Below, one piece after another: positions 1 to 59,722 of a DNA stretch of 59,722 bases (positions are counted from its first letter, which is position 1; each line of letters begins with the position of its first letter). The stretch is from Candidatus Binataceae bacterium (GTDB lineage Bacteria > Desulfobacterota > Binatia > Binatales > Binataceae). Location of the stretch: assembly GCA_035500095.1 (NCBI GenBank), contig DATJXN010000134.1, positions 1 to 59,722 of the forward strand, given 5' to 3'. The notes under the pieces were generated by a model that had not been told where the DNA came from, searched no databases, and saw nothing but the letters and a program-made list of their open reading frames with translations. A program made the translations under genes and the position numbers.

Positions 1-276
1 CCGATACGTCCCTGCGTCGGACAGAAATACTGATGCGTCAGCGACTATAGTGTATTGGCCCATCGCACCATCGGTCGGCACCATATGCTCAACGTGAAAT
101 CCGGGGCCTGAAAGCACGCTCTCCGGCAAAAGTTGTGTGACATTTATAATCGGCGGCTGTTCGAACTGACCGCTGCCCTGCGCCCACAGCATTTGGGGAA
201 CGAGGAATACAAGCGCCAGCACTGCATAACCACCAAAGCATGAAGCACGGCGCGATGACGAATTACAACGGATCAT
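1..276 (-). CDS. Secreted hypothetical protein, N-terminal part (runs off the left edge)
   Basis: The minus strand is open for 92 codons from an ATG at 276 to the window edge without a stop. The product starts with a basic stretch (MIRCNSSSRRASCFGG), then a hydrophobic core (YAVLALVFLVPQM) and an Ala-Gln cleavage-like site (LWAQ-GS), so it is probably exported to the periplasm or beyond. The mature part begins with polar sequence and a GPGFHVEHMV segment; I do not recognise a family. Tandem copies of a motif shared with two other promoters lie about 165-200 bases upstream (442-472), which suggests common regulation. The C-terminal part lies outside the window, so function is unknown. Confidence 0.7.
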   Translation of the reverse strand, partial: MIRCNSSSRRASCFGGYAVLALVFLVPQMLWAQGSGQFEQPPIINVTQLLPESVLSGPGFHVEHMVPTDGAMGQYTIVADASVFLSDAGTYR

Positions 277-858
277 TTGTCCCCCGCTAGGCTCCGTGAA
301 TCAGTGAAGCTCGACTTTACATTCAAACTCCCGGGACCAGTGCTCTCTGCACACGATCTACGTTCCCCCATGGATGAATGCTGCTGACTGACAGTTCTTA
401 CCATCGGTGCCAACCTAAACATTCTTAGGAGTTTGCCGCTATTGGACTTTAGGCCAATGGTCTTTAGTCCAATCAGGAGTCTTACTTCGGCGGCCGCGAA
501 GGCTGTACTGGGTACTGTCAAATATACATCCATTCGGAAACAGGCAAGCGTCCGCAACATCAGCAGTTCGATCACGGTTGGTGCTCACCGGGGCTGCTTA
601 ACAGAGCGGCTTAGATCCCGCCGATCGCCGAGTTGGCAGCCCGGCGTCCGCCGTCGGTGCATCACTCGCGGATTCTTCGACGCAACCACAAGCGGAGGCG
701 GTCTTTGGAAGCCGTTGGGGCGCGATCGAGGTAGCGTCAGACAGGCGCGGCCATTGGCATCGCCATGAGCGCGCTTCGGCGCGACGGAATCGATGAGCGA
801 ATCCTGCTCGAAGCGATTAACTGCGCTCGCGCCGTGGAAAAAACAAACGAAGCAAATA
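277..858. other. Intergenic stretch with one regulatory-looking site
   Basis: No convincing gene is seen here on either strand; the open frames have no signal, domain or ribosome-binding site. The only structure I can point to is the tandem motif at 442-472. Confidence 0.6.
442..472. promoter_or_regulatory. Tandem quasi-palindromic operator-like motif, site A
   Basis: Two adjacent 15-base units, TGGACTTTAGGCCAA and TGGTCTTTAGTCCAA, match at 13 of 15 positions. With the preceding T, the first unit reads TTGGACTTTAGGCCAA, which is nearly its own reverse complement. The identical 16-mer recurs at 5721-5736, and a variant tandem pair lies at 2530-2559. It precedes the secreted protein gene that starts at 276 on the minus strand. 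I infer a binding site for a dimeric regulator, perhaps the FixJ-type protein encoded nearby. Confidence 0.5.
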
Positions 859-1596
859 TTAGACTTTTCGCCCCGCGCGCTGTGCGGTCGACTTAGTTAC
901 CCCTCGAGCTCCCGAGCTGTCAAAAGAAAAGGTCTTCGCATCGGTGCGGCGCGCGCCGAGCCGTTCCGCCATGCGTGCCAGTTCGGCGAGCGATCCGGCG
1001 CCCATCTTTTCCATAACCCGCGCACGATGGACTTTGACGGTTCTCTCGGTGATGCCCAGGTCCGAGGCAGCTTGTTTGTTGAGGGAGCCTTCCGCGACCA
1101 AGGCGAAAATCTGTCGCTCGCGCGGCGTCAATCTACCGTAACGCCCTTCTATAGTAGTAATTTCATCGTGCGAGGCTTTCAACCGGCGGCTCTGCTCGGC
1201 GGCACGAAGTATCGCCGCAAGCAGCGCGTCGCTGTCAACAGGCTTCTCCAGGAAGTCCACCGCTCCGCCCTTCATAGCTGTGACACCAGCCGGGACGTTG
1301 CCATGACCAGTAATGAAGACCAGCGAGAGATGAGGAGAGGTCTCTTTCAGCTCTTGCTGTAGTTTAAGGCCGTCGATACCGGGCATTCGAAGGTCGGTAA
1401 CTGCGCAGTCGACTTCTTCGCGTGCGGAATTGTTGAGAAACTCGTACGGCGATGAGAAGGTAATGGCCTCGATGCCTGCCGACCTCATCAGACGCGCAAG
1501 AGAGCGGAGCGTCCGCGCTTCGTCGTCGATAATTGCCACTTTGATCGAGGCGCGCACGAGGCCTCCGGAAGTGGCGTCATTTGCGGCTTTCTGCAT
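859..1596 (-). CDS. FixJ-family two-component response regulator (receiver + LuxR-type HTH)
   Basis: The 245-residue product has an N-terminal receiver domain (about residues 18-135) and a C-terminal LuxR/FixJ helix-turn-helix (about 150-215). The acidic pocket (D24, D25), phospho-acceptor D68 in VTDLRMPG, T96 and K118 in LEKP are all present, so phosphorylation should work. The HTH carries the usual LTPRERQIFALVAEG and ITERTVKVHRARVMEKM segments. Family members are activated by a histidine kinase and bind promoters as dimers. No kinase is adjacent; the large sensor kinase at 6-11 kb has no receiver of its own and is the best candidate partner. About 13 residues precede the usual domain start, so translation might begin slightly further in. 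Confidence 0.9.
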   Translation of the reverse strand: MQKAANDATSGGLVRASIKVAIIDDEARTLRSLARLMRSAGIEAITFSSPYEFLNNSAREEVDCAVTDLRMPGIDGLKLQQELKETSPHLSLVFITGHGNVPAGVTAMKGGAVDFLEKPVDSDALLAAILRAAEQSRRLKASHDEITTIEGRYGRLTPRERQIFALVAEGSLNKQAASDLGITERTVKVHRARVMEKMGAGSLAELARMAERLGARRTDAKTFSFDSSGARGVTKSTAQRAGRKV

Positions 1597-2039
1597 GTTC
1601 TTGCACTGGCAGCTCGATTATCAGAACCGCTCTGCGATCGGGATTGCAGAGCGCCTACATTCGGCTCCCGTGAGTCTCGACGATCATGCGCTTGCACCTT
1701 TCTGGAGACAAAGTTGATCCGCGGTCGTGCGTATCCTTCGAATGACGGTGTGGACGGAATGGTAATCCAGCCCACTTTGCGTTCTTATAGCCGAGACGCA
1801 TTTCAAAGGATAGAGTTGCGCAGCGCTTCACATGCTGTTCACAAAAAACAGTGAAAGACTCATTAAGACATTGTCGCCGTTCGCGAAAACTCTTGATCCG
1901 CGGGCTTTTACGGTCTGTTGGCTATGGGTGAGGGGCCAATAACTGCGAGGATCGTTTTGGGCCCGCTGGCGCCTGGCGTTGCCATCGGGCGGCAACTTCT
2001 ATTTGCTCTGCGCTTCCTATTCGCTGGCATCGACAGCGA
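1597..2039. other. Intergenic stretch, nothing recognised
   Basis: I see no gene, repeat or copy of the tandem motif in this stretch. Short open frames on both strands have no recognisable content. Confidence 0.5.
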
Positions 2040-2456
2040 CTAGTCTGAAACGAGTCTTCGCTCGATAGGTGCATTCGCGCAAAACTCTTGATCGCGCAAA
2101 ATGCCCGTCGCTCTTGACGACTCGGGCAGCACGGTCTCGTACGCATAGACGATCCAAGGCTTATCGGATTCGATGCTTACGTAGCAGTCCACGTCGGCGG
2201 TCATGTCTCTGCCCGTTAGCGCGACAGGAACGGAAAGAGGTACCAGATGCGCTCCATTCGACGATTCGCGCTGAGTGGAGTGCACTGCTTCCCCTGCGGC
2301 GTAGTGTTCGATTGCTCTTGCACATACGACGCTAAGGTCAAGTTCACAGCCGGTGCGTGCGGACTCGTTGGCCGGAGTCCGCGCACTGCAGCCAAGCAGC
2401 GCAAATTGAATCAGTATCTGTGCACCGAGACCCAATGTTGTTAGCGAGTTGCGCAT
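2040..2456 (-). CDS. Small putative lipoprotein
   Basis: I start at the internal ATG at 2456 because the product then opens with a lipoprotein signal: MRNSLT, a hydrophobic stretch and a lipobox LLGC with the acylated cysteine at residue 23. This gives 138 residues; an upstream in-frame start would add 20 residues without a signal-like character. The mature part has several cysteines (C38, C45 region and C92 region) and no domain I recognise. It lies head to head with the TPR gene at 2649, and the shared 190-base promoter region contains the tandem motif at 2529-2559. It is probably an envelope protein made under the same control as that neighbour. Confidence 0.6.
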   Translation of the reverse strand: MRNSLTTLGLGAQILIQFALLGCSARTPANESARTGCELDLSVVCARAIEHYAAGEAVHSTQRESSNGAHLVPLSVPVALTGRDMTADVDCYVSIESDKPWIVYAYETVLPESSRATGILRDQEFCANAPIERRLVSD

Positions 2457-2528
2457 TTCTTCACCGAGTTCGTTCTTCTCGCGAACGTTTACGAAGCACA
2501 ATATCCGCTTCTGCATCAGGTGATGAAA

Positions 2529-2559
2529 TTGGCCTTTGGTCCATAAGCCTTTGGTGCAA
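2529..2559. promoter_or_regulatory. Tandem quasi-palindromic operator-like motif, site B
   Basis: Two 15-base units, TGGCCTTTGGTCCAT and AAGCCTTTGGTGCAA, are placed end to end as in site A and match at 11 of 15 positions. The site lies between the divergent lipoprotein gene (start 2456) and TPR gene (start 2649), roughly 70-120 bases from each start, where it could control both. Confidence 0.5.
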
Positions 2560-2648
2560 TAGACTGCGACTGGACTTGAGCGAAGAATCCTCTTTCTCGA
2601 ACCCGACCGACGAGAAGACCTGATTAGGGCGCTCGCTACTCTGAGCGG

Positions 2649-3392
2649 ATGAATACAAAAGGCTCACAGCGGGTAGCTGCCACCATTGCAGTGCTGCTCA
2701 TGTGCCTCTGGCAGCCGACAGGTGTCGTTGCCAATCCAGTCGACGAATCGATCTGCGATGCCGCCGCCGATCGCTTCCTTGCAGCAGAGAACTATCCTGA
2801 AGCGATTCGTCTTCACGGGGAGTTTCTGCGGAAAAATCCGACCAATGCGCTCGCTCACTATCATTTGGGCTTTGCTGAAGGAATGGTAGGCGACAAAACA
2901 CAGGAGCTCAGAGAGTACCGGCGCGCCTCTGCGCTTGGACTCTCGCGCTGGGACTTTTTTCTGAACATGGGACTCGCCTTGCTCGATGGCGGAAACCTGG
3001 AGTCGGCGACGAACGAGTTGCGGCTGGCCGTTGGACTCAACCCGAGCCGACCCGAGCCGCACTTCAATCTAGGCCTGGTCTATGAGCGCCGCGACATGTT
3101 GACCGAAGCGGAGCAAGAGATGCGGGCGGCGCTACGCTCGGATCCTACAGAGCTGGATGCCCGAAACATGCTGGGCGTCATTTACGCTCGACAGGGAAAG
3201 ACCGCGAAAGCCTTCAGCCAATGGCATGCCATGCTTCAAGACGCACCCTACTACAGCGCGGCTCGCAAGAACCTCGCAATTCTTGAGGGGAAGCGGCCTG
3301 TCTCACTGGTGACAGGGAGACGACCAATTATTCCCGGCCGTGCAGCAATTCGACCCAAGATCGCTAGGCTGAGTGCAGCAATGCGGCTTTAG
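2649..3392 (+). CDS. Secreted tetratricopeptide-repeat (TPR) protein
   Basis: The 247-residue protein begins with a signal peptide (basic MNTKGSQR, hydrophobic ATIAVLLMCLW, cleavage near VVA-NP). At least four TPR units follow between about residues 38 and 210; typical helices are ALAHYHLGFAEGMVGD, DFFLNMGLALLDGGN, PEPHFNLGLVYERRD and LDARNMLGVIYARQGK. TPR arrays bind other proteins, so a periplasmic scaffold or chaperone role is likely, but no partner is evident. The tail after residue 212 is basic and rich in Arg and Pro. Expression may depend on the tandem motif about 90-120 bases upstream, shared with the divergent lipoprotein. Confidence 0.85.
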   Translation: MNTKGSQRVAATIAVLLMCLWQPTGVVANPVDESICDAAADRFLAAENYPEAIRLHGEFLRKNPTNALAHYHLGFAEGMVGDKTQELREYRRASALGLSRWDFFLNMGLALLDGGNLESATNELRLAVGLNPSRPEPHFNLGLVYERRDMLTEAEQEMRAALRSDPTELDARNMLGVIYARQGKTAKAFSQWHAMLQDAPYYSAARKNLAILEGKRPVSLVTGRRPIIPGRAAIRPKIARLSAAMRL

Positions 3393-3655
3393 CAGGGTAT
3401 TGATCAAAGGGTTGAATCACGAGCTTGGCTTGGTCTGGTGAGATGACGAGGTGAGTATTGAGGTTGCGGGCGGGTTTCTGCCAAGTTGGGCCGTGACAGG
3501 CGCAGCTCGCTGGCGACTCGATTCATCCGCTGGGACAGAGCTTTGCGATTCTCAGCACACCTGGCACAGAATGAGCGGCGGCGGGGTGGCTCGGCGCTCG
3601 ACCCTCGCACCACGTTTCTCCGAGGACGAAAGTCCTATGGAATCAGTGCGGTCGT

Positions 3656-4468
3656 TTGACCGGGACGCTCTGGGTCGAACACCCTTTGTATACTCAGGCC
3701 ATGTTCGCGCTAACCCGTGTGCACGAACTTGCTCCCCAGCATCCCGAATGGACACAACACGAACCGTTCAAGGCCGTTCTCACGAACGATCGTGAGGCGA
3801 TGGCCAAGTTCTCTGAATCGGATTGGGAGGTTATTCTCGCGGCCACTCACACTGGGATGACCACCGAAGCATTCCAGAAACTTGTGAAGCAATGGCTGGC
3901 AACGGCCAAGGACCCCAGGTTTCATCAGCCTTACACAGAACTCGTCTACCAGCCGATGCTTGAGGTCATGGATTTCTTGCGTGCCAACGGATTCAAGACC
4001 TACATAGTCACGGGCGGCGGCCAGGAGTTCGTTCGCGTATATAGTCAGCATGTCTACGGCGTCCCGCAAGAGCAGGTCGTGGGATCGAGTATCCTGACCA
4101 GGTACGAGTATCAGGATGGCAAACCGGTACTAATGCGGGAGCCCAAAGTATTTTTCATCGACGACAAGACAGGCAAGCCGATCGGGATCAACCTGTTTAT
4201 CGGCAAGCGGCCATATGCCGCGTTCGGCAACTCGACCGGCGATCAGCAGATGCTTGAGTGGACCCAGGCGGGGAACGGTGCGCGATTGATGATGCTGGTC
4301 TTGCATGACGATCCAGAACGCGAGTACGCGTACGGTCCCGCTGCCGGTCTGCCGGATAGCAAGGTTGGTACGTTCTCTCAGGCGCTGTACGACGAGGCCA
4401 AGTCCAAAGGCTGGACCGTCATCAGCATGAAAAAGGACTGGAAGCACATTTTTGCTTTCGAGAAGTGA
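3656..4468 (+). pseudogene. HAD-superfamily phosphatase, broken at the catalytic motif
   Basis: The readable 270 residues match the body of a periplasmic HAD family whose intact members carry FDxDGTLW before the VEHPxYTQ segment. Here the frame opens only at a TTG reading (L/M)TGTLWVEHP. The preceding FDRD is found in another frame at 3655-3666. Loss of 5 bases from a presumed tandem gggac-gggac would explain this exactly. The later motifs are intact: TYIVTGGGQEF (motif II), K around the AFGNSTGDQQML block and NSTGD (motif III). The signal peptide and N-terminal region cannot be recovered upstream. The nucleophile Asp is therefore lost, and I consider it a pseudogene unless the 5-base gap is a sequencing error. 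An arylsulfatase relic lies next to it in the opposite direction. Confidence 0.75.
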
Positions 4469-4548
4469 GGTGATGACGCCGAATAGAGGCGGGGTTATGG
4501 CCATTGAGACATTGTCGATGGAACCGCGCTTTTCAACACCCTTGATGC

Positions 4549-4709
4549 TAGATGATTTTTGCCGAACTGCCCGATGGCGTAACCCAAGGACTTGAGCAAT
4601 TCCGCGATAGTTGGGTCCTCTACCCGAAATACCGCATTGGGTTCTGGCCCGTGATGAACGCGGCGCGTCTGGCCATGCAGCTTTGCTGGCCATAGTAGTC
4701 GGTGAAGGC
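4549..4709 (-). pseudogene. Arylsulfatase relic (two out-of-frame fragments)
   Basis: Reading 4709 to 4632 gives AFTDYYGQQSCMARRAAFIT followed by GQNPMR, matching the formylglycine-site region of arylsulfatases (C-x-A-x-R core). After a gap and frame change, 4620 to 4549 gives EDPTIAELLKSLGYAIGQFG followed by KNHL, the next conserved block of the same family. The corresponding blocks of the sulfatase at 37.1 kb read FTDYYAEASCTAGR and APTIATVLKSMGYATGQFGK. About 16 residues between the blocks and everything beyond them are gone. The fragment abuts the stop codon of the receiver gene at 4711. It is non-functional and shows that a HAD-sulfatase pair once stood here. Confidence 0.8.
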
Positions 4710-4710
4710 A

Positions 4711-5166
4711 TCACACAAGAGAATCTTTCGACAGTGCCAGCGCGCAATCTATCGCCTCGAACAAGGCTTTCTCATCTATAGGCTTGAACAGCGCTGCCAC
4801 TGGATGTGACCGGTCGATCAGCCGCTTTGTTTCGGCGTCGTTACGGCCGCTGATCATGATCACCGGCAAGCCACGCTGCGATTCATTCAACACACCGATC
4901 AGTTCGACACCATTCATTTCTGGCATGTGGACGTCCACTACCATGCATGCATTGGTCTTCGGGATGTCACTAGCGAGCAAAGCGCTCGGCCGATCGAAGC
5001 TCATAACGGTGAAACCGGCGGATCGAATCAACCTGGCCGCGGCGGGTAGAAAAGATAAGTCGTCGTCCACCAGCAGGACCGTAGCCCTGGTATGCTTTGC
5101 GATCGATCCGACGGCTTTTACTCGTCGTGCCTTCGACTGTTTGGACACTGCAGCTGCGCGCTCCAA
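4711..5166 (-). CDS. Single-domain response regulator (receiver only)
   Basis: The 151-residue product is one CheY-like receiver (about residues 28-145) after a basic, Ala/Lys-rich N-terminus. The acidic residues D34-D36, phospho-acceptor D78 in VVDVHMPEMNG, S106 in MISGRN and K127 in LFKP are present. No output domain follows. Receivers of this FixJ-like sequence type without an output domain act as phosphate sinks or connector proteins. It begins at TTG (5166), 37 bases after the end of a truncated DUF2092 gene in the same direction, so both probably share the promoter carrying site C. The sensor kinase starting at 6037 is divergent from this unit and may be the phosphate donor. Confidence 0.85.
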   Translation of the reverse strand: MERAAAVSKQSKARRVKAVGSIAKHTRATVLLVDDDLSFLPAAARLIRSAGFTVMSFDRPSALLASDIPKTNACMVVDVHMPEMNGVELIGVLNESQRGLPVIMISGRNDAETKRLIDRSHPVAALFKPIDEKALFEAIDCALALSKDSLV

Positions 5167-5205
5167 CTTGCCTGCTTCGCACCGTGGACGCCGTACCTCG
5201 CCTAT

Positions 5206-5640
5206 TTATCCGCTCGCCTTCTGGTTGGTGCCGTTGTACCAGAGAGACTTGGTGCCCAGATCACTTGCATAATCGAGAGCCAGCTGGTTGGGCTTCTTTA
5301 CTGCGTAGTCTGCGGCGGCGGCAAACTGCAGCTTCAATCGGGTGGGTAGCAGCACCTGGTCAAAAGCTATCTCGGCATGCAAGGTGAACGATTTGGCTTC
5401 GGCGAGCGTCGAGCACGCGCCACGCAGGATCTTCTCGGCTTCCGGGTCCACATGAGAACTGGCCGTTTGCGGTTGCAACGCAGACGGCGGTCCCTTGCTT
5501 GTGGCAGAGGCCGGCGCGTCAACCGTGGCTTGATTCGAAGGCGCGATCACCCCATCAGCTGCGAGAGCTTTGCTATCAATCGTTATGAGTGCTGCGAGCA
5601 TCATGGAAACCAAGGCGAACGAGAACGAGTTGGTCATCAT
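5206..5640 (-). pseudogene. DUF2092-type periplasmic protein, C-terminally truncated
   Basis: The 144 residues include a signal peptide (NSFSFALVSMMLAALITI, cleavage near ALA-AD), a low-complexity linker, and the conserved start of DUF2092: DPEAEKILRGACSTLAEAKS, then FTLHAEIAFDQVL, the YAVKKPNQLALDYASD segment and LWYNG. Members of this family run on for roughly another hundred residues after W-Y-N/D-G; here the frame ends after NQKASG. The missing part is not present before the next gene at 5166, so the 3' half seems deleted. Function of the family is unknown; a lipoprotein-carrier-like fold has been suggested. The gene follows motif site C and precedes the single-domain receiver. Confidence 0.65.
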
Positions 5641-6036
5641 GTCCGCTTGCTCTCGCCATCCGAATAGGGGACTTTCTGGCGTCTCGCTGAGAACTTAGCG
5701 GGTTTGTTCGGAATTGATAGTTGGACTTTAGGCCAATGCGCCGCCCCCTTCTGGCAATTTGGACCAAAGGCCTAGGTCCGGGGTGCTAGGGCAGGCGGGA
5801 CGACACGAAATTGCAGCAGACGTGGCGTAAGACCTGTAGTTACGGTTGTGTGACAGTCAGGTTACTTATTGCCGCCTTCTAATTAATCTGCCCAAGTGAT
5901 AAGAATTGCGGCGCACTAGCGCCATTTCCCCCAGCCCATCCGTGCGAGGGAAAGCTGCGCGACGACCATAATGCCCCTTGCTGTGCGGACGCGGGAGAGC
6001 ACTGACGCTCGCTCCCACTGTCACGGAGAGAAGCTT
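5641..6036. other. Divergent promoter region
   Basis: This 396-base region separates the DUF2092/receiver unit on the minus strand from the large sensor kinase on the plus strand. It contains both half-sites of motif site C (5721-5774). Nothing else is recognised. Confidence 0.5.
5721..5774. promoter_or_regulatory. Paired operator-like motif, site C
   Basis: TTGGACTTTAGGCCAA at 5721-5736 is identical to the 16-mer in site A. A second copy, TTGGACCAAAGGCCTA at 5759-5774, is in the opposite orientation and resembles site B (reverse complement TAGGCCTTTGGTCCAA). They lie between the DUF2092/receiver unit and the sensor kinase, so this system may regulate its own signalling genes. Confidence 0.5.
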
Positions 6037-9000
6037 ATGAGCGTTGGGGGAGGATTTTCAGCCTACGCCCTGGAAAGGCTGAGCAAAGATCCGCAGTTTA
6101 TTCTATATCGCGCCCGCGAGCCCGCGAGTCGCCGACGCGTCCTCCTGTTTGCTCCCGCTTCGGAGAACCTTCCGCAACATATTCTTAAGCGCATCGAGCA
6201 TGAGTACGCACTGCGCGCTGAGCTCGACTCCGCATGGGCGGCGATGCCCATCGCTCTGGCTCACGACGGGGGGCGCACGATATTGGTGCGCAAAGACCCG
6301 GGCGGAGAACCGCTCGATCAGCTACTCGAGCGTCCGTTCGACCTAAGACAATTTCTGCGAATCGCGATCGGGTTGACAACGGCCCTAGCCGCAATGCACG
6401 AGCGGCGCATCGTGCACAGAGACATAAGACCCGCCAACATCCTGGTAAATGCAGCGTCGGGCAAGGTTTGGCTTACCGGCTTCGGCGTCGCGACCGGCCC
6501 ATTGCGCCAACCACAGGCGCCCGAGCCCTCGGCGACCGTTGGGGCCACTCTTGCCTACATGGCTCCAGAGCAAACCGGACGCATGAACCGGTCAATAGAC
6601 ACTCGCAGCGACCTCTATTCGCTCGGAGTCATTCTCTATCAAATGCTCACCGGCACTTTGCCTTTCGTTGCCTCCGACCCTCTCGAATGGGTCCATTGTC
6701 ACATCGCGCGGCAGCCGGCATCGCCGCATGAGCGAAGGAAAGAAGTTCCTGAGGCACTATCGGCCATAGTCCTGAAGCTTCTGGCCAAGAGCCCGGAGGA
6801 GCGTTACGAGACCGCGGCGGGCCTGCGAGCTGATCTCGCAAGCTGCCTGAAGGCTTTGAACGCCGTTGGACACGTTGAACCGTTCGTACTCGGCAGAGCC
6901 GACGTGTCGGATCGGTTGGCGGTCCCGGAGAAGCTCTATGGACGCGACCGAGAACGAGCGATTCTGGTCGAGGCATTCGATCGGGTTGTAGCTAGCGGTA
7001 CGCCGGAGTTCGTTTTGGTTTCAGGGTACTCTGGCATTGGCAAGTCGTCGATCGTTAACGAGCTGCAAAGGGCGATCGTGCCAACCCACGGCATTTTCGT
7101 TTCAGGCAAGCTCGACCAGTACAAGCGCGAAATCCCCTATGCAACTTTCGCGCAGGCTTTCCAAAGCCTGATTCGCCAGGTGCTCAGCTGTGCCACCGTC
7201 GAGTTCGAAATGTGGCGCGACGCACTTATAGGGGCGCTGCAGACGAATGGGCAGCTCCTGATTAATCTGGTTCCAGAGCTGGAGCTGGTAATCGGCAAGC
7301 AACGATCCGTGCCGGAACTCACTGCGCACGAGGCTGAGAACCGGTTCCATCTCCTGGTTCGAGCTTTTATTGGAGTCTTTGCGCGGCCAGATCATCCGCT
7401 CGTACTCTTTCTGGATGATCTGCAATGGCTTGATCCTGCGACACTTAAGCTTCTCGAGCACTTGATTGTGCAGGTGGAAGTCCCTCACCTATTGCTCGTT
7501 GGTGCCTACCGCGATAACGAGGTTAACGCTTCCCATCCGTTGGCGCTGATGCTGGATGCGTTACGCGGGAGCAAAGCGCGGTTGGTTAAGATCGAGCTGT
7601 CGCCGCTCTCGCTTGATGACCTTGGCCGGCTGGTCGCCGATACCGTCCATCAGGAACCTGCGCTGACAGAGTCGCTCGCGCGACTGGTGCATGAAAAGAC
7701 CGCGGGTAGTCCTTTGTTTGTGGCCCAGTTCCTGACCGCGTTGGCCGAGGAGCGCCTCCTCGAATTCGATCCGAGCATAGCGACTTGGCGATGGGACGTG
7801 GATCGCATTCGCGCCCACAGAAGCACCGACAATGTGGTCGACCTGATGCTCGGGAAGTTGAATCGACTCCCCGACAATACTCGTGAGGTCCTCAAAAAAC
7901 TGGCTTGTCTGGGAAACAGGGCGAACGCCGCCACTCTGGCTGTCGTTCAGGGGCGGTCAGAGGAAGAGACGCACTCGGGTGTGAGCGAAGCCGTGCGGCA
8001 GGGGTTCGTTATACTTTCAGGCGATTCGTACGAGTTTGTCCACGACCGCGTCCAAGAAGCCGCCTATTCGCTGATCCCTGAAGAGGACCGCGCACACGTC
8101 CATCTGCAGATTGGTCGCCTGCTCATCGCCGCGACACCGGCCGACAAAATTGCCGAGCGTATATTCAACCTCATTAACCAGCTCAATCGTGGAACCGCAC
8201 TAATCTCCGACTCGAACGAAAAATCTCGGGTAGCCGAACTTAACCTCCTCGCAGCAAGAAAGGCACGGGGCTCGACAGCTTACGCCGCGGCTTGCACCTA
8301 CACGTCTGTCGGAATGTCGCTGCTGAGTGATGAGGACCGGGATAGCGCGTACGAGCTGGCGTTCGCTCTGAGAGTACTACGCGCAGAATGTGAGTTCCTA
8401 CGCGGCAACTTCGAGGCGGCGGAAACCCTCGTTTCGCAGCTTCTCAAGAAAGCGAACTCAACAGCCAATCGGGCAACAGCTTATCGCCTCAGGATCGACC
8501 TTCACATCATGAAATCGGAGCATACCAAGGCGGTGGACAGCGCGCTCGAGTGCCTGCATGTTCTCGGTATACAGCTCTCCTCGCGCCCCGTCTGGGAACG
8601 CGTCAAGACCGAATATGAGGCGGTCTGGCGGAATCTGGGCCAGCGATCCATTGAGAGCCTGGTCGACCTGCCATCCATGACTGATCCGGCGATGCAGGCG
8701 GCCATGGGCGTGCTGTCTGTCCTCCATTCCTCAGCCTTCTCCGTCGATATCAATCTGTTCTACCTGTGCATCTGCCTCTCTGTAAATTTGAGCTTGAAGT
8801 ACGGAACAACTGATGCTTCGGCACACAGCTACGCGTATTTTGGGTTTATCCTCGGAGCGGCCTTCCATCGGTACGCTGATGGTTACCGTTTCGCAAAGCT
8901 CGGCGTTGATCTGGTAGAGCGGCACGGTTTCGTCCCCTACAAGGCGAAGGTCTACATGACCATGGCATGGGCTGCGATTTGGACCCAGCCCGTCTCGACC

Positions 9001-11217
9001 GCACTCGATTTCGTCCAAGCCGCGTTCCGAGCTGCAATCGAAAGCGGCGATCTTACTTATGCTTGCTACTGCTGCGATTGGACGGTAACGGATCTGCTCG
9101 CGCGAGGAGATCGCCTCGACGACGTGTGGCGTGAGTCTGAAAAGGCTCTCGACTTCGTGCGGAGAGCCAAGTCCCGCGGGTACGTGAACCGTGTGCTAAG
9201 CCAGCAACAGTTCATCCAGAGCCTGCAAGGGCGAAGGTCGACATTCTCCACGTTGAGCAACACGTATTTCGACGAGGCGACCTTCGTGTCGCAGCTTGGC
9301 GCCGATGATCGGACAATACTCTGTTGGTACCGGATCCTGAATTTACAGGCGCGATACATCATGGGCGACTATGAAGCCGCCATCGCGGCCGCCGAGCAGG
9401 CAAACGGGGTGCTGTCGGCTGCGATCGGCTGTATCCAGTTGCTCGACTACCACTACTATACAGCGCTCGCGATCGCCGCGGTCTTTGACACCTCGCCGTC
9501 TGACCGTCACACCGAGTGGCGCGAGGCGCTCAACGAGCACTTGGAGCGGCTTAAAGAGTGGGGGGAGAGCTATCCGCCCACCTTTCTTGACAAATATTCC
9601 CTGGTTTCGGCCGAGGTTGCCAGAATCGACGGCAGGGACCTCGACGCGATACACCTCTACGAGCAGGCCATTCGATGCGCACGAATGAATGGTTTCACCC
9701 ACAATGAGGCTTTGGCCAACGAAGCTGCAGGTAGGTTTTTTCTGAGGCGCAGCTGGGAGACGATCGGTCGCGCTTATCTCTGCAACGCGCGCTCCTGTTA
9801 TATGCGGTGGGGAGCCTTCGCCAAGCTGGAGCAACTGGACCGGCTGTACCCCGGACTCGAAGAGCAAGCGACGCCGGATGCGAGTGCCACGACAGGTCTG
9901 TCAATTCAGGGACTCGATCTTACAACGGTGGTCAAGGCTTTGCGGAAGGTGTCCCGTGAGATCGATCTCGAGAAACTGATCGAAGCGCTGATGGTCAGTG
10001 CTCTCGAACATGCGGGCGCCACCCAGGGTCTCTTATTCTTGACCAGGGCGTCGGAGTGTCAGGTCGTCGCCGAAGCCACGACGTCCGGCGATCGGGTTCA
10101 GGTTAGGCTCGACCGCTCGCTGGCCGGGCTGTCTGCGTACCCCGAAAGAGTTCTTCGGTCCGTAGTACGAACGCTGGAGAACGTGATTCTCAACGATACT
10201 TCTTCGGTAAATCAGTTCTCTGAGGATGAATATCTACAGCTGAACTGCCCGCTGTCCATCCTCTGCCTGCCGCTGCTAAAGCAGCGCGAATTGATCGGTG
10301 TGCTCTATCTTGAGAATAACCTGACGTCCGGAGTCTTCACGCGGGATCGACTGGCGATACTTGAATTAATTGCCTCGCAAGCCGCGATCTCGCTCAAAAA
10401 CGCTCAGTTGCACAGCGACCTGCAAGATGAAAACCGCGAGCGCAAAAAAGCCGAAGATGAACTCCGCCAGAGTGCTCACGCGCTCAGTCAACTCCAGGAT
10501 GAGATGCGCCTGGCATCGCGTGCCGCGATGATGGGAGAACTGACCGCATCACTTGCGCATGAACTCAATCAGCCGCTGGGTGGAATCTTGAGCAACGCGC
10601 AGGCGATGCGGCGGCTGCTCGCCGTGACAAATCCGGATCTGTCCGAGATCGACAGTGCGATCGAGGATATCATCAGCGATAACTCGCGAGCGATCGAAAT
10701 CATCCGCAACGTTCGAGGCCTCTTTGAAAGGGGCGATACGCGGATGGAACGAACCGATCTCAAGCAGGTTCTGCTCGATGCAGAGCGCATTCTCGCTCCC
10801 GACGCCGCGCGCAGAAGCGTACTGCTTAGGCTAAGTCTGCCGGCTTCTCTGCCAAAGATGCTTGGCAACCGTACGCAGCTTCTTCAAGCACTGATGAACC
10901 TGGCGGTGAACGCTTTCGATGCCGTGTGCGAGAAGGGCGCCGGGCCGCGGGAAGTTGAAATAGCGTGCAAGAGCGAAGATGGCCGCGTCCACATCGCGGT
11001 GAGAGACACCGGTAAGGGTATCGATCGCGAGATCGTGCCGCGCCTTTTCGACGCCTTCTTCACCACCAAATCCGGGGGCATGGGAATGGGCCTCGCGATC
11101 GTGCGGTCAATTGTCGAGAACCACGGCGGCCGGATTTTGATAACACGCAATTGCAGCGACGGAGCCACGATGGAAGTCGAGTTGCCTGTGGAGGCCGAAC
11201 TGGCTATCACGAATTGA
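6037..11217 (+). CDS. Trifunctional kinase-like / AAA ATPase / GAF / sensor histidine kinase
   Basis: I choose ATG 6037 because GGAGAG lies 7 bases before it; an upstream ATG at 5971 has no such site. The 1726-residue cytoplasmic protein has a protein-kinase-like domain (about 1-280), an AAA16-type ATPase (about 295-640), a long helical TPR-like middle, a GAF domain (about 1290-1435), a coiled coil, and HisKA/HATPase modules. The kinase domain keeps HRD (127-129) and N134 but has TGFG (148-150) instead of DFG and no clear glycine loop or lysine, so it may be a pseudokinase. The ATPase keeps GYSGIGKS (330-337) and LDDLQW (D460-D461). The H-box histidine is H1508 in SLAHELNQP; N, G1 (DTGKGID) and G2 (GMGMGLA) boxes follow. 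It lacks a receiver, so it must signal to a separate protein, most likely the FixJ-type regulator nearby. Confidence 0.9.
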   Translation: MSVGGGFSAYALERLSKDPQFILYRAREPASRRRVLLFAPASENLPQHILKRIEHEYALRAELDSAWAAMPIALAHDGGRTILVRKDPGGEPLDQLLERPFDLRQFLRIAIGLTTALAAMHERRIVHRDIRPANILVNAASGKVWLTGFGVATGPLRQPQAPEPSATVGATLAYMAPEQTGRMNRSIDTRSDLYSLGVILYQMLTGTLPFVASDPLEWVHCHIARQPASPHERRKEVPEALSAIVLKLLAKSPEERYETAAGLRADLASCLKALNAVGHVEPFVLGRADVSDRLAVPEKLYGRDRERAILVEAFDRVVASGTPEFVLVSGYSGIGKSSIVNELQRAIVPTHGIFVSGKLDQYKREIPYATFAQAFQSLIRQVLSCATVEFEMWRDALIGALQTNGQLLINLVPELELVIGKQRSVPELTAHEAENRFHLLVRAFIGVFARPDHPLVLFLDDLQWLDPATLKLLEHLIVQVEVPHLLLVGAYRDNEVNASHPLALMLDALRGSKARLVKIELSPLSLDDLGRLVADTVHQEPALTESLARLVHEKTAGSPLFVAQFLTALAEERLLEFDPSIATWRWDVDRIRAHRSTDNVVDLMLGKLNRLPDNTREVLKKLACLGNRANAATLAVVQGRSEEETHSGVSEAVRQGFVILSGDSYEFVHDRVQEAAYSLIPEEDRAHVHLQIGRLLIAATPADKIAERIFNLINQLNRGTALISDSNEKSRVAELNLLAARKARGSTAYAAACTYTSVGMSLLSDEDRDSAYELAFALRVLRAECEFLRGNFEAAETLVSQLLKKANSTANRATAYRLRIDLHIMKSEHTKAVDSALECLHVLGIQLSSRPVWERVKTEYEAVWRNLGQRSIESLVDLPSMTDPAMQAAMGVLSVLHSSAFSVDINLFYLCICLSVNLSLKYGTTDASAHSYAYFGFILGAAFHRYADGYRFAKLGVDLVERHGFVPYKAKVYMTMAWAAIWTQPVSTALDFVQAAFRAAIESGDLTYACYCCDWTVTDLLARGDRLDDVWRESEKALDFVRRAKSRGYVNRVLSQQQFIQSLQGRRSTFSTLSNTYFDEATFVSQLGADDRTILCWYRILNLQARYIMGDYEAAIAAAEQANGVLSAAIGCIQLLDYHYYTALAIAAVFDTSPSDRHTEWREALNEHLERLKEWGESYPPTFLDKYSLVSAEVARIDGRDLDAIHLYEQAIRCARMNGFTHNEALANEAAGRFFLRRSWETIGRAYLCNARSCYMRWGAFAKLEQLDRLYPGLEEQATPDASATTGLSIQGLDLTTVVKALRKVSREIDLEKLIEALMVSALEHAGATQGLLFLTRASECQVVAEATTSGDRVQVRLDRSLAGLSAYPERVLRSVVRTLENVILNDTSSVNQFSEDEYLQLNCPLSILCLPLLKQRELIGVLYLENNLTSGVFTRDRLAILELIASQAAISLKNAQLHSDLQDENRERKKAEDELRQSAHALSQLQDEMRLASRAAMMGELTASLAHELNQPLGGILSNAQAMRRLLAVTNPDLSEIDSAIEDIISDNSRAIEIIRNVRGLFERGDTRMERTDLKQVLLDAERILAPDAARRSVLLRLSLPASLPKMLGNRTQLLQALMNLAVNAFDAVCEKGAGPREVEIACKSEDGRVHIAVRDTGKGIDREIVPRLFDAFFTTKSGGMGMGLAIVRSIVENHGGRILITRNCSDGATMEVELPVEAELAITN

Positions 11218-11407
11218 ATGGCCGAGGAGGCGGTTGCGAACCGAAGATTCGCGAACCAAGGTCACCAATGTCGTCGCGGAGCCGCAAGCAGCTCAATAAG
11301 AGTGCAGGTTCAAGCGATCCGTGGAGCCCGCTCATTGCGCAAAGGAGTAGCAGACCGGGTGTTTTGTAACGGTCGGCACCACACAGGTCCAGGCGGACCT
11401 CGCAAAA

Positions 11408-11875
11408 ATGATGATTCCGGTTGAACCGACCACTTGGAGCGCCAACTGGGCGTGGGCTCTCCCGCTCATCGTGCTCACCGTCGTCATCCACGTGTGCGGC
11501 CTGGCGATTATCAACGGGCGGGTCGTGCATGTACTAAGCGATTCCGCCGAGCGTCGAGGTTTCATGCCCAGGTTCGCGGTGGCCATGAGCGTCGCCGCCC
11601 TAATGGCCACCCTTCTGCTCGGAGTGGAAGCGGCTGCCTGGGCTGCAGCGTATCGGCTTTTGGGTGCGCTGCCGGATAACAAGCTAGCGATGCTCTATTC
11701 GCTTAGCGCGCTGACGAGCTATGGCCACGCGAATTTGTTTCTCAAGGCGCACTGGCAATTGATGGGCGCCCTGGAGGCGCTGAACGGGATGATGTTATTT
11801 GGGCTGACCACAGCCTTTTTGTTCTCGATGATTCAGATGGTCTGGCCGCTTGGAAGCCGTCAGCGGCACAAATAG
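11408..11875 (+). CDS. Small polytopic membrane protein (ion-channel-like)
   Basis: The 155-residue protein has three or four membrane segments: WALPLIVLTVVIHVCGLAII, FAVAMSVAALMATLLLGVEA, a short re-entrant-looking block LSALTSYGHANLFL, and ALNGMMLFGLTTAFLFSMIQ. The TSYGH block between two helices resembles the pore loop of two-TM potassium channels (T-x-G-Y/F-G), but the match is loose and selectivity cannot be assigned. Similar short proteins occur in soil proteobacteria as conserved hypotheticals. Two ATG codons stand in tandem at 11408 and 11411; neither has a strong ribosome-binding site. It follows the sensor kinase by 190 bases and may be co-regulated. Confidence 0.7.
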   Translation: MMIPVEPTTWSANWAWALPLIVLTVVIHVCGLAIINGRVVHVLSDSAERRGFMPRFAVAMSVAALMATLLLGVEAAAWAAAYRLLGALPDNKLAMLYSLSALTSYGHANLFLKAHWQLMGALEALNGMMLFGLTTAFLFSMIQMVWPLGSRQRHK

Positions 11876-12042
11876 AACGACTGGCAGCGAGGGCTTCCCC
11901 AACGAACATGTCGCCGCTCGTCCAGTCTCAGGGGAGACTACCAGGTCGGTCGCCAAATACGACCAAAGGTCAGCTTGCTGAAAAACCGCGCATCTGAATT
12001 TAATGGTACCGCCATTACGCAACGCACGGCGTCTTCAGACCA

Positions 12043-13179
12043 ATGAATAGTTCTATCCCACGAGTATGGGCGACGTCCCAAGCAGCGGCGATTATCGCGA
12101 TCATGCTCATCGCGGGATGCGGCGTGCCGTCGGTTACAAATGTCACACCCGAGCGCCTGGCCACCGGGGAGGCTCCTGGCCCTGCAGGGACTCAATTTCT
12201 CTCCGGTGGCGAGCCGGTTGCGATCGCGATAACGCCGGGCGGCAGCAACCTTTACGCTGCAAACCTACTCGACGGCACTGTCTCGGCTTTCACAGTCAAA
12301 TCGACTGGCGGCCTTGTGGCAGTCGCTGGAAGCCCGTTCCAGACCGGACTTCATCCGATGGCACTGTGCGTCACGAGCAACGGCCGGTTTCTTTATGTCG
12401 CGAGTTCCGGAGGACAGAATGTGTCCGGCTACGCGATTTCCGCTGCGGGCACGCTGACTCAAGCCGGGGCGCCGAGCCCCGCAGGATTCAGCCCGGTCGG
12501 GGTCAGCGCCGACGCGACCGGCAATTTCCTCTATGTTACGAGCGCGATCGACAACAGCCTCTCAGCATTTCGCATCGACCAGTCGGCTGGCACGTTGAGC
12601 CGAATTGCAGGCTCGCCGATTACCATCGGCAGCGCACCGGTTGCGATTGCCGCGAATCCACGTGGCAGATACGTTCACGTACTGAGCGCCGCCAACTCAA
12701 CTCTGACGACCTACCTTATCGGAGCGCAAACCGGACAGCTCACTCAGATTGGCCAGAGCCAGACCGGATTTCAGCCGAGCGCTCTGGCGATAGCGCCGAG
12801 CGGCGGGTTCATCTATACGGTCAATGCCGGCGACGGTACGATTTCGGAATTGGCGCTGGACCAACAAACCGGCGCAACGCGCACGCTCGCGGGATCGCCG
12901 GTGGCAACGGGCCTGAACCCACTCGGGATCGCGATCGATTCACGCGGAAGATTCGCCTATGTGACGAATTTCAACAGCAATGAAATTTGGGGGTACAGTA
13001 TTGGTGCGGATGGAACACTCCTGGCGCTGCCAGGCCCAAAGACGCTGGCTGCCCCACGCCCGAAGGCTATTGCGGTAACCCCGAACGGCAACGTTCTCTA
13101 CGTGACCAATGTCGATGCCAATGAAGTGAGCGCTTATGCAATCGGGAACGACGGCCAACTACAGCCCCTCTTTCATTAG
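12043..13179 (+). CDS. Lactonase-family beta-propeller lipoprotein
   Basis: The 378-residue protein has a lipoprotein signal (AAAIIAIMLIAGC, acylated Cys at residue 26). Seven repeats of about 45-50 residues follow, with recurring PxxIAIxPxGxxLYVxN and xIxxYxIxxxGxLxxxxGSP elements, for example GSNLYAANLLDGTVSAF and GRFAYVTNFNSNEIWGYSI. This is the pattern of the seven-bladed propeller family that includes 6-phosphogluconolactonase (PF10282). The lipid anchor and the very regular repeats fit a cell-surface or periplasmic propeller better than the cytoplasmic enzyme. Substrate is unknown. It stands alone, with no coupled neighbour. Confidence 0.85.
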   Translation: MNSSIPRVWATSQAAAIIAIMLIAGCGVPSVTNVTPERLATGEAPGPAGTQFLSGGEPVAIAITPGGSNLYAANLLDGTVSAFTVKSTGGLVAVAGSPFQTGLHPMALCVTSNGRFLYVASSGGQNVSGYAISAAGTLTQAGAPSPAGFSPVGVSADATGNFLYVTSAIDNSLSAFRIDQSAGTLSRIAGSPITIGSAPVAIAANPRGRYVHVLSAANSTLTTYLIGAQTGQLTQIGQSQTGFQPSALAIAPSGGFIYTVNAGDGTISELALDQQTGATRTLAGSPVATGLNPLGIAIDSRGRFAYVTNFNSNEIWGYSIGADGTLLALPGPKTLAAPRPKAIAVTPNGNVLYVTNVDANEVSAYAIGNDGQLQPLFH

Positions 13180-13704
13180 AGTTTTCTGCACGGCGAGCAG
13201 GCGGACTGGCTTTCGACGCGAACCACGGCCGATCGCTTCGCCTGTGCTCCGCAAATTTATTCGGTCGGCGGCCAGGAACACGCATTGCGAAGGCTTTTGC
13301 GTCCGGTTGTCCCTGGTCAAACACCTTGTATCTGCAGATCGGCGTATCAAGATGGTAGCGGGCGTGGCAGACCGTAAAACCCTGGTCGGCGGCTCGAACA
13401 GTTGACCGGGCCGCGCGCACGGCAGGAGCCCCCATGTACGACGACGGTGGACCCTGTGGGCAACGCGCTTTCAACATAGTTGCTAATCCGGCGTGCTGCG
13501 CAAGCCCAGGGCCGCGACCCACTGGAGGGTGCGGCGGTTGACCGTGGAGGTCGGTCTGTCGGTGGCCACCGCCCATCGCATCTGGCAGGAGTACGGGCTG
13601 CAGCCTAACGTTACTGCTATTTACGAAACATCTCACTAGTTGAATCTTCAATTCATCGATAAGATCGACACGAACAAGAAGACCACTTTAGAATACGAAT
13701 ATTA
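13180..13704. other. Gene-free stretch holding a transposase fragment
   Basis: Apart from the IS630-like fragment at 13514-13639, I see no gene here. The sequence looks like insertion-sequence debris. Confidence 0.45.
13514..13639 (+). mobile_element. IS630-family transposase fragment (HTH region)
   Basis: In one open frame ending at TAG 13637-13639 the sequence reads ATHWRVRRLTVEVGLSVATA followed by HRIWQEYGLQP. This is the helix-turn-helix linker of IS630-type transposases (T-H-W-S-T-R-x-L-A-x-x-V-G-L-S). The N-terminal HTH and the DDE catalytic domain are missing, and no terminal inverted repeats were found. It is a dead remnant, upstream of the DUF4239 gene. Confidence 0.7.
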
Positions 13705-13722
13705 AATCGATAATTATCGATT
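13705..13722. promoter_or_regulatory. Perfect 18-base palindrome before the DUF4239 gene
   Basis: AATCGATAATTATCGATT is a perfect inverted repeat in an AT-rich island, ending directly before the GAGGGA ribosome-binding site. Its position suggests an operator overlapping the promoter or leader of the next gene. A partial echo (ATCGATAAGATCGA) lies about 50 bases upstream. Confidence 0.4.
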
Positions 13723-13736
13723 GAGGGAAGAGTACG

Positions 13737-14492
13737 ATTGTCGATTGGATCTACAACAATCCAACATGGCTGTGGGGGAGCATCCTGGTTGCGGGCTTTA
13801 CAGCCGTCGCATGCGGCGGGCTACTAATATTTCACCGATTGGTGCATGTCAAATTGCGCCGGGCGCACAACGATCTTGCCGGCTTCACCATCGCCGTCAT
13901 CGGTGTGTTGTACGCGGTCTTGCTGGCCTTCATCGCCATCGCTACATGGGAGTCCTTCAGCGAGGCGTCCAATATCGTGGAGAAGGAATCGGACTTCGCT
14001 GGCAGCATCTACCTCGATACCCAGGGCCTACCGCAGGCTAAGGGAAAAGAAATCCGAGATGCTGTGGCCCGTTACGTCAGCGTGGTCATCGATATTGAAT
14101 GGCCGATCCAGAGGGCTGGCAAAGTACCCGAGCAAGGATGGAAACCCCTGCGTGAGCTCGACAGTGCGATCGCCACAATCCGACCGCAGAACCTGGGCGA
14201 AGCGGTTATCGAGGCCGAGCTTCTCAAGAGCTGGAACCAGCTCTATCAGGCGCGCAGCAGCCGCCTCTCCGCTGTCGAAGGGCATATTCCTGGCGTAGTC
14301 TGGTGGATCGTATTCTTCGGAGCCGCGATCACTACCGGCTACACTTATCTCTTCGGCTTCGAACACTTCGGCATGCATGTCATGATGACCGCGACGATGG
14401 CAGCTACGCTAGCGCTGGTCGTAGTGCTGATCATTGCTCTCGATTACCTTTTCCTGGCGCGATCAGTGTCACTCCCAACCCATTTATTATGA
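13737..14492 (+). CDS. DUF4239 (bestrophin-like) membrane protein, probable ATT start
   Basis: The frame reads (I)VDWIYNNPTWLWGSILVAG at its start, which is the usual N-terminus of this family, yet the first codon is ATT (13737), eight bases after GAGGGA. No ATG, GTG or TTG lies in frame between the upstream stop (13722) and this point; the first later candidate is TTG 13836, which would remove the first membrane helix. Starting at ATT gives 251 residues with four membrane segments: two N-terminal (around 9-30 and 43-65) and two C-terminal (around 185-205 and 215-238), with a soluble insert between. Family function is unknown. Either the rare ATT start is used or an ATG has mutated. Confidence 0.75.
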   Translation: MVDWIYNNPTWLWGSILVAGFTAVACGGLLIFHRLVHVKLRRAHNDLAGFTIAVIGVLYAVLLAFIAIATWESFSEASNIVEKESDFAGSIYLDTQGLPQAKGKEIRDAVARYVSVVIDIEWPIQRAGKVPEQGWKPLRELDSAIATIRPQNLGEAVIEAELLKSWNQLYQARSSRLSAVEGHIPGVVWWIVFFGAAITTGYTYLFGFEHFGMHVMMTATMAATLALVVVLIIALDYLFLARSVSLPTHLL

Positions 14493-14747
14493 CTCAACAA
14501 TCCTGGTCCCTTGATAACAAATAGAAACCAGCAATTCTGTGATCTTTGCAAACCGAGGCCGTTATCATGCAAACGGGACCCTTGCGAGGAGTATCCACAA
14601 GATTCAGCCTGCAAAGCTTCGATTTTTCAAGGGTTTCGGAGCGGTTTCAAATTGATCCCCGATGAGGAAGGGAGACTGAAATCGATGCTCGCCTCAAACG
14701 GCGGGAACATTTAGCTAAGAACCTCTCTCGTCCGTTTCGTCGCGGCG

Positions 14748-14966
14748 GATATTCGCTCTCGCACCTGCAAGCGTGACGATTTTCGTTGGCCAAGCGGGCA
14801 CAGTGTATACCTTGCAACGCGCCGCAAGCCGTCCGATGAAGTCCTCGAGCAACTCGCCAAGCTTCTCAAAATGGATGCAGATGTACTCTATTTTCTGGCA
14901 GGCCGAGTGCCTGCGGAGCTGAGCTCTGATAGCTTCAAGAGCGCCGAAGAGTTGACTGCCGCGTAG
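14748..14966 (+). pseudogene. XRE-type HTH regulator relic
   Basis: One frame, open from a TAG at 14713 to TAG at 14964-14966, has no start codon. It reads KPSDEVLEQLAKLLKMDADV followed by LYFLAGRVPAEL, the C-terminal half of an XRE-family repressor domain as seen in short DNA-binding proteins. The upstream part (DIRSRTCKRDDFRWPSGHSV) can be aligned to the recognition-helix region only with small gaps. It appears to be a decayed regulator gene. An overlapping 118-codon frame on the opposite strand (ATG near 15074) has no recognisable features, and I treat it as a shadow. Confidence 0.55.
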
Positions 14967-15765
14967 CAGGTCTTTCGGCGCCAAATGAAGCGCAGAAAAG
15001 TCCATGAAGATATCTCCGACAGGACCGAGCGGTTTCCCAAGCACCCCTACTGAGAGACCGCGGAACTTGCTCATGGTCGTTACTCCCTTCCGCAGAGGTT
15101 CATCGGGCCGCTGGCTGTGATTGAGATTGCTTGGAACGTTCGGGCGGCCCGGCATCATGCCCGGCTTAGTCACCCAGGGTCCATCAGGCTTGCGAATCGA
15201 GCAGGGCACGCGCACTTGCCAGGACCTCAGGCGGCAGCGCGTCGGGCGTCTCCACCTTCTAGAGGTGATGGCAGATTTTTTCTATGACCAGCTGGCGGGG
15301 GCGGGGCATCGAAGCTCCCACGGTTCGCGCGACTGCACGCTGGGGCCGCCGCCGGCCGGCGACGCTTTGCCGGTGCAGGCGCCGGCGCCGCCTGAGTAGA
15401 CGCGGCACGGAAGAAAAGGTTGCTGGCGAAGGAATCAACGTTGCTTTGATTCGAGCTTTACGTCGGAGATAGTGGCAAGGGCACGGACAAAACGAAATAA
15501 ATAAAACGTGTCGCGCGATACGTTGCCGAGCATCTTCGCCAGGTTTCGGAAAGCCTCTTCACATTACGGGAAAGACGACTTCAGCAGGCATCACGTTACA
15601 TCTCAAGCGTGACGAAGATTGCGCCGATGCCCGATCGCGCTCAGGCGCGTGCCGTATTTATCAGCTAGAAATCGCCGGGGGAAAAAGTTGCTCCGCGCCG
15701 TGTGATTTTTACCGGACTTTTCCGCGACATCCCCGAAAAACGTGCCTGGTTCAATCGCTGCGCAG
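14967..15765. other. Long gene-free stretch before the EPS operon
   Basis: I find no convincing gene on either strand. Base composition changes here from the mixed first 15 kb to the GC-rich EPS operon, so this may be an old junction of two genome segments. No repeat, tRNA or integrase was recognised at the junction. Confidence 0.45.
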
Positions 15766-15781
15766 CGGCATGAGGCTTGCC
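15766..15781 (+). promoter_or_regulatory. Candidate sigma-54 (-24/-12) promoter
   Basis: CGGCATGAGGCTTGCC keeps the invariant GG and GC dinucleotides with ten bases between them and resembles TGGCAYR-N4-TTGC. It lies about 100-185 bases before the likely start of the export gene. Sigma-54 control is known for several EPS systems, but no enhancer-binding activator is in the window. The match could be chance in GC-rich DNA. Confidence 0.25.
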
Positions 15782-15965
15782 TTGATAAACCCACGACCTG
15801 CGTGAAGCGTCAATTACCGAAAGCATGGGAATACCACGACGCGAGCACGACGATGACGTTAGCCATAGGGAGAGCACAATGATGGGGTCGCCCTCTTTGC
15901 ATTGCAGCTCTGATTCGCAGCGCGACAAAGCGTGCGTTAACGGAGGCAGCAAAGGATCTCACCGG

Positions 15966-16715
15966 ATGCTGCTGACACCTTCGCGAGGGTGCCTGCGTCT
16001 CGCATTGTGCGCGCTCGTCATCGCCGGATGCGCGGCCTCGGCTTCCCGGGGCGACGTCAAGAACGTTTTTCAAGCATCAAACATGTCGCCGGAGCAATGC
16101 CTGAGCGCCGGTGCGCTTCAAGCGTCGAACGACCCGCAGAGCTATCACATACAGTCCGGTGATCAGTTGGCGATAAATTTCTATCTCAATCCCGAATTCA
16201 ACGACGAAGTCCCAGTGAGTCCCGACGGCCATATAACGCTGCGGTTGATCGGGTCGGTGCCGGCGGCGGGTCTGACGCCGTCGCAGCTGGCCGCAAATCT
16301 CGACAAGGCCTACCTGACCGAGCTCCGCTCGCCCGACGCTGCGGTGATCGTGAAGAACATGCCGGGACGCCAGGTTTATGTGCAGGGCCAGGTCAACCAT
16401 CCAGGCGCGTTTCCGCTGGAACCCGGAATGACGGCTTTGCAGGCGCTGGCCGACGCGGGCGGAGTGACCTCGGACGCGGCGAACAACAGCGTGGTGCTGA
16501 TCCGGCGCGACGCGTGCGGCCGGCCGACGGGAGAACGGCTCGATCTGGCGAGCGCGGTCGATAATCCGGACAAGGGCGAGGACGCCGCGCTGATGCCATA
16601 CGACGTATTGGTAGTGCCGCGCAGCAGGATCGCGAACATGGATCTGTTCGTCCAGCAGTACATCCGCGGCCTGCTGCCGGTCGAGCCATATCTCTCGCTG
16701 ACACCGGGGATCTGA
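15966..16715 (+). CDS. Wza-like polysaccharide export lipoprotein
   Basis: From ATG 15966 the 249-residue product has a lipoprotein signal (RLALCALVIAGC, Cys at residue 22), a Poly_export/SLBB domain starting at YHIQSGDQLAINFYLNPEFN, and an SLBB-type repeat beginning at RQVYVQGQVNHPGAFPLEPG. Wza-family proteins form the outer-membrane channel for capsule or EPS export, working with the Wzz/GumC protein encoded next. An alternative ATG at 15879 has a good GGAGAG site but would place about 29 residues before the signal sequence. The family's C-terminal amphipathic helix is represented only by VQQYIRGLLPVEPYLSL. This is the first gene of the EPS operon. Confidence 0.9.
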   Translation: MLLTPSRGCLRLALCALVIAGCAASASRGDVKNVFQASNMSPEQCLSAGALQASNDPQSYHIQSGDQLAINFYLNPEFNDEVPVSPDGHITLRLIGSVPAAGLTPSQLAANLDKAYLTELRSPDAAVIVKNMPGRQVYVQGQVNHPGAFPLEPGMTALQALADAGGVTSDAANNSVVLIRRDACGRPTGERLDLASAVDNPDKGEDAALMPYDVLVVPRSRIANMDLFVQQYIRGLLPVEPYLSLTPGI

Positions 16716-16763
16716 CCCGCGCGCAAGCGTAGAGGGGAATTTGCCCGGAGGAGTGGTACGGCT

Positions 16764-18278
16764 ATGGCAAAGCGCGATTTCAATTATTGGATAGAGGTCC
16801 TGTTCCGGCGCAAAAACGCGTTCCTGGAGACCGCCGGGATCGTCTTCGGGCTGGTAGTGCTCGGCACTTTTCTATGGCCGGCGACCTATCGGTCCACGGC
16901 CAAGATCTTTGTCCAGAATAATCGCGCGCAGCTGCTGGTCTCACCCGATCTGCAAACAGAGTCTTCGCAGAATCCCGCCATCTTCACCAACCCCGTGAGC
17001 GAGCAGGATCTGAATTCCGAAGTCGAACTGCTGACCAGCATTCATCTGATCAAGCTGGCGATCGGAGGGCTCCCGCTGCCGTATGACAGCATGGGTTCGG
17101 GACTGCTGCAGGACACCTTCGGCCTGGCCATGCAACTGCCGAGCGCCGGCTACCGGCTGCTGCACGATTCGCCGTCCGTCGACCCGCGTGATCAATGGGC
17201 GCTCAAGCTCGAGCGTCATGTCGGCGTTTCGGTAATCAAACGCTCCAACGTCATCGAAATCGATTTCAATGCGCGCAACCCTCGCTGGGCTCACGACTTT
17301 CTGTCGCGGCTGATTACCCAGTACGAGGAATATCATGCCGGCCTTTCGAACGACCCCGAAGCGGAACACTTTTTCGACCAGCAGGCACAGCAGCTCAATC
17401 AGCGGCTCAACGATTCGGAGGAAAGGCTGCGCCAGTTCGAGGTCAAGACGGGAATAACCAGCCTGTCCGATCAGAAGCAGGCGCTGGTGACGCGGCTCTC
17501 CGACCTGCAGATACAGGAGGCCAAGAATTCAACCGACCTCGCCTCGGCTCAGCAGCAGGTCGCCTCTTTGACCAAAGAACTCCAGGGTACGCCGCAACGG
17601 ATCAACAAGGAGACACGCTCGGTCCAGAACCTCGCGCTGCAGCAAATCAAACCCGAGGTGATGCAGCTTGAGGCCGAACGCGCCGACCTGCTCAGCCGCT
17701 ACCAGCCCACCAGCAAGCGGATTACCGAGATCGACGCGAAACTCGCCGCGGCGCATCGCATCCTCAACCGCGAAGACCATCTCGAGGTGCAGGAGGCCAG
17801 CACCGACCTCAACCCGGTCTGGGTCACTCTCGACCAGAACCTTGAGCAGGCACAGGCCAACGCCGCTTCGCTCCAGGCCAGCCACGAGGTGCTCGGCAAA
17901 CAGGCCCAAACGATGAACGCGCAGCTTACCGATATGGTCAATAACGGCGTCGAGATCGACCGGCTGCAGCGGCAGGTGACGAACGACAAGGACGCCTACC
18001 TCGCGTACGTGCGCAAGAGCGAAGAGGCGCGCGCGGCGCAGGGTCTCAACCTGAACAAAATTCTGAACGTCAGCCTGGCGCAGGCGCCCACCTATCCGCT
18101 GAGTCCGGTCTTCCCGGTCATCTGGCTGAATCTCCTGGCCGGCGCCGTTTTGGCCTTCGTCACAGGCTTTGCCGCCGCATGGTGGGAAGAAGAGAGGGAT
18201 CCGAGGCTCTATTCCGCCGCCGCGGTCGAGGAAGAGAGCGGCATCTCCACCATCGCGGTCCTTCGCAACGAGGCATAA
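16764..18278 (+). CDS. GumC/Wzz-like polysaccharide chain-length and export protein
   Basis: The 504-residue inner-membrane protein has an N-terminal Wzz domain with a first membrane helix (about 20-40), a large periplasmic part with coiled coils (about 195-250 and 270-420, rich in Gln, Leu and Ala), and a second helix (about 450-475, PVIWLNLLAGAVLAFVTGFA) ending in a short cytoplasmic tail. It lacks a fused tyrosine-kinase domain; the separate CpsD-like protein two genes on would be its partner. Members of this polysaccharide co-polymerase family set chain length and bridge to the Wza channel. It lies 48 bases after the export lipoprotein gene. Confidence 0.9.
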   Translation: MAKRDFNYWIEVLFRRKNAFLETAGIVFGLVVLGTFLWPATYRSTAKIFVQNNRAQLLVSPDLQTESSQNPAIFTNPVSEQDLNSEVELLTSIHLIKLAIGGLPLPYDSMGSGLLQDTFGLAMQLPSAGYRLLHDSPSVDPRDQWALKLERHVGVSVIKRSNVIEIDFNARNPRWAHDFLSRLITQYEEYHAGLSNDPEAEHFFDQQAQQLNQRLNDSEERLRQFEVKTGITSLSDQKQALVTRLSDLQIQEAKNSTDLASAQQQVASLTKELQGTPQRINKETRSVQNLALQQIKPEVMQLEAERADLLSRYQPTSKRITEIDAKLAAAHRILNREDHLEVQEASTDLNPVWVTLDQNLEQAQANAASLQASHEVLGKQAQTMNAQLTDMVNNGVEIDRLQRQVTNDKDAYLAYVRKSEEARAAQGLNLNKILNVSLAQAPTYPLSPVFPVIWLNLLAGAVLAFVTGFAAAWWEEERDPRLYSAAAVEEESGISTIAVLRNEA

Positions 18279-18289
18279 AGAGCGGCGCG

Positions 18290-19363
18290 ATGTACCATCA
18301 GCACTTCAAACTGAGCGGCCCGCCGTTCCAGTTCACACCGATGCCGGGCGCGCTCTACCTGAGCAAGACCCATCGAGAGGGTCTGGCCGCGCTGGAGTGG
18401 AGCCTGCTCCACGAACCGACCGGGTTCACGCTGCTGGTGGGCGAAAGCGGGATCGGCAAAACCACGCTGGTCTGCTCGATCCTGGCGCGATGCTACGCCA
18501 ACGTCCGCAACGCCTATATCTCCAGCCCGAAACTGGACTTCGAGCAGATGATGCAGGTGATACTGGCGCAGCTTTTCCGCGCTGCAGCCGGCCAATCGAG
18601 GCTTGAGTTGAGCGAGACTTTCCGACAGCTGCTCGACGATCTTACGCCCGGCGAGCGCCTCGCGATAATCATCGACGAAGCCCAGGACCTCGCGGATGAG
18701 ACGTTGGAAGAATTCAGACTGCTCTCCAATCTCGACACGGGCGCCGAGCGCCGCTTGCAAATCGTCTTCGTGGGCCAACCGGAGCTGACCGAGCGCCTGG
18801 CGGAGCCGCGGATGGCCGCGCTCAACGACCGAATCGGCTCGCGCGCGCGGCTTACGCCGCTCGAGCCTGATGAGATGCTCGACTATATCGACAGCCGTCT
18901 GCGGACCAAGGGCGGCACGGCAAAAAAGATATTCGCTGCGGCCGCGCTCAAACACCTGGTGCGGCACAGCAGTGGAATCCCGCGCCGCGCAAATGTGCTC
19001 TGCCACAACGCTTTGCTGTTCGGCTTCGCGGCAGGCCGCACGAGGGTCAGCCTGAAGATGGCCACCGCCGCGGTCAGCGAATTTGAAGTTCCGCTCGCCG
19101 GCAAATCGAGCACCCGCAAACAACCGCAGGCCGCGCCGCAGCCGAAGAGCCTCGCACAGGCAGCGCTCGCCGTGGGTGTTCTCGTCCTCGCCGCGCTCGG
19201 CGCTTTATACGCCTGGTCGTCACAAAGCTGGCCAACGTCGCGTGAAACGCACGCGACCCAGCGTGGGGAAGCGCTGCGGCCGCAGACCGCCCCCGTGGTT
19301 CCCGAAACGGAAAAGTTGCCGGCACTGCCGCTGCCGGCGCTGGAGACGATCATCGGCGGCTGA
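18290..19363 (+). CDS. ExeA-like AAA+ ATPase with C-terminal membrane anchor
   Basis: Starting at ATG 18290 (12 bases after the previous stop) the 357-residue protein opens with YHQHFKLSGPPFQFTPMPGA, typical of ExeA/GspA-like ATPases found in EPS operons. Walker A is GESGIGKTT (51-59) and Walker B is LAIIIDEAQDL (D129, E130). After a helical lid region it has one membrane segment (AQAALAVGVLVLAALGALYAW, about 286-306) and a Pro-rich periplasmic tail. Related ATPases are a standard part of EPS loci linked to XrtA exosortase, but no exosortase or PEP-CTERM protein is seen here. It may energise or gate assembly of the exporter. Confidence 0.85.
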   Translation: MYHQHFKLSGPPFQFTPMPGALYLSKTHREGLAALEWSLLHEPTGFTLLVGESGIGKTTLVCSILARCYANVRNAYISSPKLDFEQMMQVILAQLFRAAAGQSRLELSETFRQLLDDLTPGERLAIIIDEAQDLADETLEEFRLLSNLDTGAERRLQIVFVGQPELTERLAEPRMAALNDRIGSRARLTPLEPDEMLDYIDSRLRTKGGTAKKIFAAAALKHLVRHSSGIPRRANVLCHNALLFGFAAGRTRVSLKMATAAVSEFEVPLAGKSSTRKQPQAAPQPKSLAQAALAVGVLVLAALGALYAWSSQSWPTSRETHATQRGEALRPQTAPVVPETEKLPALPLPALETIIGG

Positions 19364-19390
19364 CATCGCCGAATCGTGGTGCACAATCAC

Positions 19391-20164
19391 ATGAGCAAAT
19401 ACTACGAAGCGATCACCCGGCCTCCAGTAGCCGATCGGCCGCCTGAACCAGATCGTGCCGAGGAGATGTCGGGCGCCAACACCTCGCTGCTCAACAGCGG
19501 CTACGGCGCGCCTCACTCGCTGGTCACGCTGCCGACCCTGGAACACGTGCCGGCGGCGGTCGCGCGGGCGGGCGCGATCCGCAACCTGACCGAGCGGCTC
19601 GCGCCGCTGGCGGTGGTCGAGAGGTCTACGCGATTGCTCGTGACGGGATGCCGTCCGGGCGATGGCGTCTCGACGGTGGCGACCGCGATCGCAATCGATA
19701 TCAGCCAGCGCCTCGGGTTGCGCACGGTACTGGTGGACGCGCACCTGCGCCATCCATCGCTCCATCGCCTTTTTCAGCATCCCGGCCGCCGAACGCCCGA
19801 GCTCGTCCTCGACGGTGCGTTGCAAATCCGCGCAACCGAATGGCCGCGGCTGGAACTGGTGACCTGCTGCGTCTCGAATCCGGATTCCCAGCCGCAATTG
19901 TTTGTCGAGTTCGAGATGCTCCTTAGCGCGTATCCGGCCGTGATCGTCGACCTCGGGGTGACCCGGCTCGACGCGCGCATGCTGCCGCTCGCGCGGCCCT
20001 CCGATCCTATCCTGATGGTCGTGCGCCAGGGACACACGGAGCGGCGCGAGCTGGCGACGACCGCAAGCGCGCTGCGCACGGCGAGCCGCGCTCCGGCCGG
20101 CGTGATCCTCAACGATGCAACCGATCCGGTTGCAAAGCCAATACGGAGACTGTTGGGAAGATGA
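19391..20164 (+). CDS. CpsD/CapB-like tyrosine-kinase homologue with degenerate P-loop
   Basis: The product (257 residues from ATG 19391, which gives the familiar MSKYYEA start) has the fold of bacterial tyrosine kinases that pair with Wzz proteins. Walker A' is conserved as VLVDAHLRHPSLH (D116) and a Walker B-like VIVDLG follows. The P-loop reads GCRPGDGVST (86-95), with valine where the phosphate-binding lysine should be (V93), and there is no C-terminal tyrosine cluster. It is therefore unlikely to be an active kinase and may serve as a structural partner of the GumC-like protein. It overlaps the next gene by 4 bases (ATGA). Confidence 0.8.
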   Translation: MSKYYEAITRPPVADRPPEPDRAEEMSGANTSLLNSGYGAPHSLVTLPTLEHVPAAVARAGAIRNLTERLAPLAVVERSTRLLVTGCRPGDGVSTVATAIAIDISQRLGLRTVLVDAHLRHPSLHRLFQHPGRRTPELVLDGALQIRATEWPRLELVTCCVSNPDSQPQLFVEFEMLLSAYPAVIVDLGVTRLDARMLPLARPSDPILMVVRQGHTERRELATTASALRTASRAPAGVILNDATDPVAKPIRRLLGR

Positions 20165-21273
20165 ATCTATTTGCGGATGCGACGGAAGTTGCGGGGGTTC
20201 GGGAGCTCGAGCGCAATGGCAGCGCGAATACGCATGCGGTGCGACGGCTGCGCGGCGTCGCGGTGGTCGGCCTGGGTTATTGGGGACCCAACTGGGTGCG
20301 CAATTTTTATCAACTGCAGTCCGCCGATCGGATTATCGCTTGCGACCTCGACCGCCGCCGCTGCGAACGCGTCCGCGGCCTCTTTCCCGCTGCCGAAACC
20401 GCTTTGCGCTTCGAGGACGTGGTCGCGGATCCGGACGTCGAGGGCGTGATCATCGCAACTCCGGTCAGCAGCCATTACGCGATGGCGCGCCGCGTGCTGG
20501 AGGCGGGCAAGTCGGTGCTGGTCGAGAAACCGCTCGCGATGTCGCCGGCGGAGGCCGCCGATCTGATGCGGATCGCGCGGCGGCGCGGCGGTGTGCTGAT
20601 GGCCGGACACACGTTCGAGTACAGCGCGCCGGTGCTCAAGATTCACGAGGTCATTTCCGCGGGCGAACTGGGCGAGGTCCTATACGTCAGCTCGATTCGA
20701 GCCAACCTCGGACTGTTCCAGCACGACGTAAACGTGGTCTGGGACCTCGCCACGCATGACATCTCGATCATCCTGATGATCATCGGACGGATGCCGGAGG
20801 CGGTGAGCTGCCAGGGGCAGAGCCACTACGGCAACGGAGTCGAGGACGTGGCGCTGCTCGGATTGCACTTCGCGGACAATGTGATTGCGTTTGTCCACGT
20901 GAGCTGGCTCGACCCCAACAAGATCCGCCGTACCACCATCGTCGGGTCGCGCAAGATGCTGGTGTACGACGATACAGCGCCCCAGGAAAAGATTCGCATC
21001 TACGACAAGGGCGTCGATGTGCAGCGCTACTACGATACCTTCGGCGATTTCCAGTTCTCTTACCGCTACGGGGACATCCAGATTCCGCGGATCGAGGAGG
21101 CAGAACCGCTGAAGGCCGAGTGCGAGCACTTCGCCGACTGTATCCGCAGCGGCGCCGCGCCGCGCACCGACGGACTTTCGGGTGCGCGCGTGGTGAGCGT
21201 GCTGCACGCCGCCAATCTTTCGCTGAAAAACGGGGGACGCAAGGTCGCGGTGGAGAACCCCGCGCGCGTGTAG
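20161..21273 (+). CDS. Gfo/Idh/MocA-family sugar-nucleotide dehydrogenase (WbpB/WlbA-like)
   Basis: The 370-residue enzyme has an N-terminal Rossmann fold with GLGYWG (37-42), the EKPLA signature, and a Gfo/Idh C-terminal domain with the HDI segment in [11 protein letters not shown]. Next to a hexapeptide acetyltransferase and a DegT aminotransferase, the expected role is oxidation of UDP-GlcNAcA at C3 (WbpB/WlbA reaction), the first of three steps toward UDP-2,3-diacetamido-2,3-dideoxyglucuronic acid. The assignment rests on context as well as family; other 3-keto sugars are possible. Its start codon overlaps the stop of the CpsD-like gene, so translation is coupled. Confidence 0.8.
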
Positions 21274-21275
21274 CT

Positions 21276-21806
21276 ATGGGCGCCGATATCCAGATGCCTC
21301 CGTACGCTTGCGTGGCCGGCGACGTGCGCCTTGGCGCGCGCGTGCGGCTCAGCCCGTTCGTCAATCTTTACGGCTGCGAGGTCGGCGCCGACACCCGCCT
21401 CGGCGCGTTCGTCGAGATCCAGCGTGGCGCCACGATCGGCCGGCGCTGCAAGATCTCGAGCCACAGCTTCATCTGCTCCGGCGTAACGATCGAGGACGAA
21501 GTGTTCGTCGGCCACGGCGTGGTCTTCATCAATGACCGCAAGCCCCGCGCGACCACGGGCAACGGCACGCCGCAAACCGAGCGCGACTGGAAGATGGAGA
21601 CGACGACGGTGCGGCGCAAAGCGTCGATCGGAAGCGGCGCGGTGATCCTTTGCGGCGTCGAAATCGGCGAGGGCGCGATGATAGGCGCCGGCGCGGTGGT
21701 GACGCGCAACGTGCCGTCTGCCGCGGTGGTCGCCGGCAATCCGGCCCGCGTACGGGACGTAGATACGTTCCAGGTGGATACGTCCTATGACCAGACGAAG
21801 AAGTGA
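21276..21806 (+). CDS. Left-handed beta-helix sugar N-acetyltransferase (WbpD/WlbB-like)
   Basis: The 176-residue product (ATG 21276, two bases after the previous stop) is built of hexapeptide repeats such as [33 protein letters not shown] and [20 protein letters not shown], ending in the common [10 protein letters not shown] motif. This is the acetyl-CoA-dependent acyltransferase fold of WbpD/WlbB, which acetylates the 3-amino group made by the neighbouring aminotransferase. A histidine in the [12 protein letters not shown] block is in the right place for the catalytic base. The order dehydrogenase-acetyltransferase-aminotransferase matches known diacetamido-uronate loci. Confidence 0.85.
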
Positions 21807-21813
21807 GGTTTCA

Positions 21814-23022
21814 ATGCAGATCAAATTTGCCGATTTGGTTTCACAGACTGCGGAAGTTCGCGAACGCGTCGAACGCGAACTGGTGAAAATCCATCTGAGT
21901 GCGGGCTACATAGGCGGCCCCCAGGTAAAAGCCTTTGAGGAGGAGTTCGCCGCTTACCTCGGCGTGCGCCACGTCGTCTCGGTTGCCAACGGCACCGATG
22001 CGCTCCGCCTCTCGCTGCTCGCGATCGGAGTCGGACCGGGCACCGAGGTGATTACGTCACCGATGACTTTTATCGCGACTGCCGCGGCGATCCGCCAGAC
22101 CGGCGCGCGACCGACGCTTGTCGACATCGATCCTGAGACCTGCAACATCGACCCTGACGCGCTGCGCCGCTACCTGGTCGAGCGGCGCAGGCGCTCGCCG
22201 CACGGCCTGCGCGCGATCGTCCCGGTACATCTGTACGGCTTGCCCGCGGCGATGCGCGAGATCCAGGAAATCGCGATCGAGTTCGGCCTCAGGATCGTCG
22301 AGGACGCGTGCCAGGCGCATGGCGCGTCGTTTCATGACGGCCAACGCTGGCGCTACGCGGGAACGCTGGGCGCCGCCGGATGCTTCAGCTTCTATCCGGG
22401 GAAAAATCTTGGCGCATGGGGCGACGGCGGCGCGATCGCAACCGACAGCGACGAACTGGCGGAGCGGGTGCGATTGCTGCGCGACCACGGGCGCCTTTCG
22501 CATTACGCACATCAGGACTACGGCTACAATTCGCGGCTCGATGCGGTCCAGGCAGCGGTGCTGCGCGTGAAGCTCGAACGGTTGGCGGACTGGAACCGGC
22601 GCCGGCGTGAAGTAGCGGAACTCTACCGGGAACTGCTCGACGGCACCGGGCTCGTGCTGCCCGTCGAACCCGAGGGGTTCGCCTCGGCGTACCATCTCTA
22701 CGCGATCCGCAGCCGCCGGCGCGACGCGATTCGCCAGACCCTGCTCGGCCGAAACATCGAGTGCGGCATCCACTATCCCGTGCCGCTGCATCTGCAGCCG
22801 GCCTGCCGCGACCTTGGTTATCGGCCCGGAGATTTTCCGGTTAGCGAACGCATCGCCGACACCGAGCTGTCGCTTCCGATGCATCCGCACCTGACCGACG
22901 CTGAAGTGCGATGCGTGGCCGAGTCCGTGATCGCAGCCGCGCGCAAGCCGCCAGTCATATTCGCCGGCGAACATCGCCGAAACCCGGCCGTCTCTGCACT
23001 CCCCCCGGAGCATGGCGAGTGA
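21814..23022 (+). CDS. DegT/DnrJ/EryC1/StrS PLP aminotransferase (WbpE/WlbC-like)
   Basis: ATG 21814 follows a GAGG site by five bases. The 402-residue enzyme has the full sugar-aminotransferase pattern: ANGTDALRLSL (PLP phosphate contact), D164 in IVEDACQAHGA (PLP ring nitrogen), and the Schiff-base lysine K197 in FSFYPGKNLGAWGDGG. The C-terminal YPVPLHLQPAC block binds the nucleotide sugar. With the two preceding genes it should convert the 3-keto uronic acid to the 3-amino sugar, using glutamate as donor. The last ~25 residues (FAGEHRRNPAVSALPPEHGE) look like an unconserved extension that runs up to the next start. Confidence 0.85.
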   Translation: MQIKFADLVSQTAEVRERVERELVKIHLSAGYIGGPQVKAFEEEFAAYLGVRHVVSVANGTDALRLSLLAIGVGPGTEVITSPMTFIATAAAIRQTGARPTLVDIDPETCNIDPDALRRYLVERRRRSPHGLRAIVPVHLYGLPAAMREIQEIAIEFGLRIVEDACQAHGASFHDGQRWRYAGTLGAAGCFSFYPGKNLGAWGDGGAIATDSDELAERVRLLRDHGRLSHYAHQDYGYNSRLDAVQAAVLRVKLERLADWNRRRREVAELYRELLDGTGLVLPVEPEGFASAYHLYAIRSRRRDAIRQTLLGRNIECGIHYPVPLHLQPACRDLGYRPGDFPVSERIADTELSLPMHPHLTDAEVRCVAESVIAAARKPPVIFAGEHRRNPAVSALPPEHGE

Positions 23023-23025
23023 AGC

Positions 23026-24462
23026 ATGTTCGCCGGCGAACTACAGAGACAAAAGGCACTGTTCGCAGCCTGTGACGGCCTCGCCCTGATGGCCGCGTTC
23101 GCGGTGGCGCTGATGCTGCACGATCCGTCGGGCGCGATGGAGGGGCGGCTCCTGCGGAACAATCCGGTCCTGCTTTGTGTCGACGTGCTGGCCATCGTGT
23201 GCCTGTGGGTCATGGTGTTTCGCGCCTGCGACCTTTACCGGATGCGCAACGGCGGCCTGCACGAGTTAGCCGGGATCGTCCGCGGATGCTCGTTTGCGGC
23301 GCTCTTGATGGTGCTGGTCGGATTCCTCGCGCACCTGGATGTTTCGCGGCTCACCGTGATGGTGGGTTATCTGCTGAGCATTCCGGCCGTCATCGTGGAA
23401 CGGATGGCGACGCGCCAGTGCATCCGGCGCTTTTACGCCAATCCCAAGAATGCGATTCCGCTCGTATTGATCGGATGCAACCGGTTTGCGCGCTACCTGT
23501 GTGATCAGATTCTCGACGAGATGACGCCCTACGAGATAATCGGCTTTCTCGACGACGATTGCGAGGTGCGCGAGTACCGCGGCTGTCCGGTACTCGGCCC
23601 CGCCGAACGCCTGGGCGAAATCGCCGCGCTCTACCCCTCCCTTGAAGCCGCGGTCGTGCTGCCCGACGCGACGCGCGAGCGGCAGGAAAGGATCATGGGA
23701 CTGTGCGAACGACAACGCCTGCGCTGGTGGCTGATGCCGTCGCTCGCGAAGTGGCCCAACGGCGGCCTGCGGGTGGAAATGTTCGGCGTGGTGCCGCTCA
23801 TCAGTCCACTCGGCTCGAATATCGAGGGCCTCAACTTCGCGCTCAAGCGCGCCTTTGACGTGGTCGCGGCAACGCTGATTCTCGCCGCCTCCGCGCCAGT
23901 GCTGGCCGTGGGCGCGCTCGCGATCCGCCTCTTCGACCCGGGCCCGATCCTGTTCCGCCAGACGCGCGTCGGAATACGCGGGCGGCTTTTCAACATGCTC
24001 AAGCTGCGCACGATGCGAGCGTCCGGCGACGACTCCTCGCATCGCGACTACGTGCGCCAATGGATCCGTCAGGGCGATGCTGCGGCGCGCAATGGCGACG
24101 GCGGCGATCGCGTGTTCAAGCTCACTAACGACCAGCGCGTGACCCTGGTCGGACGATGGCTGCGCCGCTTCAGCATCGACGAACTGCCGCAACTCATAAA
24201 CGTGCTTCGCGGCGAGATGAGCCTCATCGGGCCGCGCCCCGCGCTGCCATACGAGCTGGAGCTCTACGAACCCTGGCATCTCCGGCGTCTGCAGGCGGCG
24301 CCTGGAATAACCGGCTTATGGCAGGTCAGCGGCCGCAATCGTCTTTCGTTCGACGAGATGGTCCGGCTTGACGTGGAATATATGCAGGGCTGGTCGTTTG
24401 CCGGCGATCTGCGAATCCTGGCGCGAACTGTTCCCGCGATGTTGCGCGGAGGCGGGGTATGA
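23026..24462 (+). CDS. Undecaprenyl-phosphate sugar phosphotransferase (WbaP/WcaJ-type initiating transferase)
   Basis: The 478-residue protein has about four N-terminal membrane helices, a cytoplasmic CoA-binding-like domain ([17 protein letters not shown]), a fifth membrane segment ([19 protein letters not shown]) and the bacterial sugar transferase domain. Its signature blocks are all present: [60 protein letters not shown] and [13 protein letters not shown]. It attaches the first sugar phosphate of the repeat unit to undecaprenyl phosphate at the inner membrane. The gene starts three bases after the aminotransferase stop and overlaps the flippase gene by 4 bases, so this is one operon. 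Confidence 0.93.
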
Positions 24463-25973
24463 GCAATCCGTCCGCCCCGCCCGCTGCCCAGCGGCGAGAA
24501 CCGCGTCATTCGCTCTGGGAGGCGGTCGCGCGCAGCGTGCGCGACAACGTAATCGCCGAGTTCGTAGTTCAAGGCGTGCGCGTGGGCGGCTTCGTGGTGC
24601 TGGCGCGCGCGCTCCGCCCCGAAGACTTCGGCATCTTCAGGATCCTGCTCGTAGTCAGCGTGTTCGCGACTCTCAGCAATGACGCGGGAATCACAGACGC
24701 GCTTGTGCAGCGCAAGGAGCTGACCGCGGCGCATGAAGCGACGGCCTGGTGGCTGGGCATGGTGGCAGCGACCTGCTCGGTCCTTATCCTGTATGCCGCC
24801 GCGCCTGCGATCGCGGCGGCCATGGGTACGCCGAATCTGACCGGTGGTGAACGGCTGCTCTGCTTGCCTATCCTGCTCGACGCAACCACGGTAGTCCCCG
24901 CTTCTCGCCTCCGGCGAGCGCTCAACTTTACCGCCCTCGCGATTGCGGATATCGCGGCGGAAATCGGCTTCATTGCGGTGGCCCTACTGGTGCTGTGGCG
25001 CGGGATGCCGGCGTGGGCATTGGCAGGAGGTTTGGCCGCGCGTTTCGCGGTGCACGCGATCGCAATCTGGATTGCGAATCCCGGATTTCCGCGCGGATTG
25101 CCGCGCAGGCAGGCAGCGTACGATTTCGCGCACTTCTCCATCGCCGCCTGGGGCGGCCGAATCATCTACGTCCTTTCCTCGAACGCGGACTACCTGCTCG
25201 TCGGGCGTCTGCTCGGGAGCTCGGCGCTCGGTTTCTATTCGATGGCGTGGGACGTGCTGCGCTTCGTACCCGACCGCCTGCATCGGGTCGCCGGACGCGT
25301 TACCTTTCCCGCCTTCTGCATCCTGCAGGACGACCGCGAAGCGCTCTCCCGCGCTTATCTCGACTTCTTCGACTACATGGCGCGGGTGGTGCTTCCGCTG
25401 GCGGCGTGCGCGGCGATCGCGGCCCCGGAAATCCTGGGCACGATCTACGGTCCGCAATGGATTCCCGCGGCGCTGCCGATGAGGCTGCTCGCGCCCGGCC
25501 TGGCGCTGAGCGGCTTGCGGCTCGGAATCGGCTCGGTCTTCTTCAGCAAGAATCGCCCGGTGATTGACATGTACCTCCATGGCGTGCGGCTGGGCTTTCT
25601 AGTCGCCGCGGTGCTGGGCCTGGCGCGATTCGAACTCCTGGGCGTGAGCGCCGGGATGAGCGTGGTCGAGGGCGTGGTGAGCGTTATTGGCCAGGCGCTC
25701 GCGTGCGCGCTGCTCGGATTGAGTTTCCGCAAGCTCGCGTGGTCCGCGATGCCGGCGCTGAGGCTCACTGCGCTGTGCGCGCTGGCAACGATCGGCGGAA
25801 GGACGCTCGCGATCTTTGCTTCGAGCGGCGGCCCGACAATCCTGCTCGCCGCGGCGTTGCCGCCGGCGCTCGTTTACCTCTGGATGGAGCGCTCGAACGC
25901 GATGGATCTCATCGCGAAAGCCTTTGTTCCGTCCGCTGGCGCGCGGCCCAAAGCGTCGGAGGCGCAAGCATGA
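24459..25973 (+). CDS. Wzx-type lipid-linked oligosaccharide flippase
   Basis: The 504-residue polytopic protein (about 12-14 membrane segments) belongs to the MOP/polysaccharide transporter superfamily. The N-terminal RSVRDNVIAEFVVQGVRVGG segment and the central SNADYLLVGRLLGSSALGFY block are typical of WzxC/RfbX-like exporters. It should flip undecaprenyl-linked repeat units to the periplasmic face for polymerisation. Its ATG overlaps the preceding TGA. The matching polymerase would be the O-antigen ligase-like protein encoded on the other strand at 34-36 kb. Confidence 0.9.
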   Translation: MSNPSAPPAAQRREPRHSLWEAVARSVRDNVIAEFVVQGVRVGGFVVLARALRPEDFGIFRILLVVSVFATLSNDAGITDALVQRKELTAAHEATAWWLGMVAATCSVLILYAAAPAIAAAMGTPNLTGGERLLCLPILLDATTVVPASRLRRALNFTALAIADIAAEIGFIAVALLVLWRGMPAWALAGGLAARFAVHAIAIWIANPGFPRGLPRRQAAYDFAHFSIAAWGGRIIYVLSSNADYLLVGRLLGSSALGFYSMAWDVLRFVPDRLHRVAGRVTFPAFCILQDDREALSRAYLDFFDYMARVVLPLAACAAIAAPEILGTIYGPQWIPAALPMRLLAPGLALSGLRLGIGSVFFSKNRPVIDMYLHGVRLGFLVAAVLGLARFELLGVSAGMSVVEGVVSVIGQALACALLGLSFRKLAWSAMPALRLTALCALATIGGRTLAIFASSGGPTILLAAALPPALVYLWMERSNAMDLIAKAFVPSAGARPKASEAQA

Positions 25974-26082
25974 GCATCACGGGCTTGAGGATCGGCGCGC
26001 AAACTGAAGCGGGGCGGATGACGACGGACTCATCGAGTGCCGTGAGGGGCGCGCTCAGCCGCGCTATCTGCGGTTAGCTCGC

Positions 26083-26940
26083 ATGAAAAACTATATCACC
26101 ATAACTCCAGCCCGGGACGAGGAGCGGCTTCTCCCGCGACTGCTGGTTGCGATGGTTGCGCAGACGCACAAGCCCGGGCGCTGGATCGTAATCGACGACG
26201 GGTCGTCCGATCGCACTGGCGAGATTCTCGATCAAGCTGCGCGCTATCATCCGTGGATCCAACCGGAGCATCTGCCGCGCGGCCGCGCGCGCGCGCCGGG
26301 CGGCGAGTCGGTGATCATGCGCTTTCTGCCGCGCGACGCGTGGGAGGGCTACGACGCAATCCTCCGGCTGGACGCCGATTTGTCCTTCAAGCCTGAGTTT
26401 GCCGAGCTGCTGCTGGCGGAATTGGAAAAGGACCCGCGCCTGGGCATCGCCGGCCCGACCCTGTACGAAATCCATGGCGCGCGCTGGCGCGAGGTTCCCG
26501 CGCCGTCGTTTCACACCCGCGGCGCAGCCAAGATGTACTCGACCGCCTGCTTCGCGGCGATCGGAGGGCTGGAAGCCGGACTCGGCTGGGACACGATCGA
26601 CGAAGTGCGTGCGATGATGCTCGGGTTTGGCACGCGCAGCTTTCGGCAGATCCGCGCCTATCATCATCGCCCGCAGGGCGCCGCCGGCGGGCTCTGGCGG
26701 GGACGCAAGGCGGCCGGCAGGGCGGCATATAACGTCGGCTATTCGCCGCTTTTCCTCATGGCGCGTGCGCTCAGGCTCGCGCTCAAGTGGCCGCCGATAA
26801 TCGGCGGCCTCGGGCTTGCGGCGGGATACCTGGAGGGTGCGATGCGCCATTCGCCGCGGCCAGTCTCGCCGGCACTGGTCAGATTCGTGCGTCGTCAACA
26901 GCTACGCAGACTGCTCTTGATGGAGTCGGTATGGCGTTGA
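26083..26940 (+). CDS. Family 2 glycosyltransferase
   Basis: The 285-residue enzyme has a GT-A fold: YITITPARDEERLLPRLL, the WIVIDDGSSDRTGEIL block, and the DxD-type motif RLDADLSFKPEF. In the acceptor region WDTIDEVRAMMLGF carries the acidic ED-like residues. A C-terminal hydrophobic stretch (ALKWPPIIGGLGLAAGYLEG) suggests membrane association. Donor and acceptor cannot be deduced. It begins 110 bases after the flippase and overlaps the next gene by 10 bases, so it belongs to the same transcript. Confidence 0.88.
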   Translation: MKNYITITPARDEERLLPRLLVAMVAQTHKPGRWIVIDDGSSDRTGEILDQAARYHPWIQPEHLPRGRARAPGGESVIMRFLPRDAWEGYDAILRLDADLSFKPEFAELLLAELEKDPRLGIAGPTLYEIHGARWREVPAPSFHTRGAAKMYSTACFAAIGGLEAGLGWDTIDEVRAMMLGFGTRSFRQIRAYHHRPQGAAGGLWRGRKAAGRAAYNVGYSPLFLMARALRLALKWPPIIGGLGLAAGYLEGAMRHSPRPVSPALVRFVRRQQLRRLLLMESVWR

Positions 26941-28151
26941 GCCTCAAATTATCCGTTGAGCGTGACGCGCTTTCGCCAGGCGGGTCGCGGGTTGAGCTCA
27001 CCGGGCGCAACGATGCCTTCACCTTCTGGAAACTGCCGGAGCAGTGGCGCGGCGCGCTGGAGCCGACGATCGGGCCGTCGGCGGGGGCTGCGGAGCGGCT
27101 CTTGCTGGAACAGTATCTGCCCGAAGTCGACCGTCATCCGCCCTCCGCGATGCGCGCGTACTACCGGGTCAAACGCCTCATTCCGCCGAGCCTGCGACAT
27201 CGCCTCAACTCGGCAGCGATCCGCGCGCGCGCGTGTCTTCAGTTTCCGAGCTGGCCGTGCGAGAGCGCACTAATCGAATTGTGGCGCGGCTGGGCGAGGC
27301 AGGCGCTCGAGGTCTGCGGCGCGAGTGACGGATGGCACATCGGCTTCTGGCCCGGCAACGCTCGATGCTGCATCGTGCTGACGCACGACGTGGAAAGTCC
27401 GCGCGGTTTCGCGCGGATGGAGGCGCTCGCCGACCTCGAGGAGGAGCACGGCTTTCGTTCCTCCTTTAACCTGCCGCTCGCACAATACCCGATCGATTGG
27501 GAGCGCGTGGCGCACCTGCGCGCGCGCGGCTTCGAGTTCGGCGCTCATGGCCTCTCTCACGATGGCCGCCTGTTTCGCAGCCATCGCGACTTTGCCGCAC
27601 TCGCGCCCATTCTCGAACGGCTTGCCGCCGAGCACGACCTCCGCGGCTTCCGCGCGCCTTCGACGCTGCGCGATCCGCAGGCAATCGCCACCATGGACTT
27701 CGACTTCGACTTGAGCTTCGCCGACACCGATCCCTACGAACCGCAGCCCGGCGGAACCTGCAGCCTCTTCCCGTTCCATCTGTCGCGAATGATCGAATTG
27801 CCCTACACGCTGCCGCAGGACCACACGCTGATTCATCTTCTCCGCCGCGCCCCGCTGCCCGTGTGGGTGATGAAGGCGAAATGGATCGCCTCGCTGGGCG
27901 GCATGATTCTCACGCTCACCCATCCCGACTACTGCGGCGACGGCGCTTACTTCGAGGCCTACCGGGAACTCCTCAAGCGGCTTGGCGAGATCGAACTCGC
28001 GTGGCGCGCGCTGCCCTCCGAAGCGGCGCATTGGTGGAAACAGCGGGCCCATCTGGAACTCCGGATCGAAAACGGTGAACCGCGCATCTGTGGCCCAGGG
28101 GCCGAGCGCGCCGCCCCGCTGCGCCTTACCGCACATCCCATCTTGAACTAG
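26931..28151 (+). CDS. Polysaccharide deacetylase-like protein (NodB fold)
   Basis: I start at ATG 26931, overlapping the glycosyltransferase stop, giving 406 residues. Residues about 145-340 form a NodB-like domain: THDVESPRG supplies the metal aspartate (D153), GAHGLSHDG the H-x-x-x-H pair (H206, H210), and the later RAPSTLRD and LPYTLPQDHTLIHLL blocks are those of long bacterial deacetylases of EPS loci. The N-terminal 140 residues are not recognised, and no signal peptide is seen, so it probably acts on a lipid-linked precursor in the cytoplasm. The substrate is unknown, presumably an N-acetyl group of the repeat unit. Confidence 0.75.
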   Translation: MALSLKLSVERDALSPGGSRVELTGRNDAFTFWKLPEQWRGALEPTIGPSAGAAERLLLEQYLPEVDRHPPSAMRAYYRVKRLIPPSLRHRLNSAAIRARACLQFPSWPCESALIELWRGWARQALEVCGASDGWHIGFWPGNARCCIVLTHDVESPRGFARMEALADLEEEHGFRSSFNLPLAQYPIDWERVAHLRARGFEFGAHGLSHDGRLFRSHRDFAALAPILERLAAEHDLRGFRAPSTLRDPQAIATMDFDFDLSFADTDPYEPQPGGTCSLFPFHLSRMIELPYTLPQDHTLIHLLRRAPLPVWVMKAKWIASLGGMILTLTHPDYCGDGAYFEAYRELLKRLGEIELAWRALPSEAAHWWKQRAHLELRIENGEPRICGPGAERAAPLRLTAHPILN

Positions 28152-28160
28152 GAGCGCATC

Positions 28161-29363
28161 GTGGCCCGCTTTCTCCTCATTGCATACACGACCTATGTCC
28201 ACGACGGCCGCGTTAAGCGTCACGCGGAGGCGCTGGCCGAACGCGGCGATCATGTCGACGTGCTCTGTCTGGACAGTGGCCATAACGGCACGATCGGCGG
28301 CGTCAACGTGATTGGCCTCAAAATGCCGCGCTATCGGGGCGCCAGCCGCTCCAGTTACATGCGCAGCTACCTTCGGTTTTTCGCTAAAGCCTCATGGGCG
28401 GTGGTACGGCTGAGCTGGGCGAAACGCTATGACGTCGCGATCGTTTGCACCATGCCTGACGCGGCTGTGCTGTGCGCGCTGCCGGCGCGATTGCGCGGCA
28501 GCAGGATCGTGCTGGACATCCACGACACGATGCCGGAGCTCTATCAGGACAAATTCGGCGGGCGGCGCGGGGCGATCGGCGCGCAGCTCTTGATGCTGGA
28601 GGAGCGCACCAGCGCAGGGTGCGCCGACACGGTGCTGGCCGTGCACGCGCTTCACCGCGCACGCCTCATCCGGGCGGGTGTCCCTGAGCGCAAGATCAGA
28701 ACCGTGATGAATGCGACCAACCCTGCGCTTTTCAGCGCCGCGCCGGCGGCGCGCAAGCGCGCCGATGGAAAGTTCGTGCTGGCCTGTCACGGCACGGTGA
28801 CACATCGGCTCGGACTGGATATCGCGATCGAAGCAATAGCGCTCGCGCGAACGCAGGTTCCCGGCCTGCGCCTGATGGTAATCGGCGATGGCGACCATCT
28901 CGACGCGGCACGCCGGCTCGTCGCGCGCAGGCGCCTCGAAGGATGCGTGAGCTTCGTCAACCAGGTGCCGATCGACGAACTGCCGAGCCTACTTTCCGAG
29001 GCTGACGCCGGGCTGGTGCCTAATCGCGCAAGCAACGCGACGCATCTGATGCTTCCGGTCAAGTTGCTCGACTACACGGCGCTCGGCGTTCCGGCGATCG
29101 CCGCACGCCTGCAGACTATCGAACACTATTTCGGCGAGCGCGCAGTGCGATTCTTCGAACCGGGAGATCGCGACGATCTGGCGGGAGCGATCGTCGAGCT
29201 CTACCGCGACCCGTCGCGGCGCGCCGAGCTTGCGCGCAACGCCCGCCGCGCCGTCGAAAGAATTGGATGGCCGGTCCAGCGCGCGGAATACTACAGCGCG
29301 GTCGACGCGCTGCTGCGCAAACCGCCAGCGGCGGAAAGCTACGGCCCGGAGCGTGCGGCGTGA
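28161..29363 (+). CDS. GT4/GT1-type glycosyltransferase
   Basis: The 400-residue protein (GTG start) has the GT-B architecture: N-terminal RFLLIAYTTYVHDGRVKRHA, a linker, and the C-terminal nucleotide-sugar domain with HGTVTHRLGLDIAIEAIALA, VIGDGD and the VPNRASNATHLMLPVKLLDY block that replaces the usual E-x7-E region. Retaining transferases of this family add single sugars to lipid-linked acceptors in the cytoplasm. It lies nine bases after the deacetylase-like gene. Donor specificity cannot be read from the sequence. Confidence 0.87.
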   Translation: MARFLLIAYTTYVHDGRVKRHAEALAERGDHVDVLCLDSGHNGTIGGVNVIGLKMPRYRGASRSSYMRSYLRFFAKASWAVVRLSWAKRYDVAIVCTMPDAAVLCALPARLRGSRIVLDIHDTMPELYQDKFGGRRGAIGAQLLMLEERTSAGCADTVLAVHALHRARLIRAGVPERKIRTVMNATNPALFSAAPAARKRADGKFVLACHGTVTHRLGLDIAIEAIALARTQVPGLRLMVIGDGDHLDAARRLVARRRLEGCVSFVNQVPIDELPSLLSEADAGLVPNRASNATHLMLPVKLLDYTALGVPAIAARLQTIEHYFGERAVRFFEPGDRDDLAGAIVELYRDPSRRAELARNARRAVERIGWPVQRAEYYSAVDALLRKPPAAESYGPERAA

Positions 29364-29395
29364 AGCGAAACTTTGCCCGAAAGGGAGGAAGCGAA

Positions 29396-30196
29396 GTGAA
29401 ACATGGGGAGACATTAGTCGTCGGCCTCGGCGAGGTCGGCGGGGCGCTGGCGGAAGTCATCGAGCACCACCAGCCTGTTCTGCGTCACGATATCGAGCCG
29501 CGCGAGTTCAACGCGCCGATCGCCGTGATGCATATCTGTATTCCATTCCGCGCGAGCGCGGAGTTCGAGGCCGCGGCGTGCGGCTATATCGAACGGTTCG
29601 ATCCCGCGTTAACCATCGTCAACAGCACGGTACTGCCCGGAACCACCAGCGCGCTCGCGCGGCGGACCGGCAAACCCGTCGCCTACAGTCCTGTGCGCGG
29701 CAAGCACGTGCGGATGGCGCAGGATCTTCTCAATTACGTCAAGTACGTGGCCGCACCCGCTAAACAAACCGCCGCTGCCGCCGAGCGCCATTTCGCGGAC
29801 CTCGGGATGAAGACGCGGCGGATGGACAGGCCGGAGACACTCGAATTGGCCAAGCTCGCGGAGACAACCTACTTCGGCGTGCAGATCGCGTTCGCCCAGG
29901 ACCTCGATCGTTACGCTCGCCGCGTCGGCGCCGACTACGAACAGGCGATCGATTTTTTCGAGGAGGTGCCTTTCCTGCCTCGCACGCGGTACTTCCCGGG
30001 TTTTATCGGTGGCCATTGCGTCATCCCGAACATCCAATTGCTGCGCAGGATTGCCGGCTCCGCAATGCTCGACGCGATCCTCGAGTCAAACGCGGCGCGC
30101 GCCCAGGAGGTGCCTCCGCCCGCGCAAGAAACCGGGAAGCGTCAACCGTCGCGGCGCGAATCGGCCAGGCGCAATGGCGACCTGCTTTCTAGTTGA
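29396..30196 (+). CDS. Short UDP-sugar dehydrogenase-like protein
   Basis: GTG 29396 is chosen because GGAGG stands seven bases before it. The 266 residues contain an NAD-binding start (LVVGLGEVGGAL), the IVNSTVLPGTT block, a central K153 in LAKLAETTYFG, and the catalytic-cysteine motif FIGGHCVIP (C208) of UDP-glucose/UDP-GlcNAc dehydrogenases. Full-length enzymes have about 420-440 residues with a C-terminal UDP-binding domain, which is missing here. It could still supply the uronic acid for the WbpB/D/E-like trio, or work on an unusual substrate. It overlaps the next gene by 23 bases. The last 40 residues are charged and unconserved. Confidence 0.7.
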   Translation: MKHGETLVVGLGEVGGALAEVIEHHQPVLRHDIEPREFNAPIAVMHICIPFRASAEFEAAACGYIERFDPALTIVNSTVLPGTTSALARRTGKPVAYSPVRGKHVRMAQDLLNYVKYVAAPAKQTAAAAERHFADLGMKTRRMDRPETLELAKLAETTYFGVQIAFAQDLDRYARRVGADYEQAIDFFEEVPFLPRTRYFPGFIGGHCVIPNIQLLRRIAGSAMLDAILESNAARAQEVPPPAQETGKRQPSRRESARRNGDLLSS

Positions 30197-31622
30197 CAGC
30201 AAGGAGACGGGCGCCAACTCGACCGTTGCCGGGTTGGCGCGCGTGCGCGGCGCACGCCTGATGCATTGCCGCGGCGCCGAGGCGTTGCCGGGCGAGGCCG
30301 CGCGCCAAGGGATCGTCGCGATCGGCGCGTCGCGTTTGCGGCAGCTTCCCGTCTATCAGAGATCGCAGCTCGCGAGCGCGGTCGGCCAGGGCGCGACGCT
30401 CTACGTTCGTGGCATCGCTCCAGGCGCCGACAAGCTCGACCTTGCGCCGTTCGCTCCCCTCGACGCGCCGCTAGCGCCCGAGCGCCGCGCGGTCGGATAC
30501 AGGTTCACGGAAAGCCCGATGCTTCCGGCGGCACTCCGTGGCGAAGAAGCCACAGGCGGCCTGTTCAATTCACCGGGTGTCGAGTGCGGCTTTATCCCGG
30601 GGGCTGAGGAGCTGCTCGTCGTGCGGCACGTTGACGGTGTCAAGCGCGCCGCGATTTTCGCGCTTCAATACGGCGGCGGATGCATCATCCATGACCTGAA
30701 TCCGGAGGACGAGACCGGCGCCGACGCGCCCATCGTCGCACGCCTGGCCGCGCGCGAGGCGCGCCCTCTGTTTGCGGGCGCCTTGCTTGCGGTCAACCGA
30801 GCGGCCGGAATCGACCCGGAGTGTTTGCCGCCTTTCAATCTCACGATTGACGACCGGCCGATAAACTATGACCACTTCAACACCATGCCCGTCTCCGCCC
30901 TGCTCAGCCATATCGAGCGTCTGTGCCCGGGGACGCACACGGATTTTGCCTGGACGCCGCGCCATGCGCACCCAAGCCGCAGTTACGTGGAAGCGATGAA
31001 ACAATTTTCGATCGGTTTCGCGTGGCATGGGCTATACCGTCACGTCGACCATCGCGTCATCGCCGATCCCGCGGCCGACCTCGCGCGGGGTCAGCGCACG
31101 GTCGGACGAATCGAGCGCCGTTTCGGCATCCGCTTTCAGCCGATCATGATTTTCCCGTTCGAGCGCGCAGCGCCGGGACAGTTTCCGATGCTCACGCGCG
31201 CGGGATTTATGGCCAGCGTCGAGGAGCCGCGCCTTGCCTCCTGCTCCGATCCGTATTTTCCCGCATCGCCGGGCGACGCGAGGGCCGCGCGCGTCGATGC
31301 GAGTTCAGGCTTCGTCGTTTTGCATCGATATCGTGCCGTCTCGTTGACGCGCGATCGGATGCTCGCGATGGCCGTGCTCGGCCTGCCTATAATCGCCCTC
31401 GCGCATCCCGAGGACCTGGGGCTGCGGCGCTTTTCGCGCTTCTGGGATAGAGGCGGCGATCTCTCGCATTTCGACGAGGTTCTGAAGTTCGCTTCGTCCA
31501 AAAAAATGCCGTCGCGGTCGCTCCACGATATCGCCGCCCAGGTGATCGCAGCCGAAGCCCCGCACGCGACACCGGCCAACGGCGCGCAGATTTACGCGAC
31601 ACAGCCGGCAGGCGGGTCATGA
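30174..31622 (+). CDS. Conserved EPS-locus protein, possibly polysaccharide deacetylase-like
   Basis: The 482-residue protein has no signal peptide. Its N-terminal half looks like a glutamine-amidotransferase-like or unassigned alpha/beta fold. In the second half NLTIDDRPINYDHFN, then TDFAWTPRHAHPSRSYVEAM and KQFSIGFAWHGLYRHVDHR resemble metal-binding stretches of NodB-type deacetylases (Asp pair, then His-rich loops), but a clear H-x-x-x-H is missing. I therefore assign only a possible deacetylase-like fold. It starts inside the dehydrogenase gene and ends in an ATGA overlap with the DUF262 gene, so all three are translationally linked. Confidence 0.55.
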   Translation: MATCFLVDSKETGANSTVAGLARVRGARLMHCRGAEALPGEAARQGIVAIGASRLRQLPVYQRSQLASAVGQGATLYVRGIAPGADKLDLAPFAPLDAPLAPERRAVGYRFTESPMLPAALRGEEATGGLFNSPGVECGFIPGAEELLVVRHVDGVKRAAIFALQYGGGCIIHDLNPEDETGADAPIVARLAAREARPLFAGALLAVNRAAGIDPECLPPFNLTIDDRPINYDHFNTMPVSALLSHIERLCPGTHTDFAWTPRHAHPSRSYVEAMKQFSIGFAWHGLYRHVDHRVIADPAADLARGQRTVGRIERRFGIRFQPIMIFPFERAAPGQFPMLTRAGFMASVEEPRLASCSDPYFPASPGDARAARVDASSGFVVLHRYRAVSLTRDRMLAMAVLGLPIIALAHPEDLGLRRFSRFWDRGGDLSHFDEVLKFASSKKMPSRSLHDIAAQVIAAEAPHATPANGAQIYATQPAGGS

Positions 31623-32401
31623 ACGAAGACCTTGCGGGCAACTTCGGAGCGAAGGATGAAAACGCAAACCACGAGGCTGGTTACGCGTACCGCGTTATCA
31701 CGGTGCGCGAGGCGGTCGAGCGCTGCGTATCCGGCGAGTGGGACATTGCGGAATTTCAGCGGCAGTTTGTGTGGCGCCCCTCGCAGGTATGCGCTCTTGC
31801 CGACTCGTTGTGGCGCAATTATCCGTTCGGCTCGCTACTTCTATGGCGCGCACAGGAAGAAGGCAATGGCGAGCGCCGGGTGCGATGGTGGATCGCCGAC
31901 GGCCATCAGCGCCTTACTTCTCTTTGCATCCTGTCCGGGCGCGAGCCGATCTGGTTCAGGCGCAGAGCAGCCGAATCTCCCCGGCGAATGCCGCCAGGAT
32001 TCGAGCCCTGTTTCGATGCCGGCGCCGATGCGGCCGCGGCCTTCGTCGCCACGCGCGCAGGCGACGCAGCGCGCGATGCGCGATTGGTTCCAGTCAGCCG
32101 GCTGCTGGCGCTCGATCCGGATGAAGCACGCGGCATAAGCGAACTGCATAAACTCGTCGAGACCTTGAAGACCGAGAAGGGCTGCCTCGGGATGGACCTG
32201 GCGGAACTTTACCGGCGGCTAAGCCGAGTCAGCATGCTTGATCGGCGAGAGCTGGCGGCAACTCTGGTCTGGCAAGAACGCAAACACGTGCTCGAGATCT
32301 TCGCCCGGCTCAATAGCAGGGGAATGCGGTTTCGAAGGCTGCTGCTTAAACTCGCGATGGAAGAAATCCCGACCGCGCTTCGTGGAGCCCGCCGCGGTTG
32401 A
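31619..32401 (+). CDS. DUF262 (ParB/Srx-like) domain protein
   Basis: The 260-residue product carries the DUF262 pattern: ITVREAVERCVSGEWDIAEF followed by QRQFVWRP, ALADSLWRNYPFGSLLLW, the WWIADGHQRLTSL motif (the usual D-G-Q-Q-R appears as D-G-H-Q-R) and the late IFARLNSRGMRFRRLLL block. The fold is a ParB-like nucleotide-binding or nuclease domain, known from type IV restriction (GmrSD) and other defence proteins; the C-terminal DUF1524 HNH nuclease is absent. Its ATG overlaps the stop of the preceding EPS gene, so it is co-translated with the EPS operon, an unexpected setting. Function here is unknown. Confidence 0.8.
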   Translation: MNEDLAGNFGAKDENANHEAGYAYRVITVREAVERCVSGEWDIAEFQRQFVWRPSQVCALADSLWRNYPFGSLLLWRAQEEGNGERRVRWWIADGHQRLTSLCILSGREPIWFRRRAAESPRRMPPGFEPCFDAGADAAAAFVATRAGDAARDARLVPVSRLLALDPDEARGISELHKLVETLKTEKGCLGMDLAELYRRLSRVSMLDRRELAATLVWQERKHVLEIFARLNSRGMRFRRLLLKLAMEEIPTALRGARRG

Positions 32402-32555
32402 CTGCGCACCGCGCGCGCCGCATCGCGCGGCTCGGTCGATACCCGGAACAGCGGCGCCATCGGCCTCGTCCGTTCACTCAGCGCGTAAAAAGCCGTTTGA
32501 GAAGAGAACATCGTGTGGGCTGCTGCCCGGGCGTAACCGGATAGTTCACGCTGCG

Positions 32556-33266
32556 TTAACCCTCTCCCTCCGCGAACAAAGTCTCCTCGGGCATGCGATC
32601 GAGCCGATCCAGGTCGGGGACTCGGCCTTCGCGAAAGTTGCAGCGGCGCACGTTTCTGACGCCGGCCTCTTCCATCAAGGCCTTCAAAAGTACGAAATCA
32701 TATTGGTAAGCGCGCCTGTATAAGTCACCTCTCGGTTTCTTCGGATAGAAAAAATACTCCAGGGCTTGCTCGCGCTTTCCCTCGCGATACAGGGCGACGA
32801 TGTATTCGAGATCGGGGACGGCAATTCTCATAGTGCCGTTATGTTTCAGAACTCGGACGGCCTCTCGGAGAAGCGCCAAAGCGTCATCACGATAGAGGTG
32901 ATGCAGCATGTGGGAACAAAAAATGAAATCGACGGAAGAGTCCGCGAGAGGTATGCCATATTTCAGGTTGTGAAAGACAAACCGATGCTCACGCACCAGA
33001 TTCGTGAACTCGTCGGGGGAAAAATCAGCTCTAACGTTTGTCAGTGGAAGCGCTACATTTAGCACGGACCGCGGCATTTTCACGAACAGCGTCTTTATAC
33101 TGCCATCGATATTGATCCATCCGGGCGCGACATAAAGCCCGCTGCCTAGATTGAGCTTGACCGGTTCGCCCAACGGCTCGATTCGCTGCCATTTGCGCAG
33201 CCAACCAGAACAATGCTCCGCACGATCTATCGTCTTACGCACTAAGTTATCCAGTGCTGTCTTCAT
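32556..33266 (-). CDS. SAM-dependent methyltransferase (class I)
   Basis: The 236-residue protein has motif I VKLNLGSGLYVAPGWINIDG, a central DFIFCSHMLHHLYRD (motif IV region with acid and base), and VLKHNGTMRIAVPDLE. These are typical of methyltransferases next to EPS or LPS glycosyltransferases that O-methylate a sugar. It lacks membrane segments. It is convergent with the EPS operon and less GC-rich than it, so it may have been acquired separately. The substrate is unknown. Confidence 0.85.
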   Translation of the reverse strand: MKTALDNLVRKTIDRAEHCSGWLRKWQRIEPLGEPVKLNLGSGLYVAPGWINIDGSIKTLFVKMPRSVLNVALPLTNVRADFSPDEFTNLVREHRFVFHNLKYGIPLADSSVDFIFCSHMLHHLYRDDALALLREAVRVLKHNGTMRIAVPDLEYIVALYREGKREQALEYFFYPKKPRGDLYRRAYQYDFVLLKALMEEAGVRNVRRCNFREGRVPDLDRLDRMPEETLFAEGEG

Positions 33267-33350
33267 TGGTACGCGGCGCTCGTGATTCGTCGCAGATAGT
33301 TCGTTGTCTCTGTCTGGCCAGCCGCTTGGTATCTGCAGTGCGCTGCCCGC

Positions 33351-34175
33351 TCAGAACTGCGAATGGAGCCAGCCCTCGCGGACCAATAGCGACTTGACTT
33401 CGGCGATATACTTGAGCGCGCCGCTGTCGTACCAATCGCCGGAAAACCAGTCGCCCATGCATCCCCACAGCATCTCGTCGGTGTCGCCGTTAGGATATCG
33501 CGGATATCCAAGGGCCGGAATTTCCTGGGGAAGGTAGCTGATATCACCGTTCATGCAGGCGCGTTGATAGGCGAGCCTGAAATCCACGTTGAAGGCAGTG
33601 CTGTCCTTGCTGAGGGGCCAACCGCCGAACGATTTGTACTTCATCTGCATGATGCCGTAGCTCTGCATGCAGTGGCCGCCGTCCCAGGCGCCCGGGTAAC
33701 CGCTCCCCGGCGGACATAGAGAAAGGTCGCTGGTCGAATCGCCCACGGTGCTCTGCAGCCAGTGCGATTCGGCCGCGGCCTGGGCACGGACCACATTTTC
33801 ATCCACTCCCCATTTGCACGCGCCCCATCGAAGTATCTGGTCGGTAGTGCCCGTGAATTCTCCGTCGACGCGCGCGAAATCCGATGGCGGCACAAAGCTG
33901 CCTTTGACGGGAAAGGCATGGAACTTCGCCAGTTGTTCCGGCGTCGGAGTCGTGCGATTCGCCGCCGCGTTCTGGACGCGTAATTCCGGAGCCGGGGCGG
34001 ACGACAACACTGCAGCCGTGCATTGCGCGCCGCTCGGCAGCGATGCATGCGGCGGCAGGGTGGGAAAATAACCAGATAGGATATCCGCCGCGCATGCGAC
34101 AGCGGCGAAACGGCAGAACCAGCCAGCCGTGATCAGCGCTAAAAGTACCTTTCGCCCTATGCGGGTCACGTCCAC
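33351..34175 (-). CDS. Secreted lytic-transglycosylase-like protein
   Basis: The 274-residue protein has a signal peptide (LLALITAGWFCRFAAVACA-AD) and an SLT-like domain. WGVDENVVRAQAAAESHW carries the probable catalytic Glu (in AAESHW) and SYGIMQMKY is the second conserved block. Several cysteines (in WGACKWG, SLCPPG, HCMQ, ACMNG, WGCMG) may form disulfides. Transglycosylases cut peptidoglycan and often open a path for envelope machines, so it may help placement of the EPS exporter or polymer. It lies 30 bases downstream of the polymerase/ligase gene, in the same direction. Confidence 0.75.
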   Translation of the reverse strand: MDVTRIGRKVLLALITAGWFCRFAAVACAADILSGYFPTLPPHASLPSGAQCTAAVLSSAPAPELRVQNAAANRTTPTPEQLAKFHAFPVKGSFVPPSDFARVDGEFTGTTDQILRWGACKWGVDENVVRAQAAAESHWLQSTVGDSTSDLSLCPPGSGYPGAWDGGHCMQSYGIMQMKYKSFGGWPLSKDSTAFNVDFRLAYQRACMNGDISYLPQEIPALGYPRYPNGDTDEMLWGCMGDWFSGDWYDSGALKYIAEVKSLLVREGWLHSQF

Positions 34176-34205
34176 ACTCCGGTCGCCCGGACAGTTTCGT
34201 TCTCT

Positions 34206-35714
34206 CTAGGCCGACAGTAAGGCGCTCACGGCCTTCGGCAGCGCGGCCAGATCGGCCTTCCGATCGGCCTCTCGCTGGCGCAGCGTGCGCACCCGGTAAC
34301 GCTCTGCGATGGCCCAGACCAGGCCGAATAGCAGCGCGACCGCTCCGCCGCCGAAATCGCCCAGCAGTTGTTCCGAGAGGTTGTTGATCAGTATCGGCAC
34401 CACTATCAGGAAAAATATAGGTTTGAGGCTCCACGGATCCTCTCGCTGCCTGAGGGCGAAGACCCACGGCCGCAGCACGATATATAGCCACAGCGCAGTG
34501 GCGGGAATTCCTACTCCGATCGCGTGCCCCAAATAGCCATTGTGCAGCGAGCTATGCGGTCCCATGTCCCACGGTCCCCACCAGATCGGGAAATACCTGC
34601 TGTCGAACACGGCACCCGCCGTTTCGTACCCATAGCCCAGGATGGGCTGGTCGCGAATCCTTTGAATAACGTAGTCCCAGATGTCGGTGCGTCCGGTCAG
34701 AGTGGTGACGTCGCGCCCGACGTAGGCGAACATCCCGCTGCGAAGCATCACCAGCGCAATTGCGAGCGATATTCCGGCGCACAGGAGAAATCCCCTGAAA
34801 CGCCATCTCCAGATCGCGAAAAGGCCGGCCCCGAGCGCGACCGCAACGAAGGACGAACGCGAGTCCGCGAGCACGTCGAGCGCCACCGCCGCCGCGATCA
34901 CCAGGGCAAGCATCAAGCGGCCGCGTCTTTGCGCCGTTCGCCAGCATGCGGCCGCGAGGCCGACCACCAGGACCATGAATGTGCCGAGGTCGTTAGGTCC
35001 ATCGAACAGGCCGCGAAAGCGATCGAGTCCGCCCACGATAATGCCTGCTTTAGCCATGCTGGCCAGTTCGTTGGGTGTGTAGCTTTCGAGGGGGCTTTGC
35101 CAGGCAACGTCGTGCGGCAATATCGGCGCGGTTGCCGCCACCATTATCAGGATTATTGTGCAGGCCAGCAGAAACCGGAGCAAAAGCCGCGTCACGTCGG
35201 CAGGTTCATGGATTTCGAGCACGCAGGCGGCGATCGCAATCATTACCATGACCGCTTCGACGAGACGGGCGAGCGAATACACCGGCGCAAGCGAATACGC
35301 GATCGTTACGGCGCCCCATGCGAAATAAAGCGTATAGATTCTGAATCCTCCGGTGCGAAGGATTCCTGACCGAAGCACGAACGGAAGGGTCGGCAGGCAA
35401 AACAGAGCGAGCGCCACGTAGTGAAATCCCGCGCGAAGAGTCTGATCGCCAAAGAAGGGGGTTTGCACCGACAGGCCGATCAGCGCGAGCGGAAACACCA
35501 GCCATTCATGATGATGCGCGGTATATGTGACGCCGTAGATCACGAGCACGGCCGCGATTACAGTGCAGAGAATCAGGACGGAGGCGGCGTGATTCTCGAG
35601 CGCGACCAGCAGCAGGAGCGCGGCCGCCGAGGCGAACACAGCCGAGGTCGTCCGCGTTGTCGCTCGCGGCTGGAACAAGTCGTGAAAAAGAACCGGTTCG
35701 GAGGAAGTGCTCAT
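34206..35714 (-). CDS. O-antigen ligase/polymerase-like membrane protein (Wzy/WaaL superfamily)
   Basis: ATG 35714 overlaps the TGA of the upstream deacetylase gene (ATGA). The 502-residue protein has roughly 11-12 membrane helices and a large periplasmic loop with the Wzy_C-type block: TGRTDIWDYVIQRIRDQPIL, GYGYETAG, and PHSSLHNGYLGHAIGVG with the conserved histidine. This pattern is shared by O-antigen ligases and EPS polymerases. No other Wzy is seen in the locus, so I favour a polymerase acting on flipped repeat units. Upstream and downstream genes point to one minus-strand transcript. Confidence 0.88.
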   Translation of the reverse strand: MSTSSEPVLFHDLFQPRATTRTTSAVFASAAALLLLVALENHAASVLILCTVIAAVLVIYGVTYTAHHHEWLVFPLALIGLSVQTPFFGDQTLRAGFHYVALALFCLPTLPFVLRSGILRTGGFRIYTLYFAWGAVTIAYSLAPVYSLARLVEAVMVMIAIAACVLEIHEPADVTRLLLRFLLACTIILIMVAATAPILPHDVAWQSPLESYTPNELASMAKAGIIVGGLDRFRGLFDGPNDLGTFMVLVVGLAAACWRTAQRRGRLMLALVIAAAVALDVLADSRSSFVAVALGAGLFAIWRWRFRGFLLCAGISLAIALVMLRSGMFAYVGRDVTTLTGRTDIWDYVIQRIRDQPILGYGYETAGAVFDSRYFPIWWGPWDMGPHSSLHNGYLGHAIGVGIPATALWLYIVLRPWVFALRQREDPWSLKPIFFLIVVPILINNLSEQLLGDFGGGAVALLFGLVWAIAERYRVRTLRQREADRKADLAALPKAVSALLSA

Positions 35715-36466
35715 CTTAAGCCGGCGTAACGCCTTACTCGTCCGTACAGGCCCCTCAGCAGACGCCAGCGCCAAACGGCAAAAGCGCTTCCACGCACCAG
35801 CGTCAGAAAGTCGGGAAAAGTCATGCAGGATTTGACAGGCAGGCGTGGATAGACTTTGCTTCTCGAACCGAGCACCGCCTGTTTGACGTCAGAAGTCATG
35901 ATCGTCGAGTAGCCCGCGTTGAGCGCGGCGTCGATCACGCGCTGATCGTAGCTGCCGAACGGTACTGCGAGATCGGTCACTGGCAGCCCAATGAGATCTT
36001 CCAGACGGAGTTTCGACTCGGTTAGCTCTAACCGCAGACGATCCGCGCTGACCGCTTTGAGCCGGCAATGGGTCATGCCGTGTGAGCCGATCCTAAAGCC
36101 CTCGTGGCTGAGTCGCGTGACGCTTTGTTGATCGAGAAAATGCCGTCGTCCCAGGTTGACCCAGGGGATGTAGAAGGTGGCGGTGAACCCTCGTGCGGCA
36201 AGCGCCTCAGCGGCCAGAAGATCGCTGTCGTGGCCGTCGTCGAAGGTCAACAGGATCTGTTGTTTGCCGAGGTTCCAGGCGCTCGGTTCGTTGAGCGCCG
36301 GGGCCTGCAGCGTTTCCCAGCCATCGGCAGAAAGAAGATCGAGCTGCGCGCAAAAAAGGTCATAGGCGACGGTATCCATAGCGTTCCAGGCCTCGGGCAC
36401 GCACGCACCCGGGCCGCTCTGCAATATCGAGTGATACGCCACGATCGGAATTCGCTTGGCGGTCAT
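35711..36466 (-). CDS. Polysaccharide deacetylase (NodB/CE4)
   Basis: ATG 36466 has GAGGG five bases before it; a longer GTG-started frame adds 45 residues that look random. The 251-residue enzyme has the CE4 set: LLTFDDGHDSD (D76, D77), FYIPW, IGSHGMTHC (H129 and H133, the zinc pair) and LAVPFGSYDQR. It should remove N-acetyl groups from the polymer or its precursor. There is no obvious signal peptide with this start. It is the first gene of the minus-strand unit with the polymerase and transglycosylase genes. Confidence 0.85.
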   Translation of the reverse strand: MTAKRIPIVAYHSILQSGPGACVPEAWNAMDTVAYDLFCAQLDLLSADGWETLQAPALNEPSAWNLGKQQILLTFDDGHDSDLLAAEALAARGFTATFYIPWVNLGRRHFLDQQSVTRLSHEGFRIGSHGMTHCRLKAVSADRLRLELTESKLRLEDLIGLPVTDLAVPFGSYDQRVIDAALNAGYSTIMTSDVKQAVLGSRSKVYPRLPVKSCMTFPDFLTLVRGSAFAVWRWRLLRGLYGRVRRYAGLR

Positions 36467-37044
36467 GAACGCCCTCACATCGGAGCAGATGGGCGACCGC
36501 GAGGTCTTTGCTTCGGCCGCAATCGTCGGCGTCAGATGTGACGCGACATCCCACATGCTCTTTGGTATTGCGGCGGAAAAATTTCTTTGGCGTTGAGTCA
36601 CGTTCTAAATGGACAGCAATCGCGGTGCCAGATGAAATCGAGACAAAATGAGCCCTAACGAGAGTCGTAGCTTCTATAGAGTTGGCGTTTCGTCATGAAG
36701 AACTGATTTGGCAAAGCAAGATTTGCTGATGGATTTTGCAACTGTTTCCGGAGCCCTTGGTTCAGGAAGTTCGTCTTCCATGGAAGCGATGTAATTCCCG
36801 AATTTCGATTAATGTGAAATGAAGGCGACTCTAAGCTCTGCTTGCTGTGTAAGGCCGCCAGGCTTCACAATTTTTCATCTAGTTGGCAATTTCTTCCCGG
36901 TAGAGACTTTGACTTCTTCGCGGTGATCCGCGTTCTGATCCGCCCGCTGAATCGAGAGCGTCCAGGCGCGTTGATCGACGACTTTCGCCATCCTCGCATC
37001 GCGCTCTCAAGCCGGCGGCGGCACCCGCGATGGCGTCCGCGCAT
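36467..37044. other. Long divergent intergenic region before the arylsulfatase
   Basis: This AT-richer stretch separates the minus-strand deacetylase from the plus-strand sulfatase. I see no gene; it ends at the palindrome at 37045. Confidence 0.5.
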
Positions 37045-37068
37045 TCTATGGGACCTTGGTCCCATAGA
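37045..37068. promoter_or_regulatory. 24-base palindrome before the arylsulfatase, motif-like site D
   Basis: The 24 bases are symmetric except for a central TT: left arm TCTATGGGACC, right arm GGTCCCATAGA. The core GGACCTTGGTCC shares the GGNC-NNNN-GNCC spacing of the motif at sites A-C. It ends 67 bases before the ATG of the sulfatase gene, a good place for an operator. Confidence 0.45.
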
Positions 37069-37135
37069 GTCAATGCGGACATCCCTAATAGCGTATCGAC
37101 AAATCTTTCCGCACACCGTTCGACCAGGAGCCTGT

Positions 37136-38767
37136 ATGAGCTTGCATCGAGATATCAGTAGGTTGTTGATCGCCGTCGCTGGGGCGGTGTTGATGATTTT
37201 TCAGTCGGGGCTGGTCTCGCAGGCCGGGGCGCAGGAGAAAAAACCCAACATCATCTTCATCATGGGCGACGACATCGGTTGGTCCAACATCGGCGTGTAT
37301 AACCAGGGCATCATGGCCGGCCGCACGCCGAGCCTCGACCGGCTCGCCAACGAAGGGATGCGGTTTACTGACTACTACGCGGAGGCGAGCTGTACCGCGG
37401 GTCGGGCGAACTTTATCACCGGCGAGCTGCCGATCCGCACCGGACTGACGACCGTTGGCCAGGCGGGTTAGCCGCTCGGAATGCCCGATGAGGCTCCCAC
37501 GATCGCGACCGTGCTGAAGTCGATGGGGTATGCCACGGGCCAGTTCGGCAAGAACCATCTCGGCGACCGGAACCAGTTCCTGCCCACGGTGCATGGCTTC
37601 GATGAGTTCTTCGGCTATTTGTACCACCTCGATGCGATGGAGGACCCCTGCCATCGCAACTATCCGCAGGCGCTGCGCGACCGGGTCGGGCCCAGAAACA
37701 TGATCCACTCATGGGCCTCCGACACCGACGATCCGACCGTGCAACCGCGCTGGGGAAAGATCGGCAAGCAGAAGATCGAGGATGCGGGTCAACTCTGTCC
37801 GGAGCGTATGAAGACCGTCGATGACGAGATTCTCGACAACGCGCTCAAGTTCACCGACAAGGCGAGAAAGAATGGCAAGCCGTTCTTTTTATGGCTGAAT
37901 CCGACCCGGATGCATGTCGTCACTCATCTCTCGGACAAATACGAAAAAATGCGCACGCCGGAAAACGGCTGGACCATCGAGGAAGCGGGGATGGCCCAGC
38001 TCGATGATATCGTCGGCGCGGTGATGAAATATGTGAAGGACAACGGTCTGGATGACAACACGATCATCGCGTTCAGCACCGACAACGGCGCCGAGAACTT
38101 CACCTGGCCCGATGGCGGGCAGACTCCCTTTGCCGGCGGCAAAGGCACGGCGCTGGAAGGAGGTTTTCGCGTCCCGGCGATCATTCGATGGCCGGGCAAG
38201 GTGCCGGCGGGCAAGGTCGAGAATGGCATCGTCTCCGGCCTCGACTGGTTCCCGACGTTCGTAGCCGCGGCCGGCTATCCGGGTGATATCGCGGCCGATC
38301 TCAGGAAGGGCAAGAAAATCGGCGGCCGCACCTACAAAGTACACCTCGACGGCTACAACCAGATGGACATGCTTTGCGGCAAGGGTCCGTCGAAGCGCCA
38401 CGAGATTTTTTACCTCACCGAAACCACACTCGGCGCGGTGCGGATAGACGACTACAAGTACCGCTTCACCGATCAGCCGAACGGCTGGCTTGGCGCCACG
38501 GAGAAAGTCGATTGGCCGATCCTGGTCAATCTGCGCCTGGATCCCTACGAGCGGACCGGAATGTACAACGGCAAGGACAATGGGTCGATAGCCTACTACA
38601 ACTGGTTCGCATTCGAGTTCTGGCGCTTCGTGTTCGTGCAACAGGAAGTGGCGCAAGCAGCGCAAACCCTGATCGAGTTTCCCCCGATGCAGAAGGGCGC
38701 CAGCTTCAACATGGCGGCGGTCAAGGAACAGATACAGAAGGCGGTCGCTGCGCACACCGGCGAATAG
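37136..38767 (+). pseudogene. Arylsulfatase interrupted by one in-frame TAG
   Basis: One frame runs from ATG 37136 (CAGGAG upstream) to TAA/TAG 38765-38767, broken only by TAG at 37469-37471 (codon 112). Without it the protein would be 543 residues: signal peptide (LLIAVAGAVLMIF, cleavage near AGA-QE), metal site GDDIGW (D45, D46), formylglycine motif C86-TAGR, the substrate block GQFGKNHLGDRN, and FSTDNGAEN with the second metal pair. Intact family members have Ser-Pro or similar at the break (GQAG-S-P), so TCG to TAG is a likely single change. Sulfatase activity needs the C-terminal part, so the gene is probably inactive. No sulfatase-modifying enzyme is in the window. Confidence 0.85.
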
Positions 38768-39022
38768 GCCATCGGGCGGGCAACGCCGCCCGCGATGAGG
38801 TCAGACCGAGCGTCACGCGCGTCTAGATCTAACTGAAGAGAGTTCCGCTCTCCGGCTGCCGAGCGCGATCGGCAGCGTGGTCGATGCGACGGAGCGCGCT
38901 CACCGAGGACCGCACTCCCTCGCTCGCGTCGCGATCCGCCTTCGCAGTATATTTGCCCCAAGCCAGCGCCTCCCGGGCGGCCGAGTTCCGAAGACCACCA
39001 GCCGGAGCCGCACACAGCGCCA

Positions 39023-40273
39023 ATGTCAGACGCCTCAAGCCCTTCTACCGCCCATCATCTCGACCTTATCGATTCGGCCCGCGCCTGGCTGACCGTCGTC
39101 GCCGGATTCCTCGCCTGCTTCACGCTCTTCGGCGTGGCCTACAGTTTCGGCGCGTTCTTCAAACCGATGGCGCACGAGTTCGGCGCCTCGCGCGAAGCGA
39201 CTTCGGCGATTTTCTCGATCACCGCCGGACTCTATTTCGCGCTTAGCCCGCTCACCGGCTATCTCTCCGACCGCTTCGGCCCGCGCCCGGTGGTTGCGGC
39301 GGGCGCGCTTGCCACCGGCGGCGGAGTTATCCTGACCGCGCTCATCCCGCGCCTCTGGTACGCCTACTTCACCTATAGCCTGGGCGTCGGTATCGGTGTG
39401 TCGTGCTGCTACGTGCCACTGGTCTCGATGATCGCGGGATGGTTCGACCGGCGGCGCAACACGGCTCTGGGCCTCGCGGTTTCGGGAATCGGAGCCGGCA
39501 CGCTCACGGTCCCGCCGCTCTCGGGCGAGATGATCATGCATCTCGGATGGCGCCACTCGTATGTGATCCTGGGCGCCGCTGCGGCCGTACTGCTGATGCT
39601 CTGCGCGGGTCTCTCGAAGCGGCCGCCGCGGGGCCCGCAGCACGTCGCGCGCCCGCGCTTCGGCGAGTTCGTGCGCGATCCCAACTTCGCCGTGCTCTAC
39701 CTATCTTCGGCGCTGGCCAACGTCGCAACTTCGATTCCGTTCGTCTTTCTCCCGGTGTACGCACGCGAACACGGTATCAGCGAAGTCGCCGCGGCCGCGC
39801 TCATCAGCTGTATCGGGCTCACCAGCATGCTGGGCCGCGCCGGGCTGGGCACGCTCGCCGACCGTATCGGCCTCCTAAGGCTCTACCAGTTGACGGTGCT
39901 CGCGCTCGGCCTTTCGTACTTCCTCTGGCTCTATGCGCCGGGCTACGCGATGTTGGTCGCCTTCGCGCTCGCGATGGGCGCGAGTTACGGGGGATACGTC
40001 GCGCTAAACCCTTCGGTGGTCGCAGAGTTGTTCGGCGTGCCCGGGATGGGCGTGGTGCTCGGCACGCTCTACACCAGTATCGCGATAACCGCGCTTTTCG
40101 GACCGCCGATCGTTGGCGCAATCATCGACCGCACCGGCAGCTACCAGATCGGAATCCTGTTCACCATCGCGGCAACGCTCACGGGGTTCCTGGTCCTGCT
40201 CCTCTTGAAGCCGCGCAAGGTTCCGGCCGGCGAGAGCGGGACGAGCGCGGCCCTGGCGCCCTCCGAGATTTAG
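39023..40273 (+). CDS. MFS transporter (oxalate/formate or monocarboxylate-like)
   Basis: The 416-residue protein has 12 predicted membrane helices, the MFS loop motif GYLSDRFGPRP between helices 2 and 3 and GTLADRIGLLR in the second half. Helix 1 (WLTVVAGFLACFTLFGVAYS) and the FKPMAHEFGASREATS loop resemble the oxalate-formate/monocarboxylate group, which carries small carboxylates. It probably imports an organic acid through the inner membrane. It lies 18 bases before the gluconokinase gene, so gluconate or a related acid is a candidate, though gluconate transporters are usually of another family. Confidence 0.85.
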   Translation: MSDASSPSTAHHLDLIDSARAWLTVVAGFLACFTLFGVAYSFGAFFKPMAHEFGASREATSAIFSITAGLYFALSPLTGYLSDRFGPRPVVAAGALATGGGVILTALIPRLWYAYFTYSLGVGIGVSCCYVPLVSMIAGWFDRRRNTALGLAVSGIGAGTLTVPPLSGEMIMHLGWRHSYVILGAAAAVLLMLCAGLSKRPPRGPQHVARPRFGEFVRDPNFAVLYLSSALANVATSIPFVFLPVYAREHGISEVAAAALISCIGLTSMLGRAGLGTLADRIGLLRLYQLTVLALGLSYFLWLYAPGYAMLVAFALAMGASYGGYVALNPSVVAELFGVPGMGVVLGTLYTSIAITALFGPPIVGAIIDRTGSYQIGILFTIAATLTGFLVLLLLKPRKVPAGESGTSAALAPSEI

Positions 40274-40291
40274 CCCCGGAGATCGGCGCGG

Positions 40292-40776
40292 ATGGTTATA
40301 ATCCTCATCGGCGTGGCAGGCTCGGGGAAGACCACCGTCGGCCGGATGCTGGCCCGGCGAGCTGGATGGGAATTTTACGACGCCGACGATCTTCATCCGC
40401 CGCAAAATCGCGAGAAGATGAGCCGCGGTATCGCGCTCACCGACGACGATCGATTGCCCTGGCTGCATGCCGTGCGAGACCTCGAAACGCGATGCCTTAC
40501 CGAAAAGCGCGCGGCAGCGATCGCCTGCTCGGCGCTCAAGCAGTACTACCGGGATTTGCTTATGGAGAACCCGTCCAGGGTGAAATTCGTGTATTTGAAG
40601 GGATCGCCGGCGCTGATCGAGCAACGCCTGGCGCGGCCGCGGGACATTTCTTCGATCGGCGGCTCCCGCAGAGCCAGTTTGATACGCTCGAAGATCCGGC
40701 GAATGCGATCGTCGTCGATATCGCGCCGCCGCCCGAGAAAATCGCCGAAACGATCCGCTCCCGCCTCGCGCTATAG
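40292..40776 (+). pseudogene. gntK: Gluconokinase with a one-base frameshift
   Basis: The first frame reads IILIGVAGSGKTTVGRMLAR (P-loop GVAGSGKT), FYDADDLHPPQNREKMSRGI, LPWLHAVRD and ACSALKQYYRDLL, the pattern of bacterial gluconate kinases, up to EQRLARP. The expected continuation, GHFFDRRLPQSQFDTLEDPA, is found in the next frame from about 40642 to the stop at 40776. One missing base in the GC run between 40631 and 40642 explains this, and the repaired length (about 161 residues) is normal. The enzyme would phosphorylate gluconate to 6-phosphogluconate. As sequenced it is broken; a base-calling error in the GC run is possible. Confidence 0.85.
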
Positions 40777-40816
40777 GATGGGCGCCCCTTTCTTGAGGCG
40801 GCCGTATCGCGCGCGC

Positions 40817-41758
40817 TCAGCTCTGCATGAGTTTGCCGACCGCCTCGCGCTCCTCGGCGCCGAGCCTCCACTGCGCGGCCTTGACGTTCTGGCTCACCTG
40901 CTCGGGGCTGGTGGCGCCGCTGATCACGCTCGAGTTCTGCGGTTCCGACACGAGCCATCCGACCGCAAGCTCGAGCAGCGTATGGCCGCGCTCGCGCGCG
41001 AAGGTCTCGAGCTTCTCCAGCAGAGCGAAGTTCGCCTCGGTCAGCGTGCGCGTCGCGATCCGCTCGAGCAGGGCCATCCGCGTGCCCTTGGGCGGCTCGG
41101 CGCCGCGGCGGTATTTGCCGGTGAGAAACCCGCTCGCCAGCGGAAAAAATGGCAGGATGCCCACGCCGAAGTGGCGGCAGGCGGGAATCAGTTCGTGCTC
41201 GATCGTGCGCTCGAGCAGGCTGTATTCGTTTTGCGCCGAGACATAGGCGGGTAGCCCGCGAGCGCGCGAGATTCCCAGCGCCTCGGCTAGTTGCCAGGCG
41301 GCGAAGTTACTGCATCCGATGTAGCGGACCTTGCCGGCATGCACCAGGTCGGCAAGCGCCTCGAGCGTTTCTTCCTGCGGCGTTTCGGCGTCGGGCGTGT
41401 GAAGTTGGTAGAGGTCGATGTAATCCGTGCCCAGGCGGCGCAGGCTGTCCTCTGCGGCGGCCATCACGTAGCGCCGCGACGCGCCGTGCAGGTACGGCCC
41501 ATCGCCCATCACCATCCCGAACTTGCTCGCGACGACGACCTCGCGCCGGCAGTTGCCGAGCGCCTTGCCCAGCAATTCCTCCGAGCCGCCGCGATTGCCG
41601 TAGATGTCGGCGGTATCGAACAGCGTGACGCCCTCGTCGAGCGCGCGATGCACGATCGCGCGGGTCTGCTCGGCGTCGCACTTCATTGCGAAATTGTTGC
41701 AGCCGAGGCCCACGGCCGAAACCCTGAGCCCCGACTTTCCCAGGTTGCGGTATTCCAC
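40817..41758 (-). CDS. Aldo/keto reductase
   Basis: The 313-residue protein has the complete catalytic tetrad of the superfamily: D48, Y53 (in TADIYGNRG), K79 (in ASKFG) and H120 (in DLYQLHTPD). C-terminal PFFPLASGFLTGKY and SVISGATSPEQVSQN form the NADPH-binding part, as in the YajO/potassium-channel beta-subunit group. It would reduce an aldehyde or ketone with NADPH in the cytoplasm; the substrate is unknown. It runs with the formamidase/acetamidase gene 21 bases upstream on the same strand. Confidence 0.9.
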   Translation of the reverse strand: MEYRNLGKSGLRVSAVGLGCNNFAMKCDAEQTRAIVHRALDEGVTLFDTADIYGNRGGSEELLGKALGNCRREVVVASKFGMVMGDGPYLHGASRRYVMAAAEDSLRRLGTDYIDLYQLHTPDAETPQEETLEALADLVHAGKVRYIGCSNFAAWQLAEALGISRARGLPAYVSAQNEYSLLERTIEHELIPACRHFGVGILPFFPLASGFLTGKYRRGAEPPKGTRMALLERIATRTLTEANFALLEKLETFARERGHTLLELAVGWLVSEPQNSSVISGATSPEQVSQNVKAAQWRLGAEEREAVGKLMQS

Positions 41759-41779
41759 GGCGTCTCTCTTTGCGCGCGG

Positions 41780-42886
41780 TTACTTGTCGAAAATGGCCAG
41801 CGGAAGCAGCGCCGACACGATAAAGTTGGGCACGTCCACCACTTCGCTAAGCCGCAGATCGACCGCCACGCTGCAGATGGCATAGGCCTGCTGGCGGCTC
41901 CATCCGCGTTCCCCCAGCAGCGCGATCATGTTCATCAACGCGTGATGCGCCGCCATGGTCGCGTTTTCCGATTCGTTGACGCCGTCGCGGATGCACATCC
42001 CCATGGTCGCGAGAAAGCGCTTCGGCGCGGCGAGTTCCGGCGGCAAGAAATAGTCGTCGCGCTCGAAGCGCGGGAAGCGGATCTTGTGGCGGGCCGCCTC
42101 GCCCTTGCGCAGCGCGAACTTCACCAGCACCGACGCGGACATCTCGATCGCGGTGCCGCAGGACTCGCCGTCGCCCTGGGCAAAGTGTGCGTCGCCGACC
42201 GAAAAGAGCGCGCCCGCAACGAACACCGGCAAGAGCAGCCGCGCGCCCGCGCTCAACTGCTTGATATCGAGATTGCCGCCGTTCTCGCGCGGCGGAATCG
42301 TGCGCAGCCCTTCCGACGCGACCGGCTCTCGCGCAGGCACCGCCCCTTTCGCCTCCGGCGGCAGGACAAAGCCGCCGCGCTCGCGCAGATGCTCTTCGCG
42401 CCGCAGCATCTCGCGCCGCAGCTCTTCCGATGGCGCAACGCCGATCGTGCCCATGAACGAACCGTCCCGCAAGCGGACTCCGGGAAGCTCGGCCGACGTG
42501 GCCCAGCCATCGGCGATCTTCCACTTGACGATGTAGGGGTCGGGAAACTCGTCGCGCAGAAAGCCGAAGCCGGGCATCTGGACCGTAAAGCCCCAGTCGG
42601 CGGGTTTGAGCTCGCGGATGTCCACTTCAAGCAGGTCGCCCAGCTCCGCGCCTTTGACGAATACCGGCCCGGTGAGCGGATGCACTACGTCGAGGTTGAC
42701 CTTGAGCAGATCGGCGGCGGCGGTCGCCGGCGTGACCTGGCCGTCGAGCGCGTCCCTGGTTTCGAGCTCGACCTCCTCGCCGGGTTCGGCTTCAACCGCG
42801 GGCGGGATATCGCAATGCCATCGATTGTGGCCCTTTGAAGGTTCCGCCGCGCATGCGACGCCATAGTTGATTTTTACGCTTTTCAT
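41780..42886 (-). CDS. Acetamidase/formamidase family protein
   Basis: The 368-residue product matches the FmdA/AmdA family: HCDIPPAVEAEPGEEVELET, NLDVVHPLTGPVFVKGAELG (D-x-x-H metal-type residues), FMGTIGVAP, and the late VGDAHFAQGDGESCGTAIEM block with GD-H and E. Family enzymes hydrolyse formamide or short amides to ammonia and acid in the cytoplasm, without a nitrilase-type catalytic cysteine. Length is close to the family's usual 370-400. It precedes the aldo/keto reductase in a probable two-gene unit. The exact amide is not known. Confidence 0.88.
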   Translation of the reverse strand: MKSVKINYGVACAAEPSKGHNRWHCDIPPAVEAEPGEEVELETRDALDGQVTPATAAADLLKVNLDVVHPLTGPVFVKGAELGDLLEVDIRELKPADWGFTVQMPGFGFLRDEFPDPYIVKWKIADGWATSAELPGVRLRDGSFMGTIGVAPSEELRREMLRREEHLRERGGFVLPPEAKGAVPAREPVASEGLRTIPPRENGGNLDIKQLSAGARLLLPVFVAGALFSVGDAHFAQGDGESCGTAIEMSASVLVKFALRKGEAARHKIRFPRFERDDYFLPPELAAPKRFLATMGMCIRDGVNESENATMAAHHALMNMIALLGERGWSRQQAYAICSVAVDLRLSEVVDVPNFIVSALLPLAIFDK

Positions 42887-43286
42887 CGGCTGTGCCGCCT
42901 TTTGATTGATGCCGCGCCTTGCGCCGCCACGCTAGCATTTGCCCGCGAAATTCCAAGGCTCGGACAAACGGCCGGCAATGGCCCCGGACAGGCGTCCTTC
43001 GCCTTTGCCCGGCCCAGAGCAAACCGCCAAACATCCGCGCGATCAGACCCGCTTGCACACGTGTCAGAACCGAACGCAGCCCGATTATGGGTTCAACATG
43101 CGAGGGTTTTTGATTGAATTTCCGATCACTATCGCCTGCGATAGCTCGTCGCGAGACTTCGCTTAATAGCCACATAATGAACTGTTATTCGGAACGTCAA
43201 GTAACACTATCGATTTCGTATGTTCGATCCCGTACTGACAATGATGTGTACTTTGTAAGCCTATCGCCGACGGAGGCGGATCCCCG
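42887..43286. other. Divergent intergenic region
   Basis: About 400 bases between the amidase (minus) and the phosphoesterase (plus). The AT-richer part around 43100-43260 probably holds the promoters. No motif was recognised. Confidence 0.5.
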
Positions 43287-44156
43287 ATGGAAGGGGTCGG
43301 GCTAGACCGTTTCCCCTCGTCGGGGTGGGCACAATGGCTCACCCGCGCCGCTGCGCCGCCCGCGGCGTCAATCACCTATTATCGCTCGATCTGGATTTCG
43401 GACCTGCATCTCGGGACGCTCCGCTGCAAGGCCGAACTGCTCCACGATTTCCTGCGCCATCATCGGGCCGACAATCTCTACCTGGTGGGCGACATCGTCG
43501 ACGGCTGGGTGCTCGGCCCCTCATGGTATTGGAGCGAGGCGCAAACGGCGGTGGTCGAGGAGATAGCCGAATGGCATCGGCGTGGCGCGCGGGTCGTATT
43601 TCTGCCGGGCAACCACGACGAGTTCAGCGCCGAACTGGTGCAATCCTTCTTCGGTCCCATTGCGGTAACGAACGAGCTGATTCATCGGACCGCCGAGGGT
43701 CGCCGGATGCTCGTGATCCACGGCCATCAGTTCGACGGCTCGCTCAATCCCAATCGATGGTTCGTGCGGATGGGCCATCAGGCCTATCTGACCGCGCTGC
43801 GCGTGGACCGCTGGTATAACGGCGATGGCCGCCTGCGGCGCGCGCGCAAGGGCCCGCTCTCTTCCTACCTCAAGGGCGGAGTCAAAAAGGCGGTCGAGTA
43901 CCTGACCGATTTCAGCGACCGTGCGGTGTCCGAAACGGCACGCAAGCACAAGGCGGACGGCGTGATCTGCGGCCACGTGCATCGCCCCGAGCAACGTCTT
44001 ATCGGCCCGATTTGGTACATCAACGATGGCGACTGGGTACACAGTTGCACGGCGGTCGCGGAGGACCGCAACGGCGTGCTCGCGCTGCTGCGATGGGACC
44101 GCGGGCACGGCCGGCAGGCCGCGTCCGATTCTTTGGCGGAGGCCGCGCTATCATGA
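43287..44156 (+). CDS. LpxH-like metallophosphoesterase
   Basis: The 289-residue protein has the calcineurin-type metal motifs in order: ISDLHLGT, VGDIVDGW, LPGNHDE, HGHQFDG and CGHVHRPE. The insert between NHDE and GHxH, and the W-rich segment after GDIVDGW, fit the UDP-2,3-diacylglucosamine diphosphatase group (LpxH/LpxH2). It may take part in lipid A synthesis or in turnover of another pyrophosphate lipid. It overlaps the following glycosyltransferase gene by 4 bases (ATGA), which points to lipid glycosylation. About 30 poorly conserved residues precede the domain, so translation could start later. Confidence 0.85.
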   Translation: MEGVGLDRFPSSGWAQWLTRAAAPPAASITYYRSIWISDLHLGTLRCKAELLHDFLRHHRADNLYLVGDIVDGWVLGPSWYWSEAQTAVVEEIAEWHRRGARVVFLPGNHDEFSAELVQSFFGPIAVTNELIHRTAEGRRMLVIHGHQFDGSLNPNRWFVRMGHQAYLTALRVDRWYNGDGRLRRARKGPLSSYLKGGVKKAVEYLTDFSDRAVSETARKHKADGVICGHVHRPEQRLIGPIWYINDGDWVHSCTAVAEDRNGVLALLRWDRGHGRQAASDSLAEAALS

Positions 44157-45400
44157 ATATCGGACGCCTTTTACCCTTACCGGCGCTGTCGGCGCGCGCG
44201 GCGCGCGAGCCCCGGATCGATCTCATCTTTTTCGACGCGGGCGGCGGCCATCGCGCGTCGGCGACCGCATTGAAGGAGCTCGCCGACCGTCAGCGCCGCT
44301 GCTGGCAGCTCCGGATGGTAAATCTACGCGAGATCCTGGAACCGATCGACGTGTTTCACCGGCTGACCGGCGTGCGCGTCGAGGACCTGTATAATCGGAT
44401 GCTCAAGTACGGATTGACTATTGGAACCGGGCCGATGCTGCGCGCGGTGCAGTTCCTGATCCGCCGGATGCACCCGCGCAACGTGGCGCTGCTCGCGCAA
44501 TACTGGCGGGAACAGCGGCCGGACCTGGTCGTGTCCATGATTCCCAATTTCAACCGCGCGGTTTTCGAGGGGCTCAGGATCGCAGACCGCGAGAGCGGCC
44601 GCCCGGCGACGCCAATGGTCACGATCCTGACCGACCTCGCCGACTGTCCGCCGCATTTCTGGATCGAGCGCCAGGAGCAACACCTCATTTGTGGCACCGC
44701 CAAGGCGGCCGAACAGGCGCTGGCGGCGGGTTATCCGCCGCGGCGCGTGCTTCGCACTTCGGGGATGATCGTGCGACCCGAGTTTTATGACCGCCGCCCT
44801 GAGCTCAGCCGCGAGCAGGAGCGCCGCCGCCTCGGTCTCGGCACCCAACTGCCGACCGGCCTCGTGATGTTCGGCGGATTCGGTTCGCGCCGGATGCTGA
44901 CGATTGCGCGGCGGATTGCCGAATCCGGGATAAAGACGCAGATGATCTTTCTCTGTGGCCACAATCAGCGCCTGCGCGCGCAGCTCCTCGCGATGAAGCT
45001 GCCCTTTCCGTGTTACATCGAGGGCTTCACGCGGGAAATTCCACGACTGATGCGACTTAGCGATTATTTCATCGGCAAGCCCGGCCCCGGCAGCGTCAGC
45101 GAGGCGCTGGTGATGGGCCTGCCGGTAATCGTCGAGCGCAATGCGCGGACCATGGTGCAGGAGCGCTACAATACGGAGTGGATCGAGTGCTACGAATTTG
45201 GCGTCGTGCTGCGATCGTTCAGCGAGATCGCGGCGGGAGTCGCGCGGATGCTCGACCCGCGCAGCTTCGCCCACTTTCGCGCGCGCGCCCGAGCGTCCAA
45301 TAACCGCGCCGTGTTCGAAATCCCCGACCTCCTCGACGCGCTCATCGCCGCCGCACGTCCGGAAACGGAGACCGTGGCGGGATTGCGGGCACTGGCCTGA
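44153..45400 (+). CDS. MGDG-synthase-like diacylglycerol glycosyltransferase (GT28-type)
   Basis: From ATG 44153 the 415-residue protein begins its domain with IDLIFFDAGGGHRASATALK, the N-terminal signature of monogalactosyldiacylglycerol and processive diacylglycerol glycosyltransferases. MIPNFNRAVFEGL, FGGFGSRRM and the UDP-sugar block YFIGKPGPGSVSEALVMGLP follow. Such enzymes add galactose or glucose to diacylglycerol at the inner membrane, often as a phosphate-saving replacement for phospholipids. Coupling to an LpxH-like phosphoesterase fits envelope-lipid remodelling. No phosphate-regulation site was recognised. Confidence 0.87.
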   Translation: MNIGRLLPLPALSARAAREPRIDLIFFDAGGGHRASATALKELADRQRRCWQLRMVNLREILEPIDVFHRLTGVRVEDLYNRMLKYGLTIGTGPMLRAVQFLIRRMHPRNVALLAQYWREQRPDLVVSMIPNFNRAVFEGLRIADRESGRPATPMVTILTDLADCPPHFWIERQEQHLICGTAKAAEQALAAGYPPRRVLRTSGMIVRPEFYDRRPELSREQERRRLGLGTQLPTGLVMFGGFGSRRMLTIARRIAESGIKTQMIFLCGHNQRLRAQLLAMKLPFPCYIEGFTREIPRLMRLSDYFIGKPGPGSVSEALVMGLPVIVERNARTMVQERYNTEWIECYEFGVVLRSFSEIAAGVARMLDPRSFAHFRARARASNNRAVFEIPDLLDALIAAARPETETVAGLRALA

Positions 45401-45430
45401 CACGCCGGCGCCTGGGAGGGCGCCACGACG

Positions 45431-46660
45431 ATGAAATTTCCGAGCGGGTTTCTATGGGGCACGGCGACGGCGGCGCATCAGGTCGAGGGCGGGAACATAA
45501 ACTGCGATTCGTGGCTGCTCGAGCATCTCGAGGACACCATCTATACGGAATCTTCCGGCGACGCCTGCGATCATTACCATCGCTACGCCGACGACATGGC
45601 GCTGCTGGCCAAGCTCGGCTTCAACGCCTATCGCTTCTCGGTCGAGTGGGCGCGCATCGAGCCCGAAGAGGGCGAGTTTTCGCTGGCGCAGCTCGAACAC
45701 TACCGGCGGATGCTCGCGGCGTGCCGCGACAACGGGCTCAAGGCGGTCGTCACGCTCCACCATTTCACCTCCCCGCGATGGCTGGCGGCGCGCGGCGGAT
45801 GGGAATCGCGCGAGACCGCGCGGCTGTTCGCGCGCTACTGCGAACGCATCGTCGGCCACCTCGGCGACCTGATCGACGTCGCCTGCACGCTCAACGAACT
45901 CAACCTTGGCGTCTTCCTGCACCAGACCGGCATCCTACACAGTGACGAGACCGTGTTGCGCTCGCCGATGCGGGCAGCGGCGGCGCGCGCGCTCGGCGTC
46001 GAGCCGAGGAAGTTTTCGAGCTTTCCGTTCTGCGTGCGCGCCCGCTCGCGCGACGTCCTGCTCGAGGCGCATCGCCTCGGCGTGCATGCGCTGCGCTCGG
46101 GGCCGGGGAAGTTCATGGTCGGGATGACGCTCGCGATGAGAGACATGCAGGCGCTCGCAGGGGGAACGCACGCTCGCGACCGCGACCGCCGCGAAGCCGA
46201 GGACATATTTCTCGAGGCGGCGCGGCACGACGATTTCATCGGCGTGCAGAGCTACGCCCGCCAGCGCTATGGCCCGGAGGGGATGCTGCCGCCGGAAAGC
46301 GGCGTCGAATTCACCCAAATGGGCTACGAATTCTGGCCCGAAGCGCTCGAGGCGACGATTCGCTATGCCAGCGCCGCCACTGAGCTGCCGGTCATCGTGA
46401 CCGAAAACGGCGTCGCCACCGATGACGATACGCGCAGGGTCGCATTCATCAAGCGCGCGATAGCCGGTGTCGCGCGATGCGTCGGCGACAATATCGACGT
46501 GCGCGGCTACTTCTACTGGTCCACCTTCGACAACTTCGAATGGCTCTTCGGCTACCATCCTAAATTCGGCCTGATCGCGGTCGATCGCGAGACGCAGCGG
46601 CGCACGGTCAAGCCGAGTGCCGAATGGCTGGGGCGCATCGCGCGCGCCAACGAAATCTGA
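45431..46660 (+). CDS. GH1 beta-glucosidase-like glycoside hydrolase
   Basis: The 409-residue protein starts with FPSGFLWGTATAAHQVEGG and keeps the GH1 catalytic pair: acid/base E156 in CTLNELN (the usual T-x-N-E-P, here with Leu) and nucleophile E325 in VIVTENG. RFSVEWARIEP and the YFYWSTFDNFEWLFGY aglycone block are also present. It has no signal peptide, so it acts in the cytoplasm. It starts 30 bases after the glycolipid synthase, suggesting a role in recycling the same glycolipid or sugar. The lack of Pro after the acid/base, and short length compared with about 440-450, are mild oddities. Confidence 0.88.
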   Translation: MKFPSGFLWGTATAAHQVEGGNINCDSWLLEHLEDTIYTESSGDACDHYHRYADDMALLAKLGFNAYRFSVEWARIEPEEGEFSLAQLEHYRRMLAACRDNGLKAVVTLHHFTSPRWLAARGGWESRETARLFARYCERIVGHLGDLIDVACTLNELNLGVFLHQTGILHSDETVLRSPMRAAAARALGVEPRKFSSFPFCVRARSRDVLLEAHRLGVHALRSGPGKFMVGMTLAMRDMQALAGGTHARDRDRREAEDIFLEAARHDDFIGVQSYARQRYGPEGMLPPESGVEFTQMGYEFWPEALEATIRYASAATELPVIVTENGVATDDDTRRVAFIKRAIAGVARCVGDNIDVRGYFYWSTFDNFEWLFGYHPKFGLIAVDRETQRRTVKPSAEWLGRIARANEI

Positions 46661-46855
46661 CCGGCGACCACCTCGGCTGGTCGAATCACCAGCTCCGCAA
46701 CGTTCGTCCTTCCGCTCCAGGACCAAGTTGATACCGATGGAGCCAATTGCCTCTTTGCGATACAAAGCAAAGATAAGCAAATCATGGCTAATCGCTGGCA
46801 CGCTCGATGCAAGGGAGGTAATGCGGAGGCCAATTGACGCGGGAGCGCTCGGACC

Positions 46856-47357
46856 ATGACCATCAACGCCAACACTATCGCCGAGCATCAGACGCGTGAA
46901 ATGCTGGGAGGCTGCCTGATGAGGCTCGCGGCCATGCCCCGGGATCTCGCGCGTCCCGCACGGTATCCCACACTTTGAGCGCAGCTTGGGTCTCTTCCGC
47001 AAAGTCGGTGAGGCCAATCTGCGCGAGGTTCCTCCGAGTACCTGAAGATTGTTGCCGACGAGGCGCAGGAGACGCCCCACATTCAGAACTTCACCGGCGA
47101 GGGCGTCGAGCATCCCGAACAGGTACGCAACGAGATGCTCATCGATCTGCGCGATTCTCTTGCGGCGATTTACGAAGACGTGTCGGTCATTATCAAGCAG
47201 CCGCCCGCTGAACTCGAGCGCGTGAGGAAGCCGCGGTCTGCCGCACCGTTCCTAGTAGTCTTGGCCGTCGTGGCCACTCATAGTCGCGGCGGCCGTCACC
47301 TTCAACTATGTGGAATACGAGCTGTTTGCAGATAATATCCTGAGCGCCGTACACTAG
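46856..47357 (+). pseudogene. Decayed paralogue of the downstream membrane-anchored protein
   Basis: Three reading frames together reproduce the product of the intact gene at 47579. Frame one (ATG 46856) reads TREMLGGCLMRLAAMPRDLA, against TRERLAVCLARLAAFRSGDL. Frame two (from 46962) reads GIPHFERSLGLFRKVGEANL followed by REVP, against GFPYFEGTLSLFRRLAHSNL. Frame three (from 47036) reads EYLKIVADEAQETPHIQNFT followed by GEGVEHP, against AEQAEKTLAQFREIMSFTGQ. A further frame change near 47270 restores a membrane helix and tail ending at TAG 47355-47357. At least three indels make it non-functional. It is a tandem duplicate that has diverged strongly. Confidence 0.8.
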
Positions 47358-47578
47358 GGCCGTCCTTTCATAGCAATCGCACCGCCCGCCCAAGAATCAA
47401 GCTCTTGGCGCGCGCTTTTTGTTGAAGAGAATCTGGGCGTCTATTTGAGCCCTGTGAAGCAAATTCATTTCACTGCTAAATTTGACATGTTTAAGAAGAT
47501 ATAGGGCTATCACTGACATAACTGACATGTTATAGGTAACCGTTCGAAATCATCATCGCTGAAGAACGAGAGGTATCG

Positions 47579-48124
47579 ATGACCACCGAGTCCGAGCGGG
47601 CGACACGCGAACGCCTGGCAGTTTGCCTCGCCCGATTGGCTGCTTTCAGGTCCGGGGATCTGGCGCAGGCCGGTCCGGGGTCGGTTTTCCGCGCGGGATT
47701 TCCCTATTTCGAGGGCACACTATCCCTTTTCCGCCGCCTGGCACATTCCAATTTGCGCGATCTTTCCCCGGAAGATCTGCACGCCGCCGCCGAGCAGGCG
47801 GAAAAGACTCTGGCGCAGTTTCGCGAAATCATGAGCTTCACCGGCCAGGGCGTGCAAAATCCGCGAAAAGCCGGCGCGGCAATGATCGGGGCAGTGCGCG
47901 ATGCGTATCCGGCGCTCGAAGAGACGTTAACGCCATTCATCACGGCGAAGGCGCCGCCCGCCACGCGCGCCGTTGCGCCCAAAGCGAAGCGGAACGTGAC
48001 GCTCGCGATCGGGCTGGCCGCTGCGGCAGCCGTGACGGCAGTCATTATCGCAAGCCGGCACGCTGACTATCTTTACCCGCAATATACCGTGCTTGCCGAG
48101 AAAGTGATGAGCGTGCTGCGCTGA
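47579..48124 (+). CDS. Hypothetical protein with C-terminal membrane anchor
   Basis: The 181-residue protein is mostly helical and acidic/basic mixed, with one membrane segment near the end (NVTLAIGLAAAAAVTAVIIA, about 141-160) and a short tail. I do not recognise a family. GAGG precedes the ATG by about seven bases. The related decayed copy just upstream shows that the blocks TRExL...CLxRLAA, FPxFExxLxLFR and FTGxGVxxP are conserved, so the gene is real. The upstream region is AT-rich and holds repeated TGACAT elements. A tail-anchored inner-membrane protein of unknown role is the best description. Confidence 0.7.
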   Translation: MTTESERATRERLAVCLARLAAFRSGDLAQAGPGSVFRAGFPYFEGTLSLFRRLAHSNLRDLSPEDLHAAAEQAEKTLAQFREIMSFTGQGVQNPRKAGAAMIGAVRDAYPALEETLTPFITAKAPPATRAVAPKAKRNVTLAIGLAAAAAVTAVIIASRHADYLYPQYTVLAEKVMSVLR

Positions 48125-48153
48125 TACTCACGGACGCGTTAAAGGCCGCCTCA

Positions 48154-49356
<1,203 letters not shown>

Positions 49357-49471
49357 CTTTCGATCCTTCCCTATGCTGCGTGCGCGTTTGCGCCGCCGAA
49401 CGCGGCTTGCGCGGCGATCGCGGCCCTCGCGATGCGTCCCGTTGCCGCAGCCGGCGCGTTTCGCCGCGCGA

Positions 49472-50251
49472 TCACGCGCCCGCCGCGTGTGCCCGTGCGG
49501 TGCGTTCGTTCAGGTCGCGCAGAACCGCAAGCTCGGCGGCGGTAGGCGGAACGGTTTCGGCGACGTCGGCTGCCACCCTGAGCGGCCATCCGGTGGCCGC
49601 TATCGCCTGCTCTGCGGTGACGCCGGGATGCAGACTCGTGAGCGTCAGTTCTTTCGTCGCCGGATCCGGCGTTAGAATTCCGAGGTCGGTTGTCACGGCG
49701 CTTGGCCCGCGGCCGGGCATCCCGAGCCTCGCACGGCTCGCGCCGCCGTCGAGGTAACCGGCCGAAGTGACGAAGTCCAGCTTCTCGACGAACGCGCGCT
49801 TGCTCTGGCGCAGCATGATCAGCACTTCGCGCGCGCTGCACGCGATTTCTGCCGCGCCGCCCGCGCCCGGCAATCGCACCTGCGGCGAGCGATAGTCGCC
49901 GACCACGGTCGTGTTGAGATTGGCGAAGCGATCGATCTGCGCCGCGCCCAGAAAGCCGACGTCCACGCGGCATCCTTGCAGCCAGTAAGCGAAAATCTCC
50001 GCGATCGAGACCACCGTGTCAGCGGTCTCGGCCAGATCGCCGTCGCCGATCGAAAGCGGCAGCACGTTCGGTTTCGCGCCGATCGTGCCCGATTCGTAAA
50101 TCAGGACCGCCTCGGGTGCATGGGTGCGCCGGGCGAGGTTGGCCGCCGCGCTCGGCAATCCGATCCCCACGAAGCACACCGCCCGGTCGCGCAGCATCCG
50201 CGCGGCGGCGACCGTCATCATCTCATCGGCGCTGTATCGCAGCTCAGCCAT
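49472..50251 (-). CDS. catJ: 3-oxoadipate CoA-transferase beta subunit (CatJ-like)
   Basis: The 259-residue protein belongs to the GctB/CatJ type of CoA-transferase beta subunits. VCFVGIGLPSAAANLARRTH forms the start of the fold, and the E53-S-G in LIYESGTIGAKP corresponds to the covalent-intermediate glutamate of the family (Glu54 of glutaconate CoA-transferase, from memory). GAAQIDRFANLNTT and the LTSLHPGVT block are also typical. It acts with the alpha subunit encoded just upstream (overlap of 8 bases) to move CoA from succinyl-CoA to 3-oxoadipate. The next step is the PcaF-like thiolase. Confidence 0.85.
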   Translation of the reverse strand: MAELRYSADEMMTVAAARMLRDRAVCFVGIGLPSAAANLARRTHAPEAVLIYESGTIGAKPNVLPLSIGDGDLAETADTVVSIAEIFAYWLQGCRVDVGFLGAAQIDRFANLNTTVVGDYRSPQVRLPGAGGAAEIACSAREVLIMLRQSKRAFVEKLDFVTSAGYLDGGASRARLGMPGRGPSAVTTDLGILTPDPATKELTLTSLHPGVTAEQAIAATGWPLRVAADVAETVPPTAAELAVLRDLNERTARAHAAGA

Positions 50252-51122
50252 TGGCCGCCTTGGCGGGCGGCGCGGCGCTCTCTGCCTTGAGGCTTCGCCG
50301 GAACCCGGCGAAATCCGCGGTTGCGATCACATGGCGTTCGATCCATCCGGTAAAGCTCGCACGCTCGCGCGCGATCTCGTCCCACTGCTGATAGAAGGAA
50401 TTATCGCGCGTGTAGTAGCCGAGCGCGTAGGACGGAAACGCGCCGCCCGCAACCTCGCATACCGCGCCGACCACCCATCCGGGCAGCACCGCCGAGTTCG
50501 CGCGCGGCTCCAGCCGATCAACGATTTCCTCGACCGTGACGATCGAGCGCCGCGCGGCCATCACCGCTTCCTTCTGGACTCCCACGATGCCCCACAGGAG
50601 CACGTTGCCCTTGCGGTCGGCCTGTTGCGCGTGGACCACGGCTACGTCGGGGCGGATCGCGGGCACCGCGGCGAGCTGTTCGCCGGTAAACGGGCACTCG
50701 ATGAATTTCACGCGCGAGTTGTACTTCGGCAAATCGGAGCCGAGGTAGCCCCGCAGCACGCCGAAGGGAAGATTGGATGCGCCCGCGACGTACGCGGCGG
50801 CCATCCCGGCATGGCTGTGCTCTTCGATCTCGAGCGGCCGCGGCCATCCGCGCTCGACCGCGTCGCGCAGCCGATGAAGCGAACCGACGCCCGGATTGCC
50901 GCCCCAGGAAAACACGAGCTTGCGTGCACAGCCCATCCCGATGAGCTGATCGTAGATGAGGTCGGGCGTCATCCGCACCAGCGTCAGATCGCGCCGGCCC
51001 TGGCGGATGATCTCGTGGCCGGCGGCCGAGGGAATCAGATGGGTGAAACCCTCCATCGCGACCGTGTCGCCGTCGCGGACGAATTCACGAATCGCCGTCT
51101 TGAGATCCAGAATCAGCGCCAT
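50244..51122 (-). CDS. catI: 3-oxoadipate CoA-transferase alpha subunit (CatI-like)
   Basis: The 292-residue protein is a GctA/CatI-type alpha subunit: DTVAMEGFTHLIPSAAGHEI, LVRMTPDLIYDQLIGMGC, FSWGGNPGVGSLHRLRDAVE and the AIRPDVAVVHAQQADRKGNV block that closes the CoA site. It should form a heteromeric enzyme with the overlapping beta subunit in the cytoplasm. Its ATG lies 10 bases after the aldehyde dehydrogenase stop. Family members also act on glutaconate and other acids; the surrounding hydroquinone genes favour 3-oxoadipate. Confidence 0.85.
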   Translation of the reverse strand: MALILDLKTAIREFVRDGDTVAMEGFTHLIPSAAGHEIIRQGRRDLTLVRMTPDLIYDQLIGMGCARKLVFSWGGNPGVGSLHRLRDAVERGWPRPLEIEEHSHAGMAAAYVAGASNLPFGVLRGYLGSDLPKYNSRVKFIECPFTGEQLAAVPAIRPDVAVVHAQQADRKGNVLLWGIVGVQKEAVMAARRSIVTVEEIVDRLEPRANSAVLPGWVVGAVCEVAGGAFPSYALGYYTRDNSFYQQWDEIARERASFTGWIERHVIATADFAGFRRSLKAESAAPPAKAANG

Positions 51123-51132
51123 CGCCGTCGTG

Positions 51133-52602
51133 TCATCGCTGGTAGTACGGGGGAAGCTTCGCGTCCACGTTGACCCAAACCGACTTCGGACTGGTGTACT
51201 CTTCGATCGACTCGATACCGAGGTCGCGGCCGTAGCCGGAGCTGCGCACGCCGCCGAACGGCGATCCCGGGTTGGCGCGCTTGTAGCAATTGATCCACAC
51301 CATCCCGGTCACGATCTGCCGCGCCACGCGATGCGCTCGCGCAAGGCTCGTGGTCCAGAGCCCCCCGCCGAGGCCGTAAACCGTATCGTTGGCGACGGCG
51401 ACCACCTCATCCTCATCCTTGAACGTGCTGACGGTCACAAAGGGGCCGAAGACCTCTTCCTGGCAGACGCGATCCTTGGGCCGCGCGCGGACCACAGTCG
51501 GCATCACGTAGCATCCCTTGGCCAGTTCGGCATCGGCAGGCGCCTTGCCGCCGAGCAGGATTTCGCCGCCTTCTTCGCGCGCGACCTTGCAATAGGAAAG
51601 CACGCGGTCGCGATGAGCGGGCGAGGTCAGCGGCCCCATCTCGGTGTGCGGATCGAGCGGATTGCCGAGCCTGATCGACGCCGCCAGCTTCAGGAAGCGA
51701 TCGAGAAATTGATCCGCGATCTTTTCATGCAGCAGCAGGCGCGAGCCCGCGATACAGGCCTGGCCCTGGTTGTGAAAGATCGCAAACGCGCTGCCGCCCA
51801 GCGCCGCGTCGAGGTCGGCGTCGTCGAACACGATATTGGCGCCCTTGCCGCCGAGCTCGAGCTGGACGCGCTTGAGGTTGCCCGAGGAAGCCTGCACGAT
51901 TCTGCGCCCGGTCGCGGTCGATCCGGTAAACGCTATTTTCTGCACCTGCGGATGCTCGGCGAGGTATTGGCCAGCGACGTTGCCGTAGCCGGGCACAATA
52001 TTCGCGACGCCGGGCGGGAAGCCGACCTCGCGCATCAGTTCCGCGATCTTGAGCGAGCTTAGCGGCGTAAGCTCGGCCGGCTTCAACACCACGCAATTGC
52101 CCGCGGCGAGCGCCGGCCCCATCTTCCAGCTCGTGAACATGATCGGGAAATTCCACGGCACGACCTGCCCCACCACGCCGAGCGGCTCGCGCTCGACGTA
52201 GTTGAGAAAGCCCGGGTCCACCGGCACCAGGCGTCCCTGCAGCTTGTCGGCCATCCCGCCGAAGTAGCGGAAGGTTGCGGCGGTGCGCGGCACGTCGAGC
52301 ATCCGCGTGTCGCGGATCGGATGGCCGGTGTCGATCGATTCGACGTGCGCGAGCTCCTCGGCGCGCGATTCGATCGCGTCGGCGAGTTTCAGCAGCAGCC
52401 GTCCGCGGTCGGCCGCGGCCAGTCCGCGCCACGCGGGAAACGCCTTATTTGCGGCCGCGACCGCCTTGTCGATATCGGCCTCGCGCGCCTCGGCGACGTC
52501 GGCGATCTTGGAATTGTCGTGCGGGTTAAAGACCTCGATCCTGCCGCGCGCCTCGGCCTCGACGAATTCGCCCCCGATGAACAGTTTGTTTTGCAACTGC
52601 AT
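51133..52602 (-). CDS. Aldehyde dehydrogenase, probable 4-hydroxymuconic semialdehyde dehydrogenase (HapE-like)
   Basis: The 489-residue NAD(P)-dependent enzyme has the ALDH signatures: VVPWNFPIMFTSWKMGPALA, FTGSTATGR, the general base E259 in LELGGKGANIVF and the nucleophile C293 in NQGQACIAGSR. It lies between the hydroquinone dioxygenase genes and the 3-oxoadipate CoA-transferase, so it should oxidise the ring-cleavage product 4-hydroxymuconic semialdehyde to maleylacetate. The sequence alone would also fit betaine-aldehyde or other ALDH subfamilies; the pathway role is inferred from context. It lies 64 bases after the HapD-like gene. Confidence 0.85.
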   Translation of the reverse strand: MQLQNKLFIGGEFVEAEARGRIEVFNPHDNSKIADVAEAREADIDKAVAAANKAFPAWRGLAAADRGRLLLKLADAIESRAEELAHVESIDTGHPIRDTRMLDVPRTAATFRYFGGMADKLQGRLVPVDPGFLNYVEREPLGVVGQVVPWNFPIMFTSWKMGPALAAGNCVVLKPAELTPLSSLKIAELMREVGFPPGVANIVPGYGNVAGQYLAEHPQVQKIAFTGSTATGRRIVQASSGNLKRVQLELGGKGANIVFDDADLDAALGGSAFAIFHNQGQACIAGSRLLLHEKIADQFLDRFLKLAASIRLGNPLDPHTEMGPLTSPAHRDRVLSYCKVAREEGGEILLGGKAPADAELAKGCYVMPTVVRARPKDRVCQEEVFGPFVTVSTFKDEDEVVAVANDTVYGLGGGLWTTSLARAHRVARQIVTGMVWINCYKRANPGSPFGGVRSSGYGRDLGIESIEEYTSPKSVWVNVDAKLPPYYQR

Positions 52603-52666
52603 AATCTACCAACTTGCCGCGGGCTTTCGGCGCGCGCCCGCGGCTGCTGAAAATCCGGACGGCTCG

Positions 52667-53644
52667 CTAAAAATCCACCGGATTCGATTTGAGCCGCTTC
52701 TTTGCGTAAAGCTCGGGCAGCGTCGGATCGTTGTTCTCCCACACCAGCAGGATCGAGCGCTTGGGCGAGTAGCCCTGATGGCGGATGTCGGCCGGCATCG
52801 CCGAAACGTCGCCCGCCTTCATCACCACCCGCGCGCGCGGCTCGCCGGTGTCGCGATCGCTCACGTCCCATTCGATCTCGTCGCTCAACTGCACGAACCA
52901 CTCCACCCGGTCGTTGCCGTGGATGACCGGCAGCATGTACTCCTCGGTAGTCGCGCAGATCAGGCTGTCCTTGACGGCGGCGCATACCGACGGATTCCAG
53001 GTCACGTCGGAGCGCGCGACGTAGCCGAAGAAGTTGAAGGCGTGGACCTCGTCCTCGAAGCCCGGCTCGGCGTGCACCTCGGGCTGGTCCTGGGCGACGT
53101 CGGCGAGCTGGCGATTGACCGGATTGCCGCCCGCGTCGGAGCGCAGCGGGATGTCGTCCTTCATCCCGACCATCCGTTTCGCGGTCAGACGCTTGCGCGC
53201 AATAGCCTTGCGGTTGCTGCCGCGCTTGGGGCCGAAGGCGCTGCCGGTCTCCTGCGGCGCGGCGAACGGGTCGAAGCCTTCGTTGGTCCAGTCTTCGAGC
53301 AACGCCTCGAACATCGCCTTGACGTCCTCGCTCTTCAAATTTTCGACGTGCTCGCGATGCTGCTTGCGGTAGCCGCCGTTGTAGAGCCCGGCGAAGACGT
53401 CGACATTGCCGTAGTGATTGGTGGTGCCGAAGACGTCATCGAAATTGACCGTGCCGTAGAAGAAGCTCCAGGCGAGATCGCGGATCATGGCGCGCAGAAA
53501 CGAATCAACCGGCATCGAATGCGAGCCGCCCGGCCAGGCGATATGCGCGAAGTACTCGTCGCGCTCGAACCTGAAGCCGCCGAGGGCGAAGCCGCGATAG
53601 CCGAAATCGTTGACCGCATCGTTGGCTTCTTTGGTCGCCGCCAT
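52667..53644 (-). CDS. Hydroquinone 1,2-dioxygenase large subunit (HapD/HqdB/PnpD-like)
   Basis: The 325-residue cupin-type protein has the length and layout of the large subunit of two-component hydroquinone dioxygenases. The iron ligands recalled from the PnpCD structure (His256, Asn258, Glu262, His303) have exact counterparts in spacing here: H242, N244 and E248 in VIHGNDRVEW, and H289 in DIRHQGYSP (offset +47). The enzyme cleaves hydroquinone between C1 and C2 to 4-hydroxymuconic semialdehyde using Fe(II) and O2. The N-terminal part (ALGGFRFERDEYFAHIAWPG) is also typical. The small subunit is encoded 55 bases upstream. Confidence 0.85.
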   Translation of the reverse strand: MAATKEANDAVNDFGYRGFALGGFRFERDEYFAHIAWPGGSHSMPVDSFLRAMIRDLAWSFFYGTVNFDDVFGTTNHYGNVDVFAGLYNGGYRKQHREHVENLKSEDVKAMFEALLEDWTNEGFDPFAAPQETGSAFGPKRGSNRKAIARKRLTAKRMVGMKDDIPLRSDAGGNPVNRQLADVAQDQPEVHAEPGFEDEVHAFNFFGYVARSDVTWNPSVCAAVKDSLICATTEEYMLPVIHGNDRVEWFVQLSDEIEWDVSDRDTGEPRARVVMKAGDVSAMPADIRHQGYSPKRSILLVWENNDPTLPELYAKKRLKSNPVDF

Positions 53645-53699
53645 CCTCAGTCCTCCGAGTGCCGTTTACGAACCGATGTCCCCGCTTTCGGCAGATTCC

Positions 53700-54209
53700 C
53701 TATTTCTGACAGATGTCCTGCCATCGCTCGACCGTGAGGTCGCCGGCCACGCTCTGCAGAAGGATCACGCCCGGCCGCGCCGCATGGAACTGGTAGGCGG
53801 TGCCTTTGGGCAGGAGCGCCATGTGTCCGCGCCGCGCAACGATACGTCCCATCCGCCGGCCCTTGGGCGTACCCTCGAGCATCGTCGTCCCCTCGTGCTC
53901 CTCCGAGGCCGCCAGGGCATCGAGCTTGACGAGCCGAATCTCGACCTCGCCGTCCATGATAATCGCGGACTCGTCGTGCGAGGCGGTATACCAGGGCGAG
54001 GTTCCTTCGGCCCGCACTGCTTCGAGCACGTACTTGAGGTTTTTGGCGACGGCGACTTTTTCGTAGGGTTCCGACTTGGAGGCGACCTCGAAGACGTTGG
54101 AGAAAGCGTAGTTGCGCGGGTCGTCGTTAATCGCCTCGACGCCGCCCTTCTCGTAATGTTCGAGCGATCCGAAGCGGGTCGCGCGCGTCATCGTTTTCGG
54201 ATCCGCCAT
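53700..54209 (-). CDS. Hydroquinone 1,2-dioxygenase small subunit (HapC/HqdA/PnpC-like)
   Basis: The 169-residue protein (about 18-19 kDa) has the size of the small subunit of heterotetrameric hydroquinone dioxygenases. It starts with a short N-terminal arm (FGSLEHYEKGGVEAINDDPR), then a cupin-like barrel with TSPWYTASHDESAIIMDGEV, MGRIVARRGHMALLPKGTAY and QFHAARPGVILLQS. Iron is thought to sit in the large subunit, and this one shapes and stabilises the active site. It is the first gene of the transcription unit, because an intrinsic terminator at 54374-54411 separates it from the monooxygenase gene. Confidence 0.83.
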   Translation of the reverse strand: MADPKTMTRATRFGSLEHYEKGGVEAINDDPRNYAFSNVFEVASKSEPYEKVAVAKNLKYVLEAVRAEGTSPWYTASHDESAIIMDGEVEIRLVKLDALAASEEHEGTTMLEGTPKGRRMGRIVARRGHMALLPKGTAYQFHAARPGVILLQSVAGDLTVERWQDICQK

Positions 54210-54373
54210 GTGGTTGGAACCTCCCGGGCCGCGGCGCGGCCTTGCGTGACAGCAACACAGGCGCCGCGCGCCGACTCAGCGCATCCGTAGCACTTTGTCG
54301 CTTTGCATGCCAACCGTCGGCCGCACGCCGCGATTCCCGGCACGGTCAGGGTTCGGTCCGCAGCCCGGCCGGC

Positions 54374-54411
54374 AAAAAAAGAAGGGGACGATCCGAGGAA
54401 TCGCCCCCTTC
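54374..54411 (-). terminator. Rho-independent terminator after the luciferase-like gene
   Basis: Read on the minus strand, a 12-base stem (54411-54400 with 54392-54381, one G-U pair) encloses a 7-base loop and is followed directly by seven T residues (54380-54374). It lies 30 bases after the stop of the monooxygenase gene and would end its transcript before the dioxygenase genes. Confidence 0.85.
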
Positions 54412-54440
54412 GAGCATCCAAGTTCGCTCCGCGCTGGCGT

Positions 54441-55562
54441 CTAGGCGGCGCGGGCCGGCTCCGACGTAAGCTTCAGTTCCGCGGGTTCGGCCAGCGGCGC
54501 GGTTTTCCACTTCTTGAGTTCGGGCATCACGTGCTTGACGAAGCACTTGATGTTGCGCTCGGCTTCGTCGAATGGCATCCCGGCGTAGCTGAAGTTGCCC
54601 ATGATGCCGTTGTTGTTGATCGTCTCCTGCATGAACTTGAGTTTTTCGAGCACTTCGGCCGGCGTCCCGAACGGCATCAGCGAAGCGAAGTCTTTCGCCG
54701 CGCTGTCCATCCCGTGACGCGCAATATACCGGCTGACTCCGCTGTAGAATTCGTAGCTCTTGTTCTGGCCGAATTTCTCCGAAGTCATCTCATAGTGCTT
54801 CATCGCCGTGTGATAGTAGTCGGTGATGTACTTCATCCCCAACTCCTGCGCGCGGCTGCGATCTTCGTCGACGAAGATGAACCCGCCCGAAAGCGGCGGC
54901 GGCGGCTCGGTGCCGTTAGTCTCGCGCCAGACGTTGTGGTAAATCTCAAAATCCTTCTTGACCGCGTCCCACGGCTTTTGCGGAATCACCAGCACTCCGA
55001 CTCCGAGCCGCGCCATGATCGGCATCGATTCCGGCGAGACCGCGGCGGCGTAAGTGCGGCCGCGGAACGAGCGTGCCGGGAAGGGGCGGATTTCGCGCCG
55101 CGGCTGATTGGTGTGGCGCCCGCCCTCCATGTAGCCCTTTTCGAGCGCGCTTAGGACCAGTTCGGCATATTCGACGAAGAGGCTCCGGCCTTCGTTCTGA
55201 TCGAGGCGGAAGCCCTCGTACTCGATTCGCGCAAGACCGCGGCCGAGCCCCAGGATGAAGCGGCCACCCGACAGATGGTCGAGCAGCGAGGCCTGCTCTG
55301 CTACCCGGATCGGATCGTGCCACGGCAGCACGACCACCATCGAGCCGAGCTTCACGTGCTTGGTCCTGCCCGCCATGTATGAGAGGAACTGCAGCACGTC
55401 GGGACACATCGTGTAGTCGTCAAAGTGATGCTCGACCGACCAGACCGAGTCGAATCCAAGCGGCTCTGCCATCTCGGCAAAGCGCAACTCGTTGCGATAG
55501 ACCTCGGCGTCGGAAAGTACGTTGTTGGGATTCTGGAAAGCTGCTCCGTATCCTACGTGCAT
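54441..55562 (-). CDS. Luciferase-like (LLM class) flavin-dependent monooxygenase
   Basis: The 373-residue protein has the TIM-barrel luciferase-like pattern: ELRFAEMAEPLGFDSVWSVE, HHFDDYTMCPDVLQFLSYMA, VKLGSMVVVLPWHDPIRVAE and DHLSGGRFILGLGRGLARIE. The EHHF block, with its histidines, lies at the flavin site; DHLSGGR is the family hallmark. It uses FMNH2 or F420, supplied by a partner that is not in the window, for oxidation or hydroxylation. It stands upstream of the hydroquinone cluster on the same strand but ends in its own terminator. Whether it makes the hydroquinone, for example from a phenolic precursor, is only a suggestion. Confidence 0.88.
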   Translation of the reverse strand: MHVGYGAAFQNPNNVLSDAEVYRNELRFAEMAEPLGFDSVWSVEHHFDDYTMCPDVLQFLSYMAGRTKHVKLGSMVVVLPWHDPIRVAEQASLLDHLSGGRFILGLGRGLARIEYEGFRLDQNEGRSLFVEYAELVLSALEKGYMEGGRHTNQPRREIRPFPARSFRGRTYAAAVSPESMPIMARLGVGVLVIPQKPWDAVKKDFEIYHNVWRETNGTEPPPPLSGGFIFVDEDRSRAQELGMKYITDYYHTAMKHYEMTSEKFGQNKSYEFYSGVSRYIARHGMDSAAKDFASLMPFGTPAEVLEKLKFMQETINNNGIMGNFSYAGMPFDEAERNIKCFVKHVMPELKKWKTAPLAEPAELKLTSEPARAA

Positions 55563-55819
55563 GGCGTTCTCCTGATGTAATGTGGCCGCCGTCGTTGGCC
55601 GGGTACGGCCGCGGTGCCGTCACGGTGCGCAGGGGCCCTGTAAGTGGTTTAGCGCAGTCGGCCCTTGGTTTTCCAGACGCCGGGCAGCGCGGCTGGTTCG
55701 CGGATCGTCCGGACCGGGACCCAAAGGGGCGGAAAACGGCGCGATCGCGTTTCGCACTGGCGCCGCCGGCGCGCGATAATGGCCGCGCGCGATTAAACGC
55801 GCGGGAGGAGCGAGAGACG

Positions 55820-56581
55820 ATGCTGCTCGACAACCCGAAGGGAAACTACAAATTCGTCCGCGGCTATGGCGCACCGTTTTCGTCCGGCGCGATCGCGCAT
55901 CCGGGCTTCGAAATCGTGCACGCGAGCTTCAGGCCGCTCGCCGCCTTGGCGGACGGCTATGGGCTAATCGAGAGCCATCTGCGAGCGGCGGGCCGCCCAC
56001 TCGGCGCGATCTGCGGAATCGAACTGCGCATCCCGGCGGCGCTCACTCCGGCCGGCTTCGACGAATTCAACCGTCCCTATATCGAGCGGCTGACGGCGTG
56101 GGGCCTCATGGTCGAAGGGCTTAACCCGGTCGCGCGAACCAACGTCGCGCCGGCCTCTAGTCCGATCGCCGGACCGTCGATCTTCGGCTTCTACTACACC
56201 GTGCCGGCGGCGGCGGGCGCGGCGCGGCCGTCCTTCGTGCTCGCGGGAGTGCCCGAGGTTGCATCGCGCGAGGGCGGCAAGCGCGAGGTCGTCGCCGCGG
56301 GCGACGTCTCGCTCGAAGGGCTGAAGCGCAAAACCGCGTGCATCATGGCAGTCCTGGGAGGACTCCTGCGGGAGATGAATATCGGTTGGGACGAGGCGTC
56401 GGCGGTGAATCTCTACACTGTCCACGACGTCCATCCGCTGTTCGCAGCCGATCTCCTGCCGGCGCTGGGAGCGGCGGCTTATCGGGGAATCCGATGGCAT
56501 TACGCGCGGCCGCCGGTTATCGGGCTGGAACTGGAAATCGACGGCTACGCTGCGCGCCAGGAACTGGTGCTCGCGCCCTGA
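55820..56581 (+). CDS. RidA-like conserved protein
   Basis: ATG 55820 follows a purine-rich GGGAGGAGCGAGAG stretch. The 253-residue product has the start MLLDNPKGNYKFVRGYGAPF and repeated features of the RidA/YjgF or chorismatase-like fold: PFSSGAIAHPGFEIVHASFR, LIESHLRAAGRPLGAICGIE (the acidic residue near the cleft) and VNLYTVHDVHPLFAADLLPA. RidA-type proteins hydrolyse enamines or imines; longer relatives act in aromatic degradation and shikimate-derived metabolism. The substrate is not known. It is divergent from the monooxygenase gene and may serve the same aromatic pathway. Confidence 0.6.
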   Translation: MLLDNPKGNYKFVRGYGAPFSSGAIAHPGFEIVHASFRPLAALADGYGLIESHLRAAGRPLGAICGIELRIPAALTPAGFDEFNRPYIERLTAWGLMVEGLNPVARTNVAPASSPIAGPSIFGFYYTVPAAAGAARPSFVLAGVPEVASREGGKREVVAAGDVSLEGLKRKTACIMAVLGGLLREMNIGWDEASAVNLYTVHDVHPLFAADLLPALGAAAYRGIRWHYARPPVIGLELEIDGYAARQELVLAP

Positions 56582-56732
56582 GCGATCGCCGCAGACATAC
56601 AGCCCTGGTCCAGCCGTGGTCAGCTTTTATCGCAGCGCCACTTTGCTGACGCTGCGGCGTCTGATTTGCTGACGTCCGCTTCTCCTATCGCGTCTAATTT
56701 TTGCTTAGTCCCGCGCCGTCCAGGCATCGCTC

Positions 56733-59243
56733 TTGCTCATCTCGATATGGGCAGCGGTTTGCGTGGCGCCTCACGGTCTGTGTGTGGGCCAGAGCGCGAG
56801 CGACGGCGCGGCGGGTCGCCGCCCCAAGAGGGAGGGCTCGCAAAGGATGGGGCTTGCGGCGCAAATGCTCTGGCGAAATTGGGCTGCCGATTCGCCTGCG
56901 CGTGCTGCGCCTGTTGAGCCCGCGAAAGCGACGGAGTCCCTCGAAGCCACAGAGTCCTTCGAGGAGGAATTCGCCGCTGGGAATCTGCGCTGGCTGTTGC
57001 TGACGTTCCGCGTCGGAGCCCTGACCATCGCGCTCTTCCAATCCGCTTATATCATCGAGACCGTCTATCTCGCTTCCGTCTCCGCGAGCGCGCGCGCGGC
57101 GTTCGGCGCGGATTTTCTGATCGCAACCCTGCCGCTCGTGGCATTCGGGTTGAGCTTCAGCCGATGGTTCGAAGGTCACTGGCGGACGCTTACCCTGGGG
57201 CTGTGCATCGCGCTCGTCGGACTCAACGCCGCAGCCAACGTAATCCGCCATGAAAGCGTGCCGATGTTTATCGAAACCCTGCTCCTGCTGGTCGGCACCG
57301 GCGCGTTGGTTCCATGGAGCGAGCGCTGGCAGGGGGCGCTCGGCGGCTTTTGCCTGGCCGCATTTGCAGCCGATCAGGCGCTGACGCCGATGCCCGATGC
57401 GTATGCGCAGGTCCGCTGGCTGGGGATGTCGGGTGCGGTGGTGGTTGCTCAGATCGCGGTGCATCTGACCGGCCTCTATCGGCGTGAACTTGCCGCGCAC
57501 TGCCGAGCGCTCGCGGCTGCGCGCGAGCAGGCGTTGCTCGCCTCGCGCACAAAGTCCGAATTCCTCTCCACCATGTCGCACGAGATCCGCACGCCGATGA
57601 ACTCCGTCCTCGGGATGGCCGAGGTGCTCGCAGAGACCGACCTCGATGGCGCTCAGCGCCGCTATCTCGAAACGCTACGCTTCAACGGCGGCGCCTTGAT
57701 GAAGCTGCTCGACGATATTCTCGACCTGGCCAAGGTCGAGAGCGGCCGCGTGCGCTTGCGGAATAAGGAATTCGATCTCGCCGATCTGGTCGAAAAAACC
57801 GTCGAGTCCCTTGCCGTGCGCGCGCACGGCAAAGGACTCGAACTCGTGGCGCGGATCCTTCCCGGCACTCCGTCACGGCTGATGGGCGACTTGCCCAGGC
57901 TGCGCCAGGTGCTGATGAATCTGCTCGGGAACGCGATCAAATTTACCGAGTCCGGCTCGGTCTAATTAACGGTCGCGGCCGGCGATGACGATTCGGCCGG
58001 CGAGAACAGAACGGCCGATACTCGCCTCAGGGCCGTGCGCTTCTCGGTCGCCGACACCGGGATCGGAATCGAATCGGCCAAGCTCGCCGGGATCTTCGCG
58101 AGCTTTACCCAGGCCAACTCCTCCGACACGCGCAAGTACGGCGGCAGCGGATTGGGCCTGGCCATAGCGTCACGGCTGGCGGCGCTGATGGGCGGGGGGC
58201 GGATCTCGGTCGAAAGCGCGGCGGGCCGCGGGAGCACCTTTCATTTCACCGCTCCGCTCGAATTTGTCGGCGCCGTGGCCGAACCCGCTCCGGCTCGCGA
58301 CCTGTGTGGGAAGCGCGTGCTGGTAGCCGATCGCAACGCCGCCAATCGACGCATCTTCATCGAGACGCTTCGCAGCTTCGGCGCCGCCGTCGAGGAAGCG
58401 TCGACGGTGGCGGAGACGATCGCGACGCTGCGCCAGGCCCTGCAGCTTGGCCGGCCCTTCGACCTCGTCTTCGGCGATTGCCAGATGCCGGGGATCGAGC
58501 AGATCGAGCGGCTGGCGGCGCCGGGATGCGCTTGCGGAGCGGCGATGATCGTCCCGATGCTGACTACCGACGATCTAACCTCCAAGATCGCTCGCGTGCA
58601 GCGTCTGGGCTTCGAGCACCATCTGCTGAAGCCCGTTCGCCGCTCCGATCTGCTCGATCTGATTTCGCGGGCCGCGAAGACGCACAAAAACAAGCCGCTC
58701 GAGGCCAAACCCAACGACGATGCTGTAGGCGAGCCGGCCCAACCGGCCGCGCCGACGGCAGCTTCAGCTTCGCGTCCGTTGCACATCCTGTTCGCGGAAG
58801 ACTCATCCGACAATCGCCTGCTGATAACCGCCTACTTCAAGAATCTCCCCTATCAGGTCGAAACCGCCGAGAACGGCAAAGTCGCGGTCGATAAATTCGT
58901 CCACGACCGCTATGACCTGGTGCTCATGGATATGCAGATGCCGGTGATGGATGGTTACGCCGCGGTCAGGCTCATCCGCGCCTGGGAGCGGGAGCATCGG
59001 CTCGCCGCGACGCCGGTGCTGGCGCTTACCGCATCCACGCTCGATGATGACATCGCGCGCGCCCTGGACGCCGGTTGCGACCGACATATCACCAAGCCAG
59101 TACGCAAGGCCGCCCTCCTGGCCGCGGTGCATGAGACCCTGGCGTCGGCCGCTGCACGCCACGTCGAGACCGCGCCAGCTTCGGTCAGCGCGCCAGCGGC
59201 CCCGGCCCGCGTTAAAGCCCGGCTAAACAGCGTCGCGCAGTGA
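56733..59243 (+). pseudogene. Hybrid sensor histidine kinase/response regulator interrupted by in-frame TAA
   Basis: One frame runs from about 56733 to TGA 59241-59243 and is broken only by TAA at 57963-57965. Before the stop it encodes about six membrane helices (roughly residues 90-255), a HisKA domain with phospho-histidine in TMSHEIRTPMNSVLGM, and the first half of the ATPase (N-box MNLLGNAIKFTESG). After it come G1 (VADTGIGIE), G2 ([10 protein letters not shown]), a receiver with a weak acidic pocket (GDCQMPG) and a second full receiver ([10 protein letters not shown] in [12 protein letters not shown] in ITKPV). A CAA-to-TAA change would explain the stop (GSV-Q-LTV). ATG 56847 is an alternative start with GGGAGG upstream. 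Two separate half-proteins are unlikely to work. Confidence 0.82.
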
Positions 59244-59252
59244 GCGGGGATT

Positions 59253-59279
59253 GCGCTCGCGCGTGAACCGCGCGAGCGC
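59253..59279. terminator. Perfect 11-base hairpin after the kinase gene
   Basis: GCGCTCGCGCG and CGCGCGAGCGC pair perfectly around a 5-base loop (TGAAC), starting nine bases after the kinase stop. No T tract follows, so it could slow polymerase or protect the 3' end rather than being a classic terminator. Confidence 0.5.
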
Positions 59280-59287
59280 CGGCAATT

Positions 59288-59340
59288 CCACGCTGTGCGG
59301 GACGCGACGGCCTTCGGCCCTCGCGTCCCGCACAGCGTGG
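59288..59340. repeat. Large inverted repeat (20-base perfect arms)
   Basis: Left arm 59288-59307 and right arm 59321-59340 are perfect reverse complements (20 of 20), around a 13-base loop that itself holds GGCC-TTC-GGCC. It lies between the kinase gene and ubiE. It has the look of a REP-like element or a very strong bidirectional terminator; no T tract follows. Confidence 0.75.
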
Positions 59341-59388
59341 GTTGAGCCGCGTGCGGCAATTGCCTACCTTCTGAACCAGCGTGAGCAC

Positions 59389-59722
59389 GTGACCAGTTCA
59401 TCCTCGCCAATCGTCAACGATCGTCCTGCCGCAGATGCGGCGCCTGCCGGCGGCGCCGAACGCGCCGCCGGCAAGGCGGCGTTCGTGCGCGCCATGTTCG
59501 GGCGCATCGTGCCCCGCTATGACCTCGTCAACCGCCTCATGACCATCGGGCTCGACCGCCGATGGCGCCGCGAGACCGCCGCGATCGCGCAGCCCGCCGG
59601 CGCGATCGCGCTCGACATCGCCACCGGCACCGGCGATCTCGCACTGGAACTTGCGAGCCAGGGGGCGCGACGCGTGGTCGGCGCGGATTTCTGCGCCGAC
59701 ATGCTGACGGCAGCGGTGGGGC
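59389..59722 (+). CDS. ubiE: UbiE/MenG demethylmenaquinone/ubiquinone methyltransferase, 5' part
   Basis: The frame from GTG 59389 is open to the window edge (111 codons). After a low-complexity Ala-rich start it reads VRAMFGRIVPRYDLVNRLMT, then IGLDRRWRRETA, the family's first signature, and the SAM-binding LDIATGTGDLALELA (motif I) with VVGADFCADML (motif II). UbiE C-methylates the benzoquinone or naphthoquinone ring in the inner membrane pathway. CTG 59371 is another possible start. The C-terminal half lies outside the window, so co-factor and quinone type cannot be judged. Confidence 0.9.
   Translation, partial: MTSSSSPIVNDRPAADAAPAGGAERAAGKAAFVRAMFGRIVPRYDLVNRLMTIGLDRRWRRETAAIAQPAGAIALDIATGTGDLALELASQGARRVVGADFCADMLTAAVG

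Follow-up and report, generated by a model that had tools for sequence, protein, structure and literature searches.

A palindromic box that accompanies a FixJ-type response regulator subfamily and precedes envelope and signalling genes

In the FixL–FixJ–FixT system, known from rhizobia and Caulobacter, FixT is a stand-alone receiver within the FixJ regulon (PMC7078487), and the FixJ site of S. meliloti is TAAGTAATTTCCCTTA (PMC4999443). Palindromes of LuxR-type regulators include the DosR/DevR box of Mycobacterium tuberculosis, with the consensus TTSGGGACTWWAGTCCCSAA (PMC2275270), and the ACTU motif of CrbR in Pseudomonas, a GAC-N4-GTC inverted repeat exemplified by CTAGACTTACGTCCAAT (PMC5715377). 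The start of contig DATJXN010000134.1 of a Candidatus Binataceae bacterium (analysed over its 59,722 nucleotides, the window) encodes a FixJ-type regulator, a stand-alone receiver and a sensor histidine kinase, among genes preceded by copies of another palindrome, which is the subject of the computational analysis described here.

Boxes and genes near the contig start

Six units of a 16-letter palindrome of the TTGGACTTTRGKCCAA type, termed boxes, lie near the contig start. The repeated units listed in an initial annotation of this DNA are all present where it placed them, except that the tandem given as 2530–2559 exists with its first unit beginning at 2529, and the identity it noted between the 16-mers at 442 and 5721 extends over 18 of 18 bases. 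Together with two additional sites, the boxes are:

442–457, plus strand: box 1a, TTGGACTTTAGGCCAA, scoring 21.6 when this genome is left out of the matrix
457–472, plus strand: box 1b, ATGGTCTTTAGTCCAA, overlapping box 1a as a tandem at a 15-bp offset
2529–2544, plus strand: box 2a, TTGGCCTTTGGTCCAT
2544–2559, plus strand: box 2b, TAAGCCTTTGGTGCAA (weak), in 15-bp tandem with box 2a
3622–3637, minus strand: additional box, TAGGACTTTCGTCCTC (moderate), matrix score 12.9, 64 bp upstream of the ATG at 3701
5721–5736, plus strand: box 3a, TTGGACTTTAGGCCAA, with the DUF2092 gene 81 bp downstream
5759–5774, minus strand: box 3b, TAGGCCTTTGGTCCAA, on the kinase side, convergent with box 3a at a 38-bp offset
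37049–37064, plus strand: additional box, TGGGACCTTGGTCCCA, absent from the initial annotation, with a sulfatase gene 71 bp downstream

The box is built as a 6-4-6 inverted repeat, with the consensus TTGGACYTTRGTCCAA and the variant TTGTACYTTGGTACAA. Its earlier description as quasi-palindromic is right as to the palindrome and incomplete as to the centre, which is an oriented YTTR. The copies at 5721 and 5759, reported as lying in opposite orientation, converge on each other in the gap between two divergent genes, and relatives show this layout again.

At up to three mismatches, nine matches occur in the window against 2.0 expected, a number reached in 0 of 100 shuffles. When this genome is left out of the matrix, seven sites in the first 6 kb score 12 or more (the six known units and the new one at 3622), and 300 shuffles of the same 6 kb gave, at the same cut, a mean of 0.067 sites and a maximum of 1. 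Across the whole genome (3.62 Mb) the boxes are limited to a few loci and near-exact copies outside the window are almost absent, the single further match with at most one mismatch lying on contig C98. The genes around the boxes of the window are:

1–276, minus strand: secreted protein, N-terminal 92 amino acids, cut by the contig end; boxes 1a and 1b lie 166–196 bp upstream; no match in a Pfam search; relatives on C98 and in genome G004
859–1596, minus strand: FixJ-type response regulator (Response_reg and GerE, Pfam) with recognition helix ERTVKVHR; proposed to read the box
2040–2456, minus strand: lipoprotein, lipobox LLGC (start at 2456 and lipobox judged by eye); box pair 2 lies 73–103 bp upstream; no match in a Pfam search
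2649–3392, plus strand: TPR protein (Pfam) with a signal peptide, starting 90 bp past box pair 2
3701–4468, plus strand: HAD-family hydrolase (Pfam), open reading frame 3656–4468, start at 3701 judged by eye
4711–5166, minus strand: stand-alone receiver domain (single-domain response regulator, Pfam), candidate FixT-like feedback protein; best NCBIfam match FixJ, below cut-off
5206–5640, minus strand: truncated DUF2092 periplasmic protein, covering 71 of 212 profile positions
5971–11217, plus strand: sensor, Ser/Thr kinase–AAA–TPR-like–GAF–histidine kinase (Pfam), likely start ATG 6037, judged by eye
37136–38767, plus strand: sulfatase gene with one in-frame stop at 37469–37471

Spread and placement of the boxes

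The box accompanies one FixJ-type subfamily in Binatia-like, Desulfobacterota, Acidobacteria, Verrucomicrobia, Rokubacteria, Polyangium, Cupriavidus and Trinickia records. Across 80 named loci chosen by regulator similarity only, 28 box matches were found, compared with 4 for the reversed pattern, and the boxes in these loci lie mostly 13–190 bp past the regulator gene. When open reading frames of at least 150 amino acids are taken as coding, 42 sites fall outside them (in 373 kb) and 15 inside (in 1,277 kb), with one match for the reversed-matrix control; the motif is thus not equally frequent in coding regions, and its density is about tenfold higher outside them. Paired boxes exceed expectation (17 observed, 0.85 expected), and the overlapping 15-bp tandem is also present in G221, G245 and G401. 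Most boxes lie 60–100 bp ahead of start codons; a search for a sigma-70-like promoter in the window region found none.

A recognition helix that varies with the half-site

Response_reg (89 bits) and GerE (70.5 bits), both over cut-off, place the regulator encoded at 859–1596 in the FixJ/NarL/LuxR type, and its score of 192 bits against the NF006900 equivalog cut-off of 255 places it outside FixJ proper; its PDB relatives are StyR (1YIO) and FixJ (5XSO). A box lies near 40 of 47 regulators with the helix signature E[KRQ]T[IV]K[VAIY]HR and near 1 of 69 others (Fisher 1e-22). The residue after the lysine goes with the half-site: all 4 alanine cases have T/A half-sites, and 35 of the 36 cases of valine, isoleucine or tyrosine have G half-sites (p 5e-5). 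The Fisher values overstate the evidence because the regulators are related. Tree-independent pairs number about three concordant and none discordant, too few for significance. Close sisters vary in step: L123 (alanine) has TTGTAC, L266 (valine, 74% identical) has TTGGAC and L267 (lysine, 76%) has GGGAC. The half-site can thus be predicted from the residue that follows the lysine, V, I and Y being expected with TTGGAC and A with TTGTAC.

In a further set of 19 new regulators, chosen solely on their protein, a box was present for 10 of the 13 with the signature and 1 of the 6 without it. Seven signature regulators have no nearby box (L051, L136, L184, L193, L273, L280 and L282), some of them near contig ends or with only 1.5 kb of flank; the boxes of L051 are probably on the adjoining contig. 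Bradyrhizobium-type regulators, with an E[IV]T helix, have no box and show a different conserved block at its usual place, and plasmid-borne homologues of Microvirga, Rhizobium and Sinorhizobium, with E[IV]T helices and no box, agree with the helix rule. For KQHR paralogues, a de novo palindrome search returned nothing common.

Genes preceded by the boxes

Among the targets, a stand-alone receiver gene adjoining the regulator is both the commonest and the most conserved; the box lies ahead of it in fixed orientation in 15 of 17 cases. Other targets are DUF2092, DUF3313, DUF3300/2950, Ysc84, FadL, sulfatase and sensor-kinase genes, joined in three genomes by an RpoH-like sigma factor; the envelope targets vary between lineages. 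The matrix added as members the window's sulfatase gene, behind the box at 37049, and this genome's only other DUF2092 gene, behind a box pair on contig C150. Conservation before orthologous genes is found for DUF2092 (two loci in this genome, G001 and G312) and, in many genomes, for the stand-alone receiver. A phylum-wide link between DUF2092 and the box was rejected, as besides the window's copy only 3 of 29 DUF2092 loci have a strong upstream box; those three (C150, G001 and G312) are all in genomes with a signature regulator.

The regulon for envelope proteins suggested by the initial annotation holds as a tendency; since the stand-alone receiver is the target conserved best, the regulon is one of envelope plus autoregulation. 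The receiver at 4711–5166 has only Response_reg in Pfam, with a box upstream of its unit and, in many relatives, directly upstream of the gene; it is a single-domain receiver within its cognate regulon, a membership based on the box. The prominence of receiver genes among the targets suggests FixT-like feedback.

The limited open-access library that was searched contained no description of the box: the only papers with exact box strings, which were sought along with the DUF combinations, were unrelated ones, mostly on humans and plants, and the main text of a Desulfovibrio DAP-chip paper shows no such motif. As the initial annotation suggested, this group of box-marked envelope and signalling genes seems to lack an earlier description.

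Proposed mechanism and alternatives

Co-occurrence and helix/half-site covariation back the earlier proposal that the protein encoded at 859–1596 reads the boxes, and the palindrome is very probably the landing site of this neighbouring two-component regulator. We propose, with a probability of about 0.82, that the box is the operator of one FixJ/LuxR-type response regulator subfamily, here protein 859–1596, acting in the activation of envelope and receiver genes. The sensor kinase (here the Ser/Thr kinase–AAA–GAF–histidine kinase) would phosphorylate the regulator, which would dimerise and use its recognition helix to contact two TTGGAC half-sites, with the V or A that follows the conserved lysine reading the fourth half-site base. 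The bound dimer would switch on transcription from boxes mostly 60–100 bp before the start codons of envelope or secreted proteins and of the stand-alone receiver, which probably exerts feedback on the kinase like that of FixT on FixL. Direct binding, activation over repression, feedback and the signal are what we infer. The C98 paralogue could share some boxes.

The same subfamily might instead use the box mainly as a repressor or autoregulatory site, the envelope genes being secondary and lineage-specific. Such a role would suit a most conserved target that adjoins the regulator and envelope targets that differ by lineage, but the 60–100 bp start distance and the missing sigma-70 consensus fit an activator, as FixJ, DosR and CrbR are, and we consider it unlikely. 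Were the box the operator of a different regulator in the same clusters, with the FixJ-type protein a bystander, one would understand why some boxes are on contigs without the regulator and why TTGTACCTTGGTACAA stands before adhesin/LapD-like operons with no such regulator nearby. This is quite improbable given that no other DNA-binding protein common to the loci was seen and that the half-site follows the regulator's own recognition helix, even between close sisters.

Many copies lie directly past the regulator stop codon and their arms can pair as a 6-bp stem with a 4-base loop, as would an intrinsic terminator, attenuator or RNA hairpin. That reading is disfavoured and very improbable: a T tract follows few boxes only, conservation and orientation extend to the loop bases, boxes are seen between divergently transcribed genes, as overlapping tandems at 15 bp and as convergent pairs, and those of the window are absent from the terminator list. 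The clustering of copies in one part of one contig could also point to the remnant of a mobile or repetitive element, or to chance similarity; yet the flanks are unrelated and the box is kept at fixed places in other phyla, which leaves a negligible likelihood, and chance is ruled out by the counts (7 sites against 0.07 in shuffles, 9 window matches against 2.0, and 28 against 4 for the reversed control).

It is rather likely that an undescribed two-component output module extends across several phyla, in which one FixJ-type subfamily with a readable helix-to-operator code is combined with autoregulated receiver feedback, with sensor kinases that can be exchanged, and with a regulon of envelope genes, most of them from uncharacterised DUF families and one lineage adding an RpoH-like sigma factor. 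Many uncultured soil and sediment bacteria would thereby have a predicted operator for their regulators of this subfamily, so that targets become readable from sequence alone. Families without known function (DUF2092, DUF3313, DUF3300, DUF2950 and DUF6515) and sulfatases would be tied to one signalling pathway, and the specificity rule proposed for FixJ-type helices, one residue for one base, is testable in cultured relatives such as Cupriavidus basilensis, Trinickia fusca or Polyangium fumosum.

Comparison with known systems

Like the DosR/DevR box (NarL subfamily), the box has the form of a LuxR-type palindrome, and GGACTTTAGTCC-type boxes share with it a 12-bp GGACT-WW-AGTCC core. The 20-bp DosR box is four bases longer, with different flanks and a symmetric WW centre, whereas the centre here is the oriented YTTR; receiver subfamily and targets also differ. 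The ACTU motif of CrbR (LuxR family) is likewise an inverted repeat with a GAC-N4-GTC core, but its flanks are weaker, the CrbR targets serve acetate utilisation and the CrbS sensor is a hybrid. StyR-type styrene regulators (1YIO) provide the closest solved relative of the regulator and also have KVHR in the helix, which reads EVTVKVHR in StyR, not E[KRQ]T; the StyR target is a ATAAACCATGGTTTAT-type box. The differences from FixL–FixJ–FixT lie in the box, which follows TTGGACYTTRGTCCAA and is not TAAGTAATTTCCCTTA-like as a FixJ-type operator would be, in the NCBIfam FixJ score (192, cut-off 255), in a sensor without haem PAS and in targets seen here without fixK or nifA. The likeness to that system lies in a FixJ-type regulator with 5XSO among its best matches, a histidine kinase whose catalytic part resembles that of FixL, and a proposed regulon that takes in a stand-alone receiver gene, the counterpart there being FixT.

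Boxes in the window

The initial annotation had read six units of a repeated motif in the first 6 kb, each group preceding a signalling gene or one with a secretion or lipoprotein signal, and both the units and this placement were borne out. The motif, here called the box, is a 16-letter palindrome of two 6-bp half-sites (TTGGAC, or the variant TTGTAC) around an oriented 4-base centre.

Box units (pattern search of the window) and neighbouring genes (domain search)
442-457 and 457-472: box pair 1
859-1596 (-): regulator, receiver plus LuxR-type helix-turn-helix
2529-2544 and 2544-2559: box pair 2
2649-3392: TPR protein
4711-5166 (-): stand-alone receiver
5206-5640 (-): DUF2092 protein, shortened
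5721-5736 and 5759-5774 (minus strand): box pair 3
5971-11217: Ser/Thr kinase-AAA-GAF-histidine kinase

Matches with at most one mismatch are confined, across the 3.62-Mb genome, to a 5.4-kb stretch of the window, which is contig C134, and one site on contig C98. In a window scan with a matrix trained on 38 sites, all from other genomes, these units ranked among the best-scoring matches, and seven sites in the first 6 kb scored at least 12, against a shuffle mean of 0.067 and maximum of 1. The seventh, TAGGACTTTCGTCCTC, is moderate and lies at 3622-3637, 64 bp upstream of the likely start of a HAD-hydrolase gene.

Two predictions held. The matrix located a box at 37049, 71 bp upstream of the window's sulfatase gene, and sulfatases are likewise targets in relatives. 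This gene (37136-38767) has a single in-frame TAG (37469-37471); the frame continues beyond it, with sulfatase similarity on either side, and the stop may reflect a pseudogene, an assembly error or readthrough. The other DUF2092 gene of the two detected in this genome by profile search, found on contig C150 by its own profile, is preceded by a convergent box pair; it has a DUF6515 partner gene, and C150 also carries a FadL gene and a similar kinase. The window's DUF2092 protein is truncated, aligning to residues 37-171 of the 318-residue C150 copy and ending before the receiver gene.

Box arrangement

Among 103 primary sites, 17 had a second box within 75 bp, against 0.85 expected, with each pair counted from both sides. 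Convergent pairs at 33–38 bp occur before the window DUF2092 and kinase genes, before the C150 DUF2092 gene, and in the genomes G026 (twice) and G025. Such a pair between divergent genes gives each gene a proximal box of opposed orientation, and boxes before stand-alone receiver genes oppose the gene in 15 of 17 cases. The window's 15-bp overlapping tandem was seen again in three genomes from a different family, approximately 600–730 bp from the regulator. It lies there upstream of an RpoH-like sigma-factor gene (L281 2722/2737, L284 2803/2818, L278 888/903), an arrangement by which the module would act as a master switch in those genomes. Equal frequency within coding regions, raised initially as a check, was not found: sites scoring at least 18 numbered 42 outside ORFs (373 kb) and 15 inside (1,277 kb), with 1 in the control.

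Boxes in relatives and other phyla

Allowing one mismatch, the general pattern gave 45 matches, against 16 for the reversed pattern, in 41 same-family genomes (metagenome bins labelled Deltaproteobacteria or Proteobacteria), mostly where a close regulator homologue is present. Boxes near these homologues precede DUF3313, DUF2092, sulfatase, FadL, DUF1254 and receiver genes, so that the conservation before orthologous genes proposed as a check is seen for DUF2092 and the receiver. Eighty named loci, selected solely on regulator similarity, yielded 28 matches against 4 for the control in 1.29 Mb, mostly 13–190 bp downstream of the regulator gene; box-bearing loci came from Acidobacteria, Vicinamibacterales, Desulfatiglandales, Verrucomicrobia, Rokubacteria, Polyangium fumosum, Cupriavidus basilensis and Trinickia fusca. 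Across 297 genomes of the phylum, exact matches (20, against 4 in the control) cluster in few genomes, around the same module. Outside this genome genes were called by ORF length, and many of the loci are metagenome-assembly fragments.

A further site, TTGTACCTTGGTACAA, lies upstream of large adhesin-like genes (L228 6125, L229 5733, L230 7060), which in two genera diverge from an operon judged by eye to be transglutaminase/LapD-like; no FixJ-type regulator was seen near these three sites.

Recognition helix and half-site

A box was present within 6 kb of 40 of the 47 regulators whose helix fits E[KRQ]T[IV]K[VAIY]HR, against 1 of the 69 that lack this signature, among them those of Bradyrhizobium (E[IV]T) and the C98 paralogue (KQHR); the matrix training set shares part of these loci. 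Alanine after the lysine accompanies TTGTAC/GTACAA or near-identical half-sites (4/4), and V, I or Y accompanies TTGGAC or a near-identical half-site (35/36).

Related regulators compared at the residue after the lysine
L123: A, box TTGTACTTTGGTACAA
L266: V, 74% identical to L123, box TTGGACTTTGGTCCAA
L267: K, 76% identical to L123, box TGGGACTTTAGTCCCA

These helix and box counts are not independent because the regulators are related; tree-independent pairs, approximately 3 concordant to 0, point in the same direction but are too few to test. Cleaner tests are the window scan by a matrix built without this genome, the C150 pair, and 19 new regulators selected purely on protein similarity, in which a box accompanied 10 of 13 signature and 1 of 6 non-signature members. 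In published work on this family, specificity is ascribed to helix alpha-9 together with the loop before it (PMC3246441).

The C98 paralogue (L045 387-3826) sits in an apparent receiver-regulator-MlaE-MlaF-like ATPase operon; TCGGAC..GTCCGA boxes (C145:24885, L054) may go with its helix type. Bradyrhizobium-type modules carry another conserved block, approximately ACAAACCTAAGTATGATTTTACAAT, between the regulator and stand-alone receiver genes (L139, L143, L145, L147, L149, L150, L154, L160, L161, L170, L172, L175, L137, L198). It is reminiscent of the Sinorhizobium meliloti FixJ site, and the E[IV]T-helix subfamily may use it as an operator.

Proposed mechanism and comparison with known operators

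The regulator would be phosphorylated by the kinase and would bind as a dimer to the two half-sites; box-to-start-codon distances of mostly 60–100 bp suit an activator. The stand-alone receiver beside the regulator is the most conserved target, which suggests feedback, by analogy with FixT, a single-domain receiver that inhibits FixL autophosphorylation and so represses FixLJ in Caulobacter and S. meliloti (PMC7078487). Binding, activation, feedback and the signal are what we infer.

We found no paper on this box or gene set among the open-access papers searched. The regulator's best relatives among solved structures are StyR (1YIO) and FixJ (5XSO), and it scores under the NCBIfam FixJ cut-off. 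The box is unlike the S. meliloti FixJ site TAAGTAATTTCCCTTA (PMC4999443), whereas it has the GAC-N4-GTC layout in common with the CrbR ACTU motif (PMC5715377) and the same 12-bp core as the DosR consensus TTSGGGACTWWAGTCCCSAA (PMC2275270).

Follow-up and report, generated by a model that had tools for sequence, protein, structure and literature searches.

The window, a stretch of 59,722 nt from Candidatus Binataceae bacterium (contig DATJXN010000134.1), contains an exopolysaccharide (EPS) locus in which a gene for a stand-alone DUF262 protein follows a gene for a deacetylase-like protein, here called the partner (Table 1). The UDP-GlcNAc 3-dehydrogenase-like, DegT and acyltransferase genes of this locus would fit an amino-sugar polymer. 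Just upstream of the partner lies the gene for a dehydrogenase-like product whose match is restricted to the central part of the family model (TIGR03026 positions 113-300 of 413). Within the export block, the product of 18290-19360 resembles the XrtA/PEP-CTERM-associated ATPase, scoring 198 bits with TIGR03015, which is below that model's cut-off. Immediately downstream of the DUF262 gene, on the opposite strand, is a methyltransferase gene (32556-33266); its G+C content is 0.527, compared with 0.62-0.66 in the neighbouring EPS genes. Further along, a gene judged sulfatase-like by eye (37136-38767, plus strand) carries an in-frame TAG at 37469-37471, after which the frame resumes (37481-38767); a pseudogene, recoding and a sequencing error are all candidate explanations.

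Table 1. Genes of the EPS locus in the window.
Feature	Coordinates	Strand	Remarks
EPS export and chain length: Wza-like, chain-length determinant, XrtA-type ATPase, tyrosine autokinase	15966-20164	+	
Amino-sugar genes, block of three	20161-23022	+	
UDP-GlcNAc 3-dehydrogenase-like	20161-21273	+	
Hexapeptide acyltransferase	21276-21806	+	
DegT aminotransferase	21814-23022	+	
Polyprenyl glycosylphosphotransferase	23026-24462	+	
Wzx-type flippase	24459-25973	+	
GT2 glycosyltransferase	26083-26940	+	
Conserved EPS-locus protein, 406 aa	26931-28151	+	no Pfam match; PDA label by eye only
GT4 glycosyltransferase	28161-29363	+	
Short nucleotide-sugar-dehydrogenase-like protein, 278 aa	29360-30196	+	kept in most EPS loci read
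Partner: ThuA/GATase-like N-terminus and NodB-type deacetylase C-terminus, NDST1/Agd3/PelA-like	30174-31622	+	assigned from predicted model; ends in ATGA overlap
Stand-alone DUF262 (GmrSD_N, ParB/Srx-type) NTPase-like protein, 260 aa	31619-32401	+	ATG start
Wzy/O-antigen ligase-type polymerase	34206-35639	-	

A complete DUF262 domain encoded by a short gene

An earlier note on this DNA had recognized the gene at 31619-32401 as encoding a DUF262 protein, and this identity was borne out: PF03235 (GmrSD_N) covers residues 41-237 of the product with an E value of 6e-20 and a score of 72.6 bits against a curated cut-off of 33.2. GmrSD_N is the sole Pfam match in the protein, and the gene is the single PF03235 match in the 3.6-Mb source genome. 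The domain is complete. A predicted model (pLDDT 79.6) aligns with residues 1-246 of BrxU (7p9k) over 191 residues (Z 14.5, rmsd 3.2), while the matches to SspE (Z 8.7) and DndI (Z 6.2) are weaker and those to ParB, sulfiredoxin, SerK and SbnI are weak (Z 3-4.5, with about 100 residues for the kinase-type matches).

As previously noted, the gene starts inside the stop of its upstream neighbor, the two sharing the four nucleotides of an ATGA (gap -4, stop codon TGA). The overlap suggests co-transcription and probably coupling, although by itself it is unremarkable because such overlaps are ordinary in the window (5 of 37 same-strand neighbors); the exact 4-nt form occurs in three of the ten short DUF262 copies described below (the window, G018 and G019).

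The DUF262 gene and its partner recur together

To define how often this arrangement occurs, the search covered 96 relatives and then, with alignment, all 41 genomes of the family, which are mostly drafts and are identical with the order-level sample. Ten intact short DUF262 copies were found in nine of the 41 genomes (238-294 aa as called, 33-57% pairwise identity). Once all ten neighborhoods had been read, every copy proved to lie in an EPS or glycan operon, on the same strand as that operon and together with a homolog of the gene at 30174-31622. The pairing first seen in the window thus recurs, and the proposed recruitment of the domain into EPS biosynthesis is supported. Because the short form recurs intact ten times and no remnant of a C-terminal half was found, we rejected the idea that the short reading frame is an artifact of sequencing or gene calling.

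The DUF262 gene lies between -26 and +28 nt from the gene directly upstream in the ten copies (about +11 in G003, taking an upstream ATG visible in the sequence). The DUF262 gene follows the partner directly in six copies (the window, G002a, G003, G015, G019 and G029) and is separated from it by a Wzy homolog in two (G001 and G014). In the remaining two (G002b and G018) the order is GT4-DUF262-methyltransferase with the partner further along, so that the methyltransferase, and in G002b additionally a dehydrogenase-like gene, stands between the pair. The linkage of DUF262 and partner therefore outlasts gene reordering. Both genes are present in nine family genomes, the partner alone in seven, an intact EPS-type DUF262 gene alone in none, and neither in 25 (Fisher p 3e-5, in a test that ignores shared ancestry). 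Distances among partners and among DUF262 proteins are correlated (Mantel rho 0.60, p 0.005), shared ancestry being uncorrected and the partner rows of G001 and G029 partial.

Outside the family, searches of 148 genomes of the class (E cut 1e-12) and of 395 genomes of the phylum (E cut 1e-18, among the matches listed) gave no short copy of the EPS type; matches in both samples were judged on length and coverage. Short open frames of 66-273 aa occur in five genomes (G112, G122, G139, G140 and G079) outside the set whose neighborhoods were read. A scan of genome contigs gave eight loci, of which only L029, on a G019 contig, is of the short type.

The distribution is patchy. Nine partner loci lack a DUF262 gene, and a tenth, at a contig end, may lack it too, so the DUF262 gene is dispensable for the operon; on the partner tree its presence takes 3 changes, compared with 6.6 when the labels are shuffled, and several gains or losses are therefore possible. 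Fragments occur in G003 and G028. The latter (L046:13838-14248) is a decayed EPS-type copy in a genome without a partner homolog, adjoins homologs of genes that flank DUF262 in G002 and G015, and is closest to the G015 copy (72% identity over the last 39 residues). Such loci and fragments are what would be expected if the protein were a vestige, a truncated defense gene hitch-hiking with the EPS operon, yet ten frames remain intact at 33-57% identity and their active-site residues are invariant. Moreover, between the window and G001 copies the differences at codon positions 1, 2 and 3 number 82, 68 and 138 (260 codons), and this third-position excess has the appearance of purifying selection. 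On this evidence a vestige is very improbable.

Origin of the short proteins and the question of defense

In a tree of the ten short proteins and 35 chosen DUF262 domains, the majority of which come from long proteins (rows excluded for being short, broken or duplicated include L056, L059, L061, L065, L068, L073, L075, L082 and L086), the short proteins form one clade (support 99/96, 200 of 200 bootstrap trees), so the C-terminal half was probably lost in a single event. The sister group, joined at 100/99, consists of L030, L031 and L087 (566, 566 and 540 aa), which differ from the short clade in having some 300 more residues with an HNH-like motif recognized by eye; Pfam finds no HNH in L030 or L031.

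DUF262 is commonly taken as a marker of phage defense. The HNH nuclease part is absent from the window protein, as the earlier note had stated: when the C-terminal half was taken from a full-length relative as a tblastn query, no HNH or C-terminal half turned up near any of the ten loci (best E 0.055). The GmrD/DUF1524 HNH, fused or adjacent, by which a GmrSD-type IV restriction enzyme is defined, is missing here. GmrD (PF07510) was unmatched in six of the nine genomes that carry the short gene, the source genome included, and in the other three its matches each lie on a different contig from the DUF262 locus; a GmrD partner acting in trans was rejected because it was undetected in those six. 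No defense or mobile neighborhood was found, the annotated loci holding EPS genes. Protection of the EPS locus by DNA cleavage, which the earlier note had suggested as one role, is weakened by these results and appears unlikely, given the missing nuclease part and the undetected GmrD.

A broader defense role, in which the protein would be a sensor within the EPS locus with its nuclease encoded elsewhere, or a surface-linked anti-phage gene, draws on the fact that the DUF262 proteins described in two studies are defense components (PMC4619093, PMC10952713). The neighbor of the sister protein L030 is a HEPN_Swt1-DUF499 gene, and the PADLOC candidate models HEC-05, PDC-M55C, NsnA and PD-T4-2_A match (E 5e-19 to 8e-6), though over just 57-78 residues. 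Nevertheless, the GmrD distribution, the lack of an HNH remnant at the loci, the placement of all ten copies within glycan operons and the rewriting of the effector-side helix described below all speak against it, and we regard this role as quite unlikely.

Conserved pocket and rewritten C-terminal helix

Candidate nucleotide residues of the window protein are S63, D94, Q97 and R98, of which S63, Q97 and R98 correspond to S42, Q101 and R102 of BrxU. According to PMC8565348, these BrxU residues are needed for dimer switching and hydrolysis; likewise, R100/R133 of SspE is given as essential for GTP hydrolysis in PMC13251355. S63 and R98 are kept in all ten short copies. Q97 is kept in eight and is H in the other two, even though its BrxU equivalent is required for hydrolysis.

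The motif at residues 94-98, to which the earlier note had drawn attention, is indeed DGHQR. Its D, G and R are kept throughout the short copies, seven of which have DGQQR and two DGQHR; at residue 96 nine have Q and the window alone has H. Because DGHQR is thus private to the window among the short copies and is also present in one of the 35 other DUF262 proteins, the full-length L093, it carries no diagnostic weight, and we discarded it as a functional change.

The last helix distinguishes the clade more clearly, with R237-F238-R239-R240-L241-L242-L243 (RFRRLLL) in place of the LSxxDL found elsewhere. F238 is present in ten of ten short copies versus 0 of 35 other DUF262 rows, R239 in ten of ten versus 2 of 35, and residue 242 is L or V in short copies versus D or E in 29 of the 35. 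In BrxU a linker connects the DUF262 domain with the nuclease (PMC8565348), and we infer that the rewritten helix now serves a different docking surface.

The same data bear on the possibility that the protein is a small-molecule phosphotransferase whose substrate is the deacetylated sugar or some other precursor of the EPS. SerK, SbnI and sulfiredoxin, which the model matches at Z 3-4, belong to the ParB/Srx fold, and a tailoring enzyme beside a deacetylase would suit both the operon linkage and the optional presence of the gene. These matches are weak compared with that to BrxU (Z 14.5), however, and the residues kept are those for NTP hydrolysis in BrxU and SspE. We therefore consider a phosphotransferase unlikely.

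The partner resembles glycan N-deacetylases

The earlier note had described the upstream gene simply as an EPS gene. It does lie in the EPS operon, but that label is unspecific: the gene belongs to a specific unnamed family and is the main partner of the DUF262 gene. The gene caller and the relatives both favor 30174 over 30009 as its start. Homologs occur in 16 of the 96 relatives, all within the family, and in no further genome among the 395 of the phylum. The sequence has no match in Pfam, NCBIfam or PDB sequences, and no secretion signal was recognizable by eye.

The predicted model of the partner (pLDDT 80.1) is ThuA-like in its front part (Z 13.7) and of NodB type in its back part, and matches human NDST1 (Z 19.2, 414 residues aligned), Agd3 (Z 14.5, 426 aligned) and PelA (Z 14.5, with a poor rmsd of 10.7). 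Residues D226, D227, H285, H290, D292, H293 and H411 are invariant, and these Asp and His residues may form a metal site, although their spacing departs from the standard HxxxH.

The pair also occurs in a second genomic context. In G019 it lies outside the standard EPS set, with ComA-like phosphosulfolactate synthase, 2-phosphosulfolactate phosphatase-like (ComB-like), ATP-grasp-like and FemAB-type proteins, and contig C10 of G029 (L107) has a similar ATP-grasp-like gene and neighbors of matching lengths, the partner apparently being divided between two contigs. The ComA-like/ComB-like/ATP-grasp-like set (L044:11862-15594; L107:745-5642, three genes scanned in L107) raises the possibility of a glycan modification of the sulfolactate type. 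A second G019 locus (L104) has standard EPS genes and a partner paralog, with DUF262 absent. The partners of the window, G001, G002a, G019 and G029 form one clade (100/100). Since the pair is found in a different operon, it appears to be a functional unit; DUF262 and partner seem to travel together, and for this reason we assign the role of DUF262 to the partner's step rather than to polymerization.

A nucleotide-sugar sensor or hydrolase, an idea raised by the earlier note, whose NTP pocket would take a UDP-sugar or pyrimidine nucleotide and tune precursor supply, would agree with an operon that produces nucleotide-linked amino sugars and with a fold that binds several NTPs (PMC12704722, the main text of which does not use the word DUF262). 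Against this, the sequence gives no pointer to a sugar-binding site, and in G019 and G029 the linkage is with the deacetylase-like partner rather than with genes for nucleotide sugars; we consider this reading very improbable.

A proposed role in glycan de-N-acetylation

The explanation we favor, at roughly even odds, is that a stand-alone DUF262 clade of single origin was recruited from a defense-type protein into an amino-sugar EPS operon, where it gates glycan de-N-acetylation. The ancestor would have been a longer defense-type DUF262 protein. Its descendant in the amino-sugar EPS operon would bind and hydrolyze NTP in the cytoplasm, and the rewritten C-terminal helix, no longer driving a nuclease, would dock on the deacetylase-like partner or a membrane-bound EPS complex. 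Docking could then gate or license the removal of N-acetyl groups from an amino-sugar glycan while it is lipid-linked or nascent, so that the recognize-hydrolyze-activate logic of SspE and BrxU would be retained with a glycan enzyme in trans as the effector. More tentatively, with a chance a little under even, a domesticated DUF262 switch may control, or complete by phosphotransfer, de-N-acetylation by an NDST/Agd3-like enzyme, outside nucleic-acid defense.

Single-domain GmrS homologs have already been described (PMC4619093), so the short form alone is not new. In a literature search that included few subscription papers, we found no description of an EPS-type DUF262 clade or its link to an NDST/Agd3-like protein, and none joining DUF262 with a polysaccharide deacetylase; for GmrS and capsule there was no title on the subject among the matches listed, and for DUF262 and exopolysaccharide the term in one case belongs to a BREX gene list. 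If the proposed role is correct, a DUF262 match can mark glycan tailoring rather than phage defense, and the protein would be an example of an NTP switch that exchanged its effector, a fused nuclease, for a carbohydrate enzyme in trans. The partner, for its part, indicates a bacterial family that has yet to be described and has the shape of the heparan sulfate N-deacetylase.

Among known systems, the window protein is most readily compared with BrxU, a GmrSD-family type IV restriction enzyme, with which it shares the DUF262 domain at full length and the equivalents of S42, Q101 and R102. Unlike BrxU, it has no DUF1524 nuclease or defense neighborhood, ends in a basic hydrophobic helix and is encoded in a glycan operon. 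With SspE and DndI of phosphorothioate-sensing defense it shares the DUF262 fold, the arginine reported to be needed for GTP hydrolysis in SspE, which is invariant here, and a motif whose DGQQR form is that of SspE/DndI; in contrast to them it has no nuclease domain, ssp and dnd genes are absent among the annotated neighbors, and the structural similarity is low (Z just 8.7 and 6.2). The partner, in turn, has the order of ThuA/GATase-like and NodB-type domains of the glycan N-deacetylases NDST1, Agd3 (CE18) and PelA, and for Agd3 PMC7229062 describes a similar layout of ThuA-like and deacetylase domains. Identity to these enzymes is about 10%, and the likeness comes from the predicted model, there being none at the sequence level.
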